64,000 nt of DNA from Niabella yanshanensis (GTDB taxonomy: Bacteria > Bacteroidota > Bacteroidia > Chitinophagales > Chitinophagaceae): NCBI RefSeq assembly GCF_034424215.1, contig NZ_CP139960.1, forward strand, positions 1-64,000, written 5' to 3'. Each line of letters begins with the position of its first letter. The first letter of the stretch is position 1. Shown here in pieces: positions 1-64,000 of this stretch. A program made the translations under genes and the position numbers. The notes beneath the pieces were generated by a model, which worked only from the letters and a program-made list of their open reading frames with translations, searched no databases and was not told the DNA's origin.

Positions 1-1
1 G

Positions 2-886
2 AGTATTATAAGAGGAACCAATAGCGGTACGTTGGGAATTGCCTATCCCAATGAAAATATAGGCAAGCAGCATAACAGCGGTATAGAAGCTGTATTGGGG
101 TGGAAAGAGACAAGAGGGAAGTTCGGGTACTCGGTGGCCATTAATGCAGCCATACAGCAAACCAATTTGGTTTACAACGGAGAGCCCGCCCAAATCTACG
201 AATGGATGCAAAGAACAGGGCATCCGGTGGGTCTGACTTATGGATATGTCGCTGAAGGATTATACCAGACACAGGCAGAACTGGATAGCAGGGCAACTAC
301 CGAAGGCTATATACCTCAATTAGGAGATATTAAGTTTAAAGATTTGAATAATGATGGGGCCATCAATCAATATGACATGACCATCATTGGGTCCGAAAAG
401 CCGTCTGTTCTTTTGGGAGCCAATTTAGGATTACAATGGAGCCGGTTTGATCTTTCCACCTTACTGGTGGCCGAATTGAACCGGCAGGTATACCCATCCG
501 GAAATAGCTACCGCGAATTCCTGGAGGGAGTGGGGCAGGCATTTGAAGTACATTTGGACCGTTGGACGCCCGCTAATCCTAATGCCAGCTATCCAAGATT
601 AACAACCAATGGAGGTCCTTTTAACGGGGAGTTTAATAATGCTGCTACTAACAGCTTCTGGTTACGCAATGGTAATTTCCTGCGCGTGCGTAGTCTGGAA
701 TTAGGATATTCTATACCGGCTTCCATATTGAACAGGATCAAATTGAAATCTACCCGCGTATTTGTGAACGGCTATAACCTGTTTAGTTTATCATCTAAAA
801 CCTTTAATGGTGCCGATCCCGAAAATTATCGTGGTTTATATCCCATTCAAAAAGTAGTCAGCTTCGGTATACATGTTAAACTGTAG
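2..886 (+). CDS. SusC/RagA-family TonB-dependent outer-membrane transporter, 3' part only
   Basis: This is the C-terminal part (about 294 residues) of a SusC-type beta-barrel transporter that imports oligosaccharides across the outer membrane with TonB energy. The reading frame is open to the left window edge, so the gene begins outside; a TTG codon at 32 is internal, not a start. Diagnostic late-barrel features are GTLGIAYPNENIG, GDIKFKDLNNDGAINQYD (the Ca-loop-like DLNNDG seen in SusC proteins), WLRNGNFLRVRSLELGYSIP and the closing FVNGYNLF segment, ending in an aromatic/hydrophobic strand (FGIHVKL) as expected for barrel insertion. It is followed after 118 bp by a SusD gene, the usual partner order. 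Family assignment is secure; substrate is unknown. Confidence 0.93.
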   Translation, partial: SIIRGTNSGTLGIAYPNENIGKQHNSGIEAVLGWKETRGKFGYSVAINAAIQQTNLVYNGEPAQIYEWMQRTGHPVGLTYGYVAEGLYQTQAELDSRATTEGYIPQLGDIKFKDLNNDGAINQYDMTIIGSEKPSVLLGANLGLQWSRFDLSTLLVAELNRQVYPSGNSYREFLEGVGQAFEVHLDRWTPANPNASYPRLTTNGGPFNGEFNNAATNSFWLRNGNFLRVRSLELGYSIPASILNRIKLKSTRVFVNGYNLFSLSSKTFNGADPENYRGLYPIQKVVSFGIHVKL

Positions 887-1004
887 CAAAGATTTTATTG
901 ATAGTGAAATGGCGTTTAGAAATTTATAAAAGAGATACGGCGTTCCTACCAGCTTTTTTGAGGTTTAATGGAGGAATAGCTATAAAAATATAAATAGTAC
1001 AAGG

Positions 1005-2693
1005 ATGAAAAAGATAATATTTTATTTATCAGCCTTATTGATTATGGGTTTACCCTCCTGCAAGAAATGGGAAACCGAACCGAAGGATCGTGTCTTGATA
1101 TCAGATGTTTTTGATCCTACGGATAAAGAAGCAATACAGGCAAAGGCTTATTTATTCGGTATCTACTCATTGTTGCCTACAGGCTTTAACCGCATTAACG
1201 GGGACTTCCTGGATGCCGCTACCGATGATGCAGTGCCCTCATCAGAAAGATCCAATGTGAGCTTTTTTACCAATGGGCAACTTACTGCTGTAAACTACCC
1301 GGATAACAACTGGTTTAACAGCTATTCGTTGGTGCGCAGGTGTAATGTGTTTTTGAAGAATATAGATGTGGTGCCCGTTTCCGATACACTGATCAAACAG
1401 TATAAGGCCGAAGCCCGCTTCCTGCGCGCATTTTCATACTTCGAATTGTTAAAGCGATATGGCGGTATTCCGTTAATTGGTGATGAAGTATTGGACCTGG
1501 ATTCTGATATCAATATTGCACGATCCAGTTACGCAGATTGTGTGAATTATATTGCAAGCGAGGTAGATGCAATCAAAGGAGATTTGCCATTAGGATCGAA
1601 AATTACAACCACCGATTTCGGAAGGGCGAATACTGAGGCGGCATTGGCGCTCAAATGCAGGCTGTATTTATATGCAGCAAGTCCTCTTTTTAACGGGGGA
1701 GGAGTGGCAACGGATGCGCAAAAAAAAATACTCACAGGTTATCCTGATTATGACGCATCCCGTTGGGATCGCGTGATCCAGGCGGCTGAAGAAATCATTA
1801 GCAAGGGTTATTACAAGCTGCCTGCGGGTACGGGTACTGCTACTTACCGTAATGTTTTTACGACAAAGATTAATACCGATATTATTTTCTCCAAGCAGTC
1901 GGCTAACTCAACCGGTCTTGAAGCAGCCAGCGCGCCTGTAGGTTATGTGGCGCCCGCTGCAAGCAATGGCCGGACCAGTCCCACACAGGATTTTTTAAAT
2001 GCTTTTCCTAATCAGAATGGCTCACCTTATGAAGGAAACGTAACTACGCTAAGCCAGTATCAAAACCGTGATCCCCGCCTGAACGCTATCATTTTTTATA
2101 ATGGTGTTCAGTGGTTGGGAAGAGCCGTGGAAACTTTCGAGGGAGGAAGGGATAAACCCAATCGCCCTTACCAGGTACAAACAAAAACCTCTTACTATTT
2201 AAGAAAGTTCCTGGGTGATTTTACAAATGGAACTACTTACTCTAATCAAAGCCATAATTTCCCGTATTTCCGCTATGCTGAAGTCTTATTGAATTATGCG
2301 GAGGCGTTAAATGAGACAGGAAGAACAGAAGACGCAGCTAAACAGGTTTTCCTGGTTCGTGCCAGGGCAGGTATCACTGCCGGATCTAATGCACGTTATG
2401 GTATACCTGCAGGCATTAATCAGGACCATCTAAGACAAATTATCAAAAATGAACGACGCATTGAGCTAAGCTTTGAGGAACATCGTTTCTGGGACATTCG
2501 CCGATGGAAGGATATACAAAACCTGCCAGCCCAATTAACCGGGCTTACCCTGGATAACAGTTCGGGAAGCATAGTGATTGCTCAAAAGGAAATAGCGCCC
2601 TTCAAATTTGAGCTTAAAAACTATTACATGCCGATCCCTTTTTCTGAGATTCAGAAAAACAGCAAGTTAATTCAAAATGAAGGCTATTTCTAA
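1005..2693 (+). CDS. RagB/SusD-family nutrient-uptake lipoprotein
   Basis: A 562-residue surface lipoprotein that forms the lid of the preceding SusC barrel and binds glycan. The N-terminus MKKIIFYLSALLIMGLPSC is a lipoprotein signal with the modified Cys at residue 19. The SusD signature follows: an N-terminal TPR-like region with AEARFLRAFSYFELLKRYGG, CRLYLYAASPLFNGG in the middle, and the C-terminal RYAEVLLNYAEALNETG and NERRIELSFEEHRFWDIRRW motifs, ending with the typical YYMPIPFSEIQKNS. Length is normal for the family. It is the partner of the truncated SusC upstream and lies 22 bp before a second SusC, so the two pairs are probably co-transcribed. Confidence 0.95.
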   Translation: MKKIIFYLSALLIMGLPSCKKWETEPKDRVLISDVFDPTDKEAIQAKAYLFGIYSLLPTGFNRINGDFLDAATDDAVPSSERSNVSFFTNGQLTAVNYPDNNWFNSYSLVRRCNVFLKNIDVVPVSDTLIKQYKAEARFLRAFSYFELLKRYGGIPLIGDEVLDLDSDINIARSSYADCVNYIASEVDAIKGDLPLGSKITTTDFGRANTEAALALKCRLYLYAASPLFNGGGVATDAQKKILTGYPDYDASRWDRVIQAAEEIISKGYYKLPAGTGTATYRNVFTTKINTDIIFSKQSANSTGLEAASAPVGYVAPAASNGRTSPTQDFLNAFPNQNGSPYEGNVTTLSQYQNRDPRLNAIIFYNGVQWLGRAVETFEGGRDKPNRPYQVQTKTSYYLRKFLGDFTNGTTYSNQSHNFPYFRYAEVLLNYAEALNETGRTEDAAKQVFLVRARAGITAGSNARYGIPAGINQDHLRQIIKNERRIELSFEEHRFWDIRRWKDIQNLPAQLTGLTLDNSSGSIVIAQKEIAPFKFELKNYYMPIPFSEIQKNSKLIQNEGYF

Positions 2694-2715
2694 ACCTGCC
2701 AACTAACAAATTAAT

Positions 2716-5700
2716 ATGAAAAAATTAGCATACTTTATTATTAGCCTGTTGCTGCTATCGGGCAGCCTGGCGGCACAAGCACAAAAGCGACTGGTAAAAG
2801 GAGAGGTGAGAAACCCGGACGGTCCTTTGGCAGGCGTAACGATAGCTGAAAAGGGAGATCCGACAAATGCTACGTTAACGGATGAAAAAGGCCTGTTTAG
2901 CATATCTGTATCAGCTACAACTATTGTCGTAAGCTATACCGGCTATATATCTCAGGACATCGATATACAAAACCAGAACACAGTAGACATTACCCTGACA
3001 CAGGATGATAAGATAATGGACAATGTAGTGGTAGTGGGATTTGGTAAAACCAGCAAAAAAACACTTACAGGTTCGGTGAGCTCCGTTTCGGGGGATGAGA
3101 TCAGGCAAAGTCCTTCACCCAGTTTGCAGAACAACCTGGCAGGGCGTATCACTGGTTTCAGCAGCCAGCAGCGCAGCGGTCGCCCCGGTGCAGATGCTGC
3201 GGCTTTTTATGTTCGCGGAATCAGTTCTTATACCGGTAACAGCCAGCCACTTATTATCGTAGACGATATTGAGTATACCTACCAGCAATTCTTTGCATTA
3301 AATGCCAATGAGATCGAATCTATTTCTATACTTAAAGATGCGGCAACAACTTCTATTTATGGTATCAAAGGGGCTAATGGCGTAGTATTGGTAACTACTA
3401 CGCGTGGGAAGGCCGGGCGCCCTACCATCAGCTTTCAGAGCGAATATGGATTAAGTCAGCCAACGAGATTGCCTCCTTATCTTAATGCGTATGAATCGGC
3501 CAGGCTATTCACAGAGTCGCAGATGAATACCAACGCCCTGAATCCTAATCCCAATTTTGTACCGCAATTTTCAGAAAAAGACCTGGAGCTTTACCGCAAT
3601 GGATCAGATCCTTACGGTCACCCCGACAATGACTGGTATGATATTCTGCTAAAGAACTTTGCCCCGATGTTTCGCAATAACCTGAATGTTACCGGTGGTA
3701 CCGCGAAGGCGAAGTACTTTGTTTCCTTAGGTTATCTCAACCAGGGCGGGCAATTGAAAGATTTTGGCGTCGATCTGAACAGTTCTTATTACTATAAAAG
3801 ATATAACTATCGTTCTAATATCGATCTGAAGGTGAATTCAGAGTTAGATGTTCAGTTCAATGTGTTTGGTTATCTCGACGAAACCAACGATAATAATGCA
3901 AGCGCCAACTCCAATCTTTTTAGTGACCTCAGCCGGAACAACGAAACAGCTCCCTACAATTACCCGGTGTATAATCCTGACGGAAGCCTGGGTTACAGTC
4001 TCTGGCAGCGTAATTTTGCAGGCAGAAATAACAACAATATTGTGGGACGTTTAATGTATAACGGCTACTATCGCCCCTTTGGTAACAATATTAACCTGGC
4101 AACCAATGCTACTCAACGATTGAACTTTATTACCCCGGGTCTTTCTATCAAAGGAACAGTGGCTTATCGTAATCATTATAGTTACGCCCGCTATCTCAAC
4201 CGCCCTTCAAGCGGATCTGGTTTCCCTTCCTATATTTATAACCCTGAAACCGATAGTTATTCTTTTGGCCGGTCAGATAATGTTTACAGGATTACTACGC
4301 CTACACTTCGCTATGATGTGGGATCTACAAACAGCGCTTTAACATTACAGGCAATATTAAATTATACGCGCACTTTCGGAAGAGATCATAATGTAAACGG
4401 GCTTTTCCTTTACAACCAGAACAGTAAGGTTGGTGCCAACTCTTCCAATGGAGGTATTTACAATTTTATACCTGAAAACTTCAGGGGCTACACTGCCCGC
4501 TTCGGTTACGATTATAAAAACAAGTATTTGATGGAGGTGAGCGGAGCCTACAACGGAACCGACCGTTTTGCTAAAGACCGACGTTATGGATTCTTTCCTG
4601 CGGCATCAGTGGGCTGGAATATAGCTGAGGAGAAGATCATAAAGGAGCATTTATCTTTCTTAAATCTCTTTAAATTGAGAGGCTCTTATGGGTTGACGGG
4701 TGTTGATAATACCGGAGGTGTTTATGCATACCTGCAGAGCTATACTTTAGGCAGCGGTAGCGGTATGTTTGGTGTAGCCAACAACAATGGGCATGTTACC
4801 GCAGTAGAGGGGACACTGGCTAATAATGAAGTGACCTGGGAGAAGGAAAAGAAAATGGATATCGGATTTGACCTGGCCCTGTTTAACCGGAAATTGACTG
4901 CCACTGTTGCTTATTTTGACAATAACCGTTTTGATATCCTTACAACAAGAGGCAGTGTCTCTGCTGTTTTCGGGCAGGGCCTTCCTAACGTTAACCTGGG
5001 AAAGACTAATAACCGCGGTCTGGAATTTGAACTGGGTTATAATAACCGCATAGGAGAGGACTGGCGCTATTCAGTCAGGGCTACCTATTCATCAGCCAGG
5101 AACAAAATTCTATTCAGAGATGAGCCGGTACCATTATATCCTTACCAACAGGAAACAGGGCAGCCTATTGGCTCCAGGTTAAAGTACACCTGGACGGGGG
5201 AATTTTACACGGCAGCTGATATAGCCAATCCTGAAGTGCCGAAGCCAGCTATTGGTGGTCGTCCCGGCGACATCAAATACAAAGACCTGAATGGGGATGG
5301 TATTATTGATGCATCGGATCAATCTTATTTTGGCCTGACTAACCTGCCCAATAAAGTTTATGGTTTAAATCTGGGTTTTGGATATAAGCGACTTCAGATA
5401 AGCGCTTTATTCCAGGGCGCCAGCGATTTTGTAGCCAGTGCTACGGGGGCCGTAATTCATCACAACGTTAGTAAGTTGTTACCTATTCACCAACAGCACT
5501 GGACTCCGGAACTGGGTAATAATGCTAAATATCCGCAGTTATATACGGCAGATCTAAGTTCGAGTCCTACTAACTTTTATTCTGATTTTTGGGCAATTCC
5601 CGGCGATTATGTTCGCCTGAAAAGTGCAGAGATTAGCTACACTATCAGCGCAGAGGCTTTAAAGCGTATCCGCATTAAGGAAATGCGTGTCTATGCCAAT

Positions 5701-5832
5701 GGGTATAACCTTATAACCTGGACCAAATTAGACAGACTTTATGATCTTGACCCTGAAGTGGTGGAATCGGTAACCGACCTGCCTTATCCTCCTTCCCGTA
5801 CCTTCAATTTTGGTTTGAATATCACTTTCTAA
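2716..5832 (+). CDS. SusC/RagA-family TonB-linked outer-membrane protein
   Basis: A full-length 1038-residue SusC transporter. It has a Sec signal (MKKLAYFIISLLLLSGSLAAQAQ), a carboxypeptidase-regulatory-like N-terminal domain at about 25-100 (KGEVRNPDGPLAGVTIAE), a TonB-box-like stretch near 101-112 (MDNVVVVGFGKTSKK), a plug with NNLAGRITGF, YVRGISSY and SISILKDAATTSIYGIKGANGV, and then the beta-barrel, with the late DLNGDGIIDASDQ loop and a terminal FNFGLNITF. It is followed after 11 bp by its SusD. No enzyme gene lies in this tandem SusCD region, so its substrate has to be guessed from the neighbours. Confidence 0.96.
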   Translation: MKKLAYFIISLLLLSGSLAAQAQKRLVKGEVRNPDGPLAGVTIAEKGDPTNATLTDEKGLFSISVSATTIVVSYTGYISQDIDIQNQNTVDITLTQDDKIMDNVVVVGFGKTSKKTLTGSVSSVSGDEIRQSPSPSLQNNLAGRITGFSSQQRSGRPGADAAAFYVRGISSYTGNSQPLIIVDDIEYTYQQFFALNANEIESISILKDAATTSIYGIKGANGVVLVTTTRGKAGRPTISFQSEYGLSQPTRLPPYLNAYESARLFTESQMNTNALNPNPNFVPQFSEKDLELYRNGSDPYGHPDNDWYDILLKNFAPMFRNNLNVTGGTAKAKYFVSLGYLNQGGQLKDFGVDLNSSYYYKRYNYRSNIDLKVNSELDVQFNVFGYLDETNDNNASANSNLFSDLSRNNETAPYNYPVYNPDGSLGYSLWQRNFAGRNNNNIVGRLMYNGYYRPFGNNINLATNATQRLNFITPGLSIKGTVAYRNHYSYARYLNRPSSGSGFPSYIYNPETDSYSFGRSDNVYRITTPTLRYDVGSTNSALTLQAILNYTRTFGRDHNVNGLFLYNQNSKVGANSSNGGIYNFIPENFRGYTARFGYDYKNKYLMEVSGAYNGTDRFAKDRRYGFFPAASVGWNIAEEKIIKEHLSFLNLFKLRGSYGLTGVDNTGGVYAYLQSYTLGSGSGMFGVANNNGHVTAVEGTLANNEVTWEKEKKMDIGFDLALFNRKLTATVAYFDNNRFDILTTRGSVSAVFGQGLPNVNLGKTNNRGLEFELGYNNRIGEDWRYSVRATYSSARNKILFRDEPVPLYPYQQETGQPIGSRLKYTWTGEFYTAADIANPEVPKPAIGGRPGDIKYKDLNGDGIIDASDQSYFGLTNLPNKVYGLNLGFGYKRLQISALFQGASDFVASATGAVIHHNVSKLLPIHQQHWTPELGNNAKYPQLYTADLSSSPTNFYSDFWAIPGDYVRLKSAEISYTISAEALKRIRIKEMRVYANGYNLITWTKLDRLYDLDPEVVESVTDLPYPPSRTFNFGLNITF

Positions 5833-5843
5833 ATAGCATAACA

Positions 5844-7595
5844 ATGAAGAGATTATTAATAATCATTATATTAGCTGGTCTTTTGGTATCATGTCAGAAA
5901 TCAAAATTTCTGGACGATAAAACCAATTTGCTGGATGACAAGGCTATATTCACGGATAGCATCCGAACGCTTGGCTTTTTAAACAGGATCTACGTGGATA
6001 TCGGCTATACATTTGCGATCTACCGTTTTTCTGCAGCGGGTGGCGCGGGTAATACGGAACTGGCTTCCGACAATGCGGAAGGGAATAATAACACTTCCGT
6101 ATGGGGTAATGCTTATGCACAGGGGTCAATTGGGCCCAGCAATGTTTTAACCGGCTTTGCAGCAGATAAGGATTTCTGGAACACGCCTTATATGAACATC
6201 CGCAGGGTAAACCTGTTGCTGTTGCGTTTGCCGGATGCCCCTTTTCATGAATTGACAAAACAAAGAATGGCAGCGGAGGCCAGGTTTCTACGAGCCTGGT
6301 ATTATTACCAGATGGTAGCTGTATTTGGAGGCGTGCCTGTTATTAAGGATAATGTGTATGATATCAATGATGTTATCAATATACCCCGCAACAGTTTTGA
6401 AGAATGTATCAATTATATAGTAAGTGAGTTGGATCAATGCGCACAGGCATTGGCAAATGTAGTATATGCGGATATCGATTACGGTCGTATTACTGCAGGC
6501 GCCTGCCAGGCGCTTAAATCCAGGGTGTTGCTATATGCTGCAAGTCCTTTGTTTAACGGAGGTAACAGTTCCAATGCCGGTGATAAAGCCAGCCTGGTGG
6601 GATATCCCGTTTTTGATAAAAACAGGTGGCAGCTGGCAGCTAATGCAGCGGAAGCTGTGATCAATTCGGGTAAATACCAGTTGAATGTTGATAATGATAC
6701 GAGGCCCGGTAATGGGTTCTATAGCGTATTCCTGAAAAGAGTGAACAGCGAGTACATACTGGCTTTCAATCGCGGACCCCAACGAGAAATGGAATCTTAT
6801 TACTTGCCCGGCTCCCGTTCAGGCAGTCTGGTAATGAAGCCAACGCATAACCTGGTAGAGGCTTTTCCTATGAAGGATGGCAAGCCTGCTTCCGAAAGTC
6901 CGTTGTACGATCCGGCCAATCCATATCGGAACCGGGATCCCCGTTTCGATTATTCTATTATTTATAATGGGTTGTCTTATACCAGCAACACAGGACCTAA
7001 AACGCCCATCTGGACCTACCAGTCAGCCGGATCTGCCATTCCAAATGCTACTTCCGACGGCTATGTGGCGGGCGGGTATTTTACCGGGTATTTTTCCAGG
7101 AAAATGCTGGATGAAAACCTGGCCAGCAATACAGCAGGAACGACAGAAAGGGGGTGGTCATTAATAAGATATGCAGAAATCCTGTTAAACTATGCGGAGG
7201 CACTTAATGAAACCGGCGCTACTGATAAGGCTTATGCCCCTTTAAAACAGCTAAGGGAGCGGGCGGGCATCATACCCGGTTCGGATGGTTTATATGGAAT
7301 GAAAGCTGGTATGACGGTGGAGGAAATGCGTGCCTTTGTTCAGAACGAGAGGAGAATTGAGCTGGCGTTTGAAGACCATCGCTTCAACGATATACGCAGG
7401 TGGATGATAGCCGAGCAGGTATTGACCGGTTTTAACAAAGTGATGATCATTACCCGAACCGGAGAAACCACTTACACCTACAGGGCTGCTTCAGCGCCGA
7501 GGCCGCTTAACTTTAGAAAAGCGATGTACCTTCTTCCGATTCCATTAACAGAAATTCAAAAAATGCCGCTGATGGTACAGAACCCCGGTTATTGA
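5844..7595 (+). CDS. RagB/SusD-family nutrient-uptake lipoprotein
   Basis: A 583-residue SusD-type lipoprotein, partner of the SusC that ends 11 bp upstream. The signal MKRLLIIIILAGLLVSC puts the lipidated Cys at residue 17. SusD hallmarks visible are AEARFLRAWYYYQMVAVFGG, SRVLLYAASPLFNGG, RYAEILLNYAEALNETG and NERRIELAFEDHRFNDIRRW, with the family-typical ending MYLLPIPLTEIQKMP. It resembles the SusD at 1005-2693 in the same motifs, suggesting an old duplication of the SusCD unit. A hairpin terminator follows at about 7631, so this gene probably closes the first transcript. Confidence 0.95.
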   Translation: MKRLLIIIILAGLLVSCQKSKFLDDKTNLLDDKAIFTDSIRTLGFLNRIYVDIGYTFAIYRFSAAGGAGNTELASDNAEGNNNTSVWGNAYAQGSIGPSNVLTGFAADKDFWNTPYMNIRRVNLLLLRLPDAPFHELTKQRMAAEARFLRAWYYYQMVAVFGGVPVIKDNVYDINDVINIPRNSFEECINYIVSELDQCAQALANVVYADIDYGRITAGACQALKSRVLLYAASPLFNGGNSSNAGDKASLVGYPVFDKNRWQLAANAAEAVINSGKYQLNVDNDTRPGNGFYSVFLKRVNSEYILAFNRGPQREMESYYLPGSRSGSLVMKPTHNLVEAFPMKDGKPASESPLYDPANPYRNRDPRFDYSIIYNGLSYTSNTGPKTPIWTYQSAGSAIPNATSDGYVAGGYFTGYFSRKMLDENLASNTAGTTERGWSLIRYAEILLNYAEALNETGATDKAYAPLKQLRERAGIIPGSDGLYGMKAGMTVEEMRAFVQNERRIELAFEDHRFNDIRRWMIAEQVLTGFNKVMIITRTGETTYTYRAASAPRPLNFRKAMYLLPIPLTEIQKMPLMVQNPGY

Positions 7596-7630
7596 GTCTA
7601 TATTTAAATGCGAAGAGAAGCCCTCTCTTT

Positions 7631-7659
7631 ACCCCGGCCTGGAAATACCTTGCCGGGGT
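7631..7659 (+). terminator. Probable intrinsic terminator after the tandem SusCD genes
   Basis: A perfect 8-bp G+C-rich inverted repeat (ACCCCGGC at 7631-7638 and GCCGGGGT at 7652-7659) encloses a 13-nt loop and is followed by the A/T-rich CATTTATTTC. It lies 35 bp past the stop of the SusD gene and before the separate regulator gene. The U-tract is interrupted, so termination strength is uncertain. Confidence 0.65.
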
Positions 7660-7796
7660 CATTTATTTCGTTAACTACCCTGGAAGCGATTTGTTTTTAA
7701 GAGGATAGTTGTAATGTTCGTCATTTGACCTAATTATATTATATTGATCGCTGAGGCTATTAATGCCTGTAGAGCACGTATATCAAAATTGGAATC

Positions 7797-10700
7797 ATGG
7801 GCAGACTTCGGGTCACATCTTTATTGAGCATTTTAGCAATTGTATTTTTCCAGGAGGCTAATGCTATTGATACCACGCGTTACCGCTTTCATGTAATGCC
7901 TGAAACCTCCTATTATGGCGGTATACAAAGCATTGCCAAAGATAGCCTGGGCCGTATCTGGTATACGGGCCCCGATGCTGTTTTTGTTTATGATGGAAGC
8001 AGTTTTTATCAGTTAAACGAACTGGCGTCAGCCTCCGAACCCGGTACTAAATGGCGTTTTGGAATGTTACTACAGGATAAAGGCGGACGTTTGTTTTTAA
8101 GTACCAATCATGGCCTCCTGGAGTTTGATTACAGCCGCTTCTCCTTCAATATGAAGGTCCCCGGCAGGATCAGGTCCGTTCGCTTAAATGATGACGGTAA
8201 CCTCATCATGCTCCGTGATGATAGCCTGCTGATGTATCAGCCTTCTACCGGGAAGCTGCAAAGCTTTTTACTACCCAAAGAAGGCTATTTTGAGCATGTA
8301 CTCATTTCGAAAGGATGGGTGCTTTTGTCACAGGCTGGGAAATTAACCCGGTTTGACACCCGTGAAAAGACATTCATTGATTTTGCCGGGTTAGGTAGTG
8401 GCAACCTGGCTAATGATGTAGTATCGTACGGTGGCTTATTCTATTTTCTTACGGGCAGAGCCGGGATCTTCGCGGTAGCTGCTACCGGGCAGATACAGCG
8501 CAATGTTCCGGTATTAGCCAATGGAAACAGATCAGTCATTGCTAAAAAGCTGTACCTGGATCCCCTGGGTATTATGTGGGTTGCCACGCAAACCGGCTTG
8601 TTTTTGTACGACCCTGCGCATGATAGCCATACCCAACTCACTATGAACCTTAACGATACCTATTCCTTACCGAATAATTCGATTTGGACGATCTATGCCG
8701 ATCCGGATCAGGGTGTCTGGCTGGGCACCTATGGCGGGAAACTGGTGTATAGCTCGTTGTATGATAAGACAGTGAGATATTTTAAACCCGGCCCCGAATC
8801 CTTGAATCATCCTATCGTGAGCAGTTTTGCCGAAGATATACCAGGTAATATATGGATCGGAACTGAGGGTGGCGGATTAAATTTCTGGAACAGGCAGAAC
8901 AATACTTTTTCGCATTATTTAAAGGGATCGGCCAACGCTCCCAATTCAAATATGATCAAAAGCCTTCGTTTTGATCAGGAGAAAAGACATCTTTATATAT
9001 CCGCCTTTAGCGGTGGCATTACCAGGTACGATGCGTTGAGCCGCCAGTTCAATAGCCTGGATTTTCGCAATCCCTATAGCCAGCAGCCACTCACCGTTTA
9101 CGATTTTATACAGGATGATCAATTAGCCTGGTGGATGACTGACCCCGACAATATGCTGTTTTACAAAGCGCAGGGAGAAGCTGCGGTAGGGGTAGCTTCC
9201 ATACAGGGAGCAGATGGTAAACCGATCAAACTCGAAATAGAAGCTCTTTATCAGGATGCGCAGAAGATGCTCCGGTTGGTAACACATGACGGATTGTTTA
9301 TTGTAAATCCGGTAACCAGGAAAGTCATCCAACATTATTACCTAAAAGATCGGCCGTATGCAGTGAATAGTTTATGCTGTTACAGGGAGACCGCTGACGG
9401 CGACCTTTGGCTCGGAACGCTCGGAGGTGGTGTTAATGTTTTAAAAAAAGATGGGAGCTATATCAATTTTAATAGTTCCAATGGTTTTCCTCCAAAATTA
9501 GTATTCGGCATTTTGGAAGACAGTGCCACAAAAAACATCTGGTTAAGTACCAGCGAGGGAATTTATTATTATGAGCCTTCGGGGAATACATTTCATAAAG
9601 CAAGATTTTATAGCGACAATAGTTGCGGATCCTTCTACATTCGTTCGGCCTTTAAGACTTCAAAAGGAGAAATGCTTTTTGGTGGAACCAACGGTTTTGT
9701 AATTTTTGATCCGGCCAGTATGGGTGACAATCAGCAACGTCCCAGGGTATTCTTCACCGGTTTTCTGGTTAATAATTTAAAAGTAACCGCGGGATCGGCG
9801 CATTCGCCATTATCAAAAGATATCTCTGGTCTTTCCAATAATAAAGATGAACGAATCAACCTGGCCAGCAGCCAATCCAATATAGAGATCCGTTTTTCCT
9901 CCAATAGTTACCTGGAAGCGGAAAAGAACCAGTTTACTTATCGTATGCGGGGGCTTTCAGATGAATGGCAGTTATTGAACCGCAAACAAAACGCCGTTCA
10001 GTTTTTTGACCTGCCCGCCGGCGACTATGTTTTTGAAGTAAAAGCATCGAATAATGATGGGTTATGGGGGCAGGATATATCCAGGCTCTATATACATGTT
10101 GATCCGCCGTTTTTTCTTTCCTGGTGGGCTTACCTTTGTTATAGCCTTATCGCCATGGTATTGCTTTTTTTCGTGATCCGTTATTACACCAATAAAAAAG
10201 TATTCAAAGAAAGACTGGCACTGGAAGCCATAAAAGAGCAAAATATGAGAGAGCTTAACCAGGCACGCACCAACTTCTTTACCAATATCTCTCACGATTT
10301 AAAAACACCGCTGACGCTGGTATTGGATCCGTTAAAGCAATTGAAAGAAACCCTCGGAGCCAATGATAAAACTTCGTCGTATATGCAGGTGATTGAAAAA
10401 AATGTGACCCGTATACAAAGAATGATCAGTCAGTTGCTTAGGTTCAGAGAAATTGAAAGCCAGAAAATTACACTAAACCCGCAGGTGGCGGACTTTATAG
10501 GTTTTGTTAAAGATGTATTTGGCTTATTTGAGCTATATGCTAACCGAAAGGAGATCGAAACCGATATGGCTGCCCACCAGTCGCAGTTGTTGGTTGCTTT
10601 TGATTTTGATATTATCGAGAAGATATTGACAAATCTTTTTTCTAATGCTCTGAAATATACACCCAGCAAAGGTTATGTAGGTGTTCGGGTTTACGAGTCT

Positions 10701-11879
10701 ACCCCGGAAGAGCTGAACCGTTTGTCCGTTGAACTGGATTCGAAGGAAAAGGAATATGTTTCGGTAGAAGTGCTGAATACCGGCGATAATTTTTCGGAAG
10801 AGCAAATTGCCACGCTTTTTACCTCATTTAACCGTTTGTCTGCAAGACGCCCCACCTTTGAAGAAAGCTCTGGCCTGGGACTTGCTATTGTAAAGGAGCT
10901 GGTAGACACCTTGGGGGGAGCTATATGGATGGTGAATAAAATGAATAAAGTTTCGTTTACCATCTTGCTGCCTTTTAAAAGAGAGGCGAATCCGGGACAG
11001 GTGGGTGGAACGGTTTATGATTATACCATATCAGAATTAGACGACATGATGCTGGAAGCAGCGGAGCCGGATAGCGCCGGCAAAAATGCCAGGAAGGCCA
11101 ATAGCGTGTTGTTAATAGAAGATGATGTCTCCCTGAGGGCGTATCTGGAACAAAGACTGTCTGAAAAGTATAATGTATATACCGCAAGCGATGGAACCGA
11201 AGGGCTTACAAAAGCAGAGAAGATCTACCCGCAACTGATCATTACCGATTTGATGATGCCTGGCTTTAATGGGTTTGAAGTGTGCCGGCGCCTGCGACAA
11301 AATTTTAAAACCAGTCATATTCCGATCGTAATGATTTCGGGTAAAGGAGCCGATAACCAGAATAAGGTGAAAGCACTGGAAACGGGAGCCACCGTGTTTA
11401 TCGATAAGCCTTTCGATGTAAATTACCTCCTGCAACAAACGGAATCCATATTAAAGAGCCAGCAGGAACTAAAAGAGAAATACAGTAAAAGATTCTTAGT
11501 AGATCCTTCAAATGTTACGATTTCATCGATGGACGAAGAGTTGCTTACCAAGGCTATGAAATTTATTGAAGAAAATATTGATAATCCTGAATACTCGGTT
11601 GAACGGTTTGTTTCAGATATGAATGTGGGAAGAACGATCCTTTATCAAAAGATCAATGATATAGTGGGCATGTCTATTAAAGAATTTATTATGAATATCA
11701 GGTTGAAGCGCAGTGCCTATCTGCTTCAGCATTCCGATTCAACAATAGCTGAAATAGCCTACCAGACTGGGTTTAATAATGCCAAGTATTTCAGCATCTG
11801 TTTTAAAAAGCAATTTGAAATGAGCCCGTCCGAATTCAGGAAGCATGCTGCTTCAGGGAATCGATCTGTTTCAGAATAA
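7797..11879 (+). CDS. Hybrid two-component system regulator (propeller sensor, histidine kinase, receiver, AraC-type HTH)
   Basis: A 1360-residue one-chain sensor-regulator that controls polysaccharide-utilisation genes in Bacteroidota. After a signal peptide (MGRLRVTSLLSILAIVFFQEANA), the periplasmic part holds two-component-regulator propeller repeats (IWVATQTGLFLYDP, VWLGTYGGKLVYSS, IWIGTEGGGLNFWN, LWLGTLGGGVNVL) and a Y_Y_Y-type beta domain up to about 768. One membrane helix lies at about 777-795. The HisKA box has NISHDLKTPLT with phospho-acceptor His833; the ATPase N-box (NLFSNALKYTP) and G-box (SSGLGLAIVKEL) follow. The receiver (about 1103-1220) has IITDLMMPG with phospho-acceptor Asp1151, and the last 100 residues are an AraC-type double HTH (TIAEIAYQTGFNNAKYFS). 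It probably senses an oligosaccharide and activates one or more flanking SusCD operons; which ones cannot be read from sequence. Confidence 0.96.
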   Translation: MGRLRVTSLLSILAIVFFQEANAIDTTRYRFHVMPETSYYGGIQSIAKDSLGRIWYTGPDAVFVYDGSSFYQLNELASASEPGTKWRFGMLLQDKGGRLFLSTNHGLLEFDYSRFSFNMKVPGRIRSVRLNDDGNLIMLRDDSLLMYQPSTGKLQSFLLPKEGYFEHVLISKGWVLLSQAGKLTRFDTREKTFIDFAGLGSGNLANDVVSYGGLFYFLTGRAGIFAVAATGQIQRNVPVLANGNRSVIAKKLYLDPLGIMWVATQTGLFLYDPAHDSHTQLTMNLNDTYSLPNNSIWTIYADPDQGVWLGTYGGKLVYSSLYDKTVRYFKPGPESLNHPIVSSFAEDIPGNIWIGTEGGGLNFWNRQNNTFSHYLKGSANAPNSNMIKSLRFDQEKRHLYISAFSGGITRYDALSRQFNSLDFRNPYSQQPLTVYDFIQDDQLAWWMTDPDNMLFYKAQGEAAVGVASIQGADGKPIKLEIEALYQDAQKMLRLVTHDGLFIVNPVTRKVIQHYYLKDRPYAVNSLCCYRETADGDLWLGTLGGGVNVLKKDGSYINFNSSNGFPPKLVFGILEDSATKNIWLSTSEGIYYYEPSGNTFHKARFYSDNSCGSFYIRSAFKTSKGEMLFGGTNGFVIFDPASMGDNQQRPRVFFTGFLVNNLKVTAGSAHSPLSKDISGLSNNKDERINLASSQSNIEIRFSSNSYLEAEKNQFTYRMRGLSDEWQLLNRKQNAVQFFDLPAGDYVFEVKASNNDGLWGQDISRLYIHVDPPFFLSWWAYLCYSLIAMVLLFFVIRYYTNKKVFKERLALEAIKEQNMRELNQARTNFFTNISHDLKTPLTLVLDPLKQLKETLGANDKTSSYMQVIEKNVTRIQRMISQLLRFREIESQKITLNPQVADFIGFVKDVFGLFELYANRKEIETDMAAHQSQLLVAFDFDIIEKILTNLFSNALKYTPSKGYVGVRVYESTPEELNRLSVELDSKEKEYVSVEVLNTGDNFSEEQIATLFTSFNRLSARRPTFEESSGLGLAIVKELVDTLGGAIWMVNKMNKVSFTILLPFKREANPGQVGGTVYDYTISELDDMMLEAAEPDSAGKNARKANSVLLIEDDVSLRAYLEQRLSEKYNVYTASDGTEGLTKAEKIYPQLIITDLMMPGFNGFEVCRRLRQNFKTSHIPIVMISGKGADNQNKVKALETGATVFIDKPFDVNYLLQQTESILKSQQELKEKYSKRFLVDPSNVTISSMDEELLTKAMKFIEENIDNPEYSVERFVSDMNVGRTILYQKINDIVGMSIKEFIMNIRLKRSAYLLQHSDSTIAEIAYQTGFNNAKYFSICFKKQFEMSPSEFRKHAASGNRSVSE

Positions 11880-12206
11880 AAGGACTACTATAAAAATACT
11901 GCCCCGTTTTTCTATGACATCAAAGAGAACTCCGGCCCATAGTTGTGTAAGTTTAAAATAGTCTTTGACTGCACTACAGATCATGTTTTACATAGCTACT
12001 CTTTAAGCTTTTAGTTGAATTGATTTTTAATTAAAGGGTTACAGTAACATGCCTCAAAACCAATGCTAACAAAGATTCGCATAGCTCCGCAGATTTAAAT
12101 AATTATTTCGGCTGATAAATTTTTTTTGTCAGATCAGTACAAAGCAGGTCACCGATAGAAAAATATCCTTCTAAATTCACATCGGAATTGACTAAAACTA
12201 TTTTGT
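11880..12206. other. Intergenic region between the sensor-regulator and the next SusC operon
   Basis: A 327-bp A/T-rich non-coding stretch with no credible ORF. It should hold the promoter and any regulator-binding site of the SusC operon starting at 12207. I looked for the Bacteroidota sigma consensus (TTG, about 19 nt, TAnnTTTG) and found only imperfect matches (TAGTCTTTG near 11957, TATTTTG immediately before the start codon), none well placed, so I do not annotate a promoter. Confidence 0.5.
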
Positions 12207-15200
12207 ATGAATAACGATTGTAAGGGCCGCATCCGCCCTGTCTTATCATTGCCAATGATAATTGTGATGCTTTTGGCTTCTGTTATAGTTACTGCCCAGG
12301 ATACTAAACTGGTTGCTGGAAGAATAGTTGATTCGGTCAGCAGGTTACCTGTAGTTGGGGCCTCGGTTGCTATAACAGGCACCACCAATGTAACCAGGAG
12401 TAATGAGTCCGGGGCTTTTGTTATAAGCGCTGCTACAGGACAGGTTTTAGAGATTACGCATGTAGGGTATAAGACGCAGATGCACACTGTTGATGCCGAT
12501 TCTGTTTTGATAGAAATGGTTACAACATCTGAAGATTTATCTGATATTGTGGTGGTAGGCTACGGCCAGCAAAAAAAGGCAAGTGTGGTTGCTGCTATAT
12601 CCTCCATTAATGCAACGGCTCTTAAACAAACTCCGGCCGCAAATCTGGGAATTGCCCTTGCAGGCAGATTACCAGGTTTAAGTGTACTGCAACGTTCGGG
12701 TGTTCCCGGGGGTGAACAAATGGAGTTTTATATACGTGGACGCAGTACTGTCAATGGCCAGCAGCCTCTGGTACTGGTAGACGGTGTTGAAAGAGATTTT
12801 ACTGCATTGGATCCGCGTGAAGTTGAGACCATATCAATACTTAAGGATGCCTCTGCAACAGCAGTTTATGGAGTAAGGGGCGCTAATGGGGTGATTATGG
12901 TTACCACCAGGAGAGGACATTCAGGTAAGCCTAAAATAGATGTTACTTTCGAACAAACATGGCAGTCTCCAACGCGGTTACCCAAAATGACCAGTGCTTA
13001 CGACTATGCGCTGTTACGCAACCAGGTGGAGGTACAGGATGGAAGGCAGCCTATTTATACTGATGAAGAATTAGAGCATTACAGAACCGGTGACTTTAAA
13101 GAGTTGTACCCGGTAAGGGACTTTGTAGGTGAATTCATGCGGGATCTTTTCCCCATGAGAAGAATGAATGTTAACGTCAGCGGAGGTAACGAAAAAATGC
13201 GCTACTTTACTACGGTAGGCTACTTATTCCAGGAAGGAGTTTTTCGTATAGAAAAATTTCCTGAATATGATTATGATCCTACTTCTAAAGCGAACCGCGT
13301 CAACTTTCGTTCGAACTTTGATATAAATATCAATAAGTCGCTGAAGATGTTTCTGAATATCAGCGGCTATATGCAGAAGAAAAATGACCCGGTCGTTGTT
13401 CCTAATAATGGCGCCTATCTAAATGATATTAATGCTTATTCAACAGTAATAGGCTCTTTACTGCAAACTCCAAACAACTACCATAATGATATTACTCCCG
13501 ATGGAGAAGTATTGTCAACCTTTTTGAAAGGAGGTAATATTAATAATGTTCCCTACGGTATGCTGAACCGGTCTGGTTTTCGAAATACACTCACCAACCA
13601 GGTTACAGCAACCCTGGGCGCAGAACAGTCTCTGGCTTTTATCACAAAGGGACTTTCTGCCAGGGTAATAGCTTCTTACGATAATACTGCAGTTAATCAA
13701 CAGGTGCGCCAGAGAACGTTTCAGCTGTATGAAGCCAAAAGGCACCCTACTAATCCCGACTCAGTTATTTATGAACGAACCGGTACCAATCCCAACAGCA
13801 CCTTATCCGACGCCCAGTTACAATCGCAATGGAATTTGCTGAACATAGATGCGTCGATCAATTATGCCCGTTCGTTTGGTGATCATGATCTTACCGCAAT
13901 GGGACTGTTTACCCGCTATCAACGCGTGATTAATATTCAGCTGCCGTTTAACTATATAGGATATGTCGGACGTGTTACCTATGGTTTCAGGGATAAGTAC
14001 CTGGCAGAAGCCAACTTTGGTTATAATGGCTCTGAGCAGTTTGCTCCCGGTCATAAGATGGGTTTTTTCCCCTCGCTTTCTGTTGGATGGGTAGCAACCC
14101 AAGAGGAGTTTTTGCAAGATGCCGCGCCCTGGTTAACGTTTGCCAAAATTCGCGCTTCTTATGGACAGGTGGGCAACGATAATATGAATGGAGCACGGTT
14201 TGCATTTTTGACTTTGTGGAACGGTAGCCTCGAAAGCCAGATCGGAAATGAACAATTGGTTTGGGAAAAGGCTAACAAACTGAACCTTGGATTGGAGGCC
14301 CGTTTGTTCAGGGATTTCAGCCTGGAAGCAGATGTTTTCTATGAAAGACGTAATAATATATTAATACCAGCAGATGGGTTGGTACCAACTGGTATGTTTG
14401 GTACAGGTGGTGTATTTGTATCAGGAATTCTCCCCAAAATCAATGCAGGAGAAATTGAGAACCGCGGCTTTGAAGTAAGTGCAGCCTACAAGAAACTGAT
14501 CGGTAACGATTTTCGTTTCGATGTCAGGGTAAACGGTGCCTATAATAAGAACAAAGTATTATACCTCAGCGAGGTGATGCTGCCGGAGGAGTATGCTTAC
14601 AGAACGCGCAGCACAGGGCTTCCCCTGGGACAATATTTCGGATATAAAACAGCTGGCTTTTTTAATTCCGAACAGGATATTATGGACTGGTATGATCAGT
14701 CGGGTATAGGAGCAACTCCCAAACCCGGAGACCTGAAGTATATGGATATGAATGGCGACGGTATTATAACCGATGCAGATATGGTGCCATTAGGTGGCCC
14801 CGAATTTCCGGCCTGGACCTTTGGTGCAGCAACCAGCATATCGTTCAAAGGATTTGATTTTAGCATGATGTGGCAGGGCGTTGCGGAAAGAAGCTTTTTG
14901 ATTGAAGGCCAAAGATTTTTCGAGACTTTCAATTTTAATGAATGGCATAAAGAAGCATGGAGTCAGCAGCGGTATGATGCCGGATTGCCAATAACCTATC
15001 CGCGCCTGGACCCGGGTAGCAGCGCCAGTAAATTGCCGTCTGATTTCTGGAATGCGGATGGCAGCTATATCAGGTTGCGTAACCTTGAAGTAGGTTACAC
15101 GCTGAATAAAAGACTTTCAGGGAAGGTGGGTTCTTCAGCCGTGAGAATTTATGCTAACGGTTTAAACTTACTCACATTCGACAGATATCCTGTTAAATAC

Positions 15201-15278
15201 CAGGATCCCGAGCAAAACGGTAGTCTGCTATATCCCGTTTTTAAAGCTTACAATATTGGATTAAACGTAACATTTTAA
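12207..15278 (+). CDS. SusC/RagA-family TonB-linked outer-membrane protein
   Basis: A 1023-residue SusC transporter that opens the second large operon. It has an N-terminal hydrophobic signal (VLSLPMIIVMLLASVIVTAQ), a carboxypeptidase-regulatory-like domain (GRIVDSVSRLPVVGASVAI), a TonB-box-like region at about 113-122 (DIVVVGYGQQKKAS), a plug with YIRGRSTVNGQQPLVLVDGV and SILKDASATAVYGVRGANGV, and a barrel with the DMNGDGIITDADM loop and terminal YNIGLNVTF. The SusD partner starts 6 bp downstream, so the pair should be co-expressed. Because the sensor-regulator ends 327 bp upstream on the same strand, it is an obvious candidate activator of this operon. Confidence 0.96.
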   Translation: MNNDCKGRIRPVLSLPMIIVMLLASVIVTAQDTKLVAGRIVDSVSRLPVVGASVAITGTTNVTRSNESGAFVISAATGQVLEITHVGYKTQMHTVDADSVLIEMVTTSEDLSDIVVVGYGQQKKASVVAAISSINATALKQTPAANLGIALAGRLPGLSVLQRSGVPGGEQMEFYIRGRSTVNGQQPLVLVDGVERDFTALDPREVETISILKDASATAVYGVRGANGVIMVTTRRGHSGKPKIDVTFEQTWQSPTRLPKMTSAYDYALLRNQVEVQDGRQPIYTDEELEHYRTGDFKELYPVRDFVGEFMRDLFPMRRMNVNVSGGNEKMRYFTTVGYLFQEGVFRIEKFPEYDYDPTSKANRVNFRSNFDININKSLKMFLNISGYMQKKNDPVVVPNNGAYLNDINAYSTVIGSLLQTPNNYHNDITPDGEVLSTFLKGGNINNVPYGMLNRSGFRNTLTNQVTATLGAEQSLAFITKGLSARVIASYDNTAVNQQVRQRTFQLYEAKRHPTNPDSVIYERTGTNPNSTLSDAQLQSQWNLLNIDASINYARSFGDHDLTAMGLFTRYQRVINIQLPFNYIGYVGRVTYGFRDKYLAEANFGYNGSEQFAPGHKMGFFPSLSVGWVATQEEFLQDAAPWLTFAKIRASYGQVGNDNMNGARFAFLTLWNGSLESQIGNEQLVWEKANKLNLGLEARLFRDFSLEADVFYERRNNILIPADGLVPTGMFGTGGVFVSGILPKINAGEIENRGFEVSAAYKKLIGNDFRFDVRVNGAYNKNKVLYLSEVMLPEEYAYRTRSTGLPLGQYFGYKTAGFFNSEQDIMDWYDQSGIGATPKPGDLKYMDMNGDGIITDADMVPLGGPEFPAWTFGAATSISFKGFDFSMMWQGVAERSFLIEGQRFFETFNFNEWHKEAWSQQRYDAGLPITYPRLDPGSSASKLPSDFWNADGSYIRLRNLEVGYTLNKRLSGKVGSSAVRIYANGLNLLTFDRYPVKYQDPEQNGSLLYPVFKAYNIGLNVTF

Positions 15279-15302
15279 GGATCGATGCTAAAAAATAATA
15301 TT

Positions 15303-17087
15303 ATGAAAAAGGAATTCTTCTTACTGCTTTTTGGGATAGCACTCACAATGATGGGTTGCCAGAAGGTTTTAGAAAAAACACCGGACGGGCAAATAACAAT
15401 TGATAAAGTGCTCAACGATTTCGACAGAAGCAAGGGGCTGAGAGATGCTGTGTATGGAGAGGTGTATCAGGGCCGCGATATGATATCATTCGTTCATAAC
15501 CCCATTGAAGCACTAACCGATAATGCGTTTTGGGCAGCCACCTATAATGCTTACAGATGGCATAATGGATCTCTCTCCTTAACTGATCCGGTAATAACCT
15601 GGGATTGGTCTTCTCCGGCCGAGCAGCTCTGGCCAGACTTCTGGAGAGGTATTCGTCTCGCCAATAACGCCATCAAATATTTGCCCCAGTCAACTGTGAT
15701 CAAAGAACCCCAACGTAGTATATGGATTGCCGAATCACGCGTGCTTCGCTGTTGGTTTTACATGAACCTGTTGGAATTTTATGGCGCTGTCCCCTGGCTA
15801 GAGGAGCCAATCGATCCTAATTTTATGGGATGGAATGAATTTAAACGCCCCACTTTCAACGAAATTGCTAATAAAATTGAGGAAGAATTGCTTGCCATCA
15901 TCCAATCCGGGGTATTACCCGCAAAAGGTAATCCCGCTGCAAAAGACCCCAGGTATGTAGATAACGCGGTTGCATACGCTATTAGAGCGCGGGTACTTTT
16001 GTATAATGCAAGTCCGCTTAATAATCCAGAAAATGATGCGGCTAAGTGGACGCGTGCCGCCAATGCTGCCCAGGATGTGATTAATCTGCAGGATTACAGC
16101 CTGGTTCCCATGGAGAATTACAAACGCCTCTTTATAGGAGCTTATGCCAGCCCTGCTTCGGAGATTATCTGGCGGGCCTGGTCCGATAACTCTCATATCA
16201 ATAATACCAATGGCGTTAATGTGGGGCCTTATCCTTTTGCAGCAATCAATAATATATGGAACTGTGGCGAGTCGCCTACCCAGGAACTGGTAGACTGCTT
16301 CGAAATGAAGAATGGCGCCCTTCCTGTTACCTATAATGATGCTACCCGGACGAAGATAACAGTAAATCCTGCAGCAGCAGCTGTAGGCTACAGTGAGGAG
16401 GTAGGCGGAAACCCTTACGCCAACAGGGATGCGAGATTCTATGTAGATGTATTGTATAACATGGCGGATTATGGAGTGCCATTTAACGGAACACAGCCTT
16501 ATATTATCGAAACTTTCGTTGGAGGTAGAAATGGTTACAATGATGTTATATCCCGGGAAACACAAAACTCCTGTACGGGTTATTACAGCAGGAAAGATAA
16601 GCAAATTACCTATTGGGGACCCGGAACTGCTAAAGGGCATGAACCTACGCACTGGGTGTTTTTCCGCCTGGCCGAATTTTATCTTCAAAAAGCGGAAGCC
16701 TTATGTGAAACAGGAGACCTGGCCGGTGCTATGACAGCCCTGAATGTGATAAGAGCGCGTGCTGGTCAACCTAATATTCAATTGGTACCAGGTTTCACCG
16801 GATCCCAGGATTTCCTCAGATCCCGTATCCGCAACGAGCGCCGCGTAGAGTATTGCCTGGAAGGCCAGTATCGTTTTGTTGACCAGCGACGCTGGAAAAT
16901 TCTCAACCCAACCAACCGTTTTGTTACGGGTATGAGAATTACGAAAGGGGGGGACGGCAGGTTTAGCTATGAGAGAAGAAAGATAAGAGATTATCAATCT
17001 TATACAGACAAATACCTGGTAATGCCTATACCGCTTGAGGATGCCAAAAAAATGACCGGCATGTTACAGCCCGAAGCCTGGCGTTAA
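15303..17087 (+). CDS. RagB/SusD-family nutrient-uptake lipoprotein
   Basis: A SusD-type glycan-binding lipoprotein of 594 residues from ATG 15303; an in-frame ATG at 15285 would add six residues. I prefer 15303 because MKKEFFLLLFGIALTMMGC is then a clean lipoprotein signal, though the earlier ATG is also workable. Family motifs include AESRVLRCWFYMNLLEFYGA, ARVLLYNASPLNNPEND (a variant of the usual ASPLFNG), RLAEFYLQKAEALCETGD and NERRVEYCLEGQYRFVDQRRW, ending with LVMPIPLEDAKK. It is more divergent than the first two SusD proteins. It is the partner of the SusC ending at 15278. Confidence 0.94.
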   Translation: MKKEFFLLLFGIALTMMGCQKVLEKTPDGQITIDKVLNDFDRSKGLRDAVYGEVYQGRDMISFVHNPIEALTDNAFWAATYNAYRWHNGSLSLTDPVITWDWSSPAEQLWPDFWRGIRLANNAIKYLPQSTVIKEPQRSIWIAESRVLRCWFYMNLLEFYGAVPWLEEPIDPNFMGWNEFKRPTFNEIANKIEEELLAIIQSGVLPAKGNPAAKDPRYVDNAVAYAIRARVLLYNASPLNNPENDAAKWTRAANAAQDVINLQDYSLVPMENYKRLFIGAYASPASEIIWRAWSDNSHINNTNGVNVGPYPFAAINNIWNCGESPTQELVDCFEMKNGALPVTYNDATRTKITVNPAAAAVGYSEEVGGNPYANRDARFYVDVLYNMADYGVPFNGTQPYIIETFVGGRNGYNDVISRETQNSCTGYYSRKDKQITYWGPGTAKGHEPTHWVFFRLAEFYLQKAEALCETGDLAGAMTALNVIRARAGQPNIQLVPGFTGSQDFLRSRIRNERRVEYCLEGQYRFVDQRRWKILNPTNRFVTGMRITKGGDGRFSYERRKIRDYQSYTDKYLVMPIPLEDAKKMTGMLQPEAWR

Positions 17088-17123
17088 CAGATGTATAAAC
17101 TAAAACTACTAAAAATAGAAAGT

Positions 17124-18746
17124 ATGAAAAATTTTCTTTTCACACCCTTGTTGCTTTTGGTGCTTGCTGTTTCATGCAAAAAAGAAGAAACAGCTGCCCC
17201 GGTCGCAGTAGATGCCCTGGTTGCCTATCCCGGGAAAAACCGTGCCATGGTTACTTTTTCAGTACCTCCCGGAGCGGTAAGAGGCAAAGTGTTTTATAAT
17301 AGCGGCAGCTTTAAAGAATTTGATGTAACAGGTGCAGAACAGTCTGTTGTAGTAGACGATCTGTCTGAGCAGGAACATATCCTCAAGGTAGTTACTATAA
17401 ATGCAGAAGGCAGGGTTTCAGACCCCAAAGCTGTTAAGGCTCAAGTCTATGGTGCCGGTTATGAAGGGGGGCTGAAGCCGAGACGCTGGAAAGACCAGAT
17501 CAATCATTCGCCAACTTCTATAGAGATTGTATTTGAGCCGGCATTTGAGAATGAAACAGATGTGGTGGTTTTTTTTACCAATACATCCGGGAAAAAAGAT
17601 AGTGTTGATATGCCTGCGACCAATAATTCAATTGTATTGAATAGTATCGATATAAGCCAGCCGTACTATTTCTATTCCCGTTACAAGCCCGAAACTTCGG
17701 CAATTGATCATTTCCTGTCTTCCAACGTAGATGCAAAAAGCGCTTTGTTATTTAACTTTCAAAAAAGCGGTTGGAAAGTAGCGGGTGTATCTGACGAGGT
17801 GGCCGGACGCAGTGCTGCTATGGCAATTGATAATAATACCGCAACGCTTTGGCAGTCCTCGGCCTCGGCGCCTAAACCGGCAGCGCAGCACTGGATTACT
17901 GTTGATATGGGGACATCGAAGGTTATCGACGGTTTTAACCTGTTACATTCTTATACCAACGAAAAGTCGGCGAAGAAAATACGTATCGATATTAGCCTGG
18001 ATAACACTACCTGGACGACCGCCCTGGAGGGAACACTTAATGTTAGCTTTTTGAGACAGGTATTACCGCTTCAAAAATCGGTGAACGCCCGTTACTTCAG
18101 GATTACTGCTGTTGAAATGTTTGATGCGAATACACCGGGACTGGTATTTTCAGAGATCGATGTTTATAATGCACAAACCACCAGTGGGGATAATGGTCAT
18201 ACCAGCTATTCATCCGGCACCGCTGTAGCTATGACCAATGCTAAAAATCCATTTGTCGGAGATGGATCTAATCCTTTTCCGACACTGGGCGACTATCGCC
18301 TGCAGAAAGTATTGGGCTGGACGCATAGTACGAACGCTATAGCCACATTTGACAATGCTAAGTTATCATTGTTTACTGCATCTGTATGGGGATTGCCGGT
18401 TGTAACAAACGGAAAATTGCATCAAACGCTGAACCTGCAGCCGGGTAACTATGTCTTAAAAATTAATGTAGCCGGTGCAGATGGACCTGTAGATATTTAT
18501 GGCATGGTGGTTCGCGGATCCGCTCTCCCGGATTACGGTACTGTTACAGCGGCCAACACAGTAATGCGCTATGCTGATTTAATGGCTTTTCAAAATAAAG
18601 TGGTAGAGCTACCTTTTAATGTATCCGTAGCAGGGGCTGTAAGCATTGGAGTGGTGTATAATATCCGAAGTCAGTATAGTATTAATCAAAAGCCCTGGTC
18701 CACATTTACAATCAACGGCTTTGAATTAACCCGTGTGGTGTTGTAA
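17124..18746 (+). CDS. Surface glycan-binding-type lipoprotein: DUF4998, discoidin (F5/8 type C) and DUF5013-like domains
   Basis: A 540-residue lipoprotein from ATG 17124; an upstream in-frame ATG at 17091 would place 11 extra residues before the signal MKNFLFTPLLLLVLAVSC. The first 200 residues look like DUF4998 (VDALVAYPGKNRAMVTFSVP, with tandem Ig-like halves). Next is an F5/8 type C domain (AMAIDNNTATLWQSS, WITVDMGTSKVIDGFNLLHS, ARYFRITAVEM). The last 150 residues look like a DUF5013 jelly-roll (YRLQKVLGWTHS, LNLQPGNYVLKINVAGADG). No catalytic residues are evident. Its place directly after SusD is typical of a surface glycan-binding protein that helps recruit substrate. Domain names are from recall; binding specificity is unknown. 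Confidence 0.8.
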   Translation: MKNFLFTPLLLLVLAVSCKKEETAAPVAVDALVAYPGKNRAMVTFSVPPGAVRGKVFYNSGSFKEFDVTGAEQSVVVDDLSEQEHILKVVTINAEGRVSDPKAVKAQVYGAGYEGGLKPRRWKDQINHSPTSIEIVFEPAFENETDVVVFFTNTSGKKDSVDMPATNNSIVLNSIDISQPYYFYSRYKPETSAIDHFLSSNVDAKSALLFNFQKSGWKVAGVSDEVAGRSAAMAIDNNTATLWQSSASAPKPAAQHWITVDMGTSKVIDGFNLLHSYTNEKSAKKIRIDISLDNTTWTTALEGTLNVSFLRQVLPLQKSVNARYFRITAVEMFDANTPGLVFSEIDVYNAQTTSGDNGHTSYSSGTAVAMTNAKNPFVGDGSNPFPTLGDYRLQKVLGWTHSTNAIATFDNAKLSLFTASVWGLPVVTNGKLHQTLNLQPGNYVLKINVAGADGPVDIYGMVVRGSALPDYGTVTAANTVMRYADLMAFQNKVVELPFNVSVAGAVSIGVVYNIRSQYSINQKPWSTFTINGFELTRVVL

Positions 18747-18779
18747 CAGCAGGCACCTAAAGAAATATAGTTACATTAA

Positions 18780-20237
18780 ATGAGTAATGGAATGATCGTA
18801 CTTACGGCAATTTTATCGGCTTTGTTATCTGTAACTGCGGCCAGCAGTTGTGTGAAAAATGGAAATGAGTATACATTGGCAGATCTGCAGCTGGACCGGC
18901 AATTGTTGATTATGGAAGCAGGACAGGCGGAGCAGGTTCATGTAACCGCAATTCCGGAGGCAACGAAACAGGTAACAGTTCAATGGGCTTCCGCTGACGA
19001 AAACGTTGCGGTGGTTGATAATGGATGGGTAACAGCAGTTGGTGCAGGAGAAACAACCGTAACTGTAAGTTACAAAAACATACGTAAAACAGTGCAGGTT
19101 AAAGTGAATGGTCCGGATACGGATAAGAAGCTGGCGGTTCTCTTTGACAGGTCTCTTTCCAATACCCCGCAAGCAGAATTAATTTTAAACGGTGTCGCCA
19201 ATTATACTAAGCAGGGATTGAATATAACCGGTACCGCCAGTACGGTCAAACTGGATAAATTTTATGCTATTGCCGAACGCAAGGTACAATATCATATAAG
19301 GCTGTCTGCAGATGCAAAAGCTATATTTCACAGCAGCGAGAAAGATTTTAAGGCCTATGTAGATGTTGTTAATAAAAAAATAAGCATTGCGACCAGTCCT
19401 GTTACAGAGAAAAAAGTTGACTTTCTGAAAGCTGACCAGGACTATATTATTGAGATCTATCATGTATATCAGCAGGCAAGACTACGTATTACCGATATGA
19501 AGACAAAACAGCAGGCAGAGGTTTCGGCAGTGAATGACGGGCAGGGAGGTACCGGTAAAGGCGTATTGCAGCCGGGCTTTGCCGTGGGCATGCAATGGGA
19601 CTACTATTGCTTCGGTCTTTCAAGCGGAACATCCATGCTGGTAAAGCGAATCGCTGTCAGTGCTTTAAAGAAGAAAGTAAAATTGTTGCTGTATGGCGAT
19701 TCTATTACGCAGCCGGAAGGATATTTCCTGTCTAAGGATTTTCATTTAGCCTGGACGCAACAGGTAATCAATAAGCTGAGCGGCAATGCTATGTCGAGCG
19801 GGCGTGGAGGAGCACAGATTGATATGGTAATGAATTATATTAAGAATGAACTGCCCTTTATCGAAACAGAATATGTAATGGTCACCATAGGAACCAATGG
19901 CGGTAATACAGAAGCTAAATTAAAAGACCTCGTCAGTTACATCAAAGCCAATGGGGCGATACCTATTCTTAATAATATACCCAGTAACGAAAGCGGAACG
20001 CAGGTGGCGGTAAATGACCTGTTGGCCAAAGTGAGGAATGACATGAATATAAAAGGATGCCGGTTCGATTTACCTACTTCTATAGATGGTGATGGCAAAG
20101 TGGTAGATAAATCTACTATGTATTGGGAGGATTACAGTGGTAGCTATGGATGGCAGATTTATCATCATCCCAATGAAATCGGGGGTGTTAAAATGTTTCA
20201 GCAAACACTGATTGATTTACCGGTTTTATATCAATAA
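18780..20237 (+). CDS. Lipoprotein SGNH/GDSL-family hydrolase with Big_2 Ig-like domain
   Basis: A 485-residue exported protein with signal MSNGMIVLTAILSALLSVTA and a likely lipobox at ASSC. Residues of about 30-110 form a bacterial Ig-like (Big_2) domain (VQWASADENVAVVDNGWVTAVGAGETTVTV). A beta-rich segment of about 115-295 may be a laminin-G/concanavalin-like sandwich. The C-terminal 190 residues are an SGNH hydrolase: LLYGDSITQ with nucleophile Ser308, SSGRGGAQID as the Gly block, VTIGTNGGN as the GxN block, and YHHPNEIGG with His463 as the catalytic His. Such domains remove acetyl or other acyl groups from glycans, so it probably deacylates the substrate of this locus. The acyl group is not known. 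The gene follows the glycan-binding lipoprotein by 33 bp. Confidence 0.82.
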   Translation: MSNGMIVLTAILSALLSVTAASSCVKNGNEYTLADLQLDRQLLIMEAGQAEQVHVTAIPEATKQVTVQWASADENVAVVDNGWVTAVGAGETTVTVSYKNIRKTVQVKVNGPDTDKKLAVLFDRSLSNTPQAELILNGVANYTKQGLNITGTASTVKLDKFYAIAERKVQYHIRLSADAKAIFHSSEKDFKAYVDVVNKKISIATSPVTEKKVDFLKADQDYIIEIYHVYQQARLRITDMKTKQQAEVSAVNDGQGGTGKGVLQPGFAVGMQWDYYCFGLSSGTSMLVKRIAVSALKKKVKLLLYGDSITQPEGYFLSKDFHLAWTQQVINKLSGNAMSSGRGGAQIDMVMNYIKNELPFIETEYVMVTIGTNGGNTEAKLKDLVSYIKANGAIPILNNIPSNESGTQVAVNDLLAKVRNDMNIKGCRFDLPTSIDGDGKVVDKSTMYWEDYSGSYGWQIYHHPNEIGGVKMFQQTLIDLPVLYQ

Positions 20238-20327
20238 TACCTCATCAAAGCATGTAGGCGAACTTACCTGAGAACCTGAATTACCGGTAATCTTTAACCG
20301 TAAAAACATGCTACTTAAAAAAAATAC

Positions 20328-21797
20328 ATGATTAGGAGTCTGTATGTTGCAATGTTGTTGGTCCTGTGCGCCTGCTCTAAGAGCGAATCCCAGGCTGACG
20401 TTATTCCGGGCAAGGTTGAAGCATTAAATATATATCCCGGTAAAGAACGGGTGCGGATTGAGCTTTCATTCTCAGATCCGGGTATTGAGTATTTTGATGT
20501 GTATTGGAAGGGGAGATCCCTGTCGAAAAGAATTCACAAGGATGAGGCGGTGAACCGCACTGTTACCAGTTATATTGAGCAGTTAAATGAAGGGTATCAT
20601 ACATTTGATGTGGTGGCCTATAATGCCGGAGGGAAAACTTCTGCTGCTGTGCAGGCTCAGTGTATGGTTTATGGGGAGGCTTATTTGTCCGGTTTAAATA
20701 ACCCATTAGCGAGGGATATTGTTTTTATCCGGGGTAGTATCCCTTATATAGAATGGAATGAGCTGGAAGGAGATGCCGTAGCTATTAATATAGACTACAC
20801 AACGGCAGCCGGAACGGCACAGAGGGTCAGGGTAATCAAAGGCATGTCCACGGTGTCGCTGCCCGGTTACAAACAGCTATCTGAAGTGGCTTATCAAACC
20901 CAGTATCTGCCCGGGCAAAACTCAATTGATACCTTTGCCGCGCCGAAACAAATTATTCCTTTCTTAACCCAATATGCCAATCACACTTTAAAAAATATTA
21001 TTGAAAAATCCGGATTGGTAAACCGGGTTATTTCTCAAACCGGTACGGATATTCATCCCGATGTGGAATATACGAGGCTTCAGTTTGAGAACGGATCCGG
21101 TGCTGCATTTAGTCTTTTTGCACTTGGGGTGGATCTGAGTAAAGGTAATACCTCTTTAACTACGTTGATGCCGGATAATGCTACCCAATTTGGTTTACAG
21201 ACTGTTAAAACAATGGCAGAACGTCGCGATGTTGCCGGAGGAAAGATCATAGCAGCTGTCAATGCCGATTTTTTTGACTGGTCGCCTGTATCGGGAAGGC
21301 CCTGGGGGCCGGTTGTGGTTGAAGAAGCGGTAGTAAAGAATTTTATAAAGGAAGGGATCGGTGTAACTACCTATTTCGGGGTGAAGAAGGATGGCAGCCT
21401 TTCTATCGATTTGACTTCGTCGTTATCTGCGGCTGATTACAATAGCTTCAGTAATATGACCGGAGGGGGAACCAACCTGCTGTATTTAAGAGGTGCGCCT
21501 CGTGTGTATAATGATGTGGTGAGAGAGCCACGCACTATGATTGGTTACACGAGCGATAAAAAAGTGTACCTGGTGCTGGTGGACGGCCGGCGTCCGGGAT
21601 ATTCTGTTGGTATGACAATCGACGAATTGATTGCCGTAATGAAAAGCCTGGGGATTTATTCGGCCACCAATCTTGATGGCGGGGGCTCCAGTACGATGGT
21701 ACTGAAAAATAACAATGGTGCATTTGAAGTGGTAAACCGGTATTCCGATGCATCGCCGAGAGCTGTTGCCAATGCAATTGCAATTAAATTAAAGTAG
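20328..21797 (+). CDS. Lipoprotein fusion of DUF4998 and a phosphodiester glycosidase (NAGPA-type) domain
   Basis: A 489-residue lipoprotein with signal MIRSLYVAMLLVLCAC. Residues of about 20-215 are DUF4998-like (VEALNIYPGKERVRIELSFS), similar to the N-terminal part of the lipoprotein at 17124. The C-terminal half matches the NAGPA/phosphodiester glycosidase fold: IIAAVNADFFDWSP, RPWGPVVVEEAVVKNF, PRTMIGYTSDKKVYLVLVDG and the strongly conserved ATNLDGGGSSTMVL. In animals this fold removes GlcNAc from GlcNAc-phospho-mannose; bacterial members are mostly uncharacterised. The fusion suggests a glycan-anchored enzyme that cleaves sugar-phosphodiester linkages. The activity is inferred from fold only. 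Confidence 0.8.
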   Translation: MIRSLYVAMLLVLCACSKSESQADVIPGKVEALNIYPGKERVRIELSFSDPGIEYFDVYWKGRSLSKRIHKDEAVNRTVTSYIEQLNEGYHTFDVVAYNAGGKTSAAVQAQCMVYGEAYLSGLNNPLARDIVFIRGSIPYIEWNELEGDAVAINIDYTTAAGTAQRVRVIKGMSTVSLPGYKQLSEVAYQTQYLPGQNSIDTFAAPKQIIPFLTQYANHTLKNIIEKSGLVNRVISQTGTDIHPDVEYTRLQFENGSGAAFSLFALGVDLSKGNTSLTTLMPDNATQFGLQTVKTMAERRDVAGGKIIAAVNADFFDWSPVSGRPWGPVVVEEAVVKNFIKEGIGVTTYFGVKKDGSLSIDLTSSLSAADYNSFSNMTGGGTNLLYLRGAPRVYNDVVREPRTMIGYTSDKKVYLVLVDGRRPGYSVGMTIDELIAVMKSLGIYSATNLDGGGSSTMVLKNNNGAFEVVNRYSDASPRAVANAIAIKLK

Positions 21798-21846
21798 CAG
21801 GTTTAAGTTCAGGAAGATACGTAATCATTGAAGTAAAGAGAAGGCA

Positions 21847-23682
21847 ATGAAAATAAAGAGTTTTATAGTTTTTTATTGGAGCGTCATGGTTATGTTGTTC
21901 TTCTGCGCATGTAAAAAGACGTCCAATGCTGCTGAGGAGGGAAAAGGAGCCGGCCCTGGTGCAGAAAGAGTTACGAACTTTAATAACGTTGTAGGTGTCG
22001 ATCATTTTGGCCGGACATTCGGAAGTATTTCTTCGATGAAAACTGATAAACAGGTAGGACTATTCTTTTGGCTATGGATTGGTCAGCCGCACGCCGGTAA
22101 CATTTATGATGCCTCAAAAATATTAGCGATGCCCAACGGACTGAAGTTGCTGACAGATTTTGAATACCAGGATGAATCGATCAGCCCAAACGGTCAGGCT
22201 CATTTCTGGGGTGAACCTATATGGGGTTACTATAATTCTGAAGATGAGTGGGTGTTAAGAAAGCAGGTGGAGATGCTGACGATTGCAGGTATTGATTTTA
22301 TTTACTTTGATGCTACCAATGCGTTTATCTATAAAAATGTTTTTATGAAACTGCTGGCCATTATAGATGAGTATCAAAAGAACGGCTTTAGCCCGCCGAA
22401 AGTGGCTTTTTATACCCACTCAAGGTCTTTCCAGACCACGCGGGAGCTTTACAGGGAATTGTACCAGCCCGGCTTATTCCCTGATACATGGTATCGGGTA
22501 AGTGGCAAGCCAATGATCATCGCTTATACCAACCCGGAGGACGATTTAAATGAGGCCAGATCGCGGGGAGACCAGGATTATACCCCGGGCGTTTTGCCCC
22601 CCGATATTCTTGGTTTTTTTCATTTTTACCGGCCTCAGTGGCCTGGTGATCCGGTATACCCAGATGGATTTCCCTGGGTAGAATGGATTCATCCGCAACC
22701 TATGCATAATGGTGTAATGAATGTGACGGTAGCCAGTCATCCCAATGTTCCCATGTCTTTTTCACTGACCAGGCCCAATGAAATGACCAATTGGGGCAGG
22801 GGATGGAACCCTTTCTCTAAACAGAATAATGCAGCAAATGTAGATAAGGGTACTTTTTTCCAAACACAATGGGATTACGCCATTGCTGCGGAACCCAAAA
22901 TGATTTCAATCGGAGGCTGGAACGAATGGATTGCATATAAGCAGCCTTACTGGAATGAATATGTTATGGTAGATGCGGTAAACAAAGAATATTCCAGGGA
23001 TATTGAGCCCATGAGGGGTGGCTACCAGGATGCATTTTATATGCAGATGATACAAAATATTAGGAAATATAAAGGTGTAAGCAATGAAATTACGGCGTCT
23101 GGAAAAACAACAATAGATATTACAGCCGGAGAAGAGCCATGGAAGCGGATCCCTTACACTGCAGTTAATATTAGTAAGAACAGGTACGAGCGTAACTCAT
23201 CGGGTGCTGCAACTATTACACGGTATACGCAGCCTGCCCCCGAAAATCATATACAGGAAGTAAAAGTGGCACATGACGATCAGCAGATCTATTTCTTAAT
23301 AAGAGGAAGAAATTCTTTTAGCAATCCGGGAGGCAAATTCAACTGGGTGAATATACTGATAGGTACCGGAGTTCCTTCCTTAAAAGCATGGGAGGGTTAC
23401 GAGTACCTGATCGGTAAAACCTATGCCTCGGGCCAAGCGTCGGTAGGGAAGTTACAACCAGATTTTAAAACAATAGCCAGCGGTGCAGCGAAGTATACAA
23501 TCAATGGAAATGTACTCCAGATCAGTTGCCCCAAGGTAGCAGTAGGACTTAATGGATCGGGAACCTTCTATTTTAAGGTAGCAGCAGATGTAGCCGAACC
23601 ACAGGATATTATGTCCTATTACACTTCGGGCAGTTCGCTTCCGCTGGGCCGGTTAAGTTATGCTTATGCAATGGGAAATTAA
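21847..23682 (+). CDS. GH71/99-like putative glycoside hydrolase with C-terminal CBM9/DOMON-like domain (paralogue 1)
   Basis: A 611-residue lipoprotein (MKIKSFIVFYWSVMVMLFFCAC). The first 400 residues look like a TIM-barrel hydrolase related to GH71/GH99: VGLFFWLWIGQPH, AHFWGEPIWGYYNSEDEWVL, IDFIYFDATNAF, KVAFYTHSRSF and GGWNEWIAYKQPY, the last holding a candidate catalytic Glu360 in an Asn-Glu-Trp motif. MRGGYQDAFYMQMIQNIRKYK closes the barrel. Residues of about 415-611 form a beta-sandwich like CBM9/DOMON (EVKVAHDDQQIYFLIRGR, FYFKVAADV). Two close paralogues lie at 29978 and 57877. No characterised relative is recognised with confidence, so the linkage cleaved is unknown. Confidence 0.7.
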   Translation: MKIKSFIVFYWSVMVMLFFCACKKTSNAAEEGKGAGPGAERVTNFNNVVGVDHFGRTFGSISSMKTDKQVGLFFWLWIGQPHAGNIYDASKILAMPNGLKLLTDFEYQDESISPNGQAHFWGEPIWGYYNSEDEWVLRKQVEMLTIAGIDFIYFDATNAFIYKNVFMKLLAIIDEYQKNGFSPPKVAFYTHSRSFQTTRELYRELYQPGLFPDTWYRVSGKPMIIAYTNPEDDLNEARSRGDQDYTPGVLPPDILGFFHFYRPQWPGDPVYPDGFPWVEWIHPQPMHNGVMNVTVASHPNVPMSFSLTRPNEMTNWGRGWNPFSKQNNAANVDKGTFFQTQWDYAIAAEPKMISIGGWNEWIAYKQPYWNEYVMVDAVNKEYSRDIEPMRGGYQDAFYMQMIQNIRKYKGVSNEITASGKTTIDITAGEEPWKRIPYTAVNISKNRYERNSSGAATITRYTQPAPENHIQEVKVAHDDQQIYFLIRGRNSFSNPGGKFNWVNILIGTGVPSLKAWEGYEYLIGKTYASGQASVGKLQPDFKTIASGAAKYTINGNVLQISCPKVAVGLNGSGTFYFKVAADVAEPQDIMSYYTSGSSLPLGRLSYAYAMGN

Positions 23683-23703
23683 ATTTTAAACACATCTCAA
23701 AGT

Positions 23704-25341
23704 ATGCCTTCATTTATAAAACGTTTAAAAATCACTATTGGATTTTTTATTGTAACAATTTTTTTTATTTATTCAACGGGTGTTTTCGCGCAGCCTGGTA
23801 ATGTAAGCTTGCTGCCTTACCCGGCGGCCATGACTATAACAAATGAAACAGTGGCATTTGAAAAAACCGTTAAAGTATACGTTGCAACAAACAGGTTGGT
23901 TGACAGAAGCTACTGGACAGGAATTTTTCAGCAAATGGGGCTGGAACCCGAATGGCTGAAGAGCGCCTCAAAAGCACAGGTTGTTTTTAACATCAGGAAG
24001 GTAAAAGAGAGTAGCGATGATGAATCTTATACTTTGGAAATAGCACCTGGCAGGAAAACAACCATTGAGGCAACTGCAAACAGCCATCGTGGTATTTTAT
24101 ACGCATTGCAAACGCTCAGACAACTGGCAAAACGATCCGGATCCTATACAACATTTGCGGCGTGTTCCATATCTGACAAGCCCGCATTTTCCTGGCGGGC
24201 TTTTATGTTGGATGAAAGCCGTCATTTTCATGGTAAAGAAACGGTGAAGCGGCTATTGGATGAAATGGCAGGTCTCAAAATGAATGTCTTTCACTGGCAT
24301 TTGGTTGATGACCCTGCCTGGCGTTTGGAAATAAAAAAATATCCGGCACTTACGGCCATCGCATCAAGGGGAAACTTTGAACATATGATGCGGTTTCGTG
24401 ATGCTCCCAACAGGAAGGATAGCTTGTTTCATGGACCGCCCGCCCGGTTTTATACACAGGATAATATAAAGGAGATTATTGCCTATGCGCACTATCGGGG
24501 TATCAAAGTGGTTCCGGAGATTGAAGTTCCCGGTCATGCAACAGCATCCATTTTTGCTTATCCCTGGTTAGGAGCCAGCAGCAAGGAAAAAGGGTCAGGA
24601 ATTCATGGAGATCTGTATGATGTAACAGACCCGAAAGTTGAAGCGTTCCTGCATAATGTATTAGATGAAGTAATAGCATTATTTCCCGATGGTATCGTTC
24701 ATATAGGAGGCGACGAGGCAGACTACGGGCATTGGAAAAGCTCAAAAAGTATTAATGATTTTATGAAAAAAAATGCTATTCCAACTTATTCTGATCTGCA
24801 GGTATGGGCCATTAACCGTATGTCAAAATATATTGCCCGGAAAGGATACCGGATGATTGGCTGGAACGAAATTACCGGTGATAACATAAGGGAAGAGGCG
24901 CATATACAGGAAGGTAGCACCGGGAAGCTTGCTAAAGGTACTATTGTGCAATTTTGGGACGGCAAAGTGAGCCTGGTAAATAAGGCAATTGGACAGGGAT
25001 ATGATATTGTTAATTCCGAGCGGCATTTTACCTATCTCGATTATCCATATGAAGTAACTTCTTTGACAAAAGCCTATTCCTTTAATCCGGTTCCCCAGGG
25101 TATAGACTCTGCTGATCAAAAAAAAATATTGGGTCTCGGTTGCCAGATGTGGGGTGAATATACTCCCACAACCGAACGTTTATATTATCAGATATTCCCC
25201 CGGATAGCAGCTTTTGCTGAAATAGGATGGGTTTCGCCGGAAACTAAAAGAAGCTATGTCGATTTTAGGAAAAGATTGGAGACACTGGAGCAGCTGTGGT
25301 TACATAAGGGATATATAAAAGAACAATCAGGCAAATACTAA
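23704..25341 (+). CDS. GH20 beta-N-acetylhexosaminidase
   Basis: A 545-residue exported enzyme that removes terminal beta-linked GlcNAc or GalNAc. The N-terminus has a Sec signal ending near VFAQ. A GH20b N-terminal domain (about 35-155, ending in RGILYALQTLRQLAK) precedes the TIM barrel, which starts with KPAFSWRAFMLDESRHFHG. The NVFHWHLVDDPAWRLEIKKYP segment is typical of the family. The catalytic Asp-Glu pair is in HIGGDEADY (Asp337, Glu338), consistent with substrate-assisted catalysis. QFWDGK and QMWGEYTPTTERLYYQIFPR match later substrate-binding loops. Full length and with key residues intact. It implies N-acetylhexosamine in the target glycan. Confidence 0.93.
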   Translation: MPSFIKRLKITIGFFIVTIFFIYSTGVFAQPGNVSLLPYPAAMTITNETVAFEKTVKVYVATNRLVDRSYWTGIFQQMGLEPEWLKSASKAQVVFNIRKVKESSDDESYTLEIAPGRKTTIEATANSHRGILYALQTLRQLAKRSGSYTTFAACSISDKPAFSWRAFMLDESRHFHGKETVKRLLDEMAGLKMNVFHWHLVDDPAWRLEIKKYPALTAIASRGNFEHMMRFRDAPNRKDSLFHGPPARFYTQDNIKEIIAYAHYRGIKVVPEIEVPGHATASIFAYPWLGASSKEKGSGIHGDLYDVTDPKVEAFLHNVLDEVIALFPDGIVHIGGDEADYGHWKSSKSINDFMKKNAIPTYSDLQVWAINRMSKYIARKGYRMIGWNEITGDNIREEAHIQEGSTGKLAKGTIVQFWDGKVSLVNKAIGQGYDIVNSERHFTYLDYPYEVTSLTKAYSFNPVPQGIDSADQKKILGLGCQMWGEYTPTTERLYYQIFPRIAAFAEIGWVSPETKRSYVDFRKRLETLEQLWLHKGYIKEQSGKY

Positions 25342-25404
25342 GCAATATTTGAATATATACAACTAATGTATGAATGGTCAATGAATAAATTATTTATTAC
25401 AACA

Positions 25405-26700
25405 ATGAACAGGTATAATCTATTTTTTTTCTTTTTGATATTACATGTATCGGGCTTCACCGCTAAGGCACAGCACAAGGAGACTGCCACTCATAAAGTA
25501 CATTCAATTGAAAATGGAAAAGTATACATCATCACACAAACGAAAGCAAGTTATAAAATAGATTCAGCCCGTTATGCCGTTTTTATTCCTGAGGGCATTA
25601 CCAGCATTAATGGGGTATTAATTCATCAGCATGGTTGTACTATGGAGGGGCGTGGTATGGCAACGGCTTATGATGTGCAGTACCAGGCATTCGCAAAAAA
25701 ATGGAACCTGGCAATTGTTGGCCCCGATCTATATGCCAAAAATAATTGTCACGATTGGAAAAACCCCGGTTCGGGATCGGCTGATGCTTTATTAACAACG
25801 CTCAATCAGGTTAGTGTACTGGCAAAGATTCCTTCTCTCAAAAATGCACCCTGGCTATTATGGGGTCATTCCGGTGGAGGATACTGGTCGCAGGCTATGA
25901 TGGCTGCATATCCGGAAAGAGTGATGGCGCTTTTTAGTTATTCTCCGGGCTTAAATGCGAGCTTTAATTACCCTGAAGCAGCCATGCAAATTCCGGTGAT
26001 GATCAGGTATGCCGGTCCGGAGGGAGACGCCTGCTGCTGGGAGTCTGCTGTACGTACTTTTAACGAGTTGCGAAAAGGTGACGGTATGGTAAGTATCGCG
26101 TTAACCAGGTATCAGAACCATAATTACAGCTTTGTTCGTTACATGGCCATTCCATTTTTTGAAGCGGTAATGCAACAGCGAATGCCCGAAAAAGCCGCTA
26201 GTGGTTTTACAGCCATGCGCCCGATAGACCGATCTAAAGCCTGGTTGGGAGATACCGCTTCATTGAACATCTATCCCGAAAGACATTACCCCGGTGAAAA
26301 GCTGAGCGCTTCCTGGCTAACAGATTCGATAACTGCTGTAAAATGGAGGGAGTATATAATAACCGGCACTATTACAGACCGTACGGCTCCCCCTGCACCA
26401 TATGGGCTTAAGTTGCTTCGAAGACATAATATGACAGTAGAGCTGAGCTGGAAAGCTGATGCAGATATAGAATCGGGCATCAGTCATTTCAACATTTATA
26501 AAGACGGCAACTTGATAAATCGTTTTCCCTCATCGGGTATATACCAGGGCTTTGATACCAACGGTGACAATGCATTTCCTATGACGGTAGCTCCTTTACA
26601 CATGGAAATAACCGTTGCCGCAAACGATACAGGCAAAATAGAGATTAGTACTGTAAATCATTTCGGGTTGGAATCTGCAAAGGTTCTATGCCCCCGGTGA
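25405..26700 (+). CDS. Exported alpha/beta hydrolase, possible carbohydrate esterase
   Basis: A 431-residue protein from ATG 25405, chosen over in-frame ATGs at 25366 and 25384 because MNRYNLFFFFLILHVSGFTAKAQ is then a clean signal peptide. The alpha/beta-hydrolase core shows an oxyanion strand (GVLIHQHGCTMEG) and a nucleophile elbow WLLWGHSGGGYWSQAMM with Ser156. HNYSFVRYMAIPFFEAVM may carry the catalytic His. A C-terminal region of about 110 residues (PPAPYGLKLLRRHNMTVELSW) looks like a fibronectin type III-like domain. The family resembles feruloyl/acetyl-esterase-like or poly-hydroxybutyrate-depolymerase-like proteins; function as a glycan esterase is inferred from context. It lies between GH20 and GH127. 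Confidence 0.7.
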   Translation: MNRYNLFFFFLILHVSGFTAKAQHKETATHKVHSIENGKVYIITQTKASYKIDSARYAVFIPEGITSINGVLIHQHGCTMEGRGMATAYDVQYQAFAKKWNLAIVGPDLYAKNNCHDWKNPGSGSADALLTTLNQVSVLAKIPSLKNAPWLLWGHSGGGYWSQAMMAAYPERVMALFSYSPGLNASFNYPEAAMQIPVMIRYAGPEGDACCWESAVRTFNELRKGDGMVSIALTRYQNHNYSFVRYMAIPFFEAVMQQRMPEKAASGFTAMRPIDRSKAWLGDTASLNIYPERHYPGEKLSASWLTDSITAVKWREYIITGTITDRTAPPAPYGLKLLRRHNMTVELSWKADADIESGISHFNIYKDGNLINRFPSSGIYQGFDTNGDNAFPMTVAPLHMEITVAANDTGKIEISTVNHFGLESAKVLCPR

Positions 26701-26994
26701 TCATTTAAAGTGATATTCTTCGGGGCAACTCAGGACAGAGATTTGCTGATACCTCTTTAAGTTTGTAAAGTAAGCATAGCAGTAGTTAGTTATAAAAAAG
26801 GTTGCTTTATAAAAACGATATGCCTGCCAGTCTCTTGCCAATTACCGGCACTGCCAGAATTAGCAAACCAGTTGTAATAGTCATTTGGTACAGTAAGTCT
26901 CCTGTGTAATGACAGTATTGTTGTAATAGATGCAAGGTCATCAATTTGATGTGTCACAAATACGATTCATTCCTCATATTAAATTGCATTAAAG
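26701..26994. other. Long intergenic gap inside the second operon
   Basis: A 294-bp A/T-rich gap, the longest in this gene series. No ORF, convincing promoter consensus or strong terminator is visible. A 5-bp CCCCG/CGGGG pairing spans the upstream stop codon but has a loop of about 24 nt. The gap may hold an internal promoter for the GH127 gene. Confidence 0.4.
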
Positions 26995-29790
26995 ATGATT
27001 GAAGGAAAAGTAAGGATATTTTTTATTGCGCTGATTATTGTTGTATCGGGCACACAAATAAGCAAGGCTCAAAACGTCCAGGCAGGTGATACCGCCCGCC
27101 CAAAAGAAAAGGGCATGGAGTATTCAGGGGTAAAAGAGGTAAAAACCAACGAAGGTTATGTTAACTCCAGTTTGCGTGTCACCAATGGGAACGAAAGGGT
27201 TATCAATGATACAGAACTGACTTATTCGGGCAACTGGGAATTCGACCGGCTGTTGGCACGGAGTAGCGGCTATTTTTGTAATACCCGCGCTGCTGCTAAG
27301 CAGGATGGCGCTACTGCTGTTTACAATTTTACAGATTGTGAAGGCATTGTATGGTATGCGCAGCCTGTTAAAAATGGTGCCAAGGCAGAGGTGTATATAG
27401 ATAACAAATTGGTAGAGGAAGTAGATTGTAGTAAAGTAAATTCAGACGGTGTGGTGTTCAGCAGCGGCGCATTAAAGCGTGGCGATCACAGGATCGTAAT
27501 CATAGCGAAAAAAGGCCCGGTTGAAATTGATCGGATAGGAAGCAAAGGCAGGGTTACAACTCCCGTGAAAATTGATGGCGCCAACCATTCATTTGTTCAG
27601 TATACAGCAGGATTTAAAATAACGCCAGCCACATTAAATAATCCGTCAAGCCAGGCGGTTGCTTATGAAGATAATGAAAATTGGGAGTTTTACGCTAAGG
27701 GGTCTACTTTTCAGTGTTTGGGCGAAACAGGCCCGGATGGGGGCGTTATGCGCATCTACATCAATGATAAGCAATACGGTGATATTAACCTCTATTCAAA
27801 AAACAGGTCATCAGGTAAAATTTTATTGAGTCTGACTAACTTACCTCCGGGCAAGTTCAACAGGATCAAAGGAGTAGTACTTACACGAGATAAGAAAGTA
27901 GCCATTGAAGGATTTGTTATCAGCGATCCCAGCTGCCTCATGGTAGAAATGAACCTTAACACGGATAGGGAAATTGCCAAAATGGCCCGGCATGAAACTA
28001 CTGCTTCTGATTCTTCCAGCTGGAGGCCAGTGAAAATGGGAGCCAGTCCGGCGCTGAATGGGGTTTTATTAGGAGCGGGCGTTTTCCAAACGGTATTTAA
28101 CAGGAACATTCAGTACCTGAGCGACTGTTTAAAAAAGAAGCACTGGGTAAATGATAAAGATCCCAACAGGATATGGATTGATATCCTTACCGGCTCCAAC
28201 GAAGGCCGGATGCTTGGTGGAATGGGACATACGCTTCGCTATAAAGAAATTCCTGAATTCAGAAAGGCAATTGAGGATATACTGGAAGAGATCGATCGTC
28301 GTCAGTACGCTAATGGCCGGGGCTATATGATGCCCTATGAAAGTATCAATTACAAAATATCAACGGATACCTGGCCATTAATAATGCGCGATGAGCAGAA
28401 GAATTATGATCGTGCAATGCTAACCAAAGGACTGCTGGCCGCTGGTAGTGCAGGGCATGACAAAGCATACCAGATACTAAGACCTTTTTACGACTGGTAC
28501 AACAATGCTAAAGAATACCTGCCGCTGATGTTGCTGGGAAGCATGGGTATACAGGGTAGCATTGCAGGACCTATGGTCTACCATTCACCCATCGGGAAGC
28601 CGGAGGACATTCAGACCAATATGAAATATTATGATATGGATTGGTGGCTGGATGCATTAGGGGAAGGACTTCCGGAAGCGGCCTGGAGATTTACCCTGAA
28701 TCGTCCGCATAATTATTTACTAACCAGTATCTGTGCTCTGTTTGATATCTATAAGGCAACGGGTGAAGAGCGCTACCTTAAAGCCTGTCTTGGAGCCTGG
28801 AAGATCTACCATGAGTATTTCCAGATTCCCGGAGGCGGCATCAGTTTGTGCGAACACTTTGAATGCAGACCACAAACGCACAAGCTCACCAATCTTCCCA
28901 ATAATATTTATGAAACCTGCGGTAATGTTTTCTGGGTCGATCTGAACCATCGGCTGCTTCAGTTATGGCCCGAGAAGGAAGTATATGCAGCGCATGTTGA
29001 GCAATCATTATACAATATTGTATTTGCTGCCCAGGGTGAAGATGGAACGATCCGATATTTCAACCAGGTGAACGACGGCAAATTTCCTACCTTATGTAAT
29101 AATACTTGTTGTGAGGTACAGGCTACTGCAATTTATGGGATGCTGCCGCAATATATTTACTCGCATGCAAACGATGGCGTTTATATCAATTTATTTGCAG
29201 AATCTGAGTACAAGGGGAAAGTCAATGACCAGGATTTCAAATTAGCGATGAACACAAAATTTCCCTATGGCAATAATGCATCCTTAACGGTTTCATTGAC
29301 TGCTCCCGCAGCTATGAAAATACGCCTGAGGGTGCCGGGCTGGCTTGCGGGAGATTTTAACCTTAGGATTAACGGGAAGAAAACAGCAAAAGCCGTATCC
29401 GGAACATACGTTACGCTGGATCGTACCTGGAGCGATGGAGACGTAATCACGTGGGAGCTTCCAATGAAATGGAAAGCAGAGCAATACGTTGGTGATACGC
29501 GTATTAAAGGCGCCACCAGGTATGCATTCTCTTACGGCCCCATGTTGATGGCCCTGAAGGGTCCTATGATGCAGGATGTCTTCCAGGCTGAAAACGAAAA
29601 CTCTGTTCGCCTCAATATGACACCCGAAATGCTGTTAAACAAAATCAGAAGTACCAATACACCTTGCGATTTTATGATTGATGGCGTACCGGATTATAGT
29701 TTTACGCCCTATTTCGCTTTACAGTATGGCTCTTTTACTTGTTTTCCCGGACTGGATAAGGCGAAGCGGGGAAATATGGGTAATAAATAA
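26995..29790 (+). CDS. GH127-superfamily glycoside hydrolase (beta-L-arabinofuranosidase-like) with N-terminal beta domains
   Basis: A 931-residue exported enzyme (signal MIEGKVRIFFIALIIVVSGTQISKAQ). Residues of about 50-320 contain two similar beta-sandwich units (TYSGNWEFDRLLARSSGYF and AYEDNENWEFYAKGSTF) that resemble carbohydrate-binding modules. The (alpha/alpha)6 catalytic region begins near 365 (GVFQTVFNRNIQYLSDCLKKK). The zinc-binding Cys3-Glu site of GH127 is present: YETC gives Glu640 and Cys642, and NTCCEV gives Cys705 and Cys706; in HypBA1 these correspond to Glu338, Cys340, Cys417 and Cys418. C-terminal beta domains follow (RVPGWLAGDFNLRINGK). Known GH127 activities are beta-L-arabinofuranosidase and removal of aceric acid from rhamnogalacturonan II; which applies here is unknown. 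Confidence 0.86.
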   Translation: MIEGKVRIFFIALIIVVSGTQISKAQNVQAGDTARPKEKGMEYSGVKEVKTNEGYVNSSLRVTNGNERVINDTELTYSGNWEFDRLLARSSGYFCNTRAAAKQDGATAVYNFTDCEGIVWYAQPVKNGAKAEVYIDNKLVEEVDCSKVNSDGVVFSSGALKRGDHRIVIIAKKGPVEIDRIGSKGRVTTPVKIDGANHSFVQYTAGFKITPATLNNPSSQAVAYEDNENWEFYAKGSTFQCLGETGPDGGVMRIYINDKQYGDINLYSKNRSSGKILLSLTNLPPGKFNRIKGVVLTRDKKVAIEGFVISDPSCLMVEMNLNTDREIAKMARHETTASDSSSWRPVKMGASPALNGVLLGAGVFQTVFNRNIQYLSDCLKKKHWVNDKDPNRIWIDILTGSNEGRMLGGMGHTLRYKEIPEFRKAIEDILEEIDRRQYANGRGYMMPYESINYKISTDTWPLIMRDEQKNYDRAMLTKGLLAAGSAGHDKAYQILRPFYDWYNNAKEYLPLMLLGSMGIQGSIAGPMVYHSPIGKPEDIQTNMKYYDMDWWLDALGEGLPEAAWRFTLNRPHNYLLTSICALFDIYKATGEERYLKACLGAWKIYHEYFQIPGGGISLCEHFECRPQTHKLTNLPNNIYETCGNVFWVDLNHRLLQLWPEKEVYAAHVEQSLYNIVFAAQGEDGTIRYFNQVNDGKFPTLCNNTCCEVQATAIYGMLPQYIYSHANDGVYINLFAESEYKGKVNDQDFKLAMNTKFPYGNNASLTVSLTAPAAMKIRLRVPGWLAGDFNLRINGKKTAKAVSGTYVTLDRTWSDGDVITWELPMKWKAEQYVGDTRIKGATRYAFSYGPMLMALKGPMMQDVFQAENENSVRLNMTPEMLLNKIRSTNTPCDFMIDGVPDYSFTPYFALQYGSFTCFPGLDKAKRGNMGNK

Positions 29791-29977
29791 CTGTTCAAAA
29801 AACGAAGGCAAAAGTATAGTAAACCAGCCGGAACAGCACCTTGTTTCGATTAATCCCGGTAGAACTTCGGCGTCGTTAATACCGCCATCTCATAAAATCA
29901 GAATACAGGTAGTAATGCTTTTTTAAAGAATTATTTTAAACGGAGTTTTATACAGAATTACTCCAAACTAATTATGT

Positions 29978-31780
29978 ATGCGCATGCTTAAATATGGCTT
30001 TGCTTCAATGCTTGCAGTTGGGATCACTATGCTCTCACCTGTTGAAGGACAGGGCCCTGCAATTCAGTTACAATTAAAAGCAGAACAATCTATGTGGCGT
30101 TTGGCCGGTACGGATGCATTGAACAGAAGTTTTGGGCCTTCTGCAGGAAAGCTGGCCGCAGAGAAAACTGTTGGTGTCTTTTATTCGTTATGGCTGGGGC
30201 AGCATAAAAGCGGGCAGAAAGCTGTTTATGATATTCAGAAATTATCAGAGACCAATCCTGAAGCGTTAAATGATGTAAAAGGCAGGCCGGAAAGTCCTTT
30301 GAATGAATTTCATTTCTGGGGAGAACCGCTTTACGGCTATTATAGCATGAGCGATCCCTGGGTAGTAACGCGGCATATAGAACTACTCACCAATGCCGGA
30401 GTAGATTATCTGTGCATTGATGCAACGAACCGGGTGCTTTACGCAGAACCGGTAAAGAACCTGCTAAGGGTGTTGACAATGTTTGTGGAGCAGGGGTTTA
30501 AAGCGCCTAAAGTAGTTTTTTACACCAATAGTTTTTCCGGCACAACAGTAGACGATCTCTATAACCAGTTTTATAAGTCGGGAATCTATAACCATTTATG
30601 GTTTAGCCCCCTGGGCAAGCCGATGATCATCGGAATTACCGAAAAAAACGGCAAAGCCTCCGACATGACCAGGCATAACGAATTTACTGATTTTATAAAA
30701 CCTGAAATGCAGCAATACTTTGATGTAAGAGAATCTCAATGGCCTAATGGTGATTATAACCGGGTTTCCATTCCATGGATGAGCTGGCAATACCCCCAAT
30801 GGAACCATAATGGAACGGTTGCTGTTCCGGTGGCTCAGCATAGTCACTCGGTGATAGTAGCCAGTGCCATGCACCCCGAAAGCAGCCGCGGATACAACAA
30901 TGTAACCAAACAGGTTGAAAAGGACTGGACGGCAGGTGCTAATTTTCAAACCATGTGGGATGCCGTGTTTCAAAGCAAAGCCAATATTGACCATGTATTG
31001 ATCACCTCTTTTAATGAGTGGATGGCTATTAAATATGCCAATGCACACGGACATGATAAGGTTTTTTTTGTGGATGTCTATAACCACGAGTTTTCCAGGG
31101 ACATAGAAATGATGCGGGGCGGCTACCAGGATAATTTTTATTTGCAGCTGGCGAGAAATATACGGCGCTTTAAGCTGAAAGAAGTTCCGCCGGCAGGGTA
31201 TAAAGAAAAGACTATTGACATAATTAAAGGATTAGACAGCCAATGGAAAGATGTGGAATCTGTGTATACGGATGTTGCTGGTGATGCGATCAGCCGCAAT
31301 TTTTTGAATGCCACTGGCACACATACTTATACCGATAACAGTAACCGTAACGACATTACTGAAGTAAAAGTTGCACACGATAAGAAAATGCTGTACTTCC
31401 GAATAACAACAGCTTCCCCTGTTACTGTTTATAATAACAACGATGTTAACTGGATGAATATCCTTATTAAAACTAAAAAGCCGGGCAGCAATTTTGCAGG
31501 CTACCAATACATCATTAACCGAAAACCTGCTACACGAAAAAAAACTTCCGTTGAACAATCTTCGGGAGGCTATAACTGGAAAGCTTCGGGTAATGCGCAA
31601 TATGTGGTAAAGAATAATGTGATGCAGGTGGCGGTTCCACTTCATGCTGTGGGCCTTACAGCTAATAAAGTTTCATTTGAATTTAAAGTTTCAGATAATG
31701 TAACCAGGTATAACGATATAATGGACTACTATGTAACAGGTGACAGTGCACCCATAGGGCGCATGAACTATGCCTACTGA
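29978..31780 (+). CDS. GH71/99-like putative glycoside hydrolase with C-terminal CBM9/DOMON-like domain (paralogue 2)
   Basis: A 600-residue exported protein (signal MRMLKYGFASMLAVGITMLSPVEG, no lipobox). It shares the whole architecture of the protein at 21847: VGVFYSLWLGQHK, FHFWGEPLYGYYSMSDPWVV, VDYLCIDATNRV, KVVFYTNSFSG, TSFNEWMAIKY with candidate catalytic Glu347, and MRGGYQDNFYLQLARNIRRFK. The C-terminal beta-sandwich (EVKVAHDKKMLYFRITT, FEFKVSDNV, DSAPIGRMNYAY) is also conserved. It is the most divergent of the three copies and the only one with the SFNEW rather than GGWNEW version of the motif. It is the last gene of the second operon and is separated from GH127 by 187 bp. Confidence 0.7.
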   Translation: MRMLKYGFASMLAVGITMLSPVEGQGPAIQLQLKAEQSMWRLAGTDALNRSFGPSAGKLAAEKTVGVFYSLWLGQHKSGQKAVYDIQKLSETNPEALNDVKGRPESPLNEFHFWGEPLYGYYSMSDPWVVTRHIELLTNAGVDYLCIDATNRVLYAEPVKNLLRVLTMFVEQGFKAPKVVFYTNSFSGTTVDDLYNQFYKSGIYNHLWFSPLGKPMIIGITEKNGKASDMTRHNEFTDFIKPEMQQYFDVRESQWPNGDYNRVSIPWMSWQYPQWNHNGTVAVPVAQHSHSVIVASAMHPESSRGYNNVTKQVEKDWTAGANFQTMWDAVFQSKANIDHVLITSFNEWMAIKYANAHGHDKVFFVDVYNHEFSRDIEMMRGGYQDNFYLQLARNIRRFKLKEVPPAGYKEKTIDIIKGLDSQWKDVESVYTDVAGDAISRNFLNATGTHTYTDNSNRNDITEVKVAHDKKMLYFRITTASPVTVYNNNDVNWMNILIKTKKPGSNFAGYQYIINRKPATRKKTSVEQSSGGYNWKASGNAQYVVKNNVMQVAVPLHAVGLTANKVSFEFKVSDNVTRYNDIMDYYVTGDSAPIGRMNYAY

Positions 31781-32305
31781 TGTATTAAAAGAACAGCACA
31801 AACCTACCAGAATAATTGAACCTATCTATGATGAAAGCCTGATATTTGTACCCAACCGGTGACATTTATTAAAAATCGGGATCAATTTTACCCGGATATA
31901 AAAACTATTCTGCTATATGCAGGACAAGTCAGGACAGGATGTAATAAAACTAGTCTTACTTTAGTACAAGAACAACGATTGTATAGCATTCCTGCTCTCC
32001 GGGGCAGACATTTTGAGAAAGTTTGATTGTTAAAAACATGAGCTGATCAAAAGATGCCGGGAACAAAGGAAATGTAATATGAACTGAACTGATAAACCAT
32101 AGGGGAATGGATCTTTTATGAATAACAGCCATTGACGGCTGAATATTTATTGTGTTTGAAACGAAGTACCATGAGTTGAGTTAATACAGGTGAAGAACAG
32201 TCCTGTCATAAATTGTTTTGTACTTTTTTTATTCAAAACTTTTGCCAAATGGAGATTGATATCAGGATTCTTATAGCTGCTTACTTTTCAAAACAGGTAA
32301 CCCAC

Positions 32306-32321
32306 GCGACATAGTTGTCGC
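32306..32321. repeat. Perfect 6-bp inverted repeat (hairpin) in the SusC leader
   Basis: GCGACA and TGTCGC flank a 4-nt TAGT loop. It sits 118 bp ahead of the SusC ATG at 32439, within the likely 5' leader, and could fold as a stable small RNA hairpin or act as a protein site. It is short enough to be chance. Confidence 0.4.
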
Positions 32322-32348
32322 AGATGAAATTGCATACGTTTTCTTGCC

Positions 32349-32373
32349 GTAAAAGAGAGACTATGTCTTTTAC
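32349..32373. repeat. Perfect 8-bp inverted repeat ahead of SusC
   Basis: GTAAAAGA (32349-32356) and TCTTTTAC (32366-32373) are exact reverse complements across a 9-nt spacer. The pair lies 66 bp upstream of the SusC start codon. It could be an operator half-site pair or a leader hairpin. I did not notice a second copy elsewhere in the window. Confidence 0.45.
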
Positions 32374-32438
32374 CGGAAGGCACCTTGGTGTTGACGGGTA
32401 TGTAGTATATTAACGCATTATATATAAACGAGTCAAAA

Positions 32439-35400
32439 ATGAAAATTAAACCTCTGCTGCATTCTTTGGAAATGAAACGAACCATGCGTCATCTGGCGCT
32501 TCTCTTTGGGTTTATATGTATAGCCGTCATCGCCGGTGCCCAGGATACTATCAGGGTTTTTGGTAAAGTAATTAACCCGGATGGTGCGGCTGTGGAAAAC
32601 GCTACGGTTAGTATTAAGGGTACCGCCAGGGGCACTGCAACCGATCAAAATGGTAATTTCCTCATCATGGCTTCAACAGGAAAGGACTCTATTCAGGTCT
32701 CTGCGATAAACTATAAATCGAAAACCTTGTTGGTGAGTACGGGAAAAGAATTAGTAATCGTGCTGGAATCTGATGATGATGCCCAAAACCTTGGCCAGGT
32801 AGTGGTACAGGTAGGATTTGAGGCACGCCGGAAGGAACAGGTGGTAGGCGCTGTAACATCCATTGATCCGGAAGAATTGCGAATACCTTCCAGTAATCTT
32901 ACTACTGCCTTAGCCGGAAGGGTCGCGGGCGTAATAGGTTATCAGCGCAGTGGCGAGCCAGGTAGAGACAATGCTGAGTTTTTTGTAAGGGGGGTGACCA
33001 CTTTTGGCTACAAGAATGGGCCGCTTATTTTAATAGATGGCATCGAATCGACAACAACCGACCTGGCCCGTTTAACGGTAGATGATATTGCGGCTTTTTC
33101 TATTCTCAAAGATGCAACATCCACCGCTGTTTATGGCGCCCGGGGTGCCAATGGTGTTATCCTCGTAAACACAAAAAAGGGAAAAGCAGGCAGTGCTAAA
33201 ATATCGCTGCGGGTTGACCAGGCCTTTTCTATGCCAACCACCGATATTGAATTGGCGGACCCTGTTACTTATATGAAGATGGCCAATGAAGCGGTATTGA
33301 CCAGGGACCGGCTGGGCAGTATCCTTTATTCTGATGATAAGATCAATCGTACCGGGCAGCCGGGTTCAGATCCGCATATTTACCCGGCTAATGACTGGCG
33401 GGATATCCTGTTTAAGGACTACACCAGCAACCAGCGATACGCTTTAAACGTTAGCGGCGGCGGCGGTGTGGCGCGCTACTTTATTTCTGGAGCTCTTAAC
33501 CAGGATAATGGGGTGTTAAAGGTAGATCCGGTAAATAATTTCAATAGCAATATCAACCTCAAAAGCTATTCATTACGTTCCAATATAGACATTGATATTA
33601 CTAAATCAACCATGCTGACGGTAAGGTTGTATGGTAATTTTGATGATTATCGTGGTCCATTATATAACGGGGAAGAAATGTATGGCATGGTGATGCATTC
33701 TAACCCTGTTCAGTTTCCTGCCACTTTTCCGAAAGACGAAGATCACGCTTTTGTAAAGCATATCATTTTTGGTAACAATGTAACACGCAGCAACCGGGGA
33801 TCTTTATACCTGAATCCTTACGCAGAGATGGTGAGAGGTTACCGTGACTGGAACCGCTCGAAAATGATGGCGCAGATGGAAATAGCCCAGAACCTGGGAA
33901 AAGTGATAAAAGGATTGAACTTCAGGGGTATGTTTAATATTGAACGTTACGCCTATAATACGGTAACCCGTTCGTACAATCCTTTTTATTACGAAGTATC
34001 CAACTATGATCCGCTTACGCAGCAGTATTCCTACAATGTTATCAATTCATCTGCCAATCCGCAACCAGTGGGCCCTGTTGGAACAGAATATTTAAGCTTC
34101 AACGCCAACCCAAATAGCAGGGAAGTGAATTCCAACTTTTACGCCCAGGGTGTATTGAACTACGATAACGTAATAAATAAAGTACATAATATAAGCGGTA
34201 TGCTGGTGGGCATTATGCAGCAGCGGCTTAATTCAGCAGCCAATACGCTGCTGAATTCTTTACCGCTGAGAAATACAGGTTTGTCGGGCAGGTTTACTTA
34301 TGGTTTTGACACCCGCTACCATGCCGAATTTAATTTCGGTTATAATGGATCGGAGCGCTTTTACCAGGAAAAGCGTTTCGGCTTTTTCCCTTCAGGAGGT
34401 ATTGCCTGGACCATTCATAACGAAAAATTCTTTGAAAATCTTAAGAATACCGTAAATACTTTAAAACTTCGCTATACCTATGGTATTATCGGTAACGATG
34501 CCATAGGCTCTGCTGATGACCGGTTCTTCTATCTTTCCGAAGTAAATATGAACTCGGCACTCAGGGGAGCCACTTTTGGAAGGGATCAGGCAGGTGCTAC
34601 GCGGTATTTACCGGGTGTATCGGTAAACAGGTATGCCAATGAAGATATTACCTGGGAAAAATCCTATCAGCAAAACCTGGGCCTGGAACTGGGACTGTTT
34701 CGTGCCATTACCCTCAATGTAGACTTCTTTAAACAGCGCCGTACCAATATCCTGATGACACGTGCATTTGTTCCAACTACAATGGGGTTGTCGGCGCCGA
34801 TACGGGCGAATGTAGGGGAAGCTTCTTCGCAGGGTATTGATGCGGCTTTAACTGTAAGCAAAACTTTCGACAATGGTTTGTTTCTGTCTGCAATGGGGAA
34901 CTTTACCTACGCTACTAACAAATACCTGGTAAACGAAGAACCTGAGTATCAAAATGAGCCCTGGCGTTCGCGCGTGGGCCAGAATATTAACCAGACGTAT
35001 GGGTACATTGCAGAGCGGCTTTTTGTCGATGACGAAGAAGCACTGAACTCTCCGTCCCAGAATTTCGGGCGGCCTGTATTGGGAGGAGATATCAAATTCC
35101 TGGATGTCAATGGCGATGGCCGGATCACATCAGCGGACCAGGTGCCGATAGGGTATCCCACGGTGCCGGAAATTACTTATGGCTTTGGCCCGTCTGCCTC
35201 GTATAAAGGATTCGATTTATCCTTGTTCTTCCAGGGGCTGGCAAACGAATCTTTCTGGCTGAATTATGTAACTCCAAGGTCCGACAGACCCTATTGGGGG
35301 CTTAACCCCTTTGTTGGCGACCGTCAGGTGTTAAAGGTAATTGCCGATGACTATTGGAGCGAGCAGAATCAAAACATTTACGCGCTTTGGCCTCGTCTCA

Positions 35401-35672
35401 GCAACTTTGATCATCCGAATAATGCCCAAACCAGCACCTGGTTTATGAGAAACGGCGCTTTCCTTCGCCTTAAAACGGTTGAGTTGGGTTATACGCTTCC
35501 CCAGCGGTTAACCAATAAAATACGCTCCTCGGCCATCAGGATCTACTTCAGCGGCAATAACCTGCTTACGTTTAGCAAATTCAAACTCTGGGATCCGGAG
35601 ATGGCGGGCAGTGGTTTGGCCTACCCGGTACAGAAAGTATATAACCTGGGTTTGCATTTTAATTTTAATTAA
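32439..35672 (+). CDS. SusC/RagA-family TonB-linked outer-membrane protein
   Basis: A 1077-residue SusC transporter that opens the third operon. The signal region is MRHLALLFGFICIAVIAGAQ; in-frame ATGs at 32439, 32472 and 32484 are all possible starts. A carboxypeptidase-regulatory-like domain follows (GKVINPDGAAVENATVSI), then a variant TonB-box region near residue 120 (VVVQVGFEARRKEQVVGAV), a plug with FFVRGVTTFGYKNGPLILIDG and FSILKDATSTAVYGARGANGV, and the barrel with LDVNGDGRITSADQ and a terminal YNLGLHFNFN. Its SusD follows. It is the longest of the three complete SusC proteins here. Confidence 0.96.
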   Translation: MKIKPLLHSLEMKRTMRHLALLFGFICIAVIAGAQDTIRVFGKVINPDGAAVENATVSIKGTARGTATDQNGNFLIMASTGKDSIQVSAINYKSKTLLVSTGKELVIVLESDDDAQNLGQVVVQVGFEARRKEQVVGAVTSIDPEELRIPSSNLTTALAGRVAGVIGYQRSGEPGRDNAEFFVRGVTTFGYKNGPLILIDGIESTTTDLARLTVDDIAAFSILKDATSTAVYGARGANGVILVNTKKGKAGSAKISLRVDQAFSMPTTDIELADPVTYMKMANEAVLTRDRLGSILYSDDKINRTGQPGSDPHIYPANDWRDILFKDYTSNQRYALNVSGGGGVARYFISGALNQDNGVLKVDPVNNFNSNINLKSYSLRSNIDIDITKSTMLTVRLYGNFDDYRGPLYNGEEMYGMVMHSNPVQFPATFPKDEDHAFVKHIIFGNNVTRSNRGSLYLNPYAEMVRGYRDWNRSKMMAQMEIAQNLGKVIKGLNFRGMFNIERYAYNTVTRSYNPFYYEVSNYDPLTQQYSYNVINSSANPQPVGPVGTEYLSFNANPNSREVNSNFYAQGVLNYDNVINKVHNISGMLVGIMQQRLNSAANTLLNSLPLRNTGLSGRFTYGFDTRYHAEFNFGYNGSERFYQEKRFGFFPSGGIAWTIHNEKFFENLKNTVNTLKLRYTYGIIGNDAIGSADDRFFYLSEVNMNSALRGATFGRDQAGATRYLPGVSVNRYANEDITWEKSYQQNLGLELGLFRAITLNVDFFKQRRTNILMTRAFVPTTMGLSAPIRANVGEASSQGIDAALTVSKTFDNGLFLSAMGNFTYATNKYLVNEEPEYQNEPWRSRVGQNINQTYGYIAERLFVDDEEALNSPSQNFGRPVLGGDIKFLDVNGDGRITSADQVPIGYPTVPEITYGFGPSASYKGFDLSLFFQGLANESFWLNYVTPRSDRPYWGLNPFVGDRQVLKVIADDYWSEQNQNIYALWPRLSNFDHPNNAQTSTWFMRNGAFLRLKTVELGYTLPQRLTNKIRSSAIRIYFSGNNLLTFSKFKLWDPEMAGSGLAYPVQKVYNLGLHFNFN

Positions 35673-35772
35673 CCGATCAATCTAAACGAAACGGTATATG
35701 ATCAACTTGTCTTATATCAAAGGAAATAAATTACGCAAAGTTTTATCAGAAGAAAACTTTAAAGCCAAAAAT

Positions 35773-37665
35773 ATGCGAATCAAAATAGTGATGCTCAGCG
35801 CTTTTATACTGCTCGTCGCATGTATGTCTTCCTGTAAGAAATACCTGGACATTGTCCCCGACAATGTAGCTACGCTGGAAAACGCGTTTGCTATGCGCGG
35901 CGAAGCCGAAAAATACCTTTTTACCTGCTACTCTTATATGCCCAGAGACGGAGAAATTAATGGCACCCCGGCTTTATTTGGAGGCGATGAAGTATGGGAA
36001 CTTCCGGATATCAGTGAAACCAGCGCATATAGGCGCCTTGCTGAGGGCAACCAAAACGTAATTGATCCTATTGGTAATGTTTACTGGACGGAGATGTACC
36101 GGGCAATTCGCGATTGTAATATTTTCCTGGACAATATCGGGCCCGTTCCGGACATGGAAATGCAGGAAAAGCGGCAATGGATTGCCGAAGTAAAAACACT
36201 GAAAGCTTACTATCACTTCCTGCTGGTGCGTATGTATGGTCCGATACCGGTTATAAGAGTCAATTTACCGGTTTCTGCCGGTGTTAAGGAAGTAAAGGTT
36301 TTTCGCGAACCGGTGGACTCCTGCTTCGGGTATATCGCGCAGCTGCTGGATGAGGCTAAAGACGACCTGCCCGAAACGATTATAGACCCGCAATACTACG
36401 GGAAGATCAACAAACCGATAGCCTATAGTTTGAAGGCCAAAGTGTTGACTTTTGCCGCCAGTCCGCTGTTTAATGGCAATGCAGAGCAGTCCGGTTTGAA
36501 GAATTCAGATGGTACGCCATTATTCAATTCCGAGTATTCGGAAGCTAAATGGCAAAGAGCGGCTGGCGCCTGCCGGGAGGCGATTGCAGTATGTGAAAAA
36601 GCAGGTATCAAGATTTATGAGCATCCTAATGTAAAAGCTGCTTTTTTAATAAGTGATACTACGCAAACCGAGTTAAGCCTGAGAATGGCTTTTTCTGAAA
36701 AATGGAACTCAGAAATTATATGGGCCAATACGCAAAGCTGGGTGGGCAGGATACAGGTAATAGGTGCTCCCGATTGGGCGCCCAGCACACAGGCAAGGGT
36801 ATGGATGGATAACCGTTACAACGCCCCTTTAAAAGTGGCTGAGCAATTTTACACCAATAATGGCCTGCCTATTAACGAAGACAAAACCTGGAATTATGGG
36901 GAGCGATATACTACCCGGCTGGCACCGGCAGGCCATCGCCTTTATATCAGAAACGGATTTCCTACTGCCTCGCTGAATATGAACCGTGAACCGCGTTTTT
37001 ATGCCAACCTGGGTTTTGATGGTGGTATATGGTATGGACAGGGTAAGTTTAATGATAAGCTGGAATCCGATCTTTATTGGCTTCAATTTAAATTGGGCGA
37101 TCCGATTGGAAAAAGCTCTGCCTTCAATGGTCCCGTTACGGGCTATCCCATAAAAAAATGGATACATCCCGATAATGTAAGAAGTCCTTCCAGTTACACG
37201 ACTATTCCGTATCCATGGCCAATCATGCGTTTGGCAGATCTGTATCTTTTATACAGCGAGTGTCTGAATGAAGCAAAAGGCCCGGATGCTGAAGTATTTT
37301 CATATCTCGATAAAGTGAGGGAACGCGCGGGCATACCGGCAGTGCAACGGGCATGGACAGATTTTTCCACCAACCCGGCCAAAATTACTACTAAAAATGG
37401 CCTGCGGGAGATTATTCAACGCGAACGGTTGAATGAGCTGGCCTTTGAACAACAAAGATTCTGGGATATACGCCGTTGGAAACTGGCCATTACTGAAATG
37501 AATAAAGCCATCACAGGCTGGAATATTTATGGATCAACTACTGAAACTTATTACAGGCCAACCAATATTTTTCAGCAGCGTTTTGGGATAAAAGATTATT
37601 TCTGGCCTATCGCAGAAAGCAATCTCAATGTAAATACCAACCTGGTACAGAATCTTGGATGGTAG
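35773..37665 (+). CDS. RagB/SusD-family nutrient-uptake lipoprotein
   Basis: A 630-residue SusD-type lipoprotein from ATG 35773. The frame is open back to an ATG at 35698, but only the internal start gives a normal lipoprotein signal (MRIKIVMLSAFILLVACMSSC); the upstream extension is polar. Motifs include AEVKTLKAYYHFLLVRMYGP, AKVLTFAASPLFNGNAEQ, RLADLYLLYSECLNEAKG and RERLNELAFEQQRFWDIRRW. It pairs with the SusC ending at 35672. It is rather long for the family, with an insertion after ASPLFNG and in the central loop region. Confidence 0.94.
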   Translation: MRIKIVMLSAFILLVACMSSCKKYLDIVPDNVATLENAFAMRGEAEKYLFTCYSYMPRDGEINGTPALFGGDEVWELPDISETSAYRRLAEGNQNVIDPIGNVYWTEMYRAIRDCNIFLDNIGPVPDMEMQEKRQWIAEVKTLKAYYHFLLVRMYGPIPVIRVNLPVSAGVKEVKVFREPVDSCFGYIAQLLDEAKDDLPETIIDPQYYGKINKPIAYSLKAKVLTFAASPLFNGNAEQSGLKNSDGTPLFNSEYSEAKWQRAAGACREAIAVCEKAGIKIYEHPNVKAAFLISDTTQTELSLRMAFSEKWNSEIIWANTQSWVGRIQVIGAPDWAPSTQARVWMDNRYNAPLKVAEQFYTNNGLPINEDKTWNYGERYTTRLAPAGHRLYIRNGFPTASLNMNREPRFYANLGFDGGIWYGQGKFNDKLESDLYWLQFKLGDPIGKSSAFNGPVTGYPIKKWIHPDNVRSPSSYTTIPYPWPIMRLADLYLLYSECLNEAKGPDAEVFSYLDKVRERAGIPAVQRAWTDFSTNPAKITTKNGLREIIQRERLNELAFEQQRFWDIRRWKLAITEMNKAITGWNIYGSTTETYYRPTNIFQQRFGIKDYFWPIAESNLNVNTNLVQNLGW

Positions 37666-37730
37666 TGTACCTTTTGGGGCAGTATAAAGTAACAAGGTTT
37701 GCTTATATAAATTGTAAAAAACTCGTCTAT

Positions 37731-38948
37731 ATGATGAAAAGAAAATATCAGTTATTAATTGGAGTACTTCTTTTACTGGTTGCCTTTAGCTGCAACCGGA
37801 ACGAAGAATACATTGATTATACAGATGCTAATGCACCTGCCCCGGCGCAGGTAAGTAATGTAACAGTAATACCTAAAAGTGGCGGTGCACACCTGGTATA
37901 TAAAGTTCCGAAAGATCCCAATCTGAGATATGTTAAGGCCGTTTGGGAAACGGCTGCGGGTTCGAAGTGGGAAGTGAAGGCCTCCTATTATACCGACACC
38001 CTCAAAGTGGAAGGTTTTGGTGATACCAACGAGTATGATGTGAAATTATACAGCGTAGGAAAGAACGAAAAAGAATCGGAGCCGTTAGTAGTTAAGATCA
38101 AACCGCTGCAGCCCGTTATTCAATCAGCTTATGAAAGCCTGCAGGTAGCGGGCACTTTTGGAGGGATCAATGTAAAACTGCAAAATCCCGAGCGTGCCAG
38201 CCTCGCCGTAGTTATTATGCAGGATACGCTTAATAACGGCAATTATGCAGAACTGACTACTTACTACACCGCCGCTGATAATGTTAATTTTTCAATCAGG
38301 GGTATGGATACAACCGAAAAAAAGATTGCGGTACTGTTAAGAGATCGCTGGAATAATAAAACCATTCAGAAAAAGGCTGATATAAAGCCCTGGTTTGAAA
38401 AACTCATTGACAAAGTGAGCTGGCAGGCATTAGAGCTACCGGGAGATAATTATGAGTTTGTAGAAAACTATCCTTTGCGTAAAATTTTTGACGGTGGTTT
38501 TGGTTACTGTTGTCTTTTTGCCACCAGGACCTACCAACTACCGCAAACCTTCACGATAGACCTTGGCAAACCTGTGGCTATCAGCCGTATGAGAATGTGG
38601 CCGCATCTGGATGCTGCCTACGGCGGATCCCACCCAAAAGATTTCGAAATCTGGGGTTCTAACTCGGTTAATCCCGATGGCGATTATGTGGATCTGGCAA
38701 ACAAGATCTATCGTGACAACTGGCAAAAAATAGGCACTTTCAAGTCTTTTAAGCCATCAGGAGAGGGACCGGTGACAGCCGAAGACCGCGATTATGCATT
38801 GAACAGGGGAGAAGAATTTGAGTTTGAAGCCGGTATTCCTACCGTACGGTATATTCGTTTCAAAACTTTAAATACCTGGGGTATTTCCAGCGGGCAAACG
38901 CAGATCGTTATACAGGAGCTTACCTTATGGGGGCAGGAAGGGCAATAA
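37731..38948 (+). CDS. Surface glycan-binding-type lipoprotein: DUF4959, DUF5126 and DUF5000 (discoidin-like)
   Basis: A 405-residue lipoprotein from ATG 37731 (or 37734); signal MMKRKYQLLIGVLLLLVAFSC. The open frame extends back to an ATG at 37659 that overlaps the SusD stop, but that extension carries no signal. The N-terminal part fits a DUF4959-like Ig fold (APAQVSNVTVIPKSGGAHLVY), the middle a DUF5126-like fold (IQSAYESLQVAGTFGGINVKL), and the C-terminal 170 residues a DUF5000/F5-8 type C lectin-like domain (RKIFDGGFGYCCLFATR, TFTIDLGKPVAISRMRMWPH, VRYIRFKTLNTWG). It follows SusD directly, as surface glycan-binding proteins usually do. No catalytic motif was seen. Confidence 0.82.
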   Translation: MMKRKYQLLIGVLLLLVAFSCNRNEEYIDYTDANAPAPAQVSNVTVIPKSGGAHLVYKVPKDPNLRYVKAVWETAAGSKWEVKASYYTDTLKVEGFGDTNEYDVKLYSVGKNEKESEPLVVKIKPLQPVIQSAYESLQVAGTFGGINVKLQNPERASLAVVIMQDTLNNGNYAELTTYYTAADNVNFSIRGMDTTEKKIAVLLRDRWNNKTIQKKADIKPWFEKLIDKVSWQALELPGDNYEFVENYPLRKIFDGGFGYCCLFATRTYQLPQTFTIDLGKPVAISRMRMWPHLDAAYGGSHPKDFEIWGSNSVNPDGDYVDLANKIYRDNWQKIGTFKSFKPSGEGPVTAEDRDYALNRGEEFEFEAGIPTVRYIRFKTLNTWGISSGQTQIVIQELTLWGQEGQ

Positions 38949-39072
38949 ATTATTATTAAAAAGACTTACTTGAAATAAACGGATTGAAACTTCAGGGTAT
39001 GAATGTTCAAACAATACAGAGAAGTTAAATCCTAATGAAAGAACCGATCATAGAAATATAAATCATTTACGA

Positions 39073-40233
39073 ATGAAGACAAGTATATACTATTTTATCA
39101 TCGCACTGGTAGTGATAGCTGGTTGCAAAAAAATGGATGATACCTACAGGCAGTATGTGGTTCCGGACGGAGTGACTTATGTAGAGCGTGCTAAAAATGT
39201 GAAAACATACACAGGGCTTACCCGTGTGAAATTTGTATGGTCAGCTCCGGTTGATCCCAACGTTAATAAAGCACGCATTTACTGGAATAATTATGCAGAT
39301 TCTGTAGAGTTGAATATTCCTGCGAATATTGACTCCGTGTCCTATTTTTTAAGTATACCCGAAGGCACTTATTCTTTCATTATACGAACTTTTGACGACC
39401 AGGGTCACCAGTCGGTTCCCGTAGAAGTACAGGGAAGATCAGTAGGCCAGACTTTCCAGTCGAACATGTTTAACCGCCCGCTGATCAATAGTTTTATTGA
39501 TGATGCAAACGGCGTTCTCAAATTTACCTGGGGCGGCGCTGATACCTATAACGGAAGTATCGGGCTTCAGTTGAATTATACAAATAAGCAGGGTAGTGAG
39601 AAAAAACTATTTGTTGGCACCGAAGCTGTTGAGACCGCTGTTGAAGACTACAAAGAAGGTACGGGTATATCTTATACCACATTGTACCTTGCTGACACTA
39701 CATCTATCGATACGCTGAAGACGGCACAGGTGCTTATTCAACCACAGGACGTCGTATACAGGCTTGACCGTACAAAATTCGCTCCTCTTAAACTGGCTGG
39801 CGATGCGAACGAAGCCTGGGGATGGGCGATGCGCAATATGTGGGATGGTAAAACGAATGCAGAGCCAGGGTTTCATACGGCCGATGCAGCCATGCCTCAA
39901 CATATTACTTTCGATTTAGGTGTCACCAACCGGTCTTTATACTCTTTCAGAACCTGGCAAAGACAGGGACAACAGTACCTGGGAGGCAACATGAAACGAT
40001 TCTCTTTGTGGGGATCCAATACATTGGCGCCTGAATGGAGCAATTGGACAAAGCTCGGAGACTTCATTTCCGGTACGCATAATTTTACCCAGGGTAAATT
40101 ATTTATGATCCCTAAAGGTGCAAAAGCATACCGCTATATGAGGATCCAGGTGCAGGAGGCCTGGGATGGCAAAGCTGTCGGCGCATTCCATATTATGGAA
40201 ATAGAGTTGATGGCTAATTTAGGTACGCCCTGA
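39073..40233 (+). CDS. Lipoprotein with DUF4998 and discoidin-like domains
   Basis: A 386-residue lipoprotein (signal MKTSIYYFIIALVVIAGC). The first 210 residues match the DUF4998 pattern seen in the proteins at 17124 and 20328 (GLTRVKFVWSAPVDPNVNKARIYW, EGTYSFIIRTFDDQGHQS). The last 150 residues form an F5/8 type C-like domain (MWDGKTNAEPGFHTADAAMP, HITFDLGVTNRSLYSFRTWQ, YRYMRIQVQEAW). Together with the DUF5000 lipoprotein just upstream it gives two successive candidate glycan-binding lipoproteins after one SusD. No enzymatic residues are evident; it probably helps capture substrate at the cell surface. Confidence 0.78.
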   Translation: MKTSIYYFIIALVVIAGCKKMDDTYRQYVVPDGVTYVERAKNVKTYTGLTRVKFVWSAPVDPNVNKARIYWNNYADSVELNIPANIDSVSYFLSIPEGTYSFIIRTFDDQGHQSVPVEVQGRSVGQTFQSNMFNRPLINSFIDDANGVLKFTWGGADTYNGSIGLQLNYTNKQGSEKKLFVGTEAVETAVEDYKEGTGISYTTLYLADTTSIDTLKTAQVLIQPQDVVYRLDRTKFAPLKLAGDANEAWGWAMRNMWDGKTNAEPGFHTADAAMPQHITFDLGVTNRSLYSFRTWQRQGQQYLGGNMKRFSLWGSNTLAPEWSNWTKLGDFISGTHNFTQGKLFMIPKGAKAYRYMRIQVQEAWDGKAVGAFHIMEIELMANLGTP

Positions 40234-40388
40234 TGCGGTATGAATAGCGGATGCAGTATGCAAAGTGAAACAATTAGTAGTGCCATATGCGATTATTATA
40301 AATTTTATTTCCCCGTCTACGTAATCATACAGGAGCGATTCAAGAACGCTGCATAAACAATTTAATGAGCTATCTATTCCCATTAGCA

Positions 40389-41663
40389 ATGAACATTAAA
40401 ATATTAGCCAGTATAGCCTGGTGCTGTAGTTGCTTTGCTACCGCAAACGCACAGGCACCGAAGGGCTCGACATCCGACGCATTTTCAATTGGTATCTTTT
40501 ACGGACCCACTCAGGACCTCGCCAACGATGAACAGTTTCGCTGGATAAAAGAGGCGAATGTCGATTTTATCCAGTTTATCGGTGACAAAGCACTGGACTT
40601 TAATAAAGATGTTGACACTGCTCAACAAAGAAATCTGGCGATCCTCGACCTGGCAGCCCGTAACGGGATTCGCTATTTTGTCAGAGATCCGCGGGTAAGA
40701 GGCAGTGAACAGGACATCGCAGCAATGGTAAAAGCCTACAAATATCACCCTGGAGTGGCCGGGTATTTTATAGTAGATGAGCCGGGGAAGGATGACCTGC
40801 AATGGCCGGCTAAAGCCTATAAGACCATCCTGAAATTTGATCCGGAACGTATTCCTTCCGTTAACTTATTCCCAAGTCCTGTTTATCCTGACTATGAAGA
40901 AAACTATGTAGAAGCGTGGGTTAAAGCTGTTGGAAAAGAAAATATGAAGCTGCTTTCTTTTGATCATTATCCTTTACTGGCCAACGGAACATTTGGAGGC
41001 GCTTATTTTAAAAACCTGGATATAATCAGGCGAGCCGGTTTACGGCATGGTATTAAAACATCCATGTATCCGCAGTCGATGGGTATCATCAATGCATACC
41101 GCCGCCCGGATAGTAGTGAGCTGCGTTATAGTGCTTACACAGGACTGGCCTATGGGATCAAAAATCTGGTGTGGTTTACCTATAATACCCCGGTGCGCCA
41201 ACCGGTAGAACGGTTCATGAATGCCATTATCGACAGCATGGGTAATAAAACGGATCTGTACACACCGTTTAAAAATCTTAATGCGTCTCTTCAACAGCTG
41301 GGCAAAACTATCGGTAGGCTGGATGCTGTTGAAGTATATCATTCTGATGAAATGGATGGCACCGCCGGGCTAACAGTTCCGGCATCTTTTTTCTGGCAGC
41401 CGGTTAACAAAGACAAGCGTTTCATTATTACACGCTTTAAGAACCCCCGGACTCAACAATCATTTGTGATGGTAGTGAACAAGTCTTTGAAAACATCGGA
41501 GTCTATTTCATTTACAATTGGCAAAGCAGTTAAGAAATTACGTCTCGTATCAACCCTCGACGGCAAGCAACACCGGGTTTCCTATAATCCCGGCAGGACA
41601 TTTACCACCGATCTGCTGCCGGGAGAGGGGAAATTGTATGCGATTGAAGGAGGCTCTTATTGA
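40389..41663 (+). CDS. Putative exported TIM-barrel glycoside hydrolase, family not assigned
   Basis: A 424-residue protein from ATG 40389; an upstream ATG at 40365 is in frame. The signal is MNIKILASIAWCCSCFATANAQ. The chain starts as a barrel (FSIGIFYGPTQDLANDEQFRWIKEANVDFIQF) and carries HPGVAGYFIVDEPGKDD, which places a candidate acid/base Glu131 at the end of a strand as in clan GH-A enzymes. NMKLLSFDHYPLL and GIKNLVWFTYNTP look like later strands; a second catalytic Glu is not obvious. A small beta domain ends the protein (TGKLYAIEG-like GKLYAIEGGSY). I do not recognise the CAZy family. It sits between glycan-binding lipoproteins and an (alpha/alpha)6 enzyme. Confidence 0.6.
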   Translation: MNIKILASIAWCCSCFATANAQAPKGSTSDAFSIGIFYGPTQDLANDEQFRWIKEANVDFIQFIGDKALDFNKDVDTAQQRNLAILDLAARNGIRYFVRDPRVRGSEQDIAAMVKAYKYHPGVAGYFIVDEPGKDDLQWPAKAYKTILKFDPERIPSVNLFPSPVYPDYEENYVEAWVKAVGKENMKLLSFDHYPLLANGTFGGAYFKNLDIIRRAGLRHGIKTSMYPQSMGIINAYRRPDSSELRYSAYTGLAYGIKNLVWFTYNTPVRQPVERFMNAIIDSMGNKTDLYTPFKNLNASLQQLGKTIGRLDAVEVYHSDEMDGTAGLTVPASFFWQPVNKDKRFIITRFKNPRTQQSFVMVVNKSLKTSESISFTIGKAVKKLRLVSTLDGKQHRVSYNPGRTFTTDLLPGEGKLYAIEGGSY

Positions 41664-41707
41664 TCTGACTCCTTTTGCTGTTCATCCGGTTAAAAAGCCT
41701 TTTTAAA

Positions 41708-43069
41708 ATGGTATTCAACAGAAAACAATCCGGCATCATTTTCTTTTTGATTTTGCTTTTTTGGAAGGCGGAGACCATCGCACAAAAAAGCAGCATTATT
41801 TCGAAAGAGGACCTTGTTTATTTAAAGGGTATTACGAGGGCGGTGTTAGATAGTTCACGTATCCGTCCGGGACAGCCAATGCCTGCTGGTTTTGGGATAA
41901 ACAATACCGGGGGAACCCTGATCAGGCCGGGAGGCAGGGAAACTTACCCCGCTTTTTGGATCCGGGATTATGCCATGAGCCTCGAAACCGGTATGGTCTC
42001 AGTAGAAGAGCAGCGACATATGCTAAAGCTCACCGCAGCCACGCAGTGTGATCAAACCTGGATCACCAAAGGAGGGAGCATGGTGCCTTATGGTGCGATT
42101 GCAGATCATATACTGGTGAATAATAGCATGCCGGTTTATTTCGCAGGTACATACGATCTGGAGCAGCAAGGTACACATGCATTTGGCATGTTTCCTCCTT
42201 ATTGTGATCAGTTTTATTTTATTAAGATGGCGCATCATTACGTGAACAGTACAGCCGATCTGAAAATACTGAGTACAGAGATTAATGGGAACTCACTTAT
42301 TAGCAGACTGGAAACTGCTTTTCATGTGCCTCCATCAGACAGGAAAACACATCTTGTATATAGTATAGAAAACTACAGGGCAGTAGATTTCGGTTTCCGT
42401 GACGCGATACATATTACCGGTGATCTGTTATTCCCTTCCCTTCTGAAATACGAAGCAGCCTTAGAATTATCAGATCTGTTTAAAAGAAGGGGGAATACCG
42501 GGAAAGCTTTAAAATATATAAATATAGCTGCGGCTATAAAGGCTGCAATCCCGGGGAAATTTGCCGACAGCGATGGCATGTTGCGGGCTTCAACAGGTAA
42601 GAGCGCGCAGCGGGATGTTTGGGGTACCGCACTGGCAATATACATGAACCTGTTACCTGCGCCTTTGGTGAACAGGGCCTCACAGGTATTGACTGCTGCT
42701 TATAAAAATGGTAGCCTGGCTTATAAAGGCGCTATCCGGCATGTGTTGAAAACCGATGATTTCAGCACGGCCACATCCTGGGAAGGCGCTATACCTGAAA
42801 CAACTTTAAACAGTTATCAGAACGGAGCTTATTGGTTCACTGCAACGGGTTGGGTAGCGTATGCCATTTCGAAGACAGATAAGGCAAGTGCCGGTAAATT
42901 AACCCGGGACTATATTACGGAGCTGAGGTTGACAGACTATCGCAGGGGTAGTGGCTTTGCCGGACCGCTGGAATGCTTTTACCCTCCATCCTATACCCGC
43001 GGACCCGTTTATCTTACATCGGTATCCTGTCCTTATATAGTTTTAAATAAAATGATGATCAATGATTAG
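41708..43069 (+). CDS. Putative exported (alpha/alpha)6-barrel glycosidase-like protein, family not assigned
   Basis: A 453-residue protein from ATG 41708 (the frame opens at 41675, but only the later start gives a direct signal, MVFNRKQSGIIFFLILLFWKAETIAQ). The sequence has the feel of a six-hairpin glycosidase: TYPAFWIRDYAMSLETGMVS, YCDQFYFIKMAHHYV, RAVDFGFRDAIHITGDLLFP, TATSWEGAIPETTLNSYQNG and AYWFTATGWVAYAIS. Acidic residues in WIRDY, FRDAIH and SWEGAIPE are catalytic candidates. No family was recognised. Its stop overlaps the start of the GH78 gene by 8 bp, implying translational coupling and probably action on the same oligosaccharide. Confidence 0.6.
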   Translation: MVFNRKQSGIIFFLILLFWKAETIAQKSSIISKEDLVYLKGITRAVLDSSRIRPGQPMPAGFGINNTGGTLIRPGGRETYPAFWIRDYAMSLETGMVSVEEQRHMLKLTAATQCDQTWITKGGSMVPYGAIADHILVNNSMPVYFAGTYDLEQQGTHAFGMFPPYCDQFYFIKMAHHYVNSTADLKILSTEINGNSLISRLETAFHVPPSDRKTHLVYSIENYRAVDFGFRDAIHITGDLLFPSLLKYEAALELSDLFKRRGNTGKALKYINIAAAIKAAIPGKFADSDGMLRASTGKSAQRDVWGTALAIYMNLLPAPLVNRASQVLTAAYKNGSLAYKGAIRHVLKTDDFSTATSWEGAIPETTLNSYQNGAYWFTATGWVAYAISKTDKASAGKLTRDYITELRLTDYRRGSGFAGPLECFYPPSYTRGPVYLTSVSCPYIVLNKMMIND

Positions 43070-45959
43070 CGGAAAAGTATTTAGTTTTTTGGTTTCAAGC
43101 AAGAGTAATAGGTATTTACCGGAGGGGTATGTCTTATTTGTTCCAAGTATTTGCCATGCGTGGTTTAATTCAACAGGCTTCAACTTTGGTTGCCCGAAAG
43201 CAGCACGTAAGCCATTGGTGTATATAACCTGTATGCTTCTTTTGTTTTTTACGGGCTTACGGACCAGTGCGCAAACGCTGTTTCCCGACCAACTGCGTTG
43301 CGAGTTAATCGAAAACCCATTGGGACTTGATATCGATAAGCCTTCACTGAGCTGGCGCTTTAAAGCTGTGGGAAAAAACAGGAAGCAAAGTTCCTATGAG
43401 GTAATAGTAAGTAAGGACAGTTTATTTCGTTCGGGAAACATCATGTGGGTTTCCGGGAAAACACCATCATCAAAAAATAATTTGATTTTGTACGCCGGAA
43501 AACCGCTCTCTTCTTTTACCCGTTATTTCTGGAAAGTACGTGTTTATGACCAGGATGGAAAACCTTCTCCCTGGAGTCAAAATGCCTGGTTTGAAACCGC
43601 TGCGTTAACTGAAAGTCATTGGAAGGGTAACTGGATCGGCGATGGTAGAAAAACCCCGGAGCAGGATGCCGATTTCTATAAGGACCGGGCAGCACCCGTA
43701 TTCAGAAAAACTTTCACATTGAGAAAAAAGGTGATAGCTGCCCGGCTGTATATTGCCGGCCTGGGATATTATGAAGCCTCAATCAACGGGAATAAAGTCG
43801 GGACCGAAATGCTGGCACCAGGATGGACCAGTTTTGATAAAACGGTTCTGTACAGGTCGATGGATATTACACCGATGCTGAAAGAGGGTATGAACGCAGC
43901 AGGCGTTATGCTGGGTAATGGTTGGTACAACCCGCTTCCATTGCGCATGTGGGGTGTTCATAATTTACGGGAACGCCTGGCTATCGGAGAACCCTGTTTA
44001 AAAGCAATGATCAGGATCTCTTATTCAGATGGTTCGAAGGAAGAGATTAATACAGATCAGAGCTGGCAAACCGTAGGTGGCCCGGTGCTTAGAAATAATG
44101 TTTTTTTAGGAGAGCATTATGATGCCAGAAAACGAATCGATAACTGGCAGGGAAATCAGGGTATATGGGCAACAGCTAAATCAGCTGTGATAGTAACCGG
44201 CCCCTTAGGGAAATTAAAAGCGCAATTACAACCGGGTGTTGAAGTTACCAGGATAGTAAGACCTGTAAAAATAACGGAAGTAAAACCGGGAGTTTACCTG
44301 GCTGATATGGGACAGAATTTTGCGGGAGTAGCTCGTATCAGGCTAAAAGCAGCAGCAGGCACCCGGGTAGTATTGAGATATGGAGAAGAAGTGTATAAGG
44401 ACGGTAGCCTTAATGGCATGACATCGGTAGCAGGACAGGTAAAAAACGGCAACGGCGGTCCGGGAGCTCCACAAGTCGCCTGGCAGGAAGACAGCTATAT
44501 AGCATCGGGTAGGGGTACGGAGACCTGGAATCCCCGTTTTACATTTCACGGCTTTCGCTACATAGAAATAAAAGGCTGGCCAGGTGTTCCGCAGCCTGCT
44601 GATATAGAGGGCTTAAGAATGAGTGCCGCAGTAGAACAGACAGGAAGTTTTGAGTGCTCAAATCCTATGTTGAATCAATTGGCCCAAAATATAAGATGGA
44701 CCTTTTTAAGTAACCTGTTCAGCGTTCAATCTGATTGCCCGGCCCGTGAGAAATTCGGTTATGGAGGAGATATGTTTTGTACCACAGAGGCTTTTTGCTA
44801 TAATTTCGACATGGCAAATTTTTACAAAAAAATAATTCAGGATCATGAAGACGCCCAGCGACCTTTAGGTGGTATTACTGAAACAGCACCCTATATGGGG
44901 ATTGCCGATGCGGGGCCCGGAGATCAATCGGGCCCATTGGGTTTTCAAATCGGTTTTGCCTACGCTATTAAACAGGTTTATGATTTTTACGGAGATAAAA
45001 GAGTCGTAGAGAAACATTATCCGGCACTTCAAAAACAGATCAGGTTTTTAGCCGACAGCGCCAAAAACAATCTGTATGATACTGATTTAAGCGATCATGA
45101 ATCTCTGGATGAAAAACCTATAGCTTTTACCGCCTCCTGCTTTTATTTATCCCATGTAAAACTGATGAATGAATTCGCAGTAATTCTGGGTAAGACAGAA
45201 GATGCGATAAAATATCAGAATATGTCTAAAAACATAGAAGCCGCAATCATCCGGAAATTTTATAATCCTGCTAACGGCGTGTTTGCAAACGGTACGCAAT
45301 CTGCCCAGTTCTTTGGACTTTGGCATAACCTGGTTAGCAAGTCAGCAAAGGACAACGCATTAAATGCCATGAAGCAGGCGGTTGCTAAAAAAGACCATCA
45401 TCTCTCTACAGGTATTTTTGGTACGAAAATGTTATTTGATGTTTTACGAAATAACAACCTCAATGACCTGGCCTATCAAATAGCGAGCCAGCTGGACTAC
45501 CCCGGGTGGGGACACATGATTGAAAATGGAGCAACTACTCTTTGGGAAACCTGGAAGTATTCAGATAATACCTATTCACATAACCACCCCATGTTTGGTT
45601 CAATTAACGAATGGTTTTACCGGGCTCTTCTGGGTATCAATGCTGCTGCTCCCGGGTTTAAAAAGATACTTATAAAACCTCAGCCAGCAGGCGATCTCAG
45701 TTATGCCAGCGGTAGTTATCGATCTGTAGCAGGCGAAATTAAAAGCTCATGGAAACTCGAAGCGAATGTTTATAGTTTAAATATTTCTATTCCTCCCAAT
45801 ACTACGGCCGATGTCTGGATCCGGACTGCCAAAGGCGCTGTTGTTACTGAATCAGGTAAAGATATCCGGAAACTCAAGACCATAGAAATGCGGCCGGGGG
45901 CTGATGGATACACCATTGTTCGGGTGGGATCGGGCGACTACCAGTTTCAAGCCCGTTAA
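43062..45959 (+). CDS. GH78 alpha-L-rhamnosidase
   Basis: A 965-residue GH78 enzyme that releases terminal alpha-L-rhamnose. The catalytic signature is DCPAREKFGYGGD with Asp558, general acid candidate Glu563 and Asp570; this matches the REK version seen in BsRhaB rather than the RDER version of the other two GH78 proteins here. The general base candidate is Glu829 in GATTLWETW. N-terminal beta domains carry LRCELIENPLGLDIDKPSLSWRF, YIAGLGYYEASINGNKVG and YLADMGQNFAGVARIRL. The first 50 residues ahead of the hydrophobic segment (LVYITCMLLLFFTGLRTSAQ) are unusual; the real start may be a TTG or GTG near 43215-43218. It overlaps the preceding gene by 8 bp from the ATG used here. Confidence 0.92.
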   Translation: MISGKVFSFLVSSKSNRYLPEGYVLFVPSICHAWFNSTGFNFGCPKAARKPLVYITCMLLLFFTGLRTSAQTLFPDQLRCELIENPLGLDIDKPSLSWRFKAVGKNRKQSSYEVIVSKDSLFRSGNIMWVSGKTPSSKNNLILYAGKPLSSFTRYFWKVRVYDQDGKPSPWSQNAWFETAALTESHWKGNWIGDGRKTPEQDADFYKDRAAPVFRKTFTLRKKVIAARLYIAGLGYYEASINGNKVGTEMLAPGWTSFDKTVLYRSMDITPMLKEGMNAAGVMLGNGWYNPLPLRMWGVHNLRERLAIGEPCLKAMIRISYSDGSKEEINTDQSWQTVGGPVLRNNVFLGEHYDARKRIDNWQGNQGIWATAKSAVIVTGPLGKLKAQLQPGVEVTRIVRPVKITEVKPGVYLADMGQNFAGVARIRLKAAAGTRVVLRYGEEVYKDGSLNGMTSVAGQVKNGNGGPGAPQVAWQEDSYIASGRGTETWNPRFTFHGFRYIEIKGWPGVPQPADIEGLRMSAAVEQTGSFECSNPMLNQLAQNIRWTFLSNLFSVQSDCPAREKFGYGGDMFCTTEAFCYNFDMANFYKKIIQDHEDAQRPLGGITETAPYMGIADAGPGDQSGPLGFQIGFAYAIKQVYDFYGDKRVVEKHYPALQKQIRFLADSAKNNLYDTDLSDHESLDEKPIAFTASCFYLSHVKLMNEFAVILGKTEDAIKYQNMSKNIEAAIIRKFYNPANGVFANGTQSAQFFGLWHNLVSKSAKDNALNAMKQAVAKKDHHLSTGIFGTKMLFDVLRNNNLNDLAYQIASQLDYPGWGHMIENGATTLWETWKYSDNTYSHNHPMFGSINEWFYRALLGINAAAPGFKKILIKPQPAGDLSYASGSYRSVAGEIKSSWKLEANVYSLNISIPPNTTADVWIRTAKGAVVTESGKDIRKLKTIEMRPGADGYTIVRVGSGDYQFQAR

Positions 45960-46020
45960 ATGCCGCGCTACCTTCGATTAAAGGGCACACAGTTTAATGA
46001 TCATCGAAAAAGTATATTAA

Positions 46021-48927
46021 ATGAAGCGGGTTATTCTAATACAGTTAATACTCTTCCTGGTTGCAATCAGCGGCTTCTCACAGGATATTACTGATATAGC
46101 TTATACGGTTAAGCCGGTATATGGCTATCGTAAGGATGGAAAACCCGGGAGAGAATTATTGATTGAATTTAAAGGCGCCAGATTAAAAAAGAGTGCGGTG
46201 GTAAGGGTGAGTGGCCCTGACGTGAACGAAAGAACGATACTTGCGGCGTCGGTGGCCGGAGACAGTGCAAGGACGGTTCTTTTACCATCCGGCCTGGGAG
46301 TAGACAAGGCAGCAGATATATCGGTAGCGTTGCAGTATGGGAGCACTCTTATAGAAAAGAAAGTACATGTTCCCCGCATGCGGCATTGGACGGTCTTTAT
46401 ATATCCCCATTCTCACGTGGATATCGGCTATACCAATACTCAAAAAAATGTTGAAATACTGCATAGTAAAAATGTTATCGAAGGAATTAAACTCGCAAAA
46501 TTAACAAAGGATTTTCCGGGTGGCGCAAAATACAAGTGGAATCCGGAAGTGAGCTGGCCGGTAGAACGGTTATGGAATGCACAACCACAGGAAAGAACGA
46601 ATATTATAAATGCTGTAAAAAATAATCAGCTTCGTTTAGATGCCGCTTATTTGCACGCGAATACAAGTATTGCAACTGATGAGGAGTTGTTTCATAATTT
46701 TCGGTTTAGTCGATATCTGCAGCAGCAAACGGGTAAAAAGTCAGATGTTTTTATGCAGGTCGATATTCCGGGTATTACCTGGGGTTTGGTTCCTGTAATG
46801 GCCCAGGAAGGCATCAGGTATGTGGTATCCTGGATCAATGGAGGCGACAGGGTAGGGAATGCACACCGGTTTGGCATTAATGGATATCCCTTCTGGTGGA
46901 TAGGTCCCGATGGACAATCAAAAGTATTGTTTTTTCAACCGGGAGGTTACACCAACAGGCATAGTGTTGCCAAAGGAGGCCAAACAGGCCGTCCCTGGTT
47001 TGGCCAGCGAGATGCATCTAAAGTACCCGCAGTTATTAAAACAGGTTATTCTAATGTAGACTTTACAGCCGAGCTAACGAATTTAGAGCAGGAACGATAT
47101 CCTTATGATTTTCTGGCCAGGTCCTGGACGCTTTGGGATAATACGCCGCTTGATGCAGACGTTCCCTATGCCGTAAAAGACTGGAATGCCAAGTATGCAT
47201 ATCCCAGAATAGTGATTACCGGCGCCAGTGAAATGATGCAACACATAGAGAAAAAATATGGAGACCAACTGCCCGAGGTAAAGGGTGATTATACCGAATA
47301 CTGGACTGATGGTTTGGGTACGGCTGCCCACCTCACTGCTATGAACCGTAATTCAAAAGAATTGTTGACCCAGGCAGAAAAACTCTGGACGATGCTCAAT
47401 AGCCAGCGGTCTATACCCCGTGATGAATTGGATGAGGCCTGGAGATATATCGCATTAGGATCTGAACATACCTGGAGTTTCGAAAATCCCTCTGAACCCT
47501 TTTTCCAGGATGCGATCTTTGGAGTGAAAAGCGGGTACTTTAATACGGCAAAAGAACGGGCACGCGAGATTTACGATGCTGCTCTGGCGCCCATTACAGA
47601 CAAGTCGAACGGAGGATTGGGGCCACTGGAAGGTCCTGCTGCCGGTGGTGTTGCGGTAATCAATACCAATTCCTGGGCACATGGCGGCCTGGTGACTTTA
47701 AACAAAGCTGAAAGTATCTTGGGCGATAGGGTAATAGATGAGCAGGGCGTTGAAGTTCCTGCGCAACGTCTGTCTACAGGCGAATTAGTATTTTGGGCAA
47801 ATGAAGTGCCTGCGCTGGGGTCACGCCATTACCGGGTTACAAAAGGTAAGCCTGATGTAAAGCAAGGCTGTTCCGTTGAAAATTACTCCATGCAAAATGG
47901 TAAGCTAAAGGTAGCGGTTGATGCTGGCAGCGGAAATATAGTGCAGCTGATAGACCTGGAAACGGGTTATAATTATGCCGATGAAAAGGTGAATGGTGGT
48001 TTGAACGCCTTTCGCTGGTTGCCCGGTAATGTTGATGCACCGGTGGCAGACAGCGTAACGCAGATCCGTGTAGTAGAAAAAGGACCGCTGGTGGTTGAGT
48101 TAGAGGTTATGTCTAAGGGGAAAGGAGTGCGATCTGTCAGCAGAAGCGTAAGGCTGGTTTGGGGACAACCCTGGCTTGACCTTAGTAATAAGGTGGATAA
48201 ACTGCCGTTGTTAGAAAAAGATGGGATTCATTTTGGATTTGGATTTAATATAGCAGGCGGAAGAACAAGAGTTGATATTCCCTGGGGCGTGGTAGAGGTG
48301 GAGAAAGATCAGTGGCCTCAGGCCAATCGAAACTGGTTTACGTTACAACGTTGGCTGGATATCTCTAATGATCAGGTTGGGGTTACCTGGTGCTCCTTGG
48401 ATGCGCCTTTGTTCGAGTATGGTAAAATGTCGGCCAACAATGCTCGGGGTTGGGGAAATGGAGGGCATTGGATTGAAAAGGTGGAACCTTCTTCAACGAT
48501 TTATTCCTGGGTGATGAACAATCATTGGCATACTAATTTTCCATTAACCCAGGATGGTGAAACCGCTTTTCGTTACCGGATAAGGCCGCATGGCGCTTTC
48601 AATGCTTCAGTGGCTAACCGGTTTGGCATGGAGCAGTCGCAGCCGCTGGTTCATGTGGCAGCCAATATAGATCCAAAGGTCAGGCCGTTTGTGCAGCTCG
48701 ATAATAACAAAGTAGTAGTATCTATACTAAAGGCAACAGGCGATGGGAAAGCTTTTATCATAAGGCTTCGGTCTTTGTCGCAAAAGGAAGAAAAAGTTCA
48801 ACTAAGTTTTCCTAAACAACCCGGGATAGTTCAGGTATGTGATGTGGAAGAGAAACCTTCAAGACCGGTTACGGGAGCTATTAAAATGCTTCCCTGGGGT
48901 ATGACCACCATTCGTGTTGAGCTGTAA
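46021..48927 (+). CDS. GH38-type glycoside hydrolase (alpha-mannosidase-like)
   Basis: A 968-residue exported enzyme (signal MKRVILIQLILFLVAISGFSQ). After an N-terminal beta domain, the GH38 catalytic domain begins near residue 120 with YPHSHVDIGYTNTQK, supplying the zinc ligands His130, His132-region and Asp134 (the HxHxDxG motif). A candidate nucleophile is Asp248 in MQVDIPGITWG; its distance from Asp134 is close to that in known GH38 enzymes. EYWTDGLGTAAHLT and ALGSEHTWSFENPSEPF follow, and C-terminal beta domains (GGVAVINTNSWAHGG, GIHFGFGFNIAGG) complete the fold. GH38 proteins usually cleave alpha-mannosides, but this is a divergent PUL-type member, so the true substrate is open. Confidence 0.8.
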   Translation: MKRVILIQLILFLVAISGFSQDITDIAYTVKPVYGYRKDGKPGRELLIEFKGARLKKSAVVRVSGPDVNERTILAASVAGDSARTVLLPSGLGVDKAADISVALQYGSTLIEKKVHVPRMRHWTVFIYPHSHVDIGYTNTQKNVEILHSKNVIEGIKLAKLTKDFPGGAKYKWNPEVSWPVERLWNAQPQERTNIINAVKNNQLRLDAAYLHANTSIATDEELFHNFRFSRYLQQQTGKKSDVFMQVDIPGITWGLVPVMAQEGIRYVVSWINGGDRVGNAHRFGINGYPFWWIGPDGQSKVLFFQPGGYTNRHSVAKGGQTGRPWFGQRDASKVPAVIKTGYSNVDFTAELTNLEQERYPYDFLARSWTLWDNTPLDADVPYAVKDWNAKYAYPRIVITGASEMMQHIEKKYGDQLPEVKGDYTEYWTDGLGTAAHLTAMNRNSKELLTQAEKLWTMLNSQRSIPRDELDEAWRYIALGSEHTWSFENPSEPFFQDAIFGVKSGYFNTAKERAREIYDAALAPITDKSNGGLGPLEGPAAGGVAVINTNSWAHGGLVTLNKAESILGDRVIDEQGVEVPAQRLSTGELVFWANEVPALGSRHYRVTKGKPDVKQGCSVENYSMQNGKLKVAVDAGSGNIVQLIDLETGYNYADEKVNGGLNAFRWLPGNVDAPVADSVTQIRVVEKGPLVVELEVMSKGKGVRSVSRSVRLVWGQPWLDLSNKVDKLPLLEKDGIHFGFGFNIAGGRTRVDIPWGVVEVEKDQWPQANRNWFTLQRWLDISNDQVGVTWCSLDAPLFEYGKMSANNARGWGNGGHWIEKVEPSSTIYSWVMNNHWHTNFPLTQDGETAFRYRIRPHGAFNASVANRFGMEQSQPLVHVAANIDPKVRPFVQLDNNKVVVSILKATGDGKAFIIRLRSLSQKEEKVQLSFPKQPGIVQVCDVEEKPSRPVTGAIKMLPWGMTTIRVEL

Positions 48928-48936
48928 ATTTGAAGG

Positions 48937-49899
48937 ATGATTAAATTATTGCAAATAGAGGTGGACAGGTTCTTTTTCAAAAGAAGAAGTGTATTGTTGT
49001 TACTGGCGCTTCTGACAGGATATACATGTTGTTGTCAGCCGGTAATTCAGGAAATGCCATTATTCGGAGGCCGGCCTCCGGGCACAAAGAGCCTTAAGGT
49101 AGAAGAGGATAAAAGGTATGATCCCGTTGTAGATAGCCTGGTTAGTCAGGTAACGTTTCCCACACTTTCTATATTTAAGCCCGTGGGGGTAACTCACGCC
49201 ACTCCCGCGGTTATTGTTGTTCCCGGCGGCGGATATCATGTATTGCTGATTGAGCGTGAAGGACGGAAAATAGCAAAAGCGCTTAATGAAAAGGGGATAA
49301 CAGCCTTTGTACTTAAGTATCGGCTTCCATCGGCAGATTATTTCGACAACAGGCAAATTGCACCACTCATGGATCTTCAGCAGGCTATTTACCTCGTGAA
49401 AAAAAATGCTGCCAAATGGGGCGTGAACCCGGAAGCTGTTGGTTTAATGGGATTTTCTGCAGGCGGGCACCTGGCTTTGATGGCCGGCACCCATTATGAC
49501 ACCAGCTTTATCGCTTCTCCGCCTGGGGCTCCTATCAAACCCGATTTCCTGATATTGGTAAATCCTGTTGTAAGCTTTTGGGATAGTGCCGCGCACATCG
49601 GTTCGCGGGACAATCTTTTGGGGAAAAATCCAAACGCGCAAACCCTGAACTTTTATTCCGGGGAGAAAAATGTCAGGAAGGATATGCCTGCAGTTTTTTT
49701 AGCTCATGCATTAAATGATCAGGTAGTTAAAGTGGAAAATACACTGAATCTTTTTAATGCATTAAGAGCAAGGGGAGTCGTTTCGGAAATGCATATATAT
49801 GCAAAAGGTGATCACGGATTCCTGAATGATACACCTCCGCGCGACGAATGGTTGAATAGTTGTTTTTACTGGATGAAAAGCATGGGATGGCTTAACTAA
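48937..49899 (+). CDS. Exported alpha/beta hydrolase, acetyl-xylan-esterase-like
   Basis: A 320-residue carbohydrate-esterase-like enzyme. An N-terminal hydrophobic segment (RRSVLLLLALLTGYTCCC) should export it and may be lipidated at a Cys. The oxyanion motif is IVVPGGGYHVLL, the nucleophile elbow GLMGFSAGGHLAL gives Ser174, and Asp261 (HALNDQVVKV) and His293 (YAKGDHGFLND) complete the triad. This set of motifs matches the BD-FAE/acetyl-esterase group common in polysaccharide-utilisation loci. It lies 9 bp after the GH38-type gene and ends the third operon; the next gene is convergent. It probably removes acetyl groups that block the glycosidases. Confidence 0.85.
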   Translation: MIKLLQIEVDRFFFKRRSVLLLLALLTGYTCCCQPVIQEMPLFGGRPPGTKSLKVEEDKRYDPVVDSLVSQVTFPTLSIFKPVGVTHATPAVIVVPGGGYHVLLIEREGRKIAKALNEKGITAFVLKYRLPSADYFDNRQIAPLMDLQQAIYLVKKNAAKWGVNPEAVGLMGFSAGGHLALMAGTHYDTSFIASPPGAPIKPDFLILVNPVVSFWDSAAHIGSRDNLLGKNPNAQTLNFYSGEKNVRKDMPAVFLAHALNDQVVKVENTLNLFNALRARGVVSEMHIYAKGDHGFLNDTPPRDEWLNSCFYWMKSMGWLN

Positions 49900-49929
49900 A
49901 TTCAGAACTGTTGATCAGTATTTGACCTG

Positions 49930-49959
49930 AGGCAATATGCTGCCCTATATTGAATGCCT
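49930..49959. terminator. Possible bidirectional terminator between convergent genes
   Basis: In the 72-bp gap between convergent stops, AGGCAATAT (49930-49938) can pair with ATAT (49947-49950) plus TGCCT (49955-49959), leaving a 4-nt bulge. The stem is weak in G+C and there is no clear poly-T on either side, so this is only a candidate. Confidence 0.3.
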
Positions 49960-49971
49960 GGCAATCCTTTA

Positions 49972-51522
49972 CTAACGTACTATAAACCGGATATTGTCCG
50001 CTTGTTTATTTTTATTAGATACACTATGAATTATCGTTTGGCCTTCACTGCTCCTGATGGTGCGACGGCTGTTGCCGGCATCATCAGTTGCCCGTAGCCT
50101 GGTATTTTGTAAAACAGGCCAGCCAACAACTACATCCCGGATTTCAGTAAGACCATGAATCGAATAATTGATGCTGACTACATTTTCCTTCCATTCTATT
50201 TCAAGGTCCAGGCGACTGTCATCGGGCAATTTAAGATTGCGGAGTGCCAGCTTTTCATTTTTTAAGGAAGCCGACAAGTTGGGCACAATTCGTACCTGAC
50301 CGGTAAACCGGTTGTACTCAATTCCAAAAATATCCTCTACCAGCAATTGGATATACTGGGCTGCAGACCAGGCATATCGCTTTACACCGTGACCGCTGCC
50401 ATCAGAGGGCTTCAGGAACTCATGATAGTTGTTGTTGAATAATTGTACGGTCTTAAGCGCGAGATAAGCAGCAAGATCATATCGGCCAATATCCTTTAGT
50501 CCCTGAACTGTAACATAATTCCTTAAACTCCAGATGCTGCCAGACCATGCCGGCGCCCCATTATAGGCACCGGTGGTTTCATTGTAAATGGACGCTGTTT
50601 TGGCAACGCTGGTTAAAGGTCTTGTTTGCCAGTTGAAACTATGGTTGTTGGTGAGCAAACTGACCATCCGGGTAGCCCGGTCGGCAGACGCTATATGCAT
50701 ATAAAGAGGATCAAAGGCCGACACAATAAGTGTGCTGTCGCGACGTTTATGGATGACGTCGAAGGAAAAGTATCCGCCCGCCTGTTCATTCCACATGTAA
50801 TGGTTGATAGCGTCAACCAATTGCGTCCGGCTATTTATAAAAAGTTTTTCATCATCCTTCAAACGCAATCGGGAAGCGAGTTGTGCCATGTATTGGCAGG
50901 CTCCGGCCAGTTCCACATTCAGGTCAACCTGCGCCGTAGTTTTGAGCCGGTTTTCGATAGGAGGAAAAGATTCTTCGAATACACCGGTGATAAGGCCGGT
51001 AGCAGCATCACGGCGGGCATCAGAAAACCACCATTTCCAATACCTATGAAGCATGGGATACACTGCTTTTAACAATGTGCTATCGTTGGAGTGCTGTAAT
51101 ACCGAGTAAGCTGCGGAAAACAATTTTGGCAATGAGCTGCAGGTAGGGTAGTCAGGCACTTTATCATGGCCATACAATGGTATTCTTCCATCCGGCTGCT
51201 GTACTGCAATAAAGCCGCGCAGCATGTTCTCCGAAAATCGTTGGTTGATCCATTTGGTCGCCTGCAGGCTTATAGATGCATCTAATTGCCACCAGCAACC
51301 GCCATAATGCCCTCCCGGCGCTATAAAAGGATAGGAGAAGCCATAGCCCGGCACCTTAACCACACATTCATTCAATACATTAAAAGCATCGCTAAAATCG
51401 GCCTGGCTAATCCCCGGAAAATGAAGGAGAGGTATATCCCTGTTCATGGAGAAACTGTCCTTTTGGGCAGCGACTGAAGTTGTTAGTAAAAGGCTTATAA
51501 GAGCAAGGAGGAATAGGGGCAT
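49972..51522 (-). CDS. Exported (alpha/alpha)6 glycosidase-like protein (GH63/GH37 or MGH1-like)
   Basis: A 516-residue protein with a Sec signal (MPLFLLALISLLLTTSVAAQ). The pattern is an (alpha/alpha)6 toroid of the trehalase/GH63 type: GHYGGCWWQLDASISLQATKW, GFIAVQQPDGRIPLYG, VDLNVELAGACQYMAQLASRL, MWNEQAGGYFSFDV, AFDPLYMHIASADRATRMV and GAYNGAPAWSGSIWSLRNYV. An Asp in WWQLDAS and a Glu in YNETTGAYNG are possible catalytic residues. The C-terminal 100 residues are beta-rich (VRIVPNLSASLKNEKLALRN). It is the only exported enzyme on the minus strand and lies downstream of the GntR regulator gene, 80 bp away. The sugar acted on is unknown. Confidence 0.65.
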   Translation of the reverse strand: MPLFLLALISLLLTTSVAAQKDSFSMNRDIPLLHFPGISQADFSDAFNVLNECVVKVPGYGFSYPFIAPGGHYGGCWWQLDASISLQATKWINQRFSENMLRGFIAVQQPDGRIPLYGHDKVPDYPTCSSLPKLFSAAYSVLQHSNDSTLLKAVYPMLHRYWKWWFSDARRDAATGLITGVFEESFPPIENRLKTTAQVDLNVELAGACQYMAQLASRLRLKDDEKLFINSRTQLVDAINHYMWNEQAGGYFSFDVIHKRRDSTLIVSAFDPLYMHIASADRATRMVSLLTNNHSFNWQTRPLTSVAKTASIYNETTGAYNGAPAWSGSIWSLRNYVTVQGLKDIGRYDLAAYLALKTVQLFNNNYHEFLKPSDGSGHGVKRYAWSAAQYIQLLVEDIFGIEYNRFTGQVRIVPNLSASLKNEKLALRNLKLPDDSRLDLEIEWKENVVSINYSIHGLTEIRDVVVGWPVLQNTRLRATDDAGNSRRTIRSSEGQTIIHSVSNKNKQADNIRFIVR

Positions 51523-51602
51523 GCAATTTATTTTATAGCAGAATATGCTTTGCTTAAGTTAATAATAAACAAGTCGCACAACCGGAATGGAGTTTCGGGG
51601 CA

Positions 51603-52634
51603 TTACAGGGATGGCCTGAGTGTTAATCTGAACGGTACTTTTTGCCTTTGCAACGAGCCCGATAAAATAGTTTGAGCGGTCATCGCTCCCATTTCGTAAA
51701 AATCTGATGATATGGTAGTGATACCATTTAAAATGACTCTTTTCGCCGGCGTTTCATTGTACGAAATAATACCTACCTGTTCTCCTATTTTGAGCGAGGT
51801 CGGCTTTATTTTTTCGATCAATGTTACCAGGTCGTCTTCCAGCATATTTATGAATACATCACCTTCTTTAACGGGTTCATTTTCTATACTGCCAATGATT
51901 TTGTAGTTAAAGGCATTGTCCTGGCAAAAATGCTTGAATCCCTTCTTGATTTCTTTTGGAAAATAGCTGTTATCAGGAAAGATAAGCTTAATAGTATGAT
52001 AGCGGGCGAGGCTTCCCAGTGCTTCCGTCATCGCATCGTAAATATCATTTTCGTAATCAATATAAACAGAGCTATACTGCCCTTTTACTTCAGGTAATGA
52101 TTTATCAAGTAATACCAGTTTGTCTTTCGGAATGGTATCAATTACTTCATAGGCTCTTTCGCCACCGTCTATAAAATGGGGAATAATTACATAATGGGTA
52201 TAGTGGTCTTTATTTCCCGATAATAATCTTTTGAACAGATGGAAGTCATTATTGTAAATGTAAAAGTCAATACTCGCAATGTCTCCTAATTCATTGATCA
52301 ATGCGTCATATACAGCTTTCTTGGGTGCACTAAGCTTATTGAAGAGTAGAAATACGCGTAACTGTCTTTTGAATTCGGTGTGTTCTATAAAGTAACCTCG
52401 CCTTGGTACTGCTTTAATTACACCCAATTCCCTTAGTTGCTTATATCCTCGTTCTACCGTATCCCGTGCTATATCCAGCATAATGCTGGCTTCGTTGATA
52501 GAGGGCATGCTATCCCCTGCCTGTATGTTACCCTTCTCAATTTCTTTGAGAATAGAGTTTACAATCTGAAGATATTTGGATGTACTGGAGTAAGGGTCGA
52601 TCTGGATCAGATCCAGTAGTCGTTGCTTTTTCAT
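51603..52634 (-). CDS. GntR-family transcriptional regulator with a periplasmic-binding-protein-like sensor domain
   Basis: A 343-residue cytoplasmic regulator from the ATG at 52634; a TTG at 52643 would add three residues. The N-terminal winged helix is GntR-type (YLQIVNSILKEIEKGNIQAG, SINEASIMLDIARDTVERGY, KQLRELGVIKAVPRRGYFI). The C-terminal 260 residues resemble the LacI-type sugar-binding fold (LRVFLLFNKLSAPKKAVYDAL, YVIIPHFIDGG, KLIFPDNSYFPKEIKKGFKHF, VGIISYNETPAKRVILNGIT). It is transcribed divergently from the aldolase-isomerase-rhamnosidase-RhaT operon, with a 25-bp near-perfect palindrome between them, so it is the likely sugar-responsive regulator of that operon. The effector (rhamnose or a phosphorylated derivative) is inferred. 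Confidence 0.88.
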   Translation of the reverse strand: MKKQRLLDLIQIDPYSSTSKYLQIVNSILKEIEKGNIQAGDSMPSINEASIMLDIARDTVERGYKQLRELGVIKAVPRRGYFIEHTEFKRQLRVFLLFNKLSAPKKAVYDALINELGDIASIDFYIYNNDFHLFKRLLSGNKDHYTHYVIIPHFIDGGERAYEVIDTIPKDKLVLLDKSLPEVKGQYSSVYIDYENDIYDAMTEALGSLARYHTIKLIFPDNSYFPKEIKKGFKHFCQDNAFNYKIIGSIENEPVKEGDVFINMLEDDLVTLIEKIKPTSLKIGEQVGIISYNETPAKRVILNGITTISSDFYEMGAMTAQTILSGSLQRQKVPFRLTLRPSL

Positions 52635-52761
52635 CGTATACAACTCATCGTTTTAAAACTCCAATTTAAGACTTAACTATGAATTTGATCAGTTAAAAAA
52701 AGATTTATTTTTTTTATTGTTTTGTCGGGTCAACACAGGATAGAAAACAGTTGCAGGTTAT

Positions 52762-52786
52762 TTAAGTTTGTTGTCAACAAAGTTAA
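52762..52786. promoter_or_regulatory. 25-bp near-perfect palindrome, probable operator of the rhamnose operon
   Basis: The half-sites TTAAGTTTGTTG and CAACAAAGTTAA flank a central T at 52774; 11 of 12 pairs match, the only mismatch being G52766/G52782. It ends 11 bp before the ATG of the aldolase gene and lies in the 163-bp divergent gap with the GntR gene. Size, symmetry and place fit a GntR-family dimer site that would block transcription of the operon until a sugar ligand binds. It also supports ATG 52798 rather than the TTG at 52768 (which lies inside the palindrome) as the aldolase start. A smaller TTAAG-A-CTTAA palindrome lies at 52666-52676. Confidence 0.7.
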
Positions 52787-52797
52787 TTGAGTTAATT

Positions 52798-54126
52798 ATG
52801 ACGAGCTTGCTAGATACAAAAACGATGCACCCCCGTGACCAGATCACTGTGGTTATGAGAAGAATTTATGACAGGGTACTTACTACTACTTCCGGAGGAA
52901 ACCTATCGATAAGAGATGATGATGACAATGTATGGATTACACCAGCCGGCGTTGACAAAGGATTGCTCAAGCCTTCAGACATTGTATGCGTAAAAAAAGA
53001 CGGAACGATTATCGGCGATCATAGCCCTTCATCAGAATATCCTTTCCACCTGGCAATTTATAATAGGCGGCCGGATATAAAAGCTGTTGTACACGCACAT
53101 CCGCCGGGTATTGTAGCCTTCAGCATAGCCAGGCAGGTTCCCGATACAAGAGTATTGCCACAGGTGCGTTCTTTTTGCGGAGAAATTGGTTATGCACCCT
53201 ATGCAATGCCGGGTACAGAAGCCTTGGGGCATAGCATTGCCAGCCAGTTCAACGAAGGCGTACATATTGTAATAATGGAAAATCACGGCACGGTGATAGG
53301 AGGCAGCGATATATCAGATGCATATCAAAAATTCGAACTTGTTGAGGTTACTGCCAAGTCTATTCTGTATGGGAGTAAATTAGGAAAGGTAAAAGTGTTG
53401 GAAGATAGCCAGATAGACGGTCAGCTAAAGCAGTATGCTAAAAAGCTTCCCGATGCAGCAGCCGGAAATCCGGAACTATCATCTATCAGCAGGGAGAAGC
53501 GAACAGAGATACTTAAAATAGTGAAAAGAGCCTGCAGGCAAGGGTTGTTGTTGGGCGCTTATGGATCCATATCAACCAGGATCAATGAAGATGAGTTTTT
53601 AATAACACCCGATGCGATTTCAAAATGGGATTTAACCCTTGAAGATATGGTTCAGGTAAGCTATGGAAAAAAAGACCCGGGGAAAAATCCTGATCATTCA
53701 GTGTTGCTGCATCAGGCCATTTATAAGCAACACCCGGATATTAACGCCATCATTATTACACAACCCACTTACCTCACATCTTTTGCCATCACCGGTGCCA
53801 GATTTAATGTAAGAACCATACCTGAAACCTGGATCTATCTCCAGGATGTGCAAACAGGTGGTTTTGGCTGCCAGTTTGATAAAGAAAACGGTTTGCTGTC
53901 CATGATATCACAGGATTCGCCGGTAGTTATCTTAAAGAATGAGTGCACAATAGTAACCGGCAATAAGCTATTACAGGCCTTCGACTATCTTGAGGTTGCG
54001 GAATTTAGTGCCAAGTCATTAATATTGTCCGCATCTTTGGGTGATATGATCCCTATCAGCGATAATGAAATAGAAGAGTTGGGAAAAGTAATGAGCCGGT
54101 GGAAAAACTATGAATGGAAAATGTAA
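52798..54126 (+). CDS. Two-domain class II aldolase/adducin-family protein, second domain degenerate
   Basis: A 442-residue cytoplasmic protein made of two tandem class II aldolase domains. The first (about 1-220) has the full zinc site and acid: Glu80 in SSEYPFHLAIY, His99 and His101 in VHAHPPG, and His163 in MENHGTVIGG, plus TSGGNLSIR. The second (about 235-440) keeps the fold (LGAYGSISTRI, LHQAIYKQHPDINAIIITQ, LKNECTIVTG) but has Ser, Ile320, Gln322 and Glu382 at these positions, so it should not bind zinc. In this locus the first domain is probably the L-rhamnulose-1-phosphate (or related deoxy-ketose-phosphate) aldolase giving dihydroxyacetone phosphate and lactaldehyde. Substrate is inferred from RhaT and the GH78 genes in the same operon; fuculose-phosphate aldolase is an alternative. 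Confidence 0.85.
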   Translation: MTSLLDTKTMHPRDQITVVMRRIYDRVLTTTSGGNLSIRDDDDNVWITPAGVDKGLLKPSDIVCVKKDGTIIGDHSPSSEYPFHLAIYNRRPDIKAVVHAHPPGIVAFSIARQVPDTRVLPQVRSFCGEIGYAPYAMPGTEALGHSIASQFNEGVHIVIMENHGTVIGGSDISDAYQKFELVEVTAKSILYGSKLGKVKVLEDSQIDGQLKQYAKKLPDAAAGNPELSSISREKRTEILKIVKRACRQGLLLGAYGSISTRINEDEFLITPDAISKWDLTLEDMVQVSYGKKDPGKNPDHSVLLHQAIYKQHPDINAIIITQPTYLTSFAITGARFNVRTIPETWIYLQDVQTGGFGCQFDKENGLLSMISQDSPVVILKNECTIVTGNKLLQAFDYLEVAEFSAKSLILSASLGDMIPISDNEIEELGKVMSRWKNYEWKM

Positions 54127-54153
54127 GCATAACGTAATAACAAAATTGTAGTC

Positions 54154-55125
54154 ATGAATAATAAGTACGCAATTATTTTAGGTAATCTTGGAAACACCAG
54201 GGATCGTTTTTGCCAGGGATATAAAAATAATCCAAGCTCGGAAGAAATGCTGAAGATGGCGCTGGAAAAAATGCCGCATATCCAGGGTATAGAATTGGTA
54301 GGTAGCTGGGATATCCGCCCGGATAATGTAGGAGATATGAAGAAGCGGTTGGATGATGCCGGGGTAGCCTGCGCCAGTATCATTCCTGATACTTTTGGGA
54401 ATCCTGTTTATGGAAAAGGAAGTATTACCAGCATTGATGCCGGGGTTCGGCAACAGGCTCTTGATTATTTGCGGCAAATGAGCGAAGTAGCGTTAGCGAT
54501 GAACTGTGATATTATAAATCTCTGGCTGGGGCAGGATGGGTATGATTATTTGCTGGCAACCGATTATAACCAGGAACGGGATTGGCTGACAGAGTGTACC
54601 AGGGCTGTAGCTACAGAGTTTCCTACGCTTCGGTTCGCTTTAGAGTATAAGCCCAAAGAACCCCGCAATTTTTCTTATCATGCAAGAATGGCTGATACTA
54701 TTTTAGCAGCGAAGGAAACCGGGTGTTCCAACGTAGGTGTTACCATTGATACCGGGCATAGCTTTTATGCGGGGGAGAATGTTTCTGAAGCCGTGGTACT
54801 TGCCAAACGTGCCGGTGACCTTTTATACCACATGCACTTTAACGATAATCACGGTAGCTGGGATGATGATATGATCGTAAGTAGTGTGCATTTCACCACT
54901 TATGTTGAACTGATGTTCTGGTTAAGGAAAACCGGCTACCAGGGCTGGATCTCGATGGATCAGTATCCCTACAGAGAAGATGCTATTGACGCCATTTCAG
55001 AAAGCATTTTGTGGGTAAAGAAATATGAACAGATCGTAGATACTTATTACGACGAAATCGAAGCCCTGATCCGGGAAAATGATGCAGTAAAAACCTCCCG
55101 GTTCCTGCGCAAATTGTTTGCCTAG
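54154..55125 (+). CDS. Xylose-isomerase-like TIM-barrel sugar isomerase, probable L-rhamnose isomerase (RhaI-like)
   Basis: A 323-residue cytoplasmic TIM barrel of the AP-endonuclease-2/xylose-isomerase type, with no signal peptide. Metal ligands can be read as Glu164 (FALEYKPKE), Asp199 (VTIDTGHSF), His228 (LLYHMHFNDNHG) and Asp269 (WISMDQYPYRED). A final Asp, and the 35-residue Glu-Asp spacing, resemble the Pseudomonas stutzeri L-rhamnose isomerase (Glu219, Asp254, His281, Asp327) more than the tagatose-3-epimerases, which end in Glu. In the operon it follows the aldolase by 27 bp, matching the order isomerase-kinase-aldolase activity needed for rhamnose. L-rhamnose to L-rhamnulose isomerisation is therefore the best guess; a different deoxy-sugar isomerase cannot be excluded. 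Confidence 0.75.
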   Translation: MNNKYAIILGNLGNTRDRFCQGYKNNPSSEEMLKMALEKMPHIQGIELVGSWDIRPDNVGDMKKRLDDAGVACASIIPDTFGNPVYGKGSITSIDAGVRQQALDYLRQMSEVALAMNCDIINLWLGQDGYDYLLATDYNQERDWLTECTRAVATEFPTLRFALEYKPKEPRNFSYHARMADTILAAKETGCSNVGVTIDTGHSFYAGENVSEAVVLAKRAGDLLYHMHFNDNHGSWDDDMIVSSVHFTTYVELMFWLRKTGYQGWISMDQYPYREDAIDAISESILWVKKYEQIVDTYYDEIEALIRENDAVKTSRFLRKLFA

Positions 55126-55151
55126 TCCAAAAGCCTGTAAAAAAAATATTT

Positions 55152-57872
55152 ATGAACGATTGCATCTTCCGGAACCGGATATGGTTTCTTGTTATGTTAT
55201 TCCTGTTACCATTTGCGTCACACGCAACGGCAAAAAAACTGAATGCGACTGACGAAGTGAGTGTTACAGCTCTGAAAGTAGATAATGCTGCCAGTTTTAT
55301 AGGAGTAGATTCACGCACCCCACAATTTAGCTGGGAGCTTAAAACTTCTAAACGTAATATAAAGCAAAATGCCTACCAGTTACTGGTAGCAGATACGCCG
55401 GAGAAGCTGGCAGCCGGTGACGGAAATATCTGGAATAGCGGGAAGGTAGCATCCGCTGCGTCCGCAGGAATACTATATCGTGGTAAAGCTTTGGAGAGCC
55501 GTAAAAGATACTATTGGAAATTGATCTGGTGGGGCATGGATAATGCAAAAGCCGAAAGCAACACCGAATATTTTGAAACAGGCTTGCTGCATCAGTCAGA
55601 TTGGAGTGGGGATTGGGTAGGTTTTCCTTCAGGATGGATCGGGAGAGTGCATTATTTCAGGCGTGTTTTTTCATTCCAAAAAGAAATAGCCAAAGCGAGA
55701 GCCTATGTAGCAGGTATCGGCTACAGCGAAATGGAGATCAATGGTAAAAAAGTAAACGATCATGTATTAGATCCGGCAACCAGCGATTTTGCAAAAACGA
55801 TCTATTACAGTACTTATGATATCAAGGAGTATTTAAAAAAAGATAATGTAATGGTGATTGCCGTAGCGCCCGGGTGGTACGGAATGCCCAAGCTGCGCAT
55901 GCAAATGGAGTTCTATTTTACCGACGGCACTATGGAAGTGATCAATTCTTCCTCTATAAGAAACGTAACCCTGGGGCCGGTTCAGTCTGCAGGTGTTTTA
56001 GATGGAGAAGTATACGATGCCCGTCAGGAAAAGCCTGAATGGAATCTGCCCTCCGATACGATCATTAAAGGATTACCCAGTCAACACTGGGGCGTAGCCC
56101 CGGTATTAGAAGCTCCGGGAGGTAAAATGGCCTCGCAGCAGCTGGAGCCTATCAGGGTGGTAGAGTCGTTTAAGCCGGTTTCAATAAAAGAAGTAAAGCC
56201 CGGAATATTTGTGATGGATGCCGGCCAGAACATGGCGGGATGGGTGGCTATAAAAGTAAAAGGAGAAAAAGGTAAAAAGATCACGTTGAAATTTGCCGAA
56301 ACCTTATACCCTGATGGTACCATCAACCAGGAAAACCTGCGTACTGCCTGGGCTACCGATACCTATATCCTGAAAGGGGGAGCAACAGAAACCTGGGAGC
56401 CCCGCTTTACCTATCATGGATTTCGTTATATGCAAATAGAGGGCTGGCCGGGTACACCCTCTGTTGATGACCTGACAGTAAGAAGAGTTCGTTCAGATGT
56501 GGAAGAAGCCGGTAAGTTTAGCAGCAGCAATGATCTGCTAAACCGTATCTACCAGATGGTAAAAAGAACCGAAGCCGCCAACCTGCATAGCATTCCAACC
56601 GATTGTCCGCAACGCGATGAGCGGATGGGTTGGCTGAACGACCTGACGGTGAGGATAGAACAGGCCATGTATAATTTTAATCTCCATCGTTTTTACGCAA
56701 AATATATACAGGATATCTGTGATACGCAAACTGAGAATGGAGAGATCACTGACACTGCACCTTATAAAGTAGGCGGCAAACCTGCCGATCCAGTATCAGT
56801 GAGCTTCCTGCTGCTGGCGCTGAAGAGTTATGAGTATTACGGTAATACGGAAATTATCCGCAAGAACTACTCCAACATGAAAGCATGGGTCAATTATCTG
56901 ACTTCCCGTACCAATAAAGCCGGGATACTGGAATACAGCTACTATGGAGACTGGTCCCCGCCCGCAGAGTTTGGAGCAAAAGGCCATAGCTACGGCGCAT
57001 TGTCTGTAAATACCCCCGGCGACCTGATGTCTACAGGGTATCTCTATTACAGTGCACAGGTGATGGCGAAACTGGCGGAAGTATTAGGCAATGTGGATGA
57101 CCAGCATCAATATGAACAACTGGCCACCCGCACCCTGAACGCTTTTAATACTAAATTCTGGGACGAATCGAAAGGGGGCTACGGTACCAATAATCAATCC
57201 TGCAATTCCTTTGCTATTTTCCTGGGAGCTCCAACTAAGGAGCGGCTTCCCAGGGTGGTGGCCAATCTGGTACGGGATGTAAAAGAAAGAGGCTATCATC
57301 TTACAACCGGTAATTTATGTACCAAGTACCTGTTAGAGGCGCTTACAGAGCATGGGGAGCTGGAGACGGCATACAAAATTGCCACCCAAACTACTTATCC
57401 AAGCTGGGGTTATATGTTAGCCAATGGTGCTACTACGCTGTGGGAACGTTGGGAGTATGAAACCGGTGGATCGATGAACTCTCACAATCACCCCATGATG
57501 GGCTCGGTTGGTTCCTGGTTGTACAAATATATTGCAGGTATTCTACCCGATATAGAAGCGCCTGGTTTCGGTAAACTGGTATTACGTCCTTATATACCGA
57601 ACGATTTACAGCATGCTCAGGCTACCTATCAATCGGTGAAAGGTGAAGTGAGCTCTGCCTGGAAAAAAACAAAGGCCGCGATCGAATACCAGGTAACCAT
57701 ACCACCCAATGCTGTGGCAACGGTTTATATACCTACCAAAGATGTAAAGTCTGTAACAGAGGGCGGCCGCCCGATAAGCAAAATAGAGGGTATCCGCTTT
57801 GTCAGGATGGAAGCCGCCGCAGCTGTTTATGAAATAGGTTCCGGTAATTATGTATTCAGATCAAAATGGTAA
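55152..57872 (+). CDS. GH78 alpha-L-rhamnosidase
   Basis: A 906-residue exported enzyme (signal RIWFLVMLFLLPFASHATA). Domain order is the GH78 standard: a fibronectin-like N-terminal domain (QFSWELKTSKRNIKQNAYQLLV), a Bac_rhamnosid_N domain (YVAGIGYSEMEINGKKVNDHV), a concanavalin-like domain (VMDAGQNMAGWVAIKVKGEKG, PRFTYHGFRYMQIEGWPG), the (alpha/alpha)6 catalytic barrel and a C-terminal beta domain. The catalytic signature DCPQRDERMGWLND gives Asp484 and general acid Glu490; GATTLWERWEY gives general base Glu765. All are intact. It lies in the same operon as the isomerase and RhaT, which ties rhamnose release to its uptake and use. Confidence 0.95.
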   Translation: MNDCIFRNRIWFLVMLFLLPFASHATAKKLNATDEVSVTALKVDNAASFIGVDSRTPQFSWELKTSKRNIKQNAYQLLVADTPEKLAAGDGNIWNSGKVASAASAGILYRGKALESRKRYYWKLIWWGMDNAKAESNTEYFETGLLHQSDWSGDWVGFPSGWIGRVHYFRRVFSFQKEIAKARAYVAGIGYSEMEINGKKVNDHVLDPATSDFAKTIYYSTYDIKEYLKKDNVMVIAVAPGWYGMPKLRMQMEFYFTDGTMEVINSSSIRNVTLGPVQSAGVLDGEVYDARQEKPEWNLPSDTIIKGLPSQHWGVAPVLEAPGGKMASQQLEPIRVVESFKPVSIKEVKPGIFVMDAGQNMAGWVAIKVKGEKGKKITLKFAETLYPDGTINQENLRTAWATDTYILKGGATETWEPRFTYHGFRYMQIEGWPGTPSVDDLTVRRVRSDVEEAGKFSSSNDLLNRIYQMVKRTEAANLHSIPTDCPQRDERMGWLNDLTVRIEQAMYNFNLHRFYAKYIQDICDTQTENGEITDTAPYKVGGKPADPVSVSFLLLALKSYEYYGNTEIIRKNYSNMKAWVNYLTSRTNKAGILEYSYYGDWSPPAEFGAKGHSYGALSVNTPGDLMSTGYLYYSAQVMAKLAEVLGNVDDQHQYEQLATRTLNAFNTKFWDESKGGYGTNNQSCNSFAIFLGAPTKERLPRVVANLVRDVKERGYHLTTGNLCTKYLLEALTEHGELETAYKIATQTTYPSWGYMLANGATTLWERWEYETGGSMNSHNHPMMGSVGSWLYKYIAGILPDIEAPGFGKLVLRPYIPNDLQHAQATYQSVKGEVSSAWKKTKAAIEYQVTIPPNAVATVYIPTKDVKSVTEGGRPISKIEGIRFVRMEAAAAVYEIGSGNYVFRSKW

Positions 57873-57876
57873 TATA

Positions 57877-59667
57877 ATGAGAGCTTGGTTGATATGCTTT
57901 TCAATATTAGTGTTCCCGCCGGCTATCCGTGCGCAGGAGGCTTCTTCTGGTAGGCATCCCTATACTTCCAACGATGTAGTAGCGGTAGATCAGTTCGGCA
58001 GAAGCTTTGCAGCCATTGAAGGCTACAGGCCCGGTAAACAGGTGGGCATATTTTACTGGCCCTGGATAGGACATCCGTATGCTACTGGTATTTACGATGC
58101 AACAGTTATCAGCGCCATGCCCAACGGGCTTAAGTTATTGTACGATTTTAAGCATTTGAACGATTCTATTAGTCCAACCGGGCAGGCACATTTTTGGGGC
58201 CAGCCCATATGGGGGTATTATAATTCGGCTGATGAATGGGTCATCCGCCGGCAGATGGCGATGCTTGCAACAGCGGGCGTTGACTTTATCGTTTTTGATC
58301 TGACCAACAGGGTTACTTATAAATCGGTGTACGAAAAAGTATTACGTATTATAGAAGAATTGCAATCAGATGGCTGGGCTGTTCCCAAAGCTGTATTTTA
58401 TACCCACTCCAAGTCCTTCGAAACCACATGGCAGCTATACAACGATCTGTACAAACCCAACCTTTATCCCAATGCATGGTATAGGGTTGGAGGTAAGCCT
58501 ATGATCATAGCCTACACCCATGAAGCAGATGATATAGCCGAAGCGGTGTCCCGAAGGGACTCCAGTTATCGCCCGGTTGCTTATTCACAGGCAATAAAAG
58601 ATTTTTTTTACTTTAAGAAACCGCAATGGCCCGGGGACTCCGTTTACCAGGATGGATTTCCCTGGATCGAATGGAAATATCCGCAGCCGCTGCATGGCAA
58701 CACCATGAGCGTTTCTGTGGCCAGTCATCCCAAAGTGCCTATGTCGCGTTCCATTACATCGGGCTGGACCAACTGGGGGCGTGGTTGGGATCCCGGCAGT
58801 CAAAAAAACAAAAAAGAAGACATTCTAACAGGTGGCTTTTTTCAAAAACAATGGGATCATGCACTGACAGTTGACCCCGACACCGTTTTTGTAGGAGGAT
58901 GGAACGAATGGGTCGCCTATAAACAACCCTACGGCGATGAGTATATGCTTTGCGATGCTGCCAACCTGGAATTTTCCAGGGATATTGAACCCATGCGGGG
59001 TGGATATGCCGATGCTTTTTATATACAAATGATAAAAAATATAAGGGCGTATAAGGGAATAACGGATAAGCATCAGGGGTACGCCCCTCTTACCATCGAT
59101 ATATCAGGTCATGCGGCGCAATGGGCAGCTGTAAAAGCCATCTATAGAAATATAAATATAAAAACGGGAGGCCGGGATCATTATGGAGCCTCCATGAAGA
59201 TAGCTTATGCTGCGCCAGCTCCCGTTAATAATCTGCAGGAAATAAGGGTAGCACATGATGCTCACAATTTCTATTTTTTGATAAAGGCCGACAAACCTTT
59301 TGTACAAGTGCAGGATAGCACCGGTTTACTTCAGTTGTTAATAGGAAAAGATGCTCCCGCTACCAAAGGCTGGAATGGTTACGAATATATTGTCGAAACG
59401 GATTTAAGAAAGGGAGCAGCCCGCCTCAGTATGTTAGATAAAAACCGGAAGAAAAAGGAAACAGGGAGTGTGAGAATTGCCGTTCAGGAAAATCTTATAC
59501 AAATGGAGATACCCAGGAAACTAATGGCAGCGAACCACAAAACTACCCAGATTTATTTTAAAGTTGCAGATGGTGTAGCAAAGCCTTCTGATATAATGGA
59601 ATATTATATTTCGGGAAGTGTAATGCCCCTTGGACGACTGAGCTTTGTGTATCAACTTAACCAATAA
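57877..59667 (+). CDS. GH71/99-like putative glycoside hydrolase with C-terminal CBM9/DOMON-like domain (paralogue 3)
   Basis: A 596-residue exported protein from ATG 57877, 4 bp after the GH78 stop; the frame opens at ATG 57850 inside GH78, but only the internal start is followed directly by a signal (MRAWLICFSILVFPPAIRAQ). It is closely similar to the protein at 21847: VGIFYWPWIGHPYATGIYDA, AHFWGQPIWGYYNSADEWVI, VDFIVFDLTNRV, KAVFYTHSKSFETTWQLYNDLY, GGWNEWVAYKQPYGDEYM with candidate catalytic Glu344, and MRGGYADAFYIQMIKNIRAYK. The C-terminal sandwich (EIRVAHDAHNFYFLIKADK, IYFKVADGV) is conserved. Pairing with GH78 in an operon suggests that it acts next to rhamnose residues, but the linkage is unknown. 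Confidence 0.72.
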   Translation: MRAWLICFSILVFPPAIRAQEASSGRHPYTSNDVVAVDQFGRSFAAIEGYRPGKQVGIFYWPWIGHPYATGIYDATVISAMPNGLKLLYDFKHLNDSISPTGQAHFWGQPIWGYYNSADEWVIRRQMAMLATAGVDFIVFDLTNRVTYKSVYEKVLRIIEELQSDGWAVPKAVFYTHSKSFETTWQLYNDLYKPNLYPNAWYRVGGKPMIIAYTHEADDIAEAVSRRDSSYRPVAYSQAIKDFFYFKKPQWPGDSVYQDGFPWIEWKYPQPLHGNTMSVSVASHPKVPMSRSITSGWTNWGRGWDPGSQKNKKEDILTGGFFQKQWDHALTVDPDTVFVGGWNEWVAYKQPYGDEYMLCDAANLEFSRDIEPMRGGYADAFYIQMIKNIRAYKGITDKHQGYAPLTIDISGHAAQWAAVKAIYRNINIKTGGRDHYGASMKIAYAAPAPVNNLQEIRVAHDAHNFYFLIKADKPFVQVQDSTGLLQLLIGKDAPATKGWNGYEYIVETDLRKGAARLSMLDKNRKKKETGSVRIAVQENLIQMEIPRKLMAANHKTTQIYFKVADGVAKPSDIMEYYISGSVMPLGRLSFVYQLNQ

Positions 59668-59684
59668 AAATAAACAGGTCCGTT

Positions 59685-60653
59685 ATGAAAAAAGTACAGT
59701 CTGTTTTGAGTACCGTTTTAAGTATCGCTTTTCTTATCACTGCTTTTCTAAATGAAACGCAAGCCAGGAAAACAGGAACGCAGGAGCTATTAATGAATAA
59801 TAGCGGGGTAAATGACCCCGGTCTTCTAAAAAAGAAGGAAGCGCGTCAATTGAACAGGGAAGGTGTTGTACGGGTGCTGGCCATAGGTAACAGCTTTTCA
59901 GCCGATGCGTTGGAAAACTATCTGTATGATCTGGCTGAAGCCTCCGGTAAAAAAATAATAATAGGAAATTTAGCGATAGCCGGAGGCTCTCTGGCAGACC
60001 ATATAGCGAATCTGAAACATCAGTCAGCTCCCTATATCTTCACAAAAATTGATTCAAGCGGGAAGAAAACAGTAACATTTAATAATGCCATTGGGCCCAT
60101 TGTTAAAAGTGAATCCTGGGATTATATTAGTTTGCAGCAAGTGAGCCACCATTCGGGTAGGTATGAAACATTTGTTGAAACGCTCCCTGCTTTGTATGAA
60201 TATGTAAAAGAAAATGCAAGCAATCCGCATGTAAAACTGGTATTACATCAAACCTGGGCTTACGCCCGAAATTCAGGTCATACAGGCTTTGCGAATTATC
60301 AGAATAACCAGCAGCTCATGTATGAATCCATCGTGAATACTTATAAAAAAGCCCGGAAACTCATAAATGCATATCATATTATACCTGCAGGTACCGCTAT
60401 ACAGAATGCCAGAACAAGCTTTATAGGTGACCGGTTTACAAGAGACGGCTTTCACCTGGAAGAAACCTATGCACGTTATACAGTAGCCTGCACCTGGTTT
60501 GAGCAGATCTTTGGTATATCAGTATTAGGGAATTTGTACAAGCCTGCTACTCTTTCAGACGAGTATAAAGAAATTGCGCAACATGCAGCTCATTTCGCAG
60601 TGAAACGGCCCGGTAAAGTCACCCCACTAAAGCATTATCAAAAAGAAAGGTAA
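59685..60653 (+). CDS. DUF4886 SGNH-like hydrolase, exported
   Basis: A 322-residue protein with a signal peptide (MKKVQSVLSTVLSIAFLITAFLNETQA). The DUF4886 region begins with VVRVLAIGNSFSADALENYLYDLAE, where GNS carries the candidate nucleophile Ser, and continues with WDYISLQQVSHHSG and LVLHQTWAYAR. The C-terminal RDGFHLEETYARYTVACTWF supplies Asp and His of an SGNH-like site. DUF4886 is annotated as an SGNH-hydrolase relative and is common in polysaccharide-utilisation loci; it probably removes an acyl group from the glycan, but the ester is unknown. It lies between the third GH71/99-like enzyme and a GH78 enzyme. Confidence 0.78.
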   Translation: MKKVQSVLSTVLSIAFLITAFLNETQARKTGTQELLMNNSGVNDPGLLKKKEARQLNREGVVRVLAIGNSFSADALENYLYDLAEASGKKIIIGNLAIAGGSLADHIANLKHQSAPYIFTKIDSSGKKTVTFNNAIGPIVKSESWDYISLQQVSHHSGRYETFVETLPALYEYVKENASNPHVKLVLHQTWAYARNSGHTGFANYQNNQQLMYESIVNTYKKARKLINAYHIIPAGTAIQNARTSFIGDRFTRDGFHLEETYARYTVACTWFEQIFGISVLGNLYKPATLSDEYKEIAQHAAHFAVKRPGKVTPLKHYQKER

Positions 60654-60678
60654 TAAATATCAAAAAGAAAATATTTAT
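60636..60678. repeat. 13-bp direct repeat and A/T hairpin at the end of the DUF4886 gene
   Basis: TATCAAAAAGAAA occurs twice, at 60636-60648 (inside the last codons) and 60658-60670 (after the stop). The second copy lies between ATAAATAT (60653-60660) and ATATTTAT (60671-60678), an exact 8-bp inverted repeat. It may be a local slippage duplication or an mRNA-processing hairpin between two operon genes. Confidence 0.45.
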
Positions 60679-60731
60679 AAAAGGGTTCAATCATCATGCT
60701 CTTAAAGTTGGGCCTTAAAAAATGAACAAAA

Positions 60732-63539
60732 ATGATGTCTATAATGAATAGCAAAAAAGCATTTCAACTCTTTCCTGCCTGGGTATGCCTGGCTTTTGCT
60801 GCGCTTTTTCACGGTTGTGCGTCAGGTCCTCAGGACCTCAGGGTAAACAATTTGTTGGTAGAAGGACGGGACAGTTTACTGGGCTCTGATATGCTGGCTC
60901 CGCGGTTTAGCTGGAAAATTCATTCAGGTAAACAGGACGTGAAGCAAGTGGCCTATCAGCTACTGGTGGCCAGTTCAAAAGAAGCACTGGACAAGGACAA
61001 TGCAGACGTCTGGAACAGCGGTAAAATAGAGGCCGACTCATCATTGAATGTCGTTTATCAAGGCAAGCCACTTCAGTCTCACCAATCACTTTATTGGAAA
61101 GTGAAAGTCTGGACAAATCATAAAGAAGAAATTTTCAGCGCACCTTCCCTCTGGACGATGGGCTTATTGCAACCTGCCGAATGGCAGGCTCATTGGATTG
61201 GTTTGAACAGTTATAATAAAAGCGATCAGCCCGATAGTACCCTGACCCGCCTGGCGGCACGCTACCTGCGTAAAGAGTTTAGTTCGGATAAAAAAATTAA
61301 AGCTGCCACGGTTTATATAAGTGGAATGGGATTATATGAGCTCTTTCTCAATGGCAGGAAAGTGGGCAATGATGTATTGGCTCCCACTGTATCTGAATAC
61401 AACAAAAAAATATTCTACAATACTTATGACGTAACACCTCTGGTAGCGCAGGGAACTAATTGTTTGGGTGTTACCCTGGGTAATGGACGCTTCTTTGCTG
61501 TACGTAATTTTCATGGAAAACCCAACCCGCTTACACAGATACCTCAGTCTCAATATGGACTGCCACAACTGCTGCTCCAGCTGCGTATCCGGTACGAAGA
61601 TGGCTCTGTTGCCTGGGTACATTCAGACCAGAGTTGGAAGGTTACTGATAACGGGCCGATATTAGCCAATAATGAATTTGACGGCGAGGATTACAATGCC
61701 AATAAAGAATTGACGGGGTGGAGTAACGCAGGGTATAATGATCAGGCATGGAAGGCTGTGGATTTGATGTCTCCGGGAAAGAATGTGAGTATAGCAGCAC
61801 AACCTAATGAAAACATCAGGATCAAGGAAGTATTACATCCGGTGTCGGTACACAAAACTCCGCGGGGAACATATATCCTGGATATGGGCCAGAATATGGT
61901 AGGTTGGGTGGCCATTAATGTAAGAGGTGAGAAGGGTGATAGCGTTCGGTTGCGGTTTGCCGAAACGATGAAGGGAAAAGACTCGCTATACGTGGATAAC
62001 CTCAGGGATGCTAAAGCTACGGATACTTATATATTGAGAGGCGGGGGAACGGAAAGCTGGGAGCCGAAATTTACTTATCATGGTTTTCGTTTTGTAGAAG
62101 TATCGGGTTTGCGAACACAACCTGATGTAAAAGATTTTTCGGGAAAAGTCGTCTATGATGACATACCTACTATCGGAACCTTTGAAACGTCTAATGAAAC
62201 GATCAACGCCGTTTTTAAAAACGCCTATTGGACGATCCGCGGTAACTACAGGGGCATGCCTACCGATTGTCCGCAACGCGATGAAAGAGTAGCCTGGCTG
62301 GGTGACAGGGTTATTAGCTCCTATGGCGAAAGTTTTATGTTCGACAACTCGCGCCTGTATGCAAAATGGCTGGAAGATATAGAAGACTCACAAAAAGAAA
62401 ACGGCAGCATCCCTGATATTGCTCCCAGTTTCTGGGACCGCTATGCAGACAACGTAACGTACCCGAGTGCTTTTATTTTGATTCCTGAAATGTTACGCAG
62501 GCAGTTTGGCGACGAACGGAGTTTCGTGAAGCTATATCCCGCCATGAAAAAATGGACATTATATATGTGGGATACTTATCGTGATAATGATCTTGTTTTG
62601 AAAGATAATTATGGAGACTGGTGTGTGCCTCCCGAGTCATTAGAAATGATATGGACCCAGGATCCCAAGCGCATTACGGATGGCGGATTATTAGCATCGG
62701 CTTACTATTACCACTGCCTGGGTTTGATGAAGCAGTATGCAGAAAGGCTGGGCTATACATCAGATGTACGAAACTTTGATGATATAGCGCAAAGAGTATT
62801 AACGGCTTTTAATAAAAAGTTTTATAATGCAGGTTCCAAATCCTATGCTAATAATACCGTTACCGCCAACCTGTTACCTTTAAGTTTTGGAATGGTGCCT
62901 GAGGAAGATAAGGCAGCCGTTTTTGCTAATATTCGTGCCCGCCTCAAAGATTTTAACGACCATGTTAATTCGGGTATCATCGGGGGTATGTGGTTGATGA
63001 GAGGTCTTAGTGATAATGGAGCCGCAGATCTGGCTTACAAGCTGGCTACCAATACTACCTATCCCAGCTGGGGATATATGGTAAAACAAGGGGCTACTAC
63101 CATCTGGGAGTTGTGGAATGGTGATGCTGCCAATCCTATGATGAATTCAGGCAACCACCAGATGTTGCTGGGAGATCTGATCGTATGGTACTATGAATAT
63201 CTGGCGGGTATCAAAACCGATGACAAAGAGGTCGCTTTCAAAAAAATCATTATGAACCCGGTATTTCCGGAAGGGCTTGATTTTGTAAAAGCCTCGTTGA
63301 ATACAAAGTATGGAGAAGTGAAAAGTCATTGGAAGAAAACTGCCGGTGCCCTGGAGTGGGAAATTACCATTCCTGCAAATACAACTGCCGAAGTAATACT
63401 ACCGGGAAATAAAACAGCTATTACAGAATCGGGCAAAGCTTTGTCAGGATCAGTATTGGAGAGGGCCAAAGAGGCAGCGACTGGTAAAACAGTGCTTACT
63501 TTAGGTTCCGGAACCTACAGTTTCGTAGTAAAAAGATAA
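60732..63539 (+). CDS. GH78 alpha-L-rhamnosidase, lipoprotein
   Basis: A 935-residue GH78 enzyme. Its N-terminus (MNSKKAFQLFPAWVCLAFAALFHGC) ends in a lipobox, so unlike the other two GH78 proteins it is probably membrane-anchored. The usual GH78 order is visible: RFSWKIHSGKQDVKQVAYQLLV, YISGMGLYELFLNGRKVGND, ILDMGQNMVGWVAINVRGEKG and the six-hairpin barrel. DCPQRDERVAWLGD gives Asp512 and general acid Glu518, and GATTIWELWNGD gives general base Glu793. In-frame ATGs at 60732, 60735 and 60744 are all possible starts; 60744 gives the simplest signal. RhaT starts 9 bp after its stop, directly linking release to import. Confidence 0.95.
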   Translation: MMSIMNSKKAFQLFPAWVCLAFAALFHGCASGPQDLRVNNLLVEGRDSLLGSDMLAPRFSWKIHSGKQDVKQVAYQLLVASSKEALDKDNADVWNSGKIEADSSLNVVYQGKPLQSHQSLYWKVKVWTNHKEEIFSAPSLWTMGLLQPAEWQAHWIGLNSYNKSDQPDSTLTRLAARYLRKEFSSDKKIKAATVYISGMGLYELFLNGRKVGNDVLAPTVSEYNKKIFYNTYDVTPLVAQGTNCLGVTLGNGRFFAVRNFHGKPNPLTQIPQSQYGLPQLLLQLRIRYEDGSVAWVHSDQSWKVTDNGPILANNEFDGEDYNANKELTGWSNAGYNDQAWKAVDLMSPGKNVSIAAQPNENIRIKEVLHPVSVHKTPRGTYILDMGQNMVGWVAINVRGEKGDSVRLRFAETMKGKDSLYVDNLRDAKATDTYILRGGGTESWEPKFTYHGFRFVEVSGLRTQPDVKDFSGKVVYDDIPTIGTFETSNETINAVFKNAYWTIRGNYRGMPTDCPQRDERVAWLGDRVISSYGESFMFDNSRLYAKWLEDIEDSQKENGSIPDIAPSFWDRYADNVTYPSAFILIPEMLRRQFGDERSFVKLYPAMKKWTLYMWDTYRDNDLVLKDNYGDWCVPPESLEMIWTQDPKRITDGGLLASAYYYHCLGLMKQYAERLGYTSDVRNFDDIAQRVLTAFNKKFYNAGSKSYANNTVTANLLPLSFGMVPEEDKAAVFANIRARLKDFNDHVNSGIIGGMWLMRGLSDNGAADLAYKLATNTTYPSWGYMVKQGATTIWELWNGDAANPMMNSGNHQMLLGDLIVWYYEYLAGIKTDDKEVAFKKIIMNPVFPEGLDFVKASLNTKYGEVKSHWKKTAGALEWEITIPANTTAEVILPGNKTAITESGKALSGSVLERAKEAATGKTVLTLGSGTYSFVVKR

Positions 63540-63548
63540 AAATATTAT

Positions 63549-64000
63549 ATGCAGGCAATTTTAGGAGTCGTATTTCATTTTTTGGGTGGATTTGCTTCAG
63601 GCAGCTTTTATATCCCGTATAAAAAGGTTAAGGGATGGGCCTGGGAATCGTACTGGATTACCGGGGGCATGTTTTCATGGCTCATAGTACCATTGGTGGC
63701 CGCGTATTTAACGGTACCCGGGTTTATGGATATTATTTTCAATACACCGGGAGATACTTTGTTCTGGACGTATTTCCTGGGAGCATTATGGGGCATCGGC
63801 GGTTTGACTTTCGGTCTGGCTATGCGTTATCTCGGTGTCTCATTAGGAATGTCGGTGGCGCTGGGTTTCTGTTCCGCCTTTGGTGCATTAATTCCCCCGA
63901 TTTACCTGGACATGACTTCATCTGATGAAGCAGGTTCTTTCTCAGCCATGCTGAATAGTACAGGTGGTTTGATAGTACTGCTTGGGGTAGTCGTATGCTT
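63549..64000 (+). CDS. rhaT: L-rhamnose/H+ symporter RhaT, 5' part only
   Basis: The first 150 residues of a polytopic inner-membrane protein, cut by the right window edge. It begins MQAILGVVFHFLGGFASGSF with YIPYKKVKGWAWESYWI, the RhaT opening signature, and continues with hydrophobic helices (WLIVPLVAAYLTVPGFM, WTYFLGALWGIGGLTFGLAM, LGVSLGMSVALGFCSAFGAL). RhaT couples L-rhamnose uptake to protons. It starts 9 bp after the GH78 stop, so it is in the same operon as the aldolase and isomerase. This gene is the main evidence that rhamnose, not just a related deoxysugar, is the sugar handled by the operon. Confidence 0.93.
   Translation, partial: MQAILGVVFHFLGGFASGSFYIPYKKVKGWAWESYWITGGMFSWLIVPLVAAYLTVPGFMDIIFNTPGDTLFWTYFLGALWGIGGLTFGLAMRYLGVSLGMSVALGFCSAFGALIPPIYLDMTSSDEAGSFSAMLNSTGGLIVLLGVVVC

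Follow-up and report, generated by a model that had tools for sequence, protein, structure and literature searches.

Putative glycoside hydrolases of a distinct GH71/GH99-clan family beside rhamnose genes in Niabella yanshanensis

The first 64,000 nucleotides of the Niabella yanshanensis genome (hereafter the window, meaning the whole stretch that we analysed) encode three related proteins among genes for rhamnose use. What kind of enzyme would these proteins be, and on which glycan would they act? Our preferred answer, in which we place a little over even confidence, is that the three copies belong to a distinct glycoside hydrolase family in the GH71/GH99 clan, are secreted, and act jointly on a glycan that contains L-rhamnose and is probably esterified. 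The link of the copies to rhamnose is drawn entirely from gene neighbourhood. The genome is a single 5.54 Mb contig, and its closest named match was Niabella hibiscisoli at 83% identity.

The three copies and their gene neighbourhood

The copies are encoded as follows.

21847..23682, + strand: copy 1 (P1), 611 aa, barrel at about residues 44-410 and beta-sandwich at about 425-611; E360, D155 and A363
29978..31780, + strand: copy 2 (P2), 600 aa; E347 and D148
57877..59667, + strand: copy 3 (P3), 596 aa from the ATG at 57877; E344 and D141

Inspection of the ORFs found all three intact and on the plus strand. The ORF of copy 3 spans 57850-59667, within which the ATG at 57877 is preferable as the start. 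A script check located FWG at residues 120, 113 and 106, D-x-T-N at 155, 148 and 141, the Glu of N-E-W at 360, 347 and 344, and MRGGY at 389, 379 and 373 of copies 1, 2 and 3, respectively. The original prediction had given the proteins at 21847, 29978 and 57877 one architecture with these motifs in common; barrel, motifs and C-terminal sandwich were all present, and its numbering of the Asn-Glu-Trp glutamates (Glu360, Glu347 and Glu344) was identical to ours. Copies 2 and 3 share 35% and 50% identity with copy 1, which, as judged from the sequences, is far above chance level. All three start with a segment that by eye resembles a signal peptide and are therefore taken as secreted. The corresponding segment of copy 1 contains a Cys (also judged by eye) that may mark a lipoprotein.

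The neighbouring genes in the window included the following.

18780..20237, + strand: Big_2 domain with a weak GDSL-lipase-like match (under its cut-off); recurs beside copies in Bacteroidota
20328..21797, + strand: DUF4998 and NAGPA phosphodiester glycosidase domain
23704..25341, + strand: GH20 beta-hexosaminidase family
25366..26700, + strand: S28/PHB-depolymerase-like alpha/beta hydrolase, by sub-threshold matches; putative esterase; recurs in Bacteroidota loci
26995..29790, + strand: GH127-type protein
43062..45959, + strand: GH78 alpha-L-rhamnosidase family (a)
51603..52643, - strand: GntR-type regulator; recurs in Bacteroidota loci
52768..54126, + strand: class II aldolase; putatively cleaves rhamnulose phosphate
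54154..55125, + strand: xylose/rhamnose isomerase-like TIM barrel (AP_endonuc_2), under NCBIfam cut-offs
55152..57872, + strand: GH78 (b), adjoining copy 3 on its upstream side; recurs as a partner of copies
59685..60653, + strand: DUF4886 protein
60732..63539, + strand: GH78 (c), downstream of copy 3
63549..64000, + strand: RhaT L-rhamnose-proton symporter (245 bits), start only; runs beyond the window end

Around copy 1 the gene order was NAGPA, copy 1, GH20, the S28-like hydrolase, GH127 and copy 2, and copy 3 was flanked by two GH78 genes with the start of RhaT at 63549 in the same run. This order agrees with the earlier assignment of copy 3 to an operon with GH78 and RhaT and of copies 1 and 2 to one with GH20 and GH127, copy 2 being less tightly linked (gaps of 187 bp upstream and 658 bp downstream). 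The window also encodes a GH38-type protein. In the run that carries GH78 and GH38, two predicted proteins of 432 aa and 464 aa (40365-41663 and 41675-43069) were matched by neither Pfam nor NCBIfam at E<=0.001 and are possible further unnamed enzymes. A fourth, more distant copy of the family lies outside the window, about 63 kb further on (C1:122285-123952, locus L004), in the company of GH78, NAGPA, an enolase-superfamily gene and GH97. Its NAGPA-like neighbour parallels the DUF4998-NAGPA gene beside copy 1, and the NAGPA domains beside copies may mean that the glycan contains a phosphodiester-linked sugar.

Rhamnose genes are also compatible with a cluster that degrades rhamnogalacturonan-I or another pectin, in which the copies would be accessory pectin enzymes. 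The record titles of several loci of relatives name herbivore faeces or guts, and, on a circular contig, a weak GH88/105 match (50 bits) at C1:5531015 would precede the window by about 11 kb. However, no lyase, GH28 or GH88/105 was matched in 32 of the 34 window ORFs of at least 150 aa, the other two overlapping opposite-strand genes, and the RGI-lyase domain of the genome and its nearest strong GH88/105 were located at C1:606759 and C1:136415. We consider a pectin cluster distinctly unlikely.

Fold, kinship and the catalytic site

Family databases. Copies 1-3 received no Pfam or NCBIfam assignment, in keeping with the earlier description of an uncharacterised, possibly undescribed family. Copy 1 scored 21.6 bits against Pfam GH99 (PF16317), below the gathering score of 33 bits, copies 2 and 3 had no Pfam GH99 match, and the three copies gave nothing against NCBIfam beyond a single chance-level match. 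Pfam GH71 was unmatched by the copies (E up to 10) and by 59 members of the family (E<=0.01). PF14307 WbsX, which is not known to have been characterised, had no match in copies 1-3 and was not among the six families matched by the 59 members. Pfam GH99 was matched at E<=0.01 by 29/59 members, with a best value of 3.6e-9.

Structural comparison. A profile of the 59 sequences recovered GH99 structures first in the PDB, with BtGH99 (4acz) at E 1.5e-9 over profile positions 119-373. No GH71 glucanase was among the PDB profile matches, where the entries labelled 'family 71' are BxGH99. For copy 1, the AlphaFold model (mean pLDDT 92.4, pTM 0.90) had 26 Foldseek matches at E<=0.001, comprising 23 GH99 and 3 GH71 chains; GH99 held ranks 1-12 and 14-24, which points to a GH99-type (beta/alpha)8 barrel, at modest scores (a target TM near 0.5 and an rmsd of 8-10 A). 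Since the PDB profile matches lead to GH99 and the Foldseek matches to GH99 and then GH71, the kinship with GH71/99 proposed from the sequence holds. A single-sequence PDB search returned only antibody chance matches, and an hhalign comparison of alignment A2 with three GH99/WbsX rows covered 86 columns but not the NEW region. A plasmid search gave no match, nor did PADLOC for copy 1.

C-terminal domain. The sandwich of copy 1 was modelled on its own.

23098..23679, + strand: C-terminal beta-sandwich of copy 1, residues 418-611, pLDDT 93.3

The confident model upheld the beta-sandwich of the earlier 'CBM9/DOMON-like' description and lent the CBM9/DOMON label itself weak support, with no PDB fold match at E<=0.001. 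Glucodextranase 1ug9 was its best fold match (E 3e-3) and ethylbenzene dehydrogenase 2ivf_C its 11th, and many other matches were antibody domains. A C-terminal profile gave chance matches only among PDB sequences. CBM9_1 was matched by 1/59 members (E 7e-4), and EB_dh and Glucodextran_C by 2/50 and 1/50 (best E 0.072 and 0.015, which unrelated families equalled or bettered by chance). These stray matches lean towards a CBM9-like module without proving it. A 387-aa single-barrel relative (L077:17703-18863, - strand) with D-x-T-N and N-E-W-x-A...DIEPM stands in tandem with three two-domain copies, which suggests that the barrel alone may be the working unit. The same contig encodes a glucuronyl-esterase-like gene beside family copies (L077:10523-11776, - strand).

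Active site. We mapped the catalytic dyad using the PDB sequences of the BxGH99 E333Q and E336Q variants. The row set held 112 rows (104 with at least 300 model residues, 97 distinct) and included the 64 rows behind the model. BxGH99 E333 aligned with the Glu of NEW, while the place of E336, three residues on, is Ala in the copies' family. Among the 97 distinct rows, E360 was kept in 96/96 with a residue there, D155, D376 and D395 were each kept in 95/95, and R384 was also invariant wherever a residue was present. Position 363 was A in 89, M in 4, S in 1 and F in 1 of 95 rows and acidic in none. According to PMC13421300 and PMC11025385, GH99 has E-W-H-E and GH71 has D-Y-G-E, and substituting either dyad acid of fungal GH71 enzymes cost 200-15,000 fold (PMC12394665). 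The copies' family retains the first Glu of the GH99 motif and has E-W-x-A in place of the GH71 motif. Half of the acid pair expected in the pocket was thus borne out: the conserved Glu corresponds to the first dyad acid of GH99 and GH71, but the second site was non-acidic in 95/95 rows. This incomplete dyad ruled out plain membership of GH99 or GH71.

If the copies are hydrolases, a substitute second acid should exist. Because the E336 place is non-acidic, D155 is invariant and at a strand end, and D385, E387 and E381 vary, we propose with modest confidence that D155 of D-x-T-N is a candidate second acid and that E360 and D155 may form the working pair. D155 lies where a predicted strand ends, and in the profile alignment BtGH99 and BxGH99 have at that place the Thr of T-W-W-G/N-E. 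D376 and D395 would be the next candidates. We disfavour E381 (N, V, A or P in 10 rows), D385 (Ala in 3 rows) and E387 (Gln or Ala in 4 rows) as the second acid; the variation counts also spoke against SRDIEPM as a stand-in for the GH99 EGTQIEP segment that would supply E381 or D385. D133 and D150 were conserved in 63 and 64 of 64 rows and, since they lie before a helix and at a strand start in the copy 1 model, are probably away from the pocket.

Two readings other than a distinct hydrolase family bear on this site. The copies could be ordinary GH99 endo-alpha-mannosidases with a pair of the E333/E336 type, GH99 being the nearest solved family and about half of the 59 members matching its Pfam model; the score of copy 1 under the cut-off, the unmatched copies 2 and 3, and the uniformly non-acidic E336 place make this hardly credible. 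They could instead be non-catalytic glycan-binding proteins, descended from GH99-like enzymes that lost the second acid of the dyad, in line with the non-acidic site and with the attachment of a possibly binding-type sandwich. Yet invariance of E360, D155, D376, R384 and D395 would be unusual for a dead pocket, and the single-barrel relative exists without a sandwich, so we judge a binding role very improbable.

Comparison with known systems. GH99, the family of endo-alpha-1,2-mannosidases and mannanases (BtGH99 4acz, BxGH99 4ad1 and human MANEA), shares the barrel fold with the copies, as well as an N-E-W segment whose Glu is E333 in BxGH99. Unlike GH99, the copies' family has Ala for E336, Asp at the D-x-T-N place where GH99 has Thr, a hairpin and the SRDIEPM segment after NEW, and an extra C-terminal sandwich, and the copies sit below the Pfam GH99 cut-off. 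The GH71 alpha-1,3-glucanases AnGH71C (9fnf) and Agn1p (8yfh) were fold neighbours at E<=0.001. AnGH71C has a barrel followed by a beta-sandwich (PMC12394665), and both kinds of domain are predicted in copy 1, whereas the GH71 dyad departs from the E-W-x-A of the copies' family. WbsX proteins are likewise GH99-related: a WbsX-family member in L078, encoded among family copies, matches GH99 weakly and, unlike the copies, keeps E-W-S-E-G. PmGH99 of Prevotella melaninogenica is another bacterial GH71/99-like enzyme far from characterised members, and PMC13421300 presents it as a GH71/99-superfamily enzyme of unknown function. Unlike the copies, it consists of one barrel, carries D-Y-G-E and belongs to a GH87/GH97 locus.

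Across the Pfam, NCBIfam and PDB comparisons, the shared architecture and invariant residue set separate this family from GH99 and GH71. The proteins are best read as a separate family of the GH71/GH99 clan, with a putative catalytic motif that departs from those of the characterised relatives compared. The automatic '71/99-like' label of NCBI may already cover these proteins, and PMC13421300 says that the automatically annotated 71/99-like group requires study.

Relatives, subclades and loci

Three lineages. Relatives were found in Bacteroidota, Bacillota, Mycoplasmatota and one Planctomycetota MAG. A 3-row model matched 3/395 genomes and a 59-row model matched 14/296 relatives, each count including the genome studied here. 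In a 64-row tree built with a quick method and SH-aLRT as its only support, copy 1 joined two proteins of Chitinophagaceae (99), copy 3 joined four others of Chitinophagales type (98), and copy 2 joined the copies from L015 and L043 (100). The copy 2 group was nested in an 11-row clade (99), and each of the eight remaining rows there is the second tandem copy of a Firmicutes/Mollicutes operon. The S28-like gene lies within two genes of both Bacteroidota relatives of copy 2, and 6/8 of its Firmicutes relatives adjoin a hydrolase of their own, L038 ending at a contig edge and L045 having none. The copies had been described as divergent paralogues, and the tree placed them in three separate subclades, a pattern that fits an old separation and a division of labour; the earlier proposal that each copy cuts a different linkage goes further than the tree shows.

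Gene content of the loci. We retrieved 47 named loci from a species-genome collection by two peptide patterns, a route that leans towards members carrying HFWG and GKPMII, and labelled the neighbours by longest-ORF calling and home-made profiles seeded with genes of the window and of L012, L035 and L037. GH78 was present in 21/47 loci and not found in the locus DNA of 26/47, several of which are short contigs. Isomerase-like genes occurred in 12/47, two GDSL types in 12 and 11, SusD in 15/47 and an ABC solute-binding protein in 8/47. The 15 loci of the 'S28' profile, which was seeded with both kinds of hydrolase, were 9 Bacteroidota loci with the S28-like hydrolase and 6 Firmicutes/Mollicutes loci with a different one. 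Direct BLAST found no similarity between the two, which speaks against homology of the Firmicutes hydrolase with that of the window; the esterase parallel is therefore one of kind and not of descent.

The Firmicutes/Mollicutes order was GDSL, solute-binding protein, two permeases, two copies, alpha/beta hydrolase, Big_2 and GH78 in MAG loci L033, L035, L037, L039 and L044, and also in L045 without the hydrolase. L-rhamnose isomerase and aldolase follow in L035 and L045 and aldolase in L039; Pfam confirmed the RhaA and aldolase of L035. The same kinds of enzyme thus stand behind different import systems in Bacteroidota and Firmicutes loci, and the association of the copies with rhamnose genes recurs in both groups.

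Other neighbours of family copies included a GH106 rhamnosidase (L084:8675-11905), one relative adjoining both GH106 and GH78, and DUF5722 proteins in the Parapedobacter defluvii genome (L043:13581-15692 and L078:4205-6355). The orthologous cluster of Niabella hibiscisoli (L017 and L031) was broken by frameshifts in several genes, which are probably assembly errors.

Distance to GH78. We counted neighbours in 15 genomes mostly chosen for loci with GH78, a bias that raises the counts. Of 73 family rows, 58 were used and 15 fragments dropped; three of the four rows of genome G680 are pieces of frameshifted genes. The GH78 set was either the 93 strong matches among 129 or all 120 above the cut-off. 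Strong GH78 lay within 10 kb of 23/58 copies in 14 genomes of this biased sample, against 2.2 expected under an even spread, and any GH78 over the cut-off within 10 kb of 25/58 copies in 15 genomes, against 3.4 expected. In G682, a 2.1 Mb Oscillospiraceae MAG and the genome of L029, there were 19 near-full copies (for example in L079-L082), with 0/19 within 10 kb of a strong GH78 and 1/19 of a weak one.

The G682 copies would be expected if this is a same-clan glycoside hydrolase family with diverse substrates, linked to rhamnose only in some subclades or clusters, so that the glycan would bear rhamnose but the bond cut by the three copies would be a non-rhamnosidic one, for example at a branch linked through hexosamine, arabinose or a phosphodiester. 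The GH20, GH127, NAGPA and GH38-type genes in the window and the 26 loci without GH78 in their DNA are consistent with this, but Bacteroidota and Firmicutes loci with different importers both place GH78 and rhamnose catabolism beside copies. We regard substrate diversity of this kind as unlikely, though well worth keeping in view.

Proposed function and its significance

Under the preferred reading, joint action of hydrolases on a rhamnose-containing glycan, the predicted (beta/alpha)8 barrel would hold its catalytic site at the top. The site would surround Glu360/347/344, where the last strand ends, and this Glu corresponds by alignment to BxGH99 Glu333. The partner acid would not be the second dyad residue of GH99 and GH71, which is Ala here, and is probably the invariant Asp of D-x-T-N, where an early barrel strand ends. 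As the copies are separately inherited subfamilies in this sample, they probably split the labour on one glycan. Gene content suggests that freed rhamnose would be finished by GH78, RhaT and the isomerase and aldolase, and the substrate that fits best would be a glycan that bears rhamnose but is not RG-I, perhaps a microbial one that is acylated and has N-acetylhexosamine or phosphodiester branches.

A more specific idea, to which we give a slim chance, is that the copies are endo-acting enzymes for rhamnan-type chains in a new family, with the acid moved from the E336 place on the last strand to D155 on an early one and E360 as the base, and that they might use a GH99-like 1,2-anhydro intermediate on rhamnose. 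Alpha-L-rhamnosides, like alpha-D-mannosides, have their 2-OH trans to the leaving group, so such an intermediate is conceivable. Phages are known to have enzymes that cleave within rhamnose-containing chains, and nearly all papers listed for endo-rhamnosidase or rhamnan concern phages. An ulvan-degrading GH39 enzyme also cuts inside such chains (PMC8360166). We searched the literature by title and abstract start for GH99, GH71 and WbsX, GH78 families, endo-rhamnosidases and rhamnan, and rhamnose cell-wall polysaccharides, and none of the matches listed described the family.

GH71 and GH99 are reported to use different mechanisms (PMC12394665). If active, the copies would be a natural case of an active-site acid replaced within one clan. 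They would also be enzymes paired by nature that could be mapped onto a single glycan bearing rhamnose, and the diet of the G682 organism could reveal another substrate. For cutting inside rhamnose-containing chains, the copies' family would represent a different fold family.
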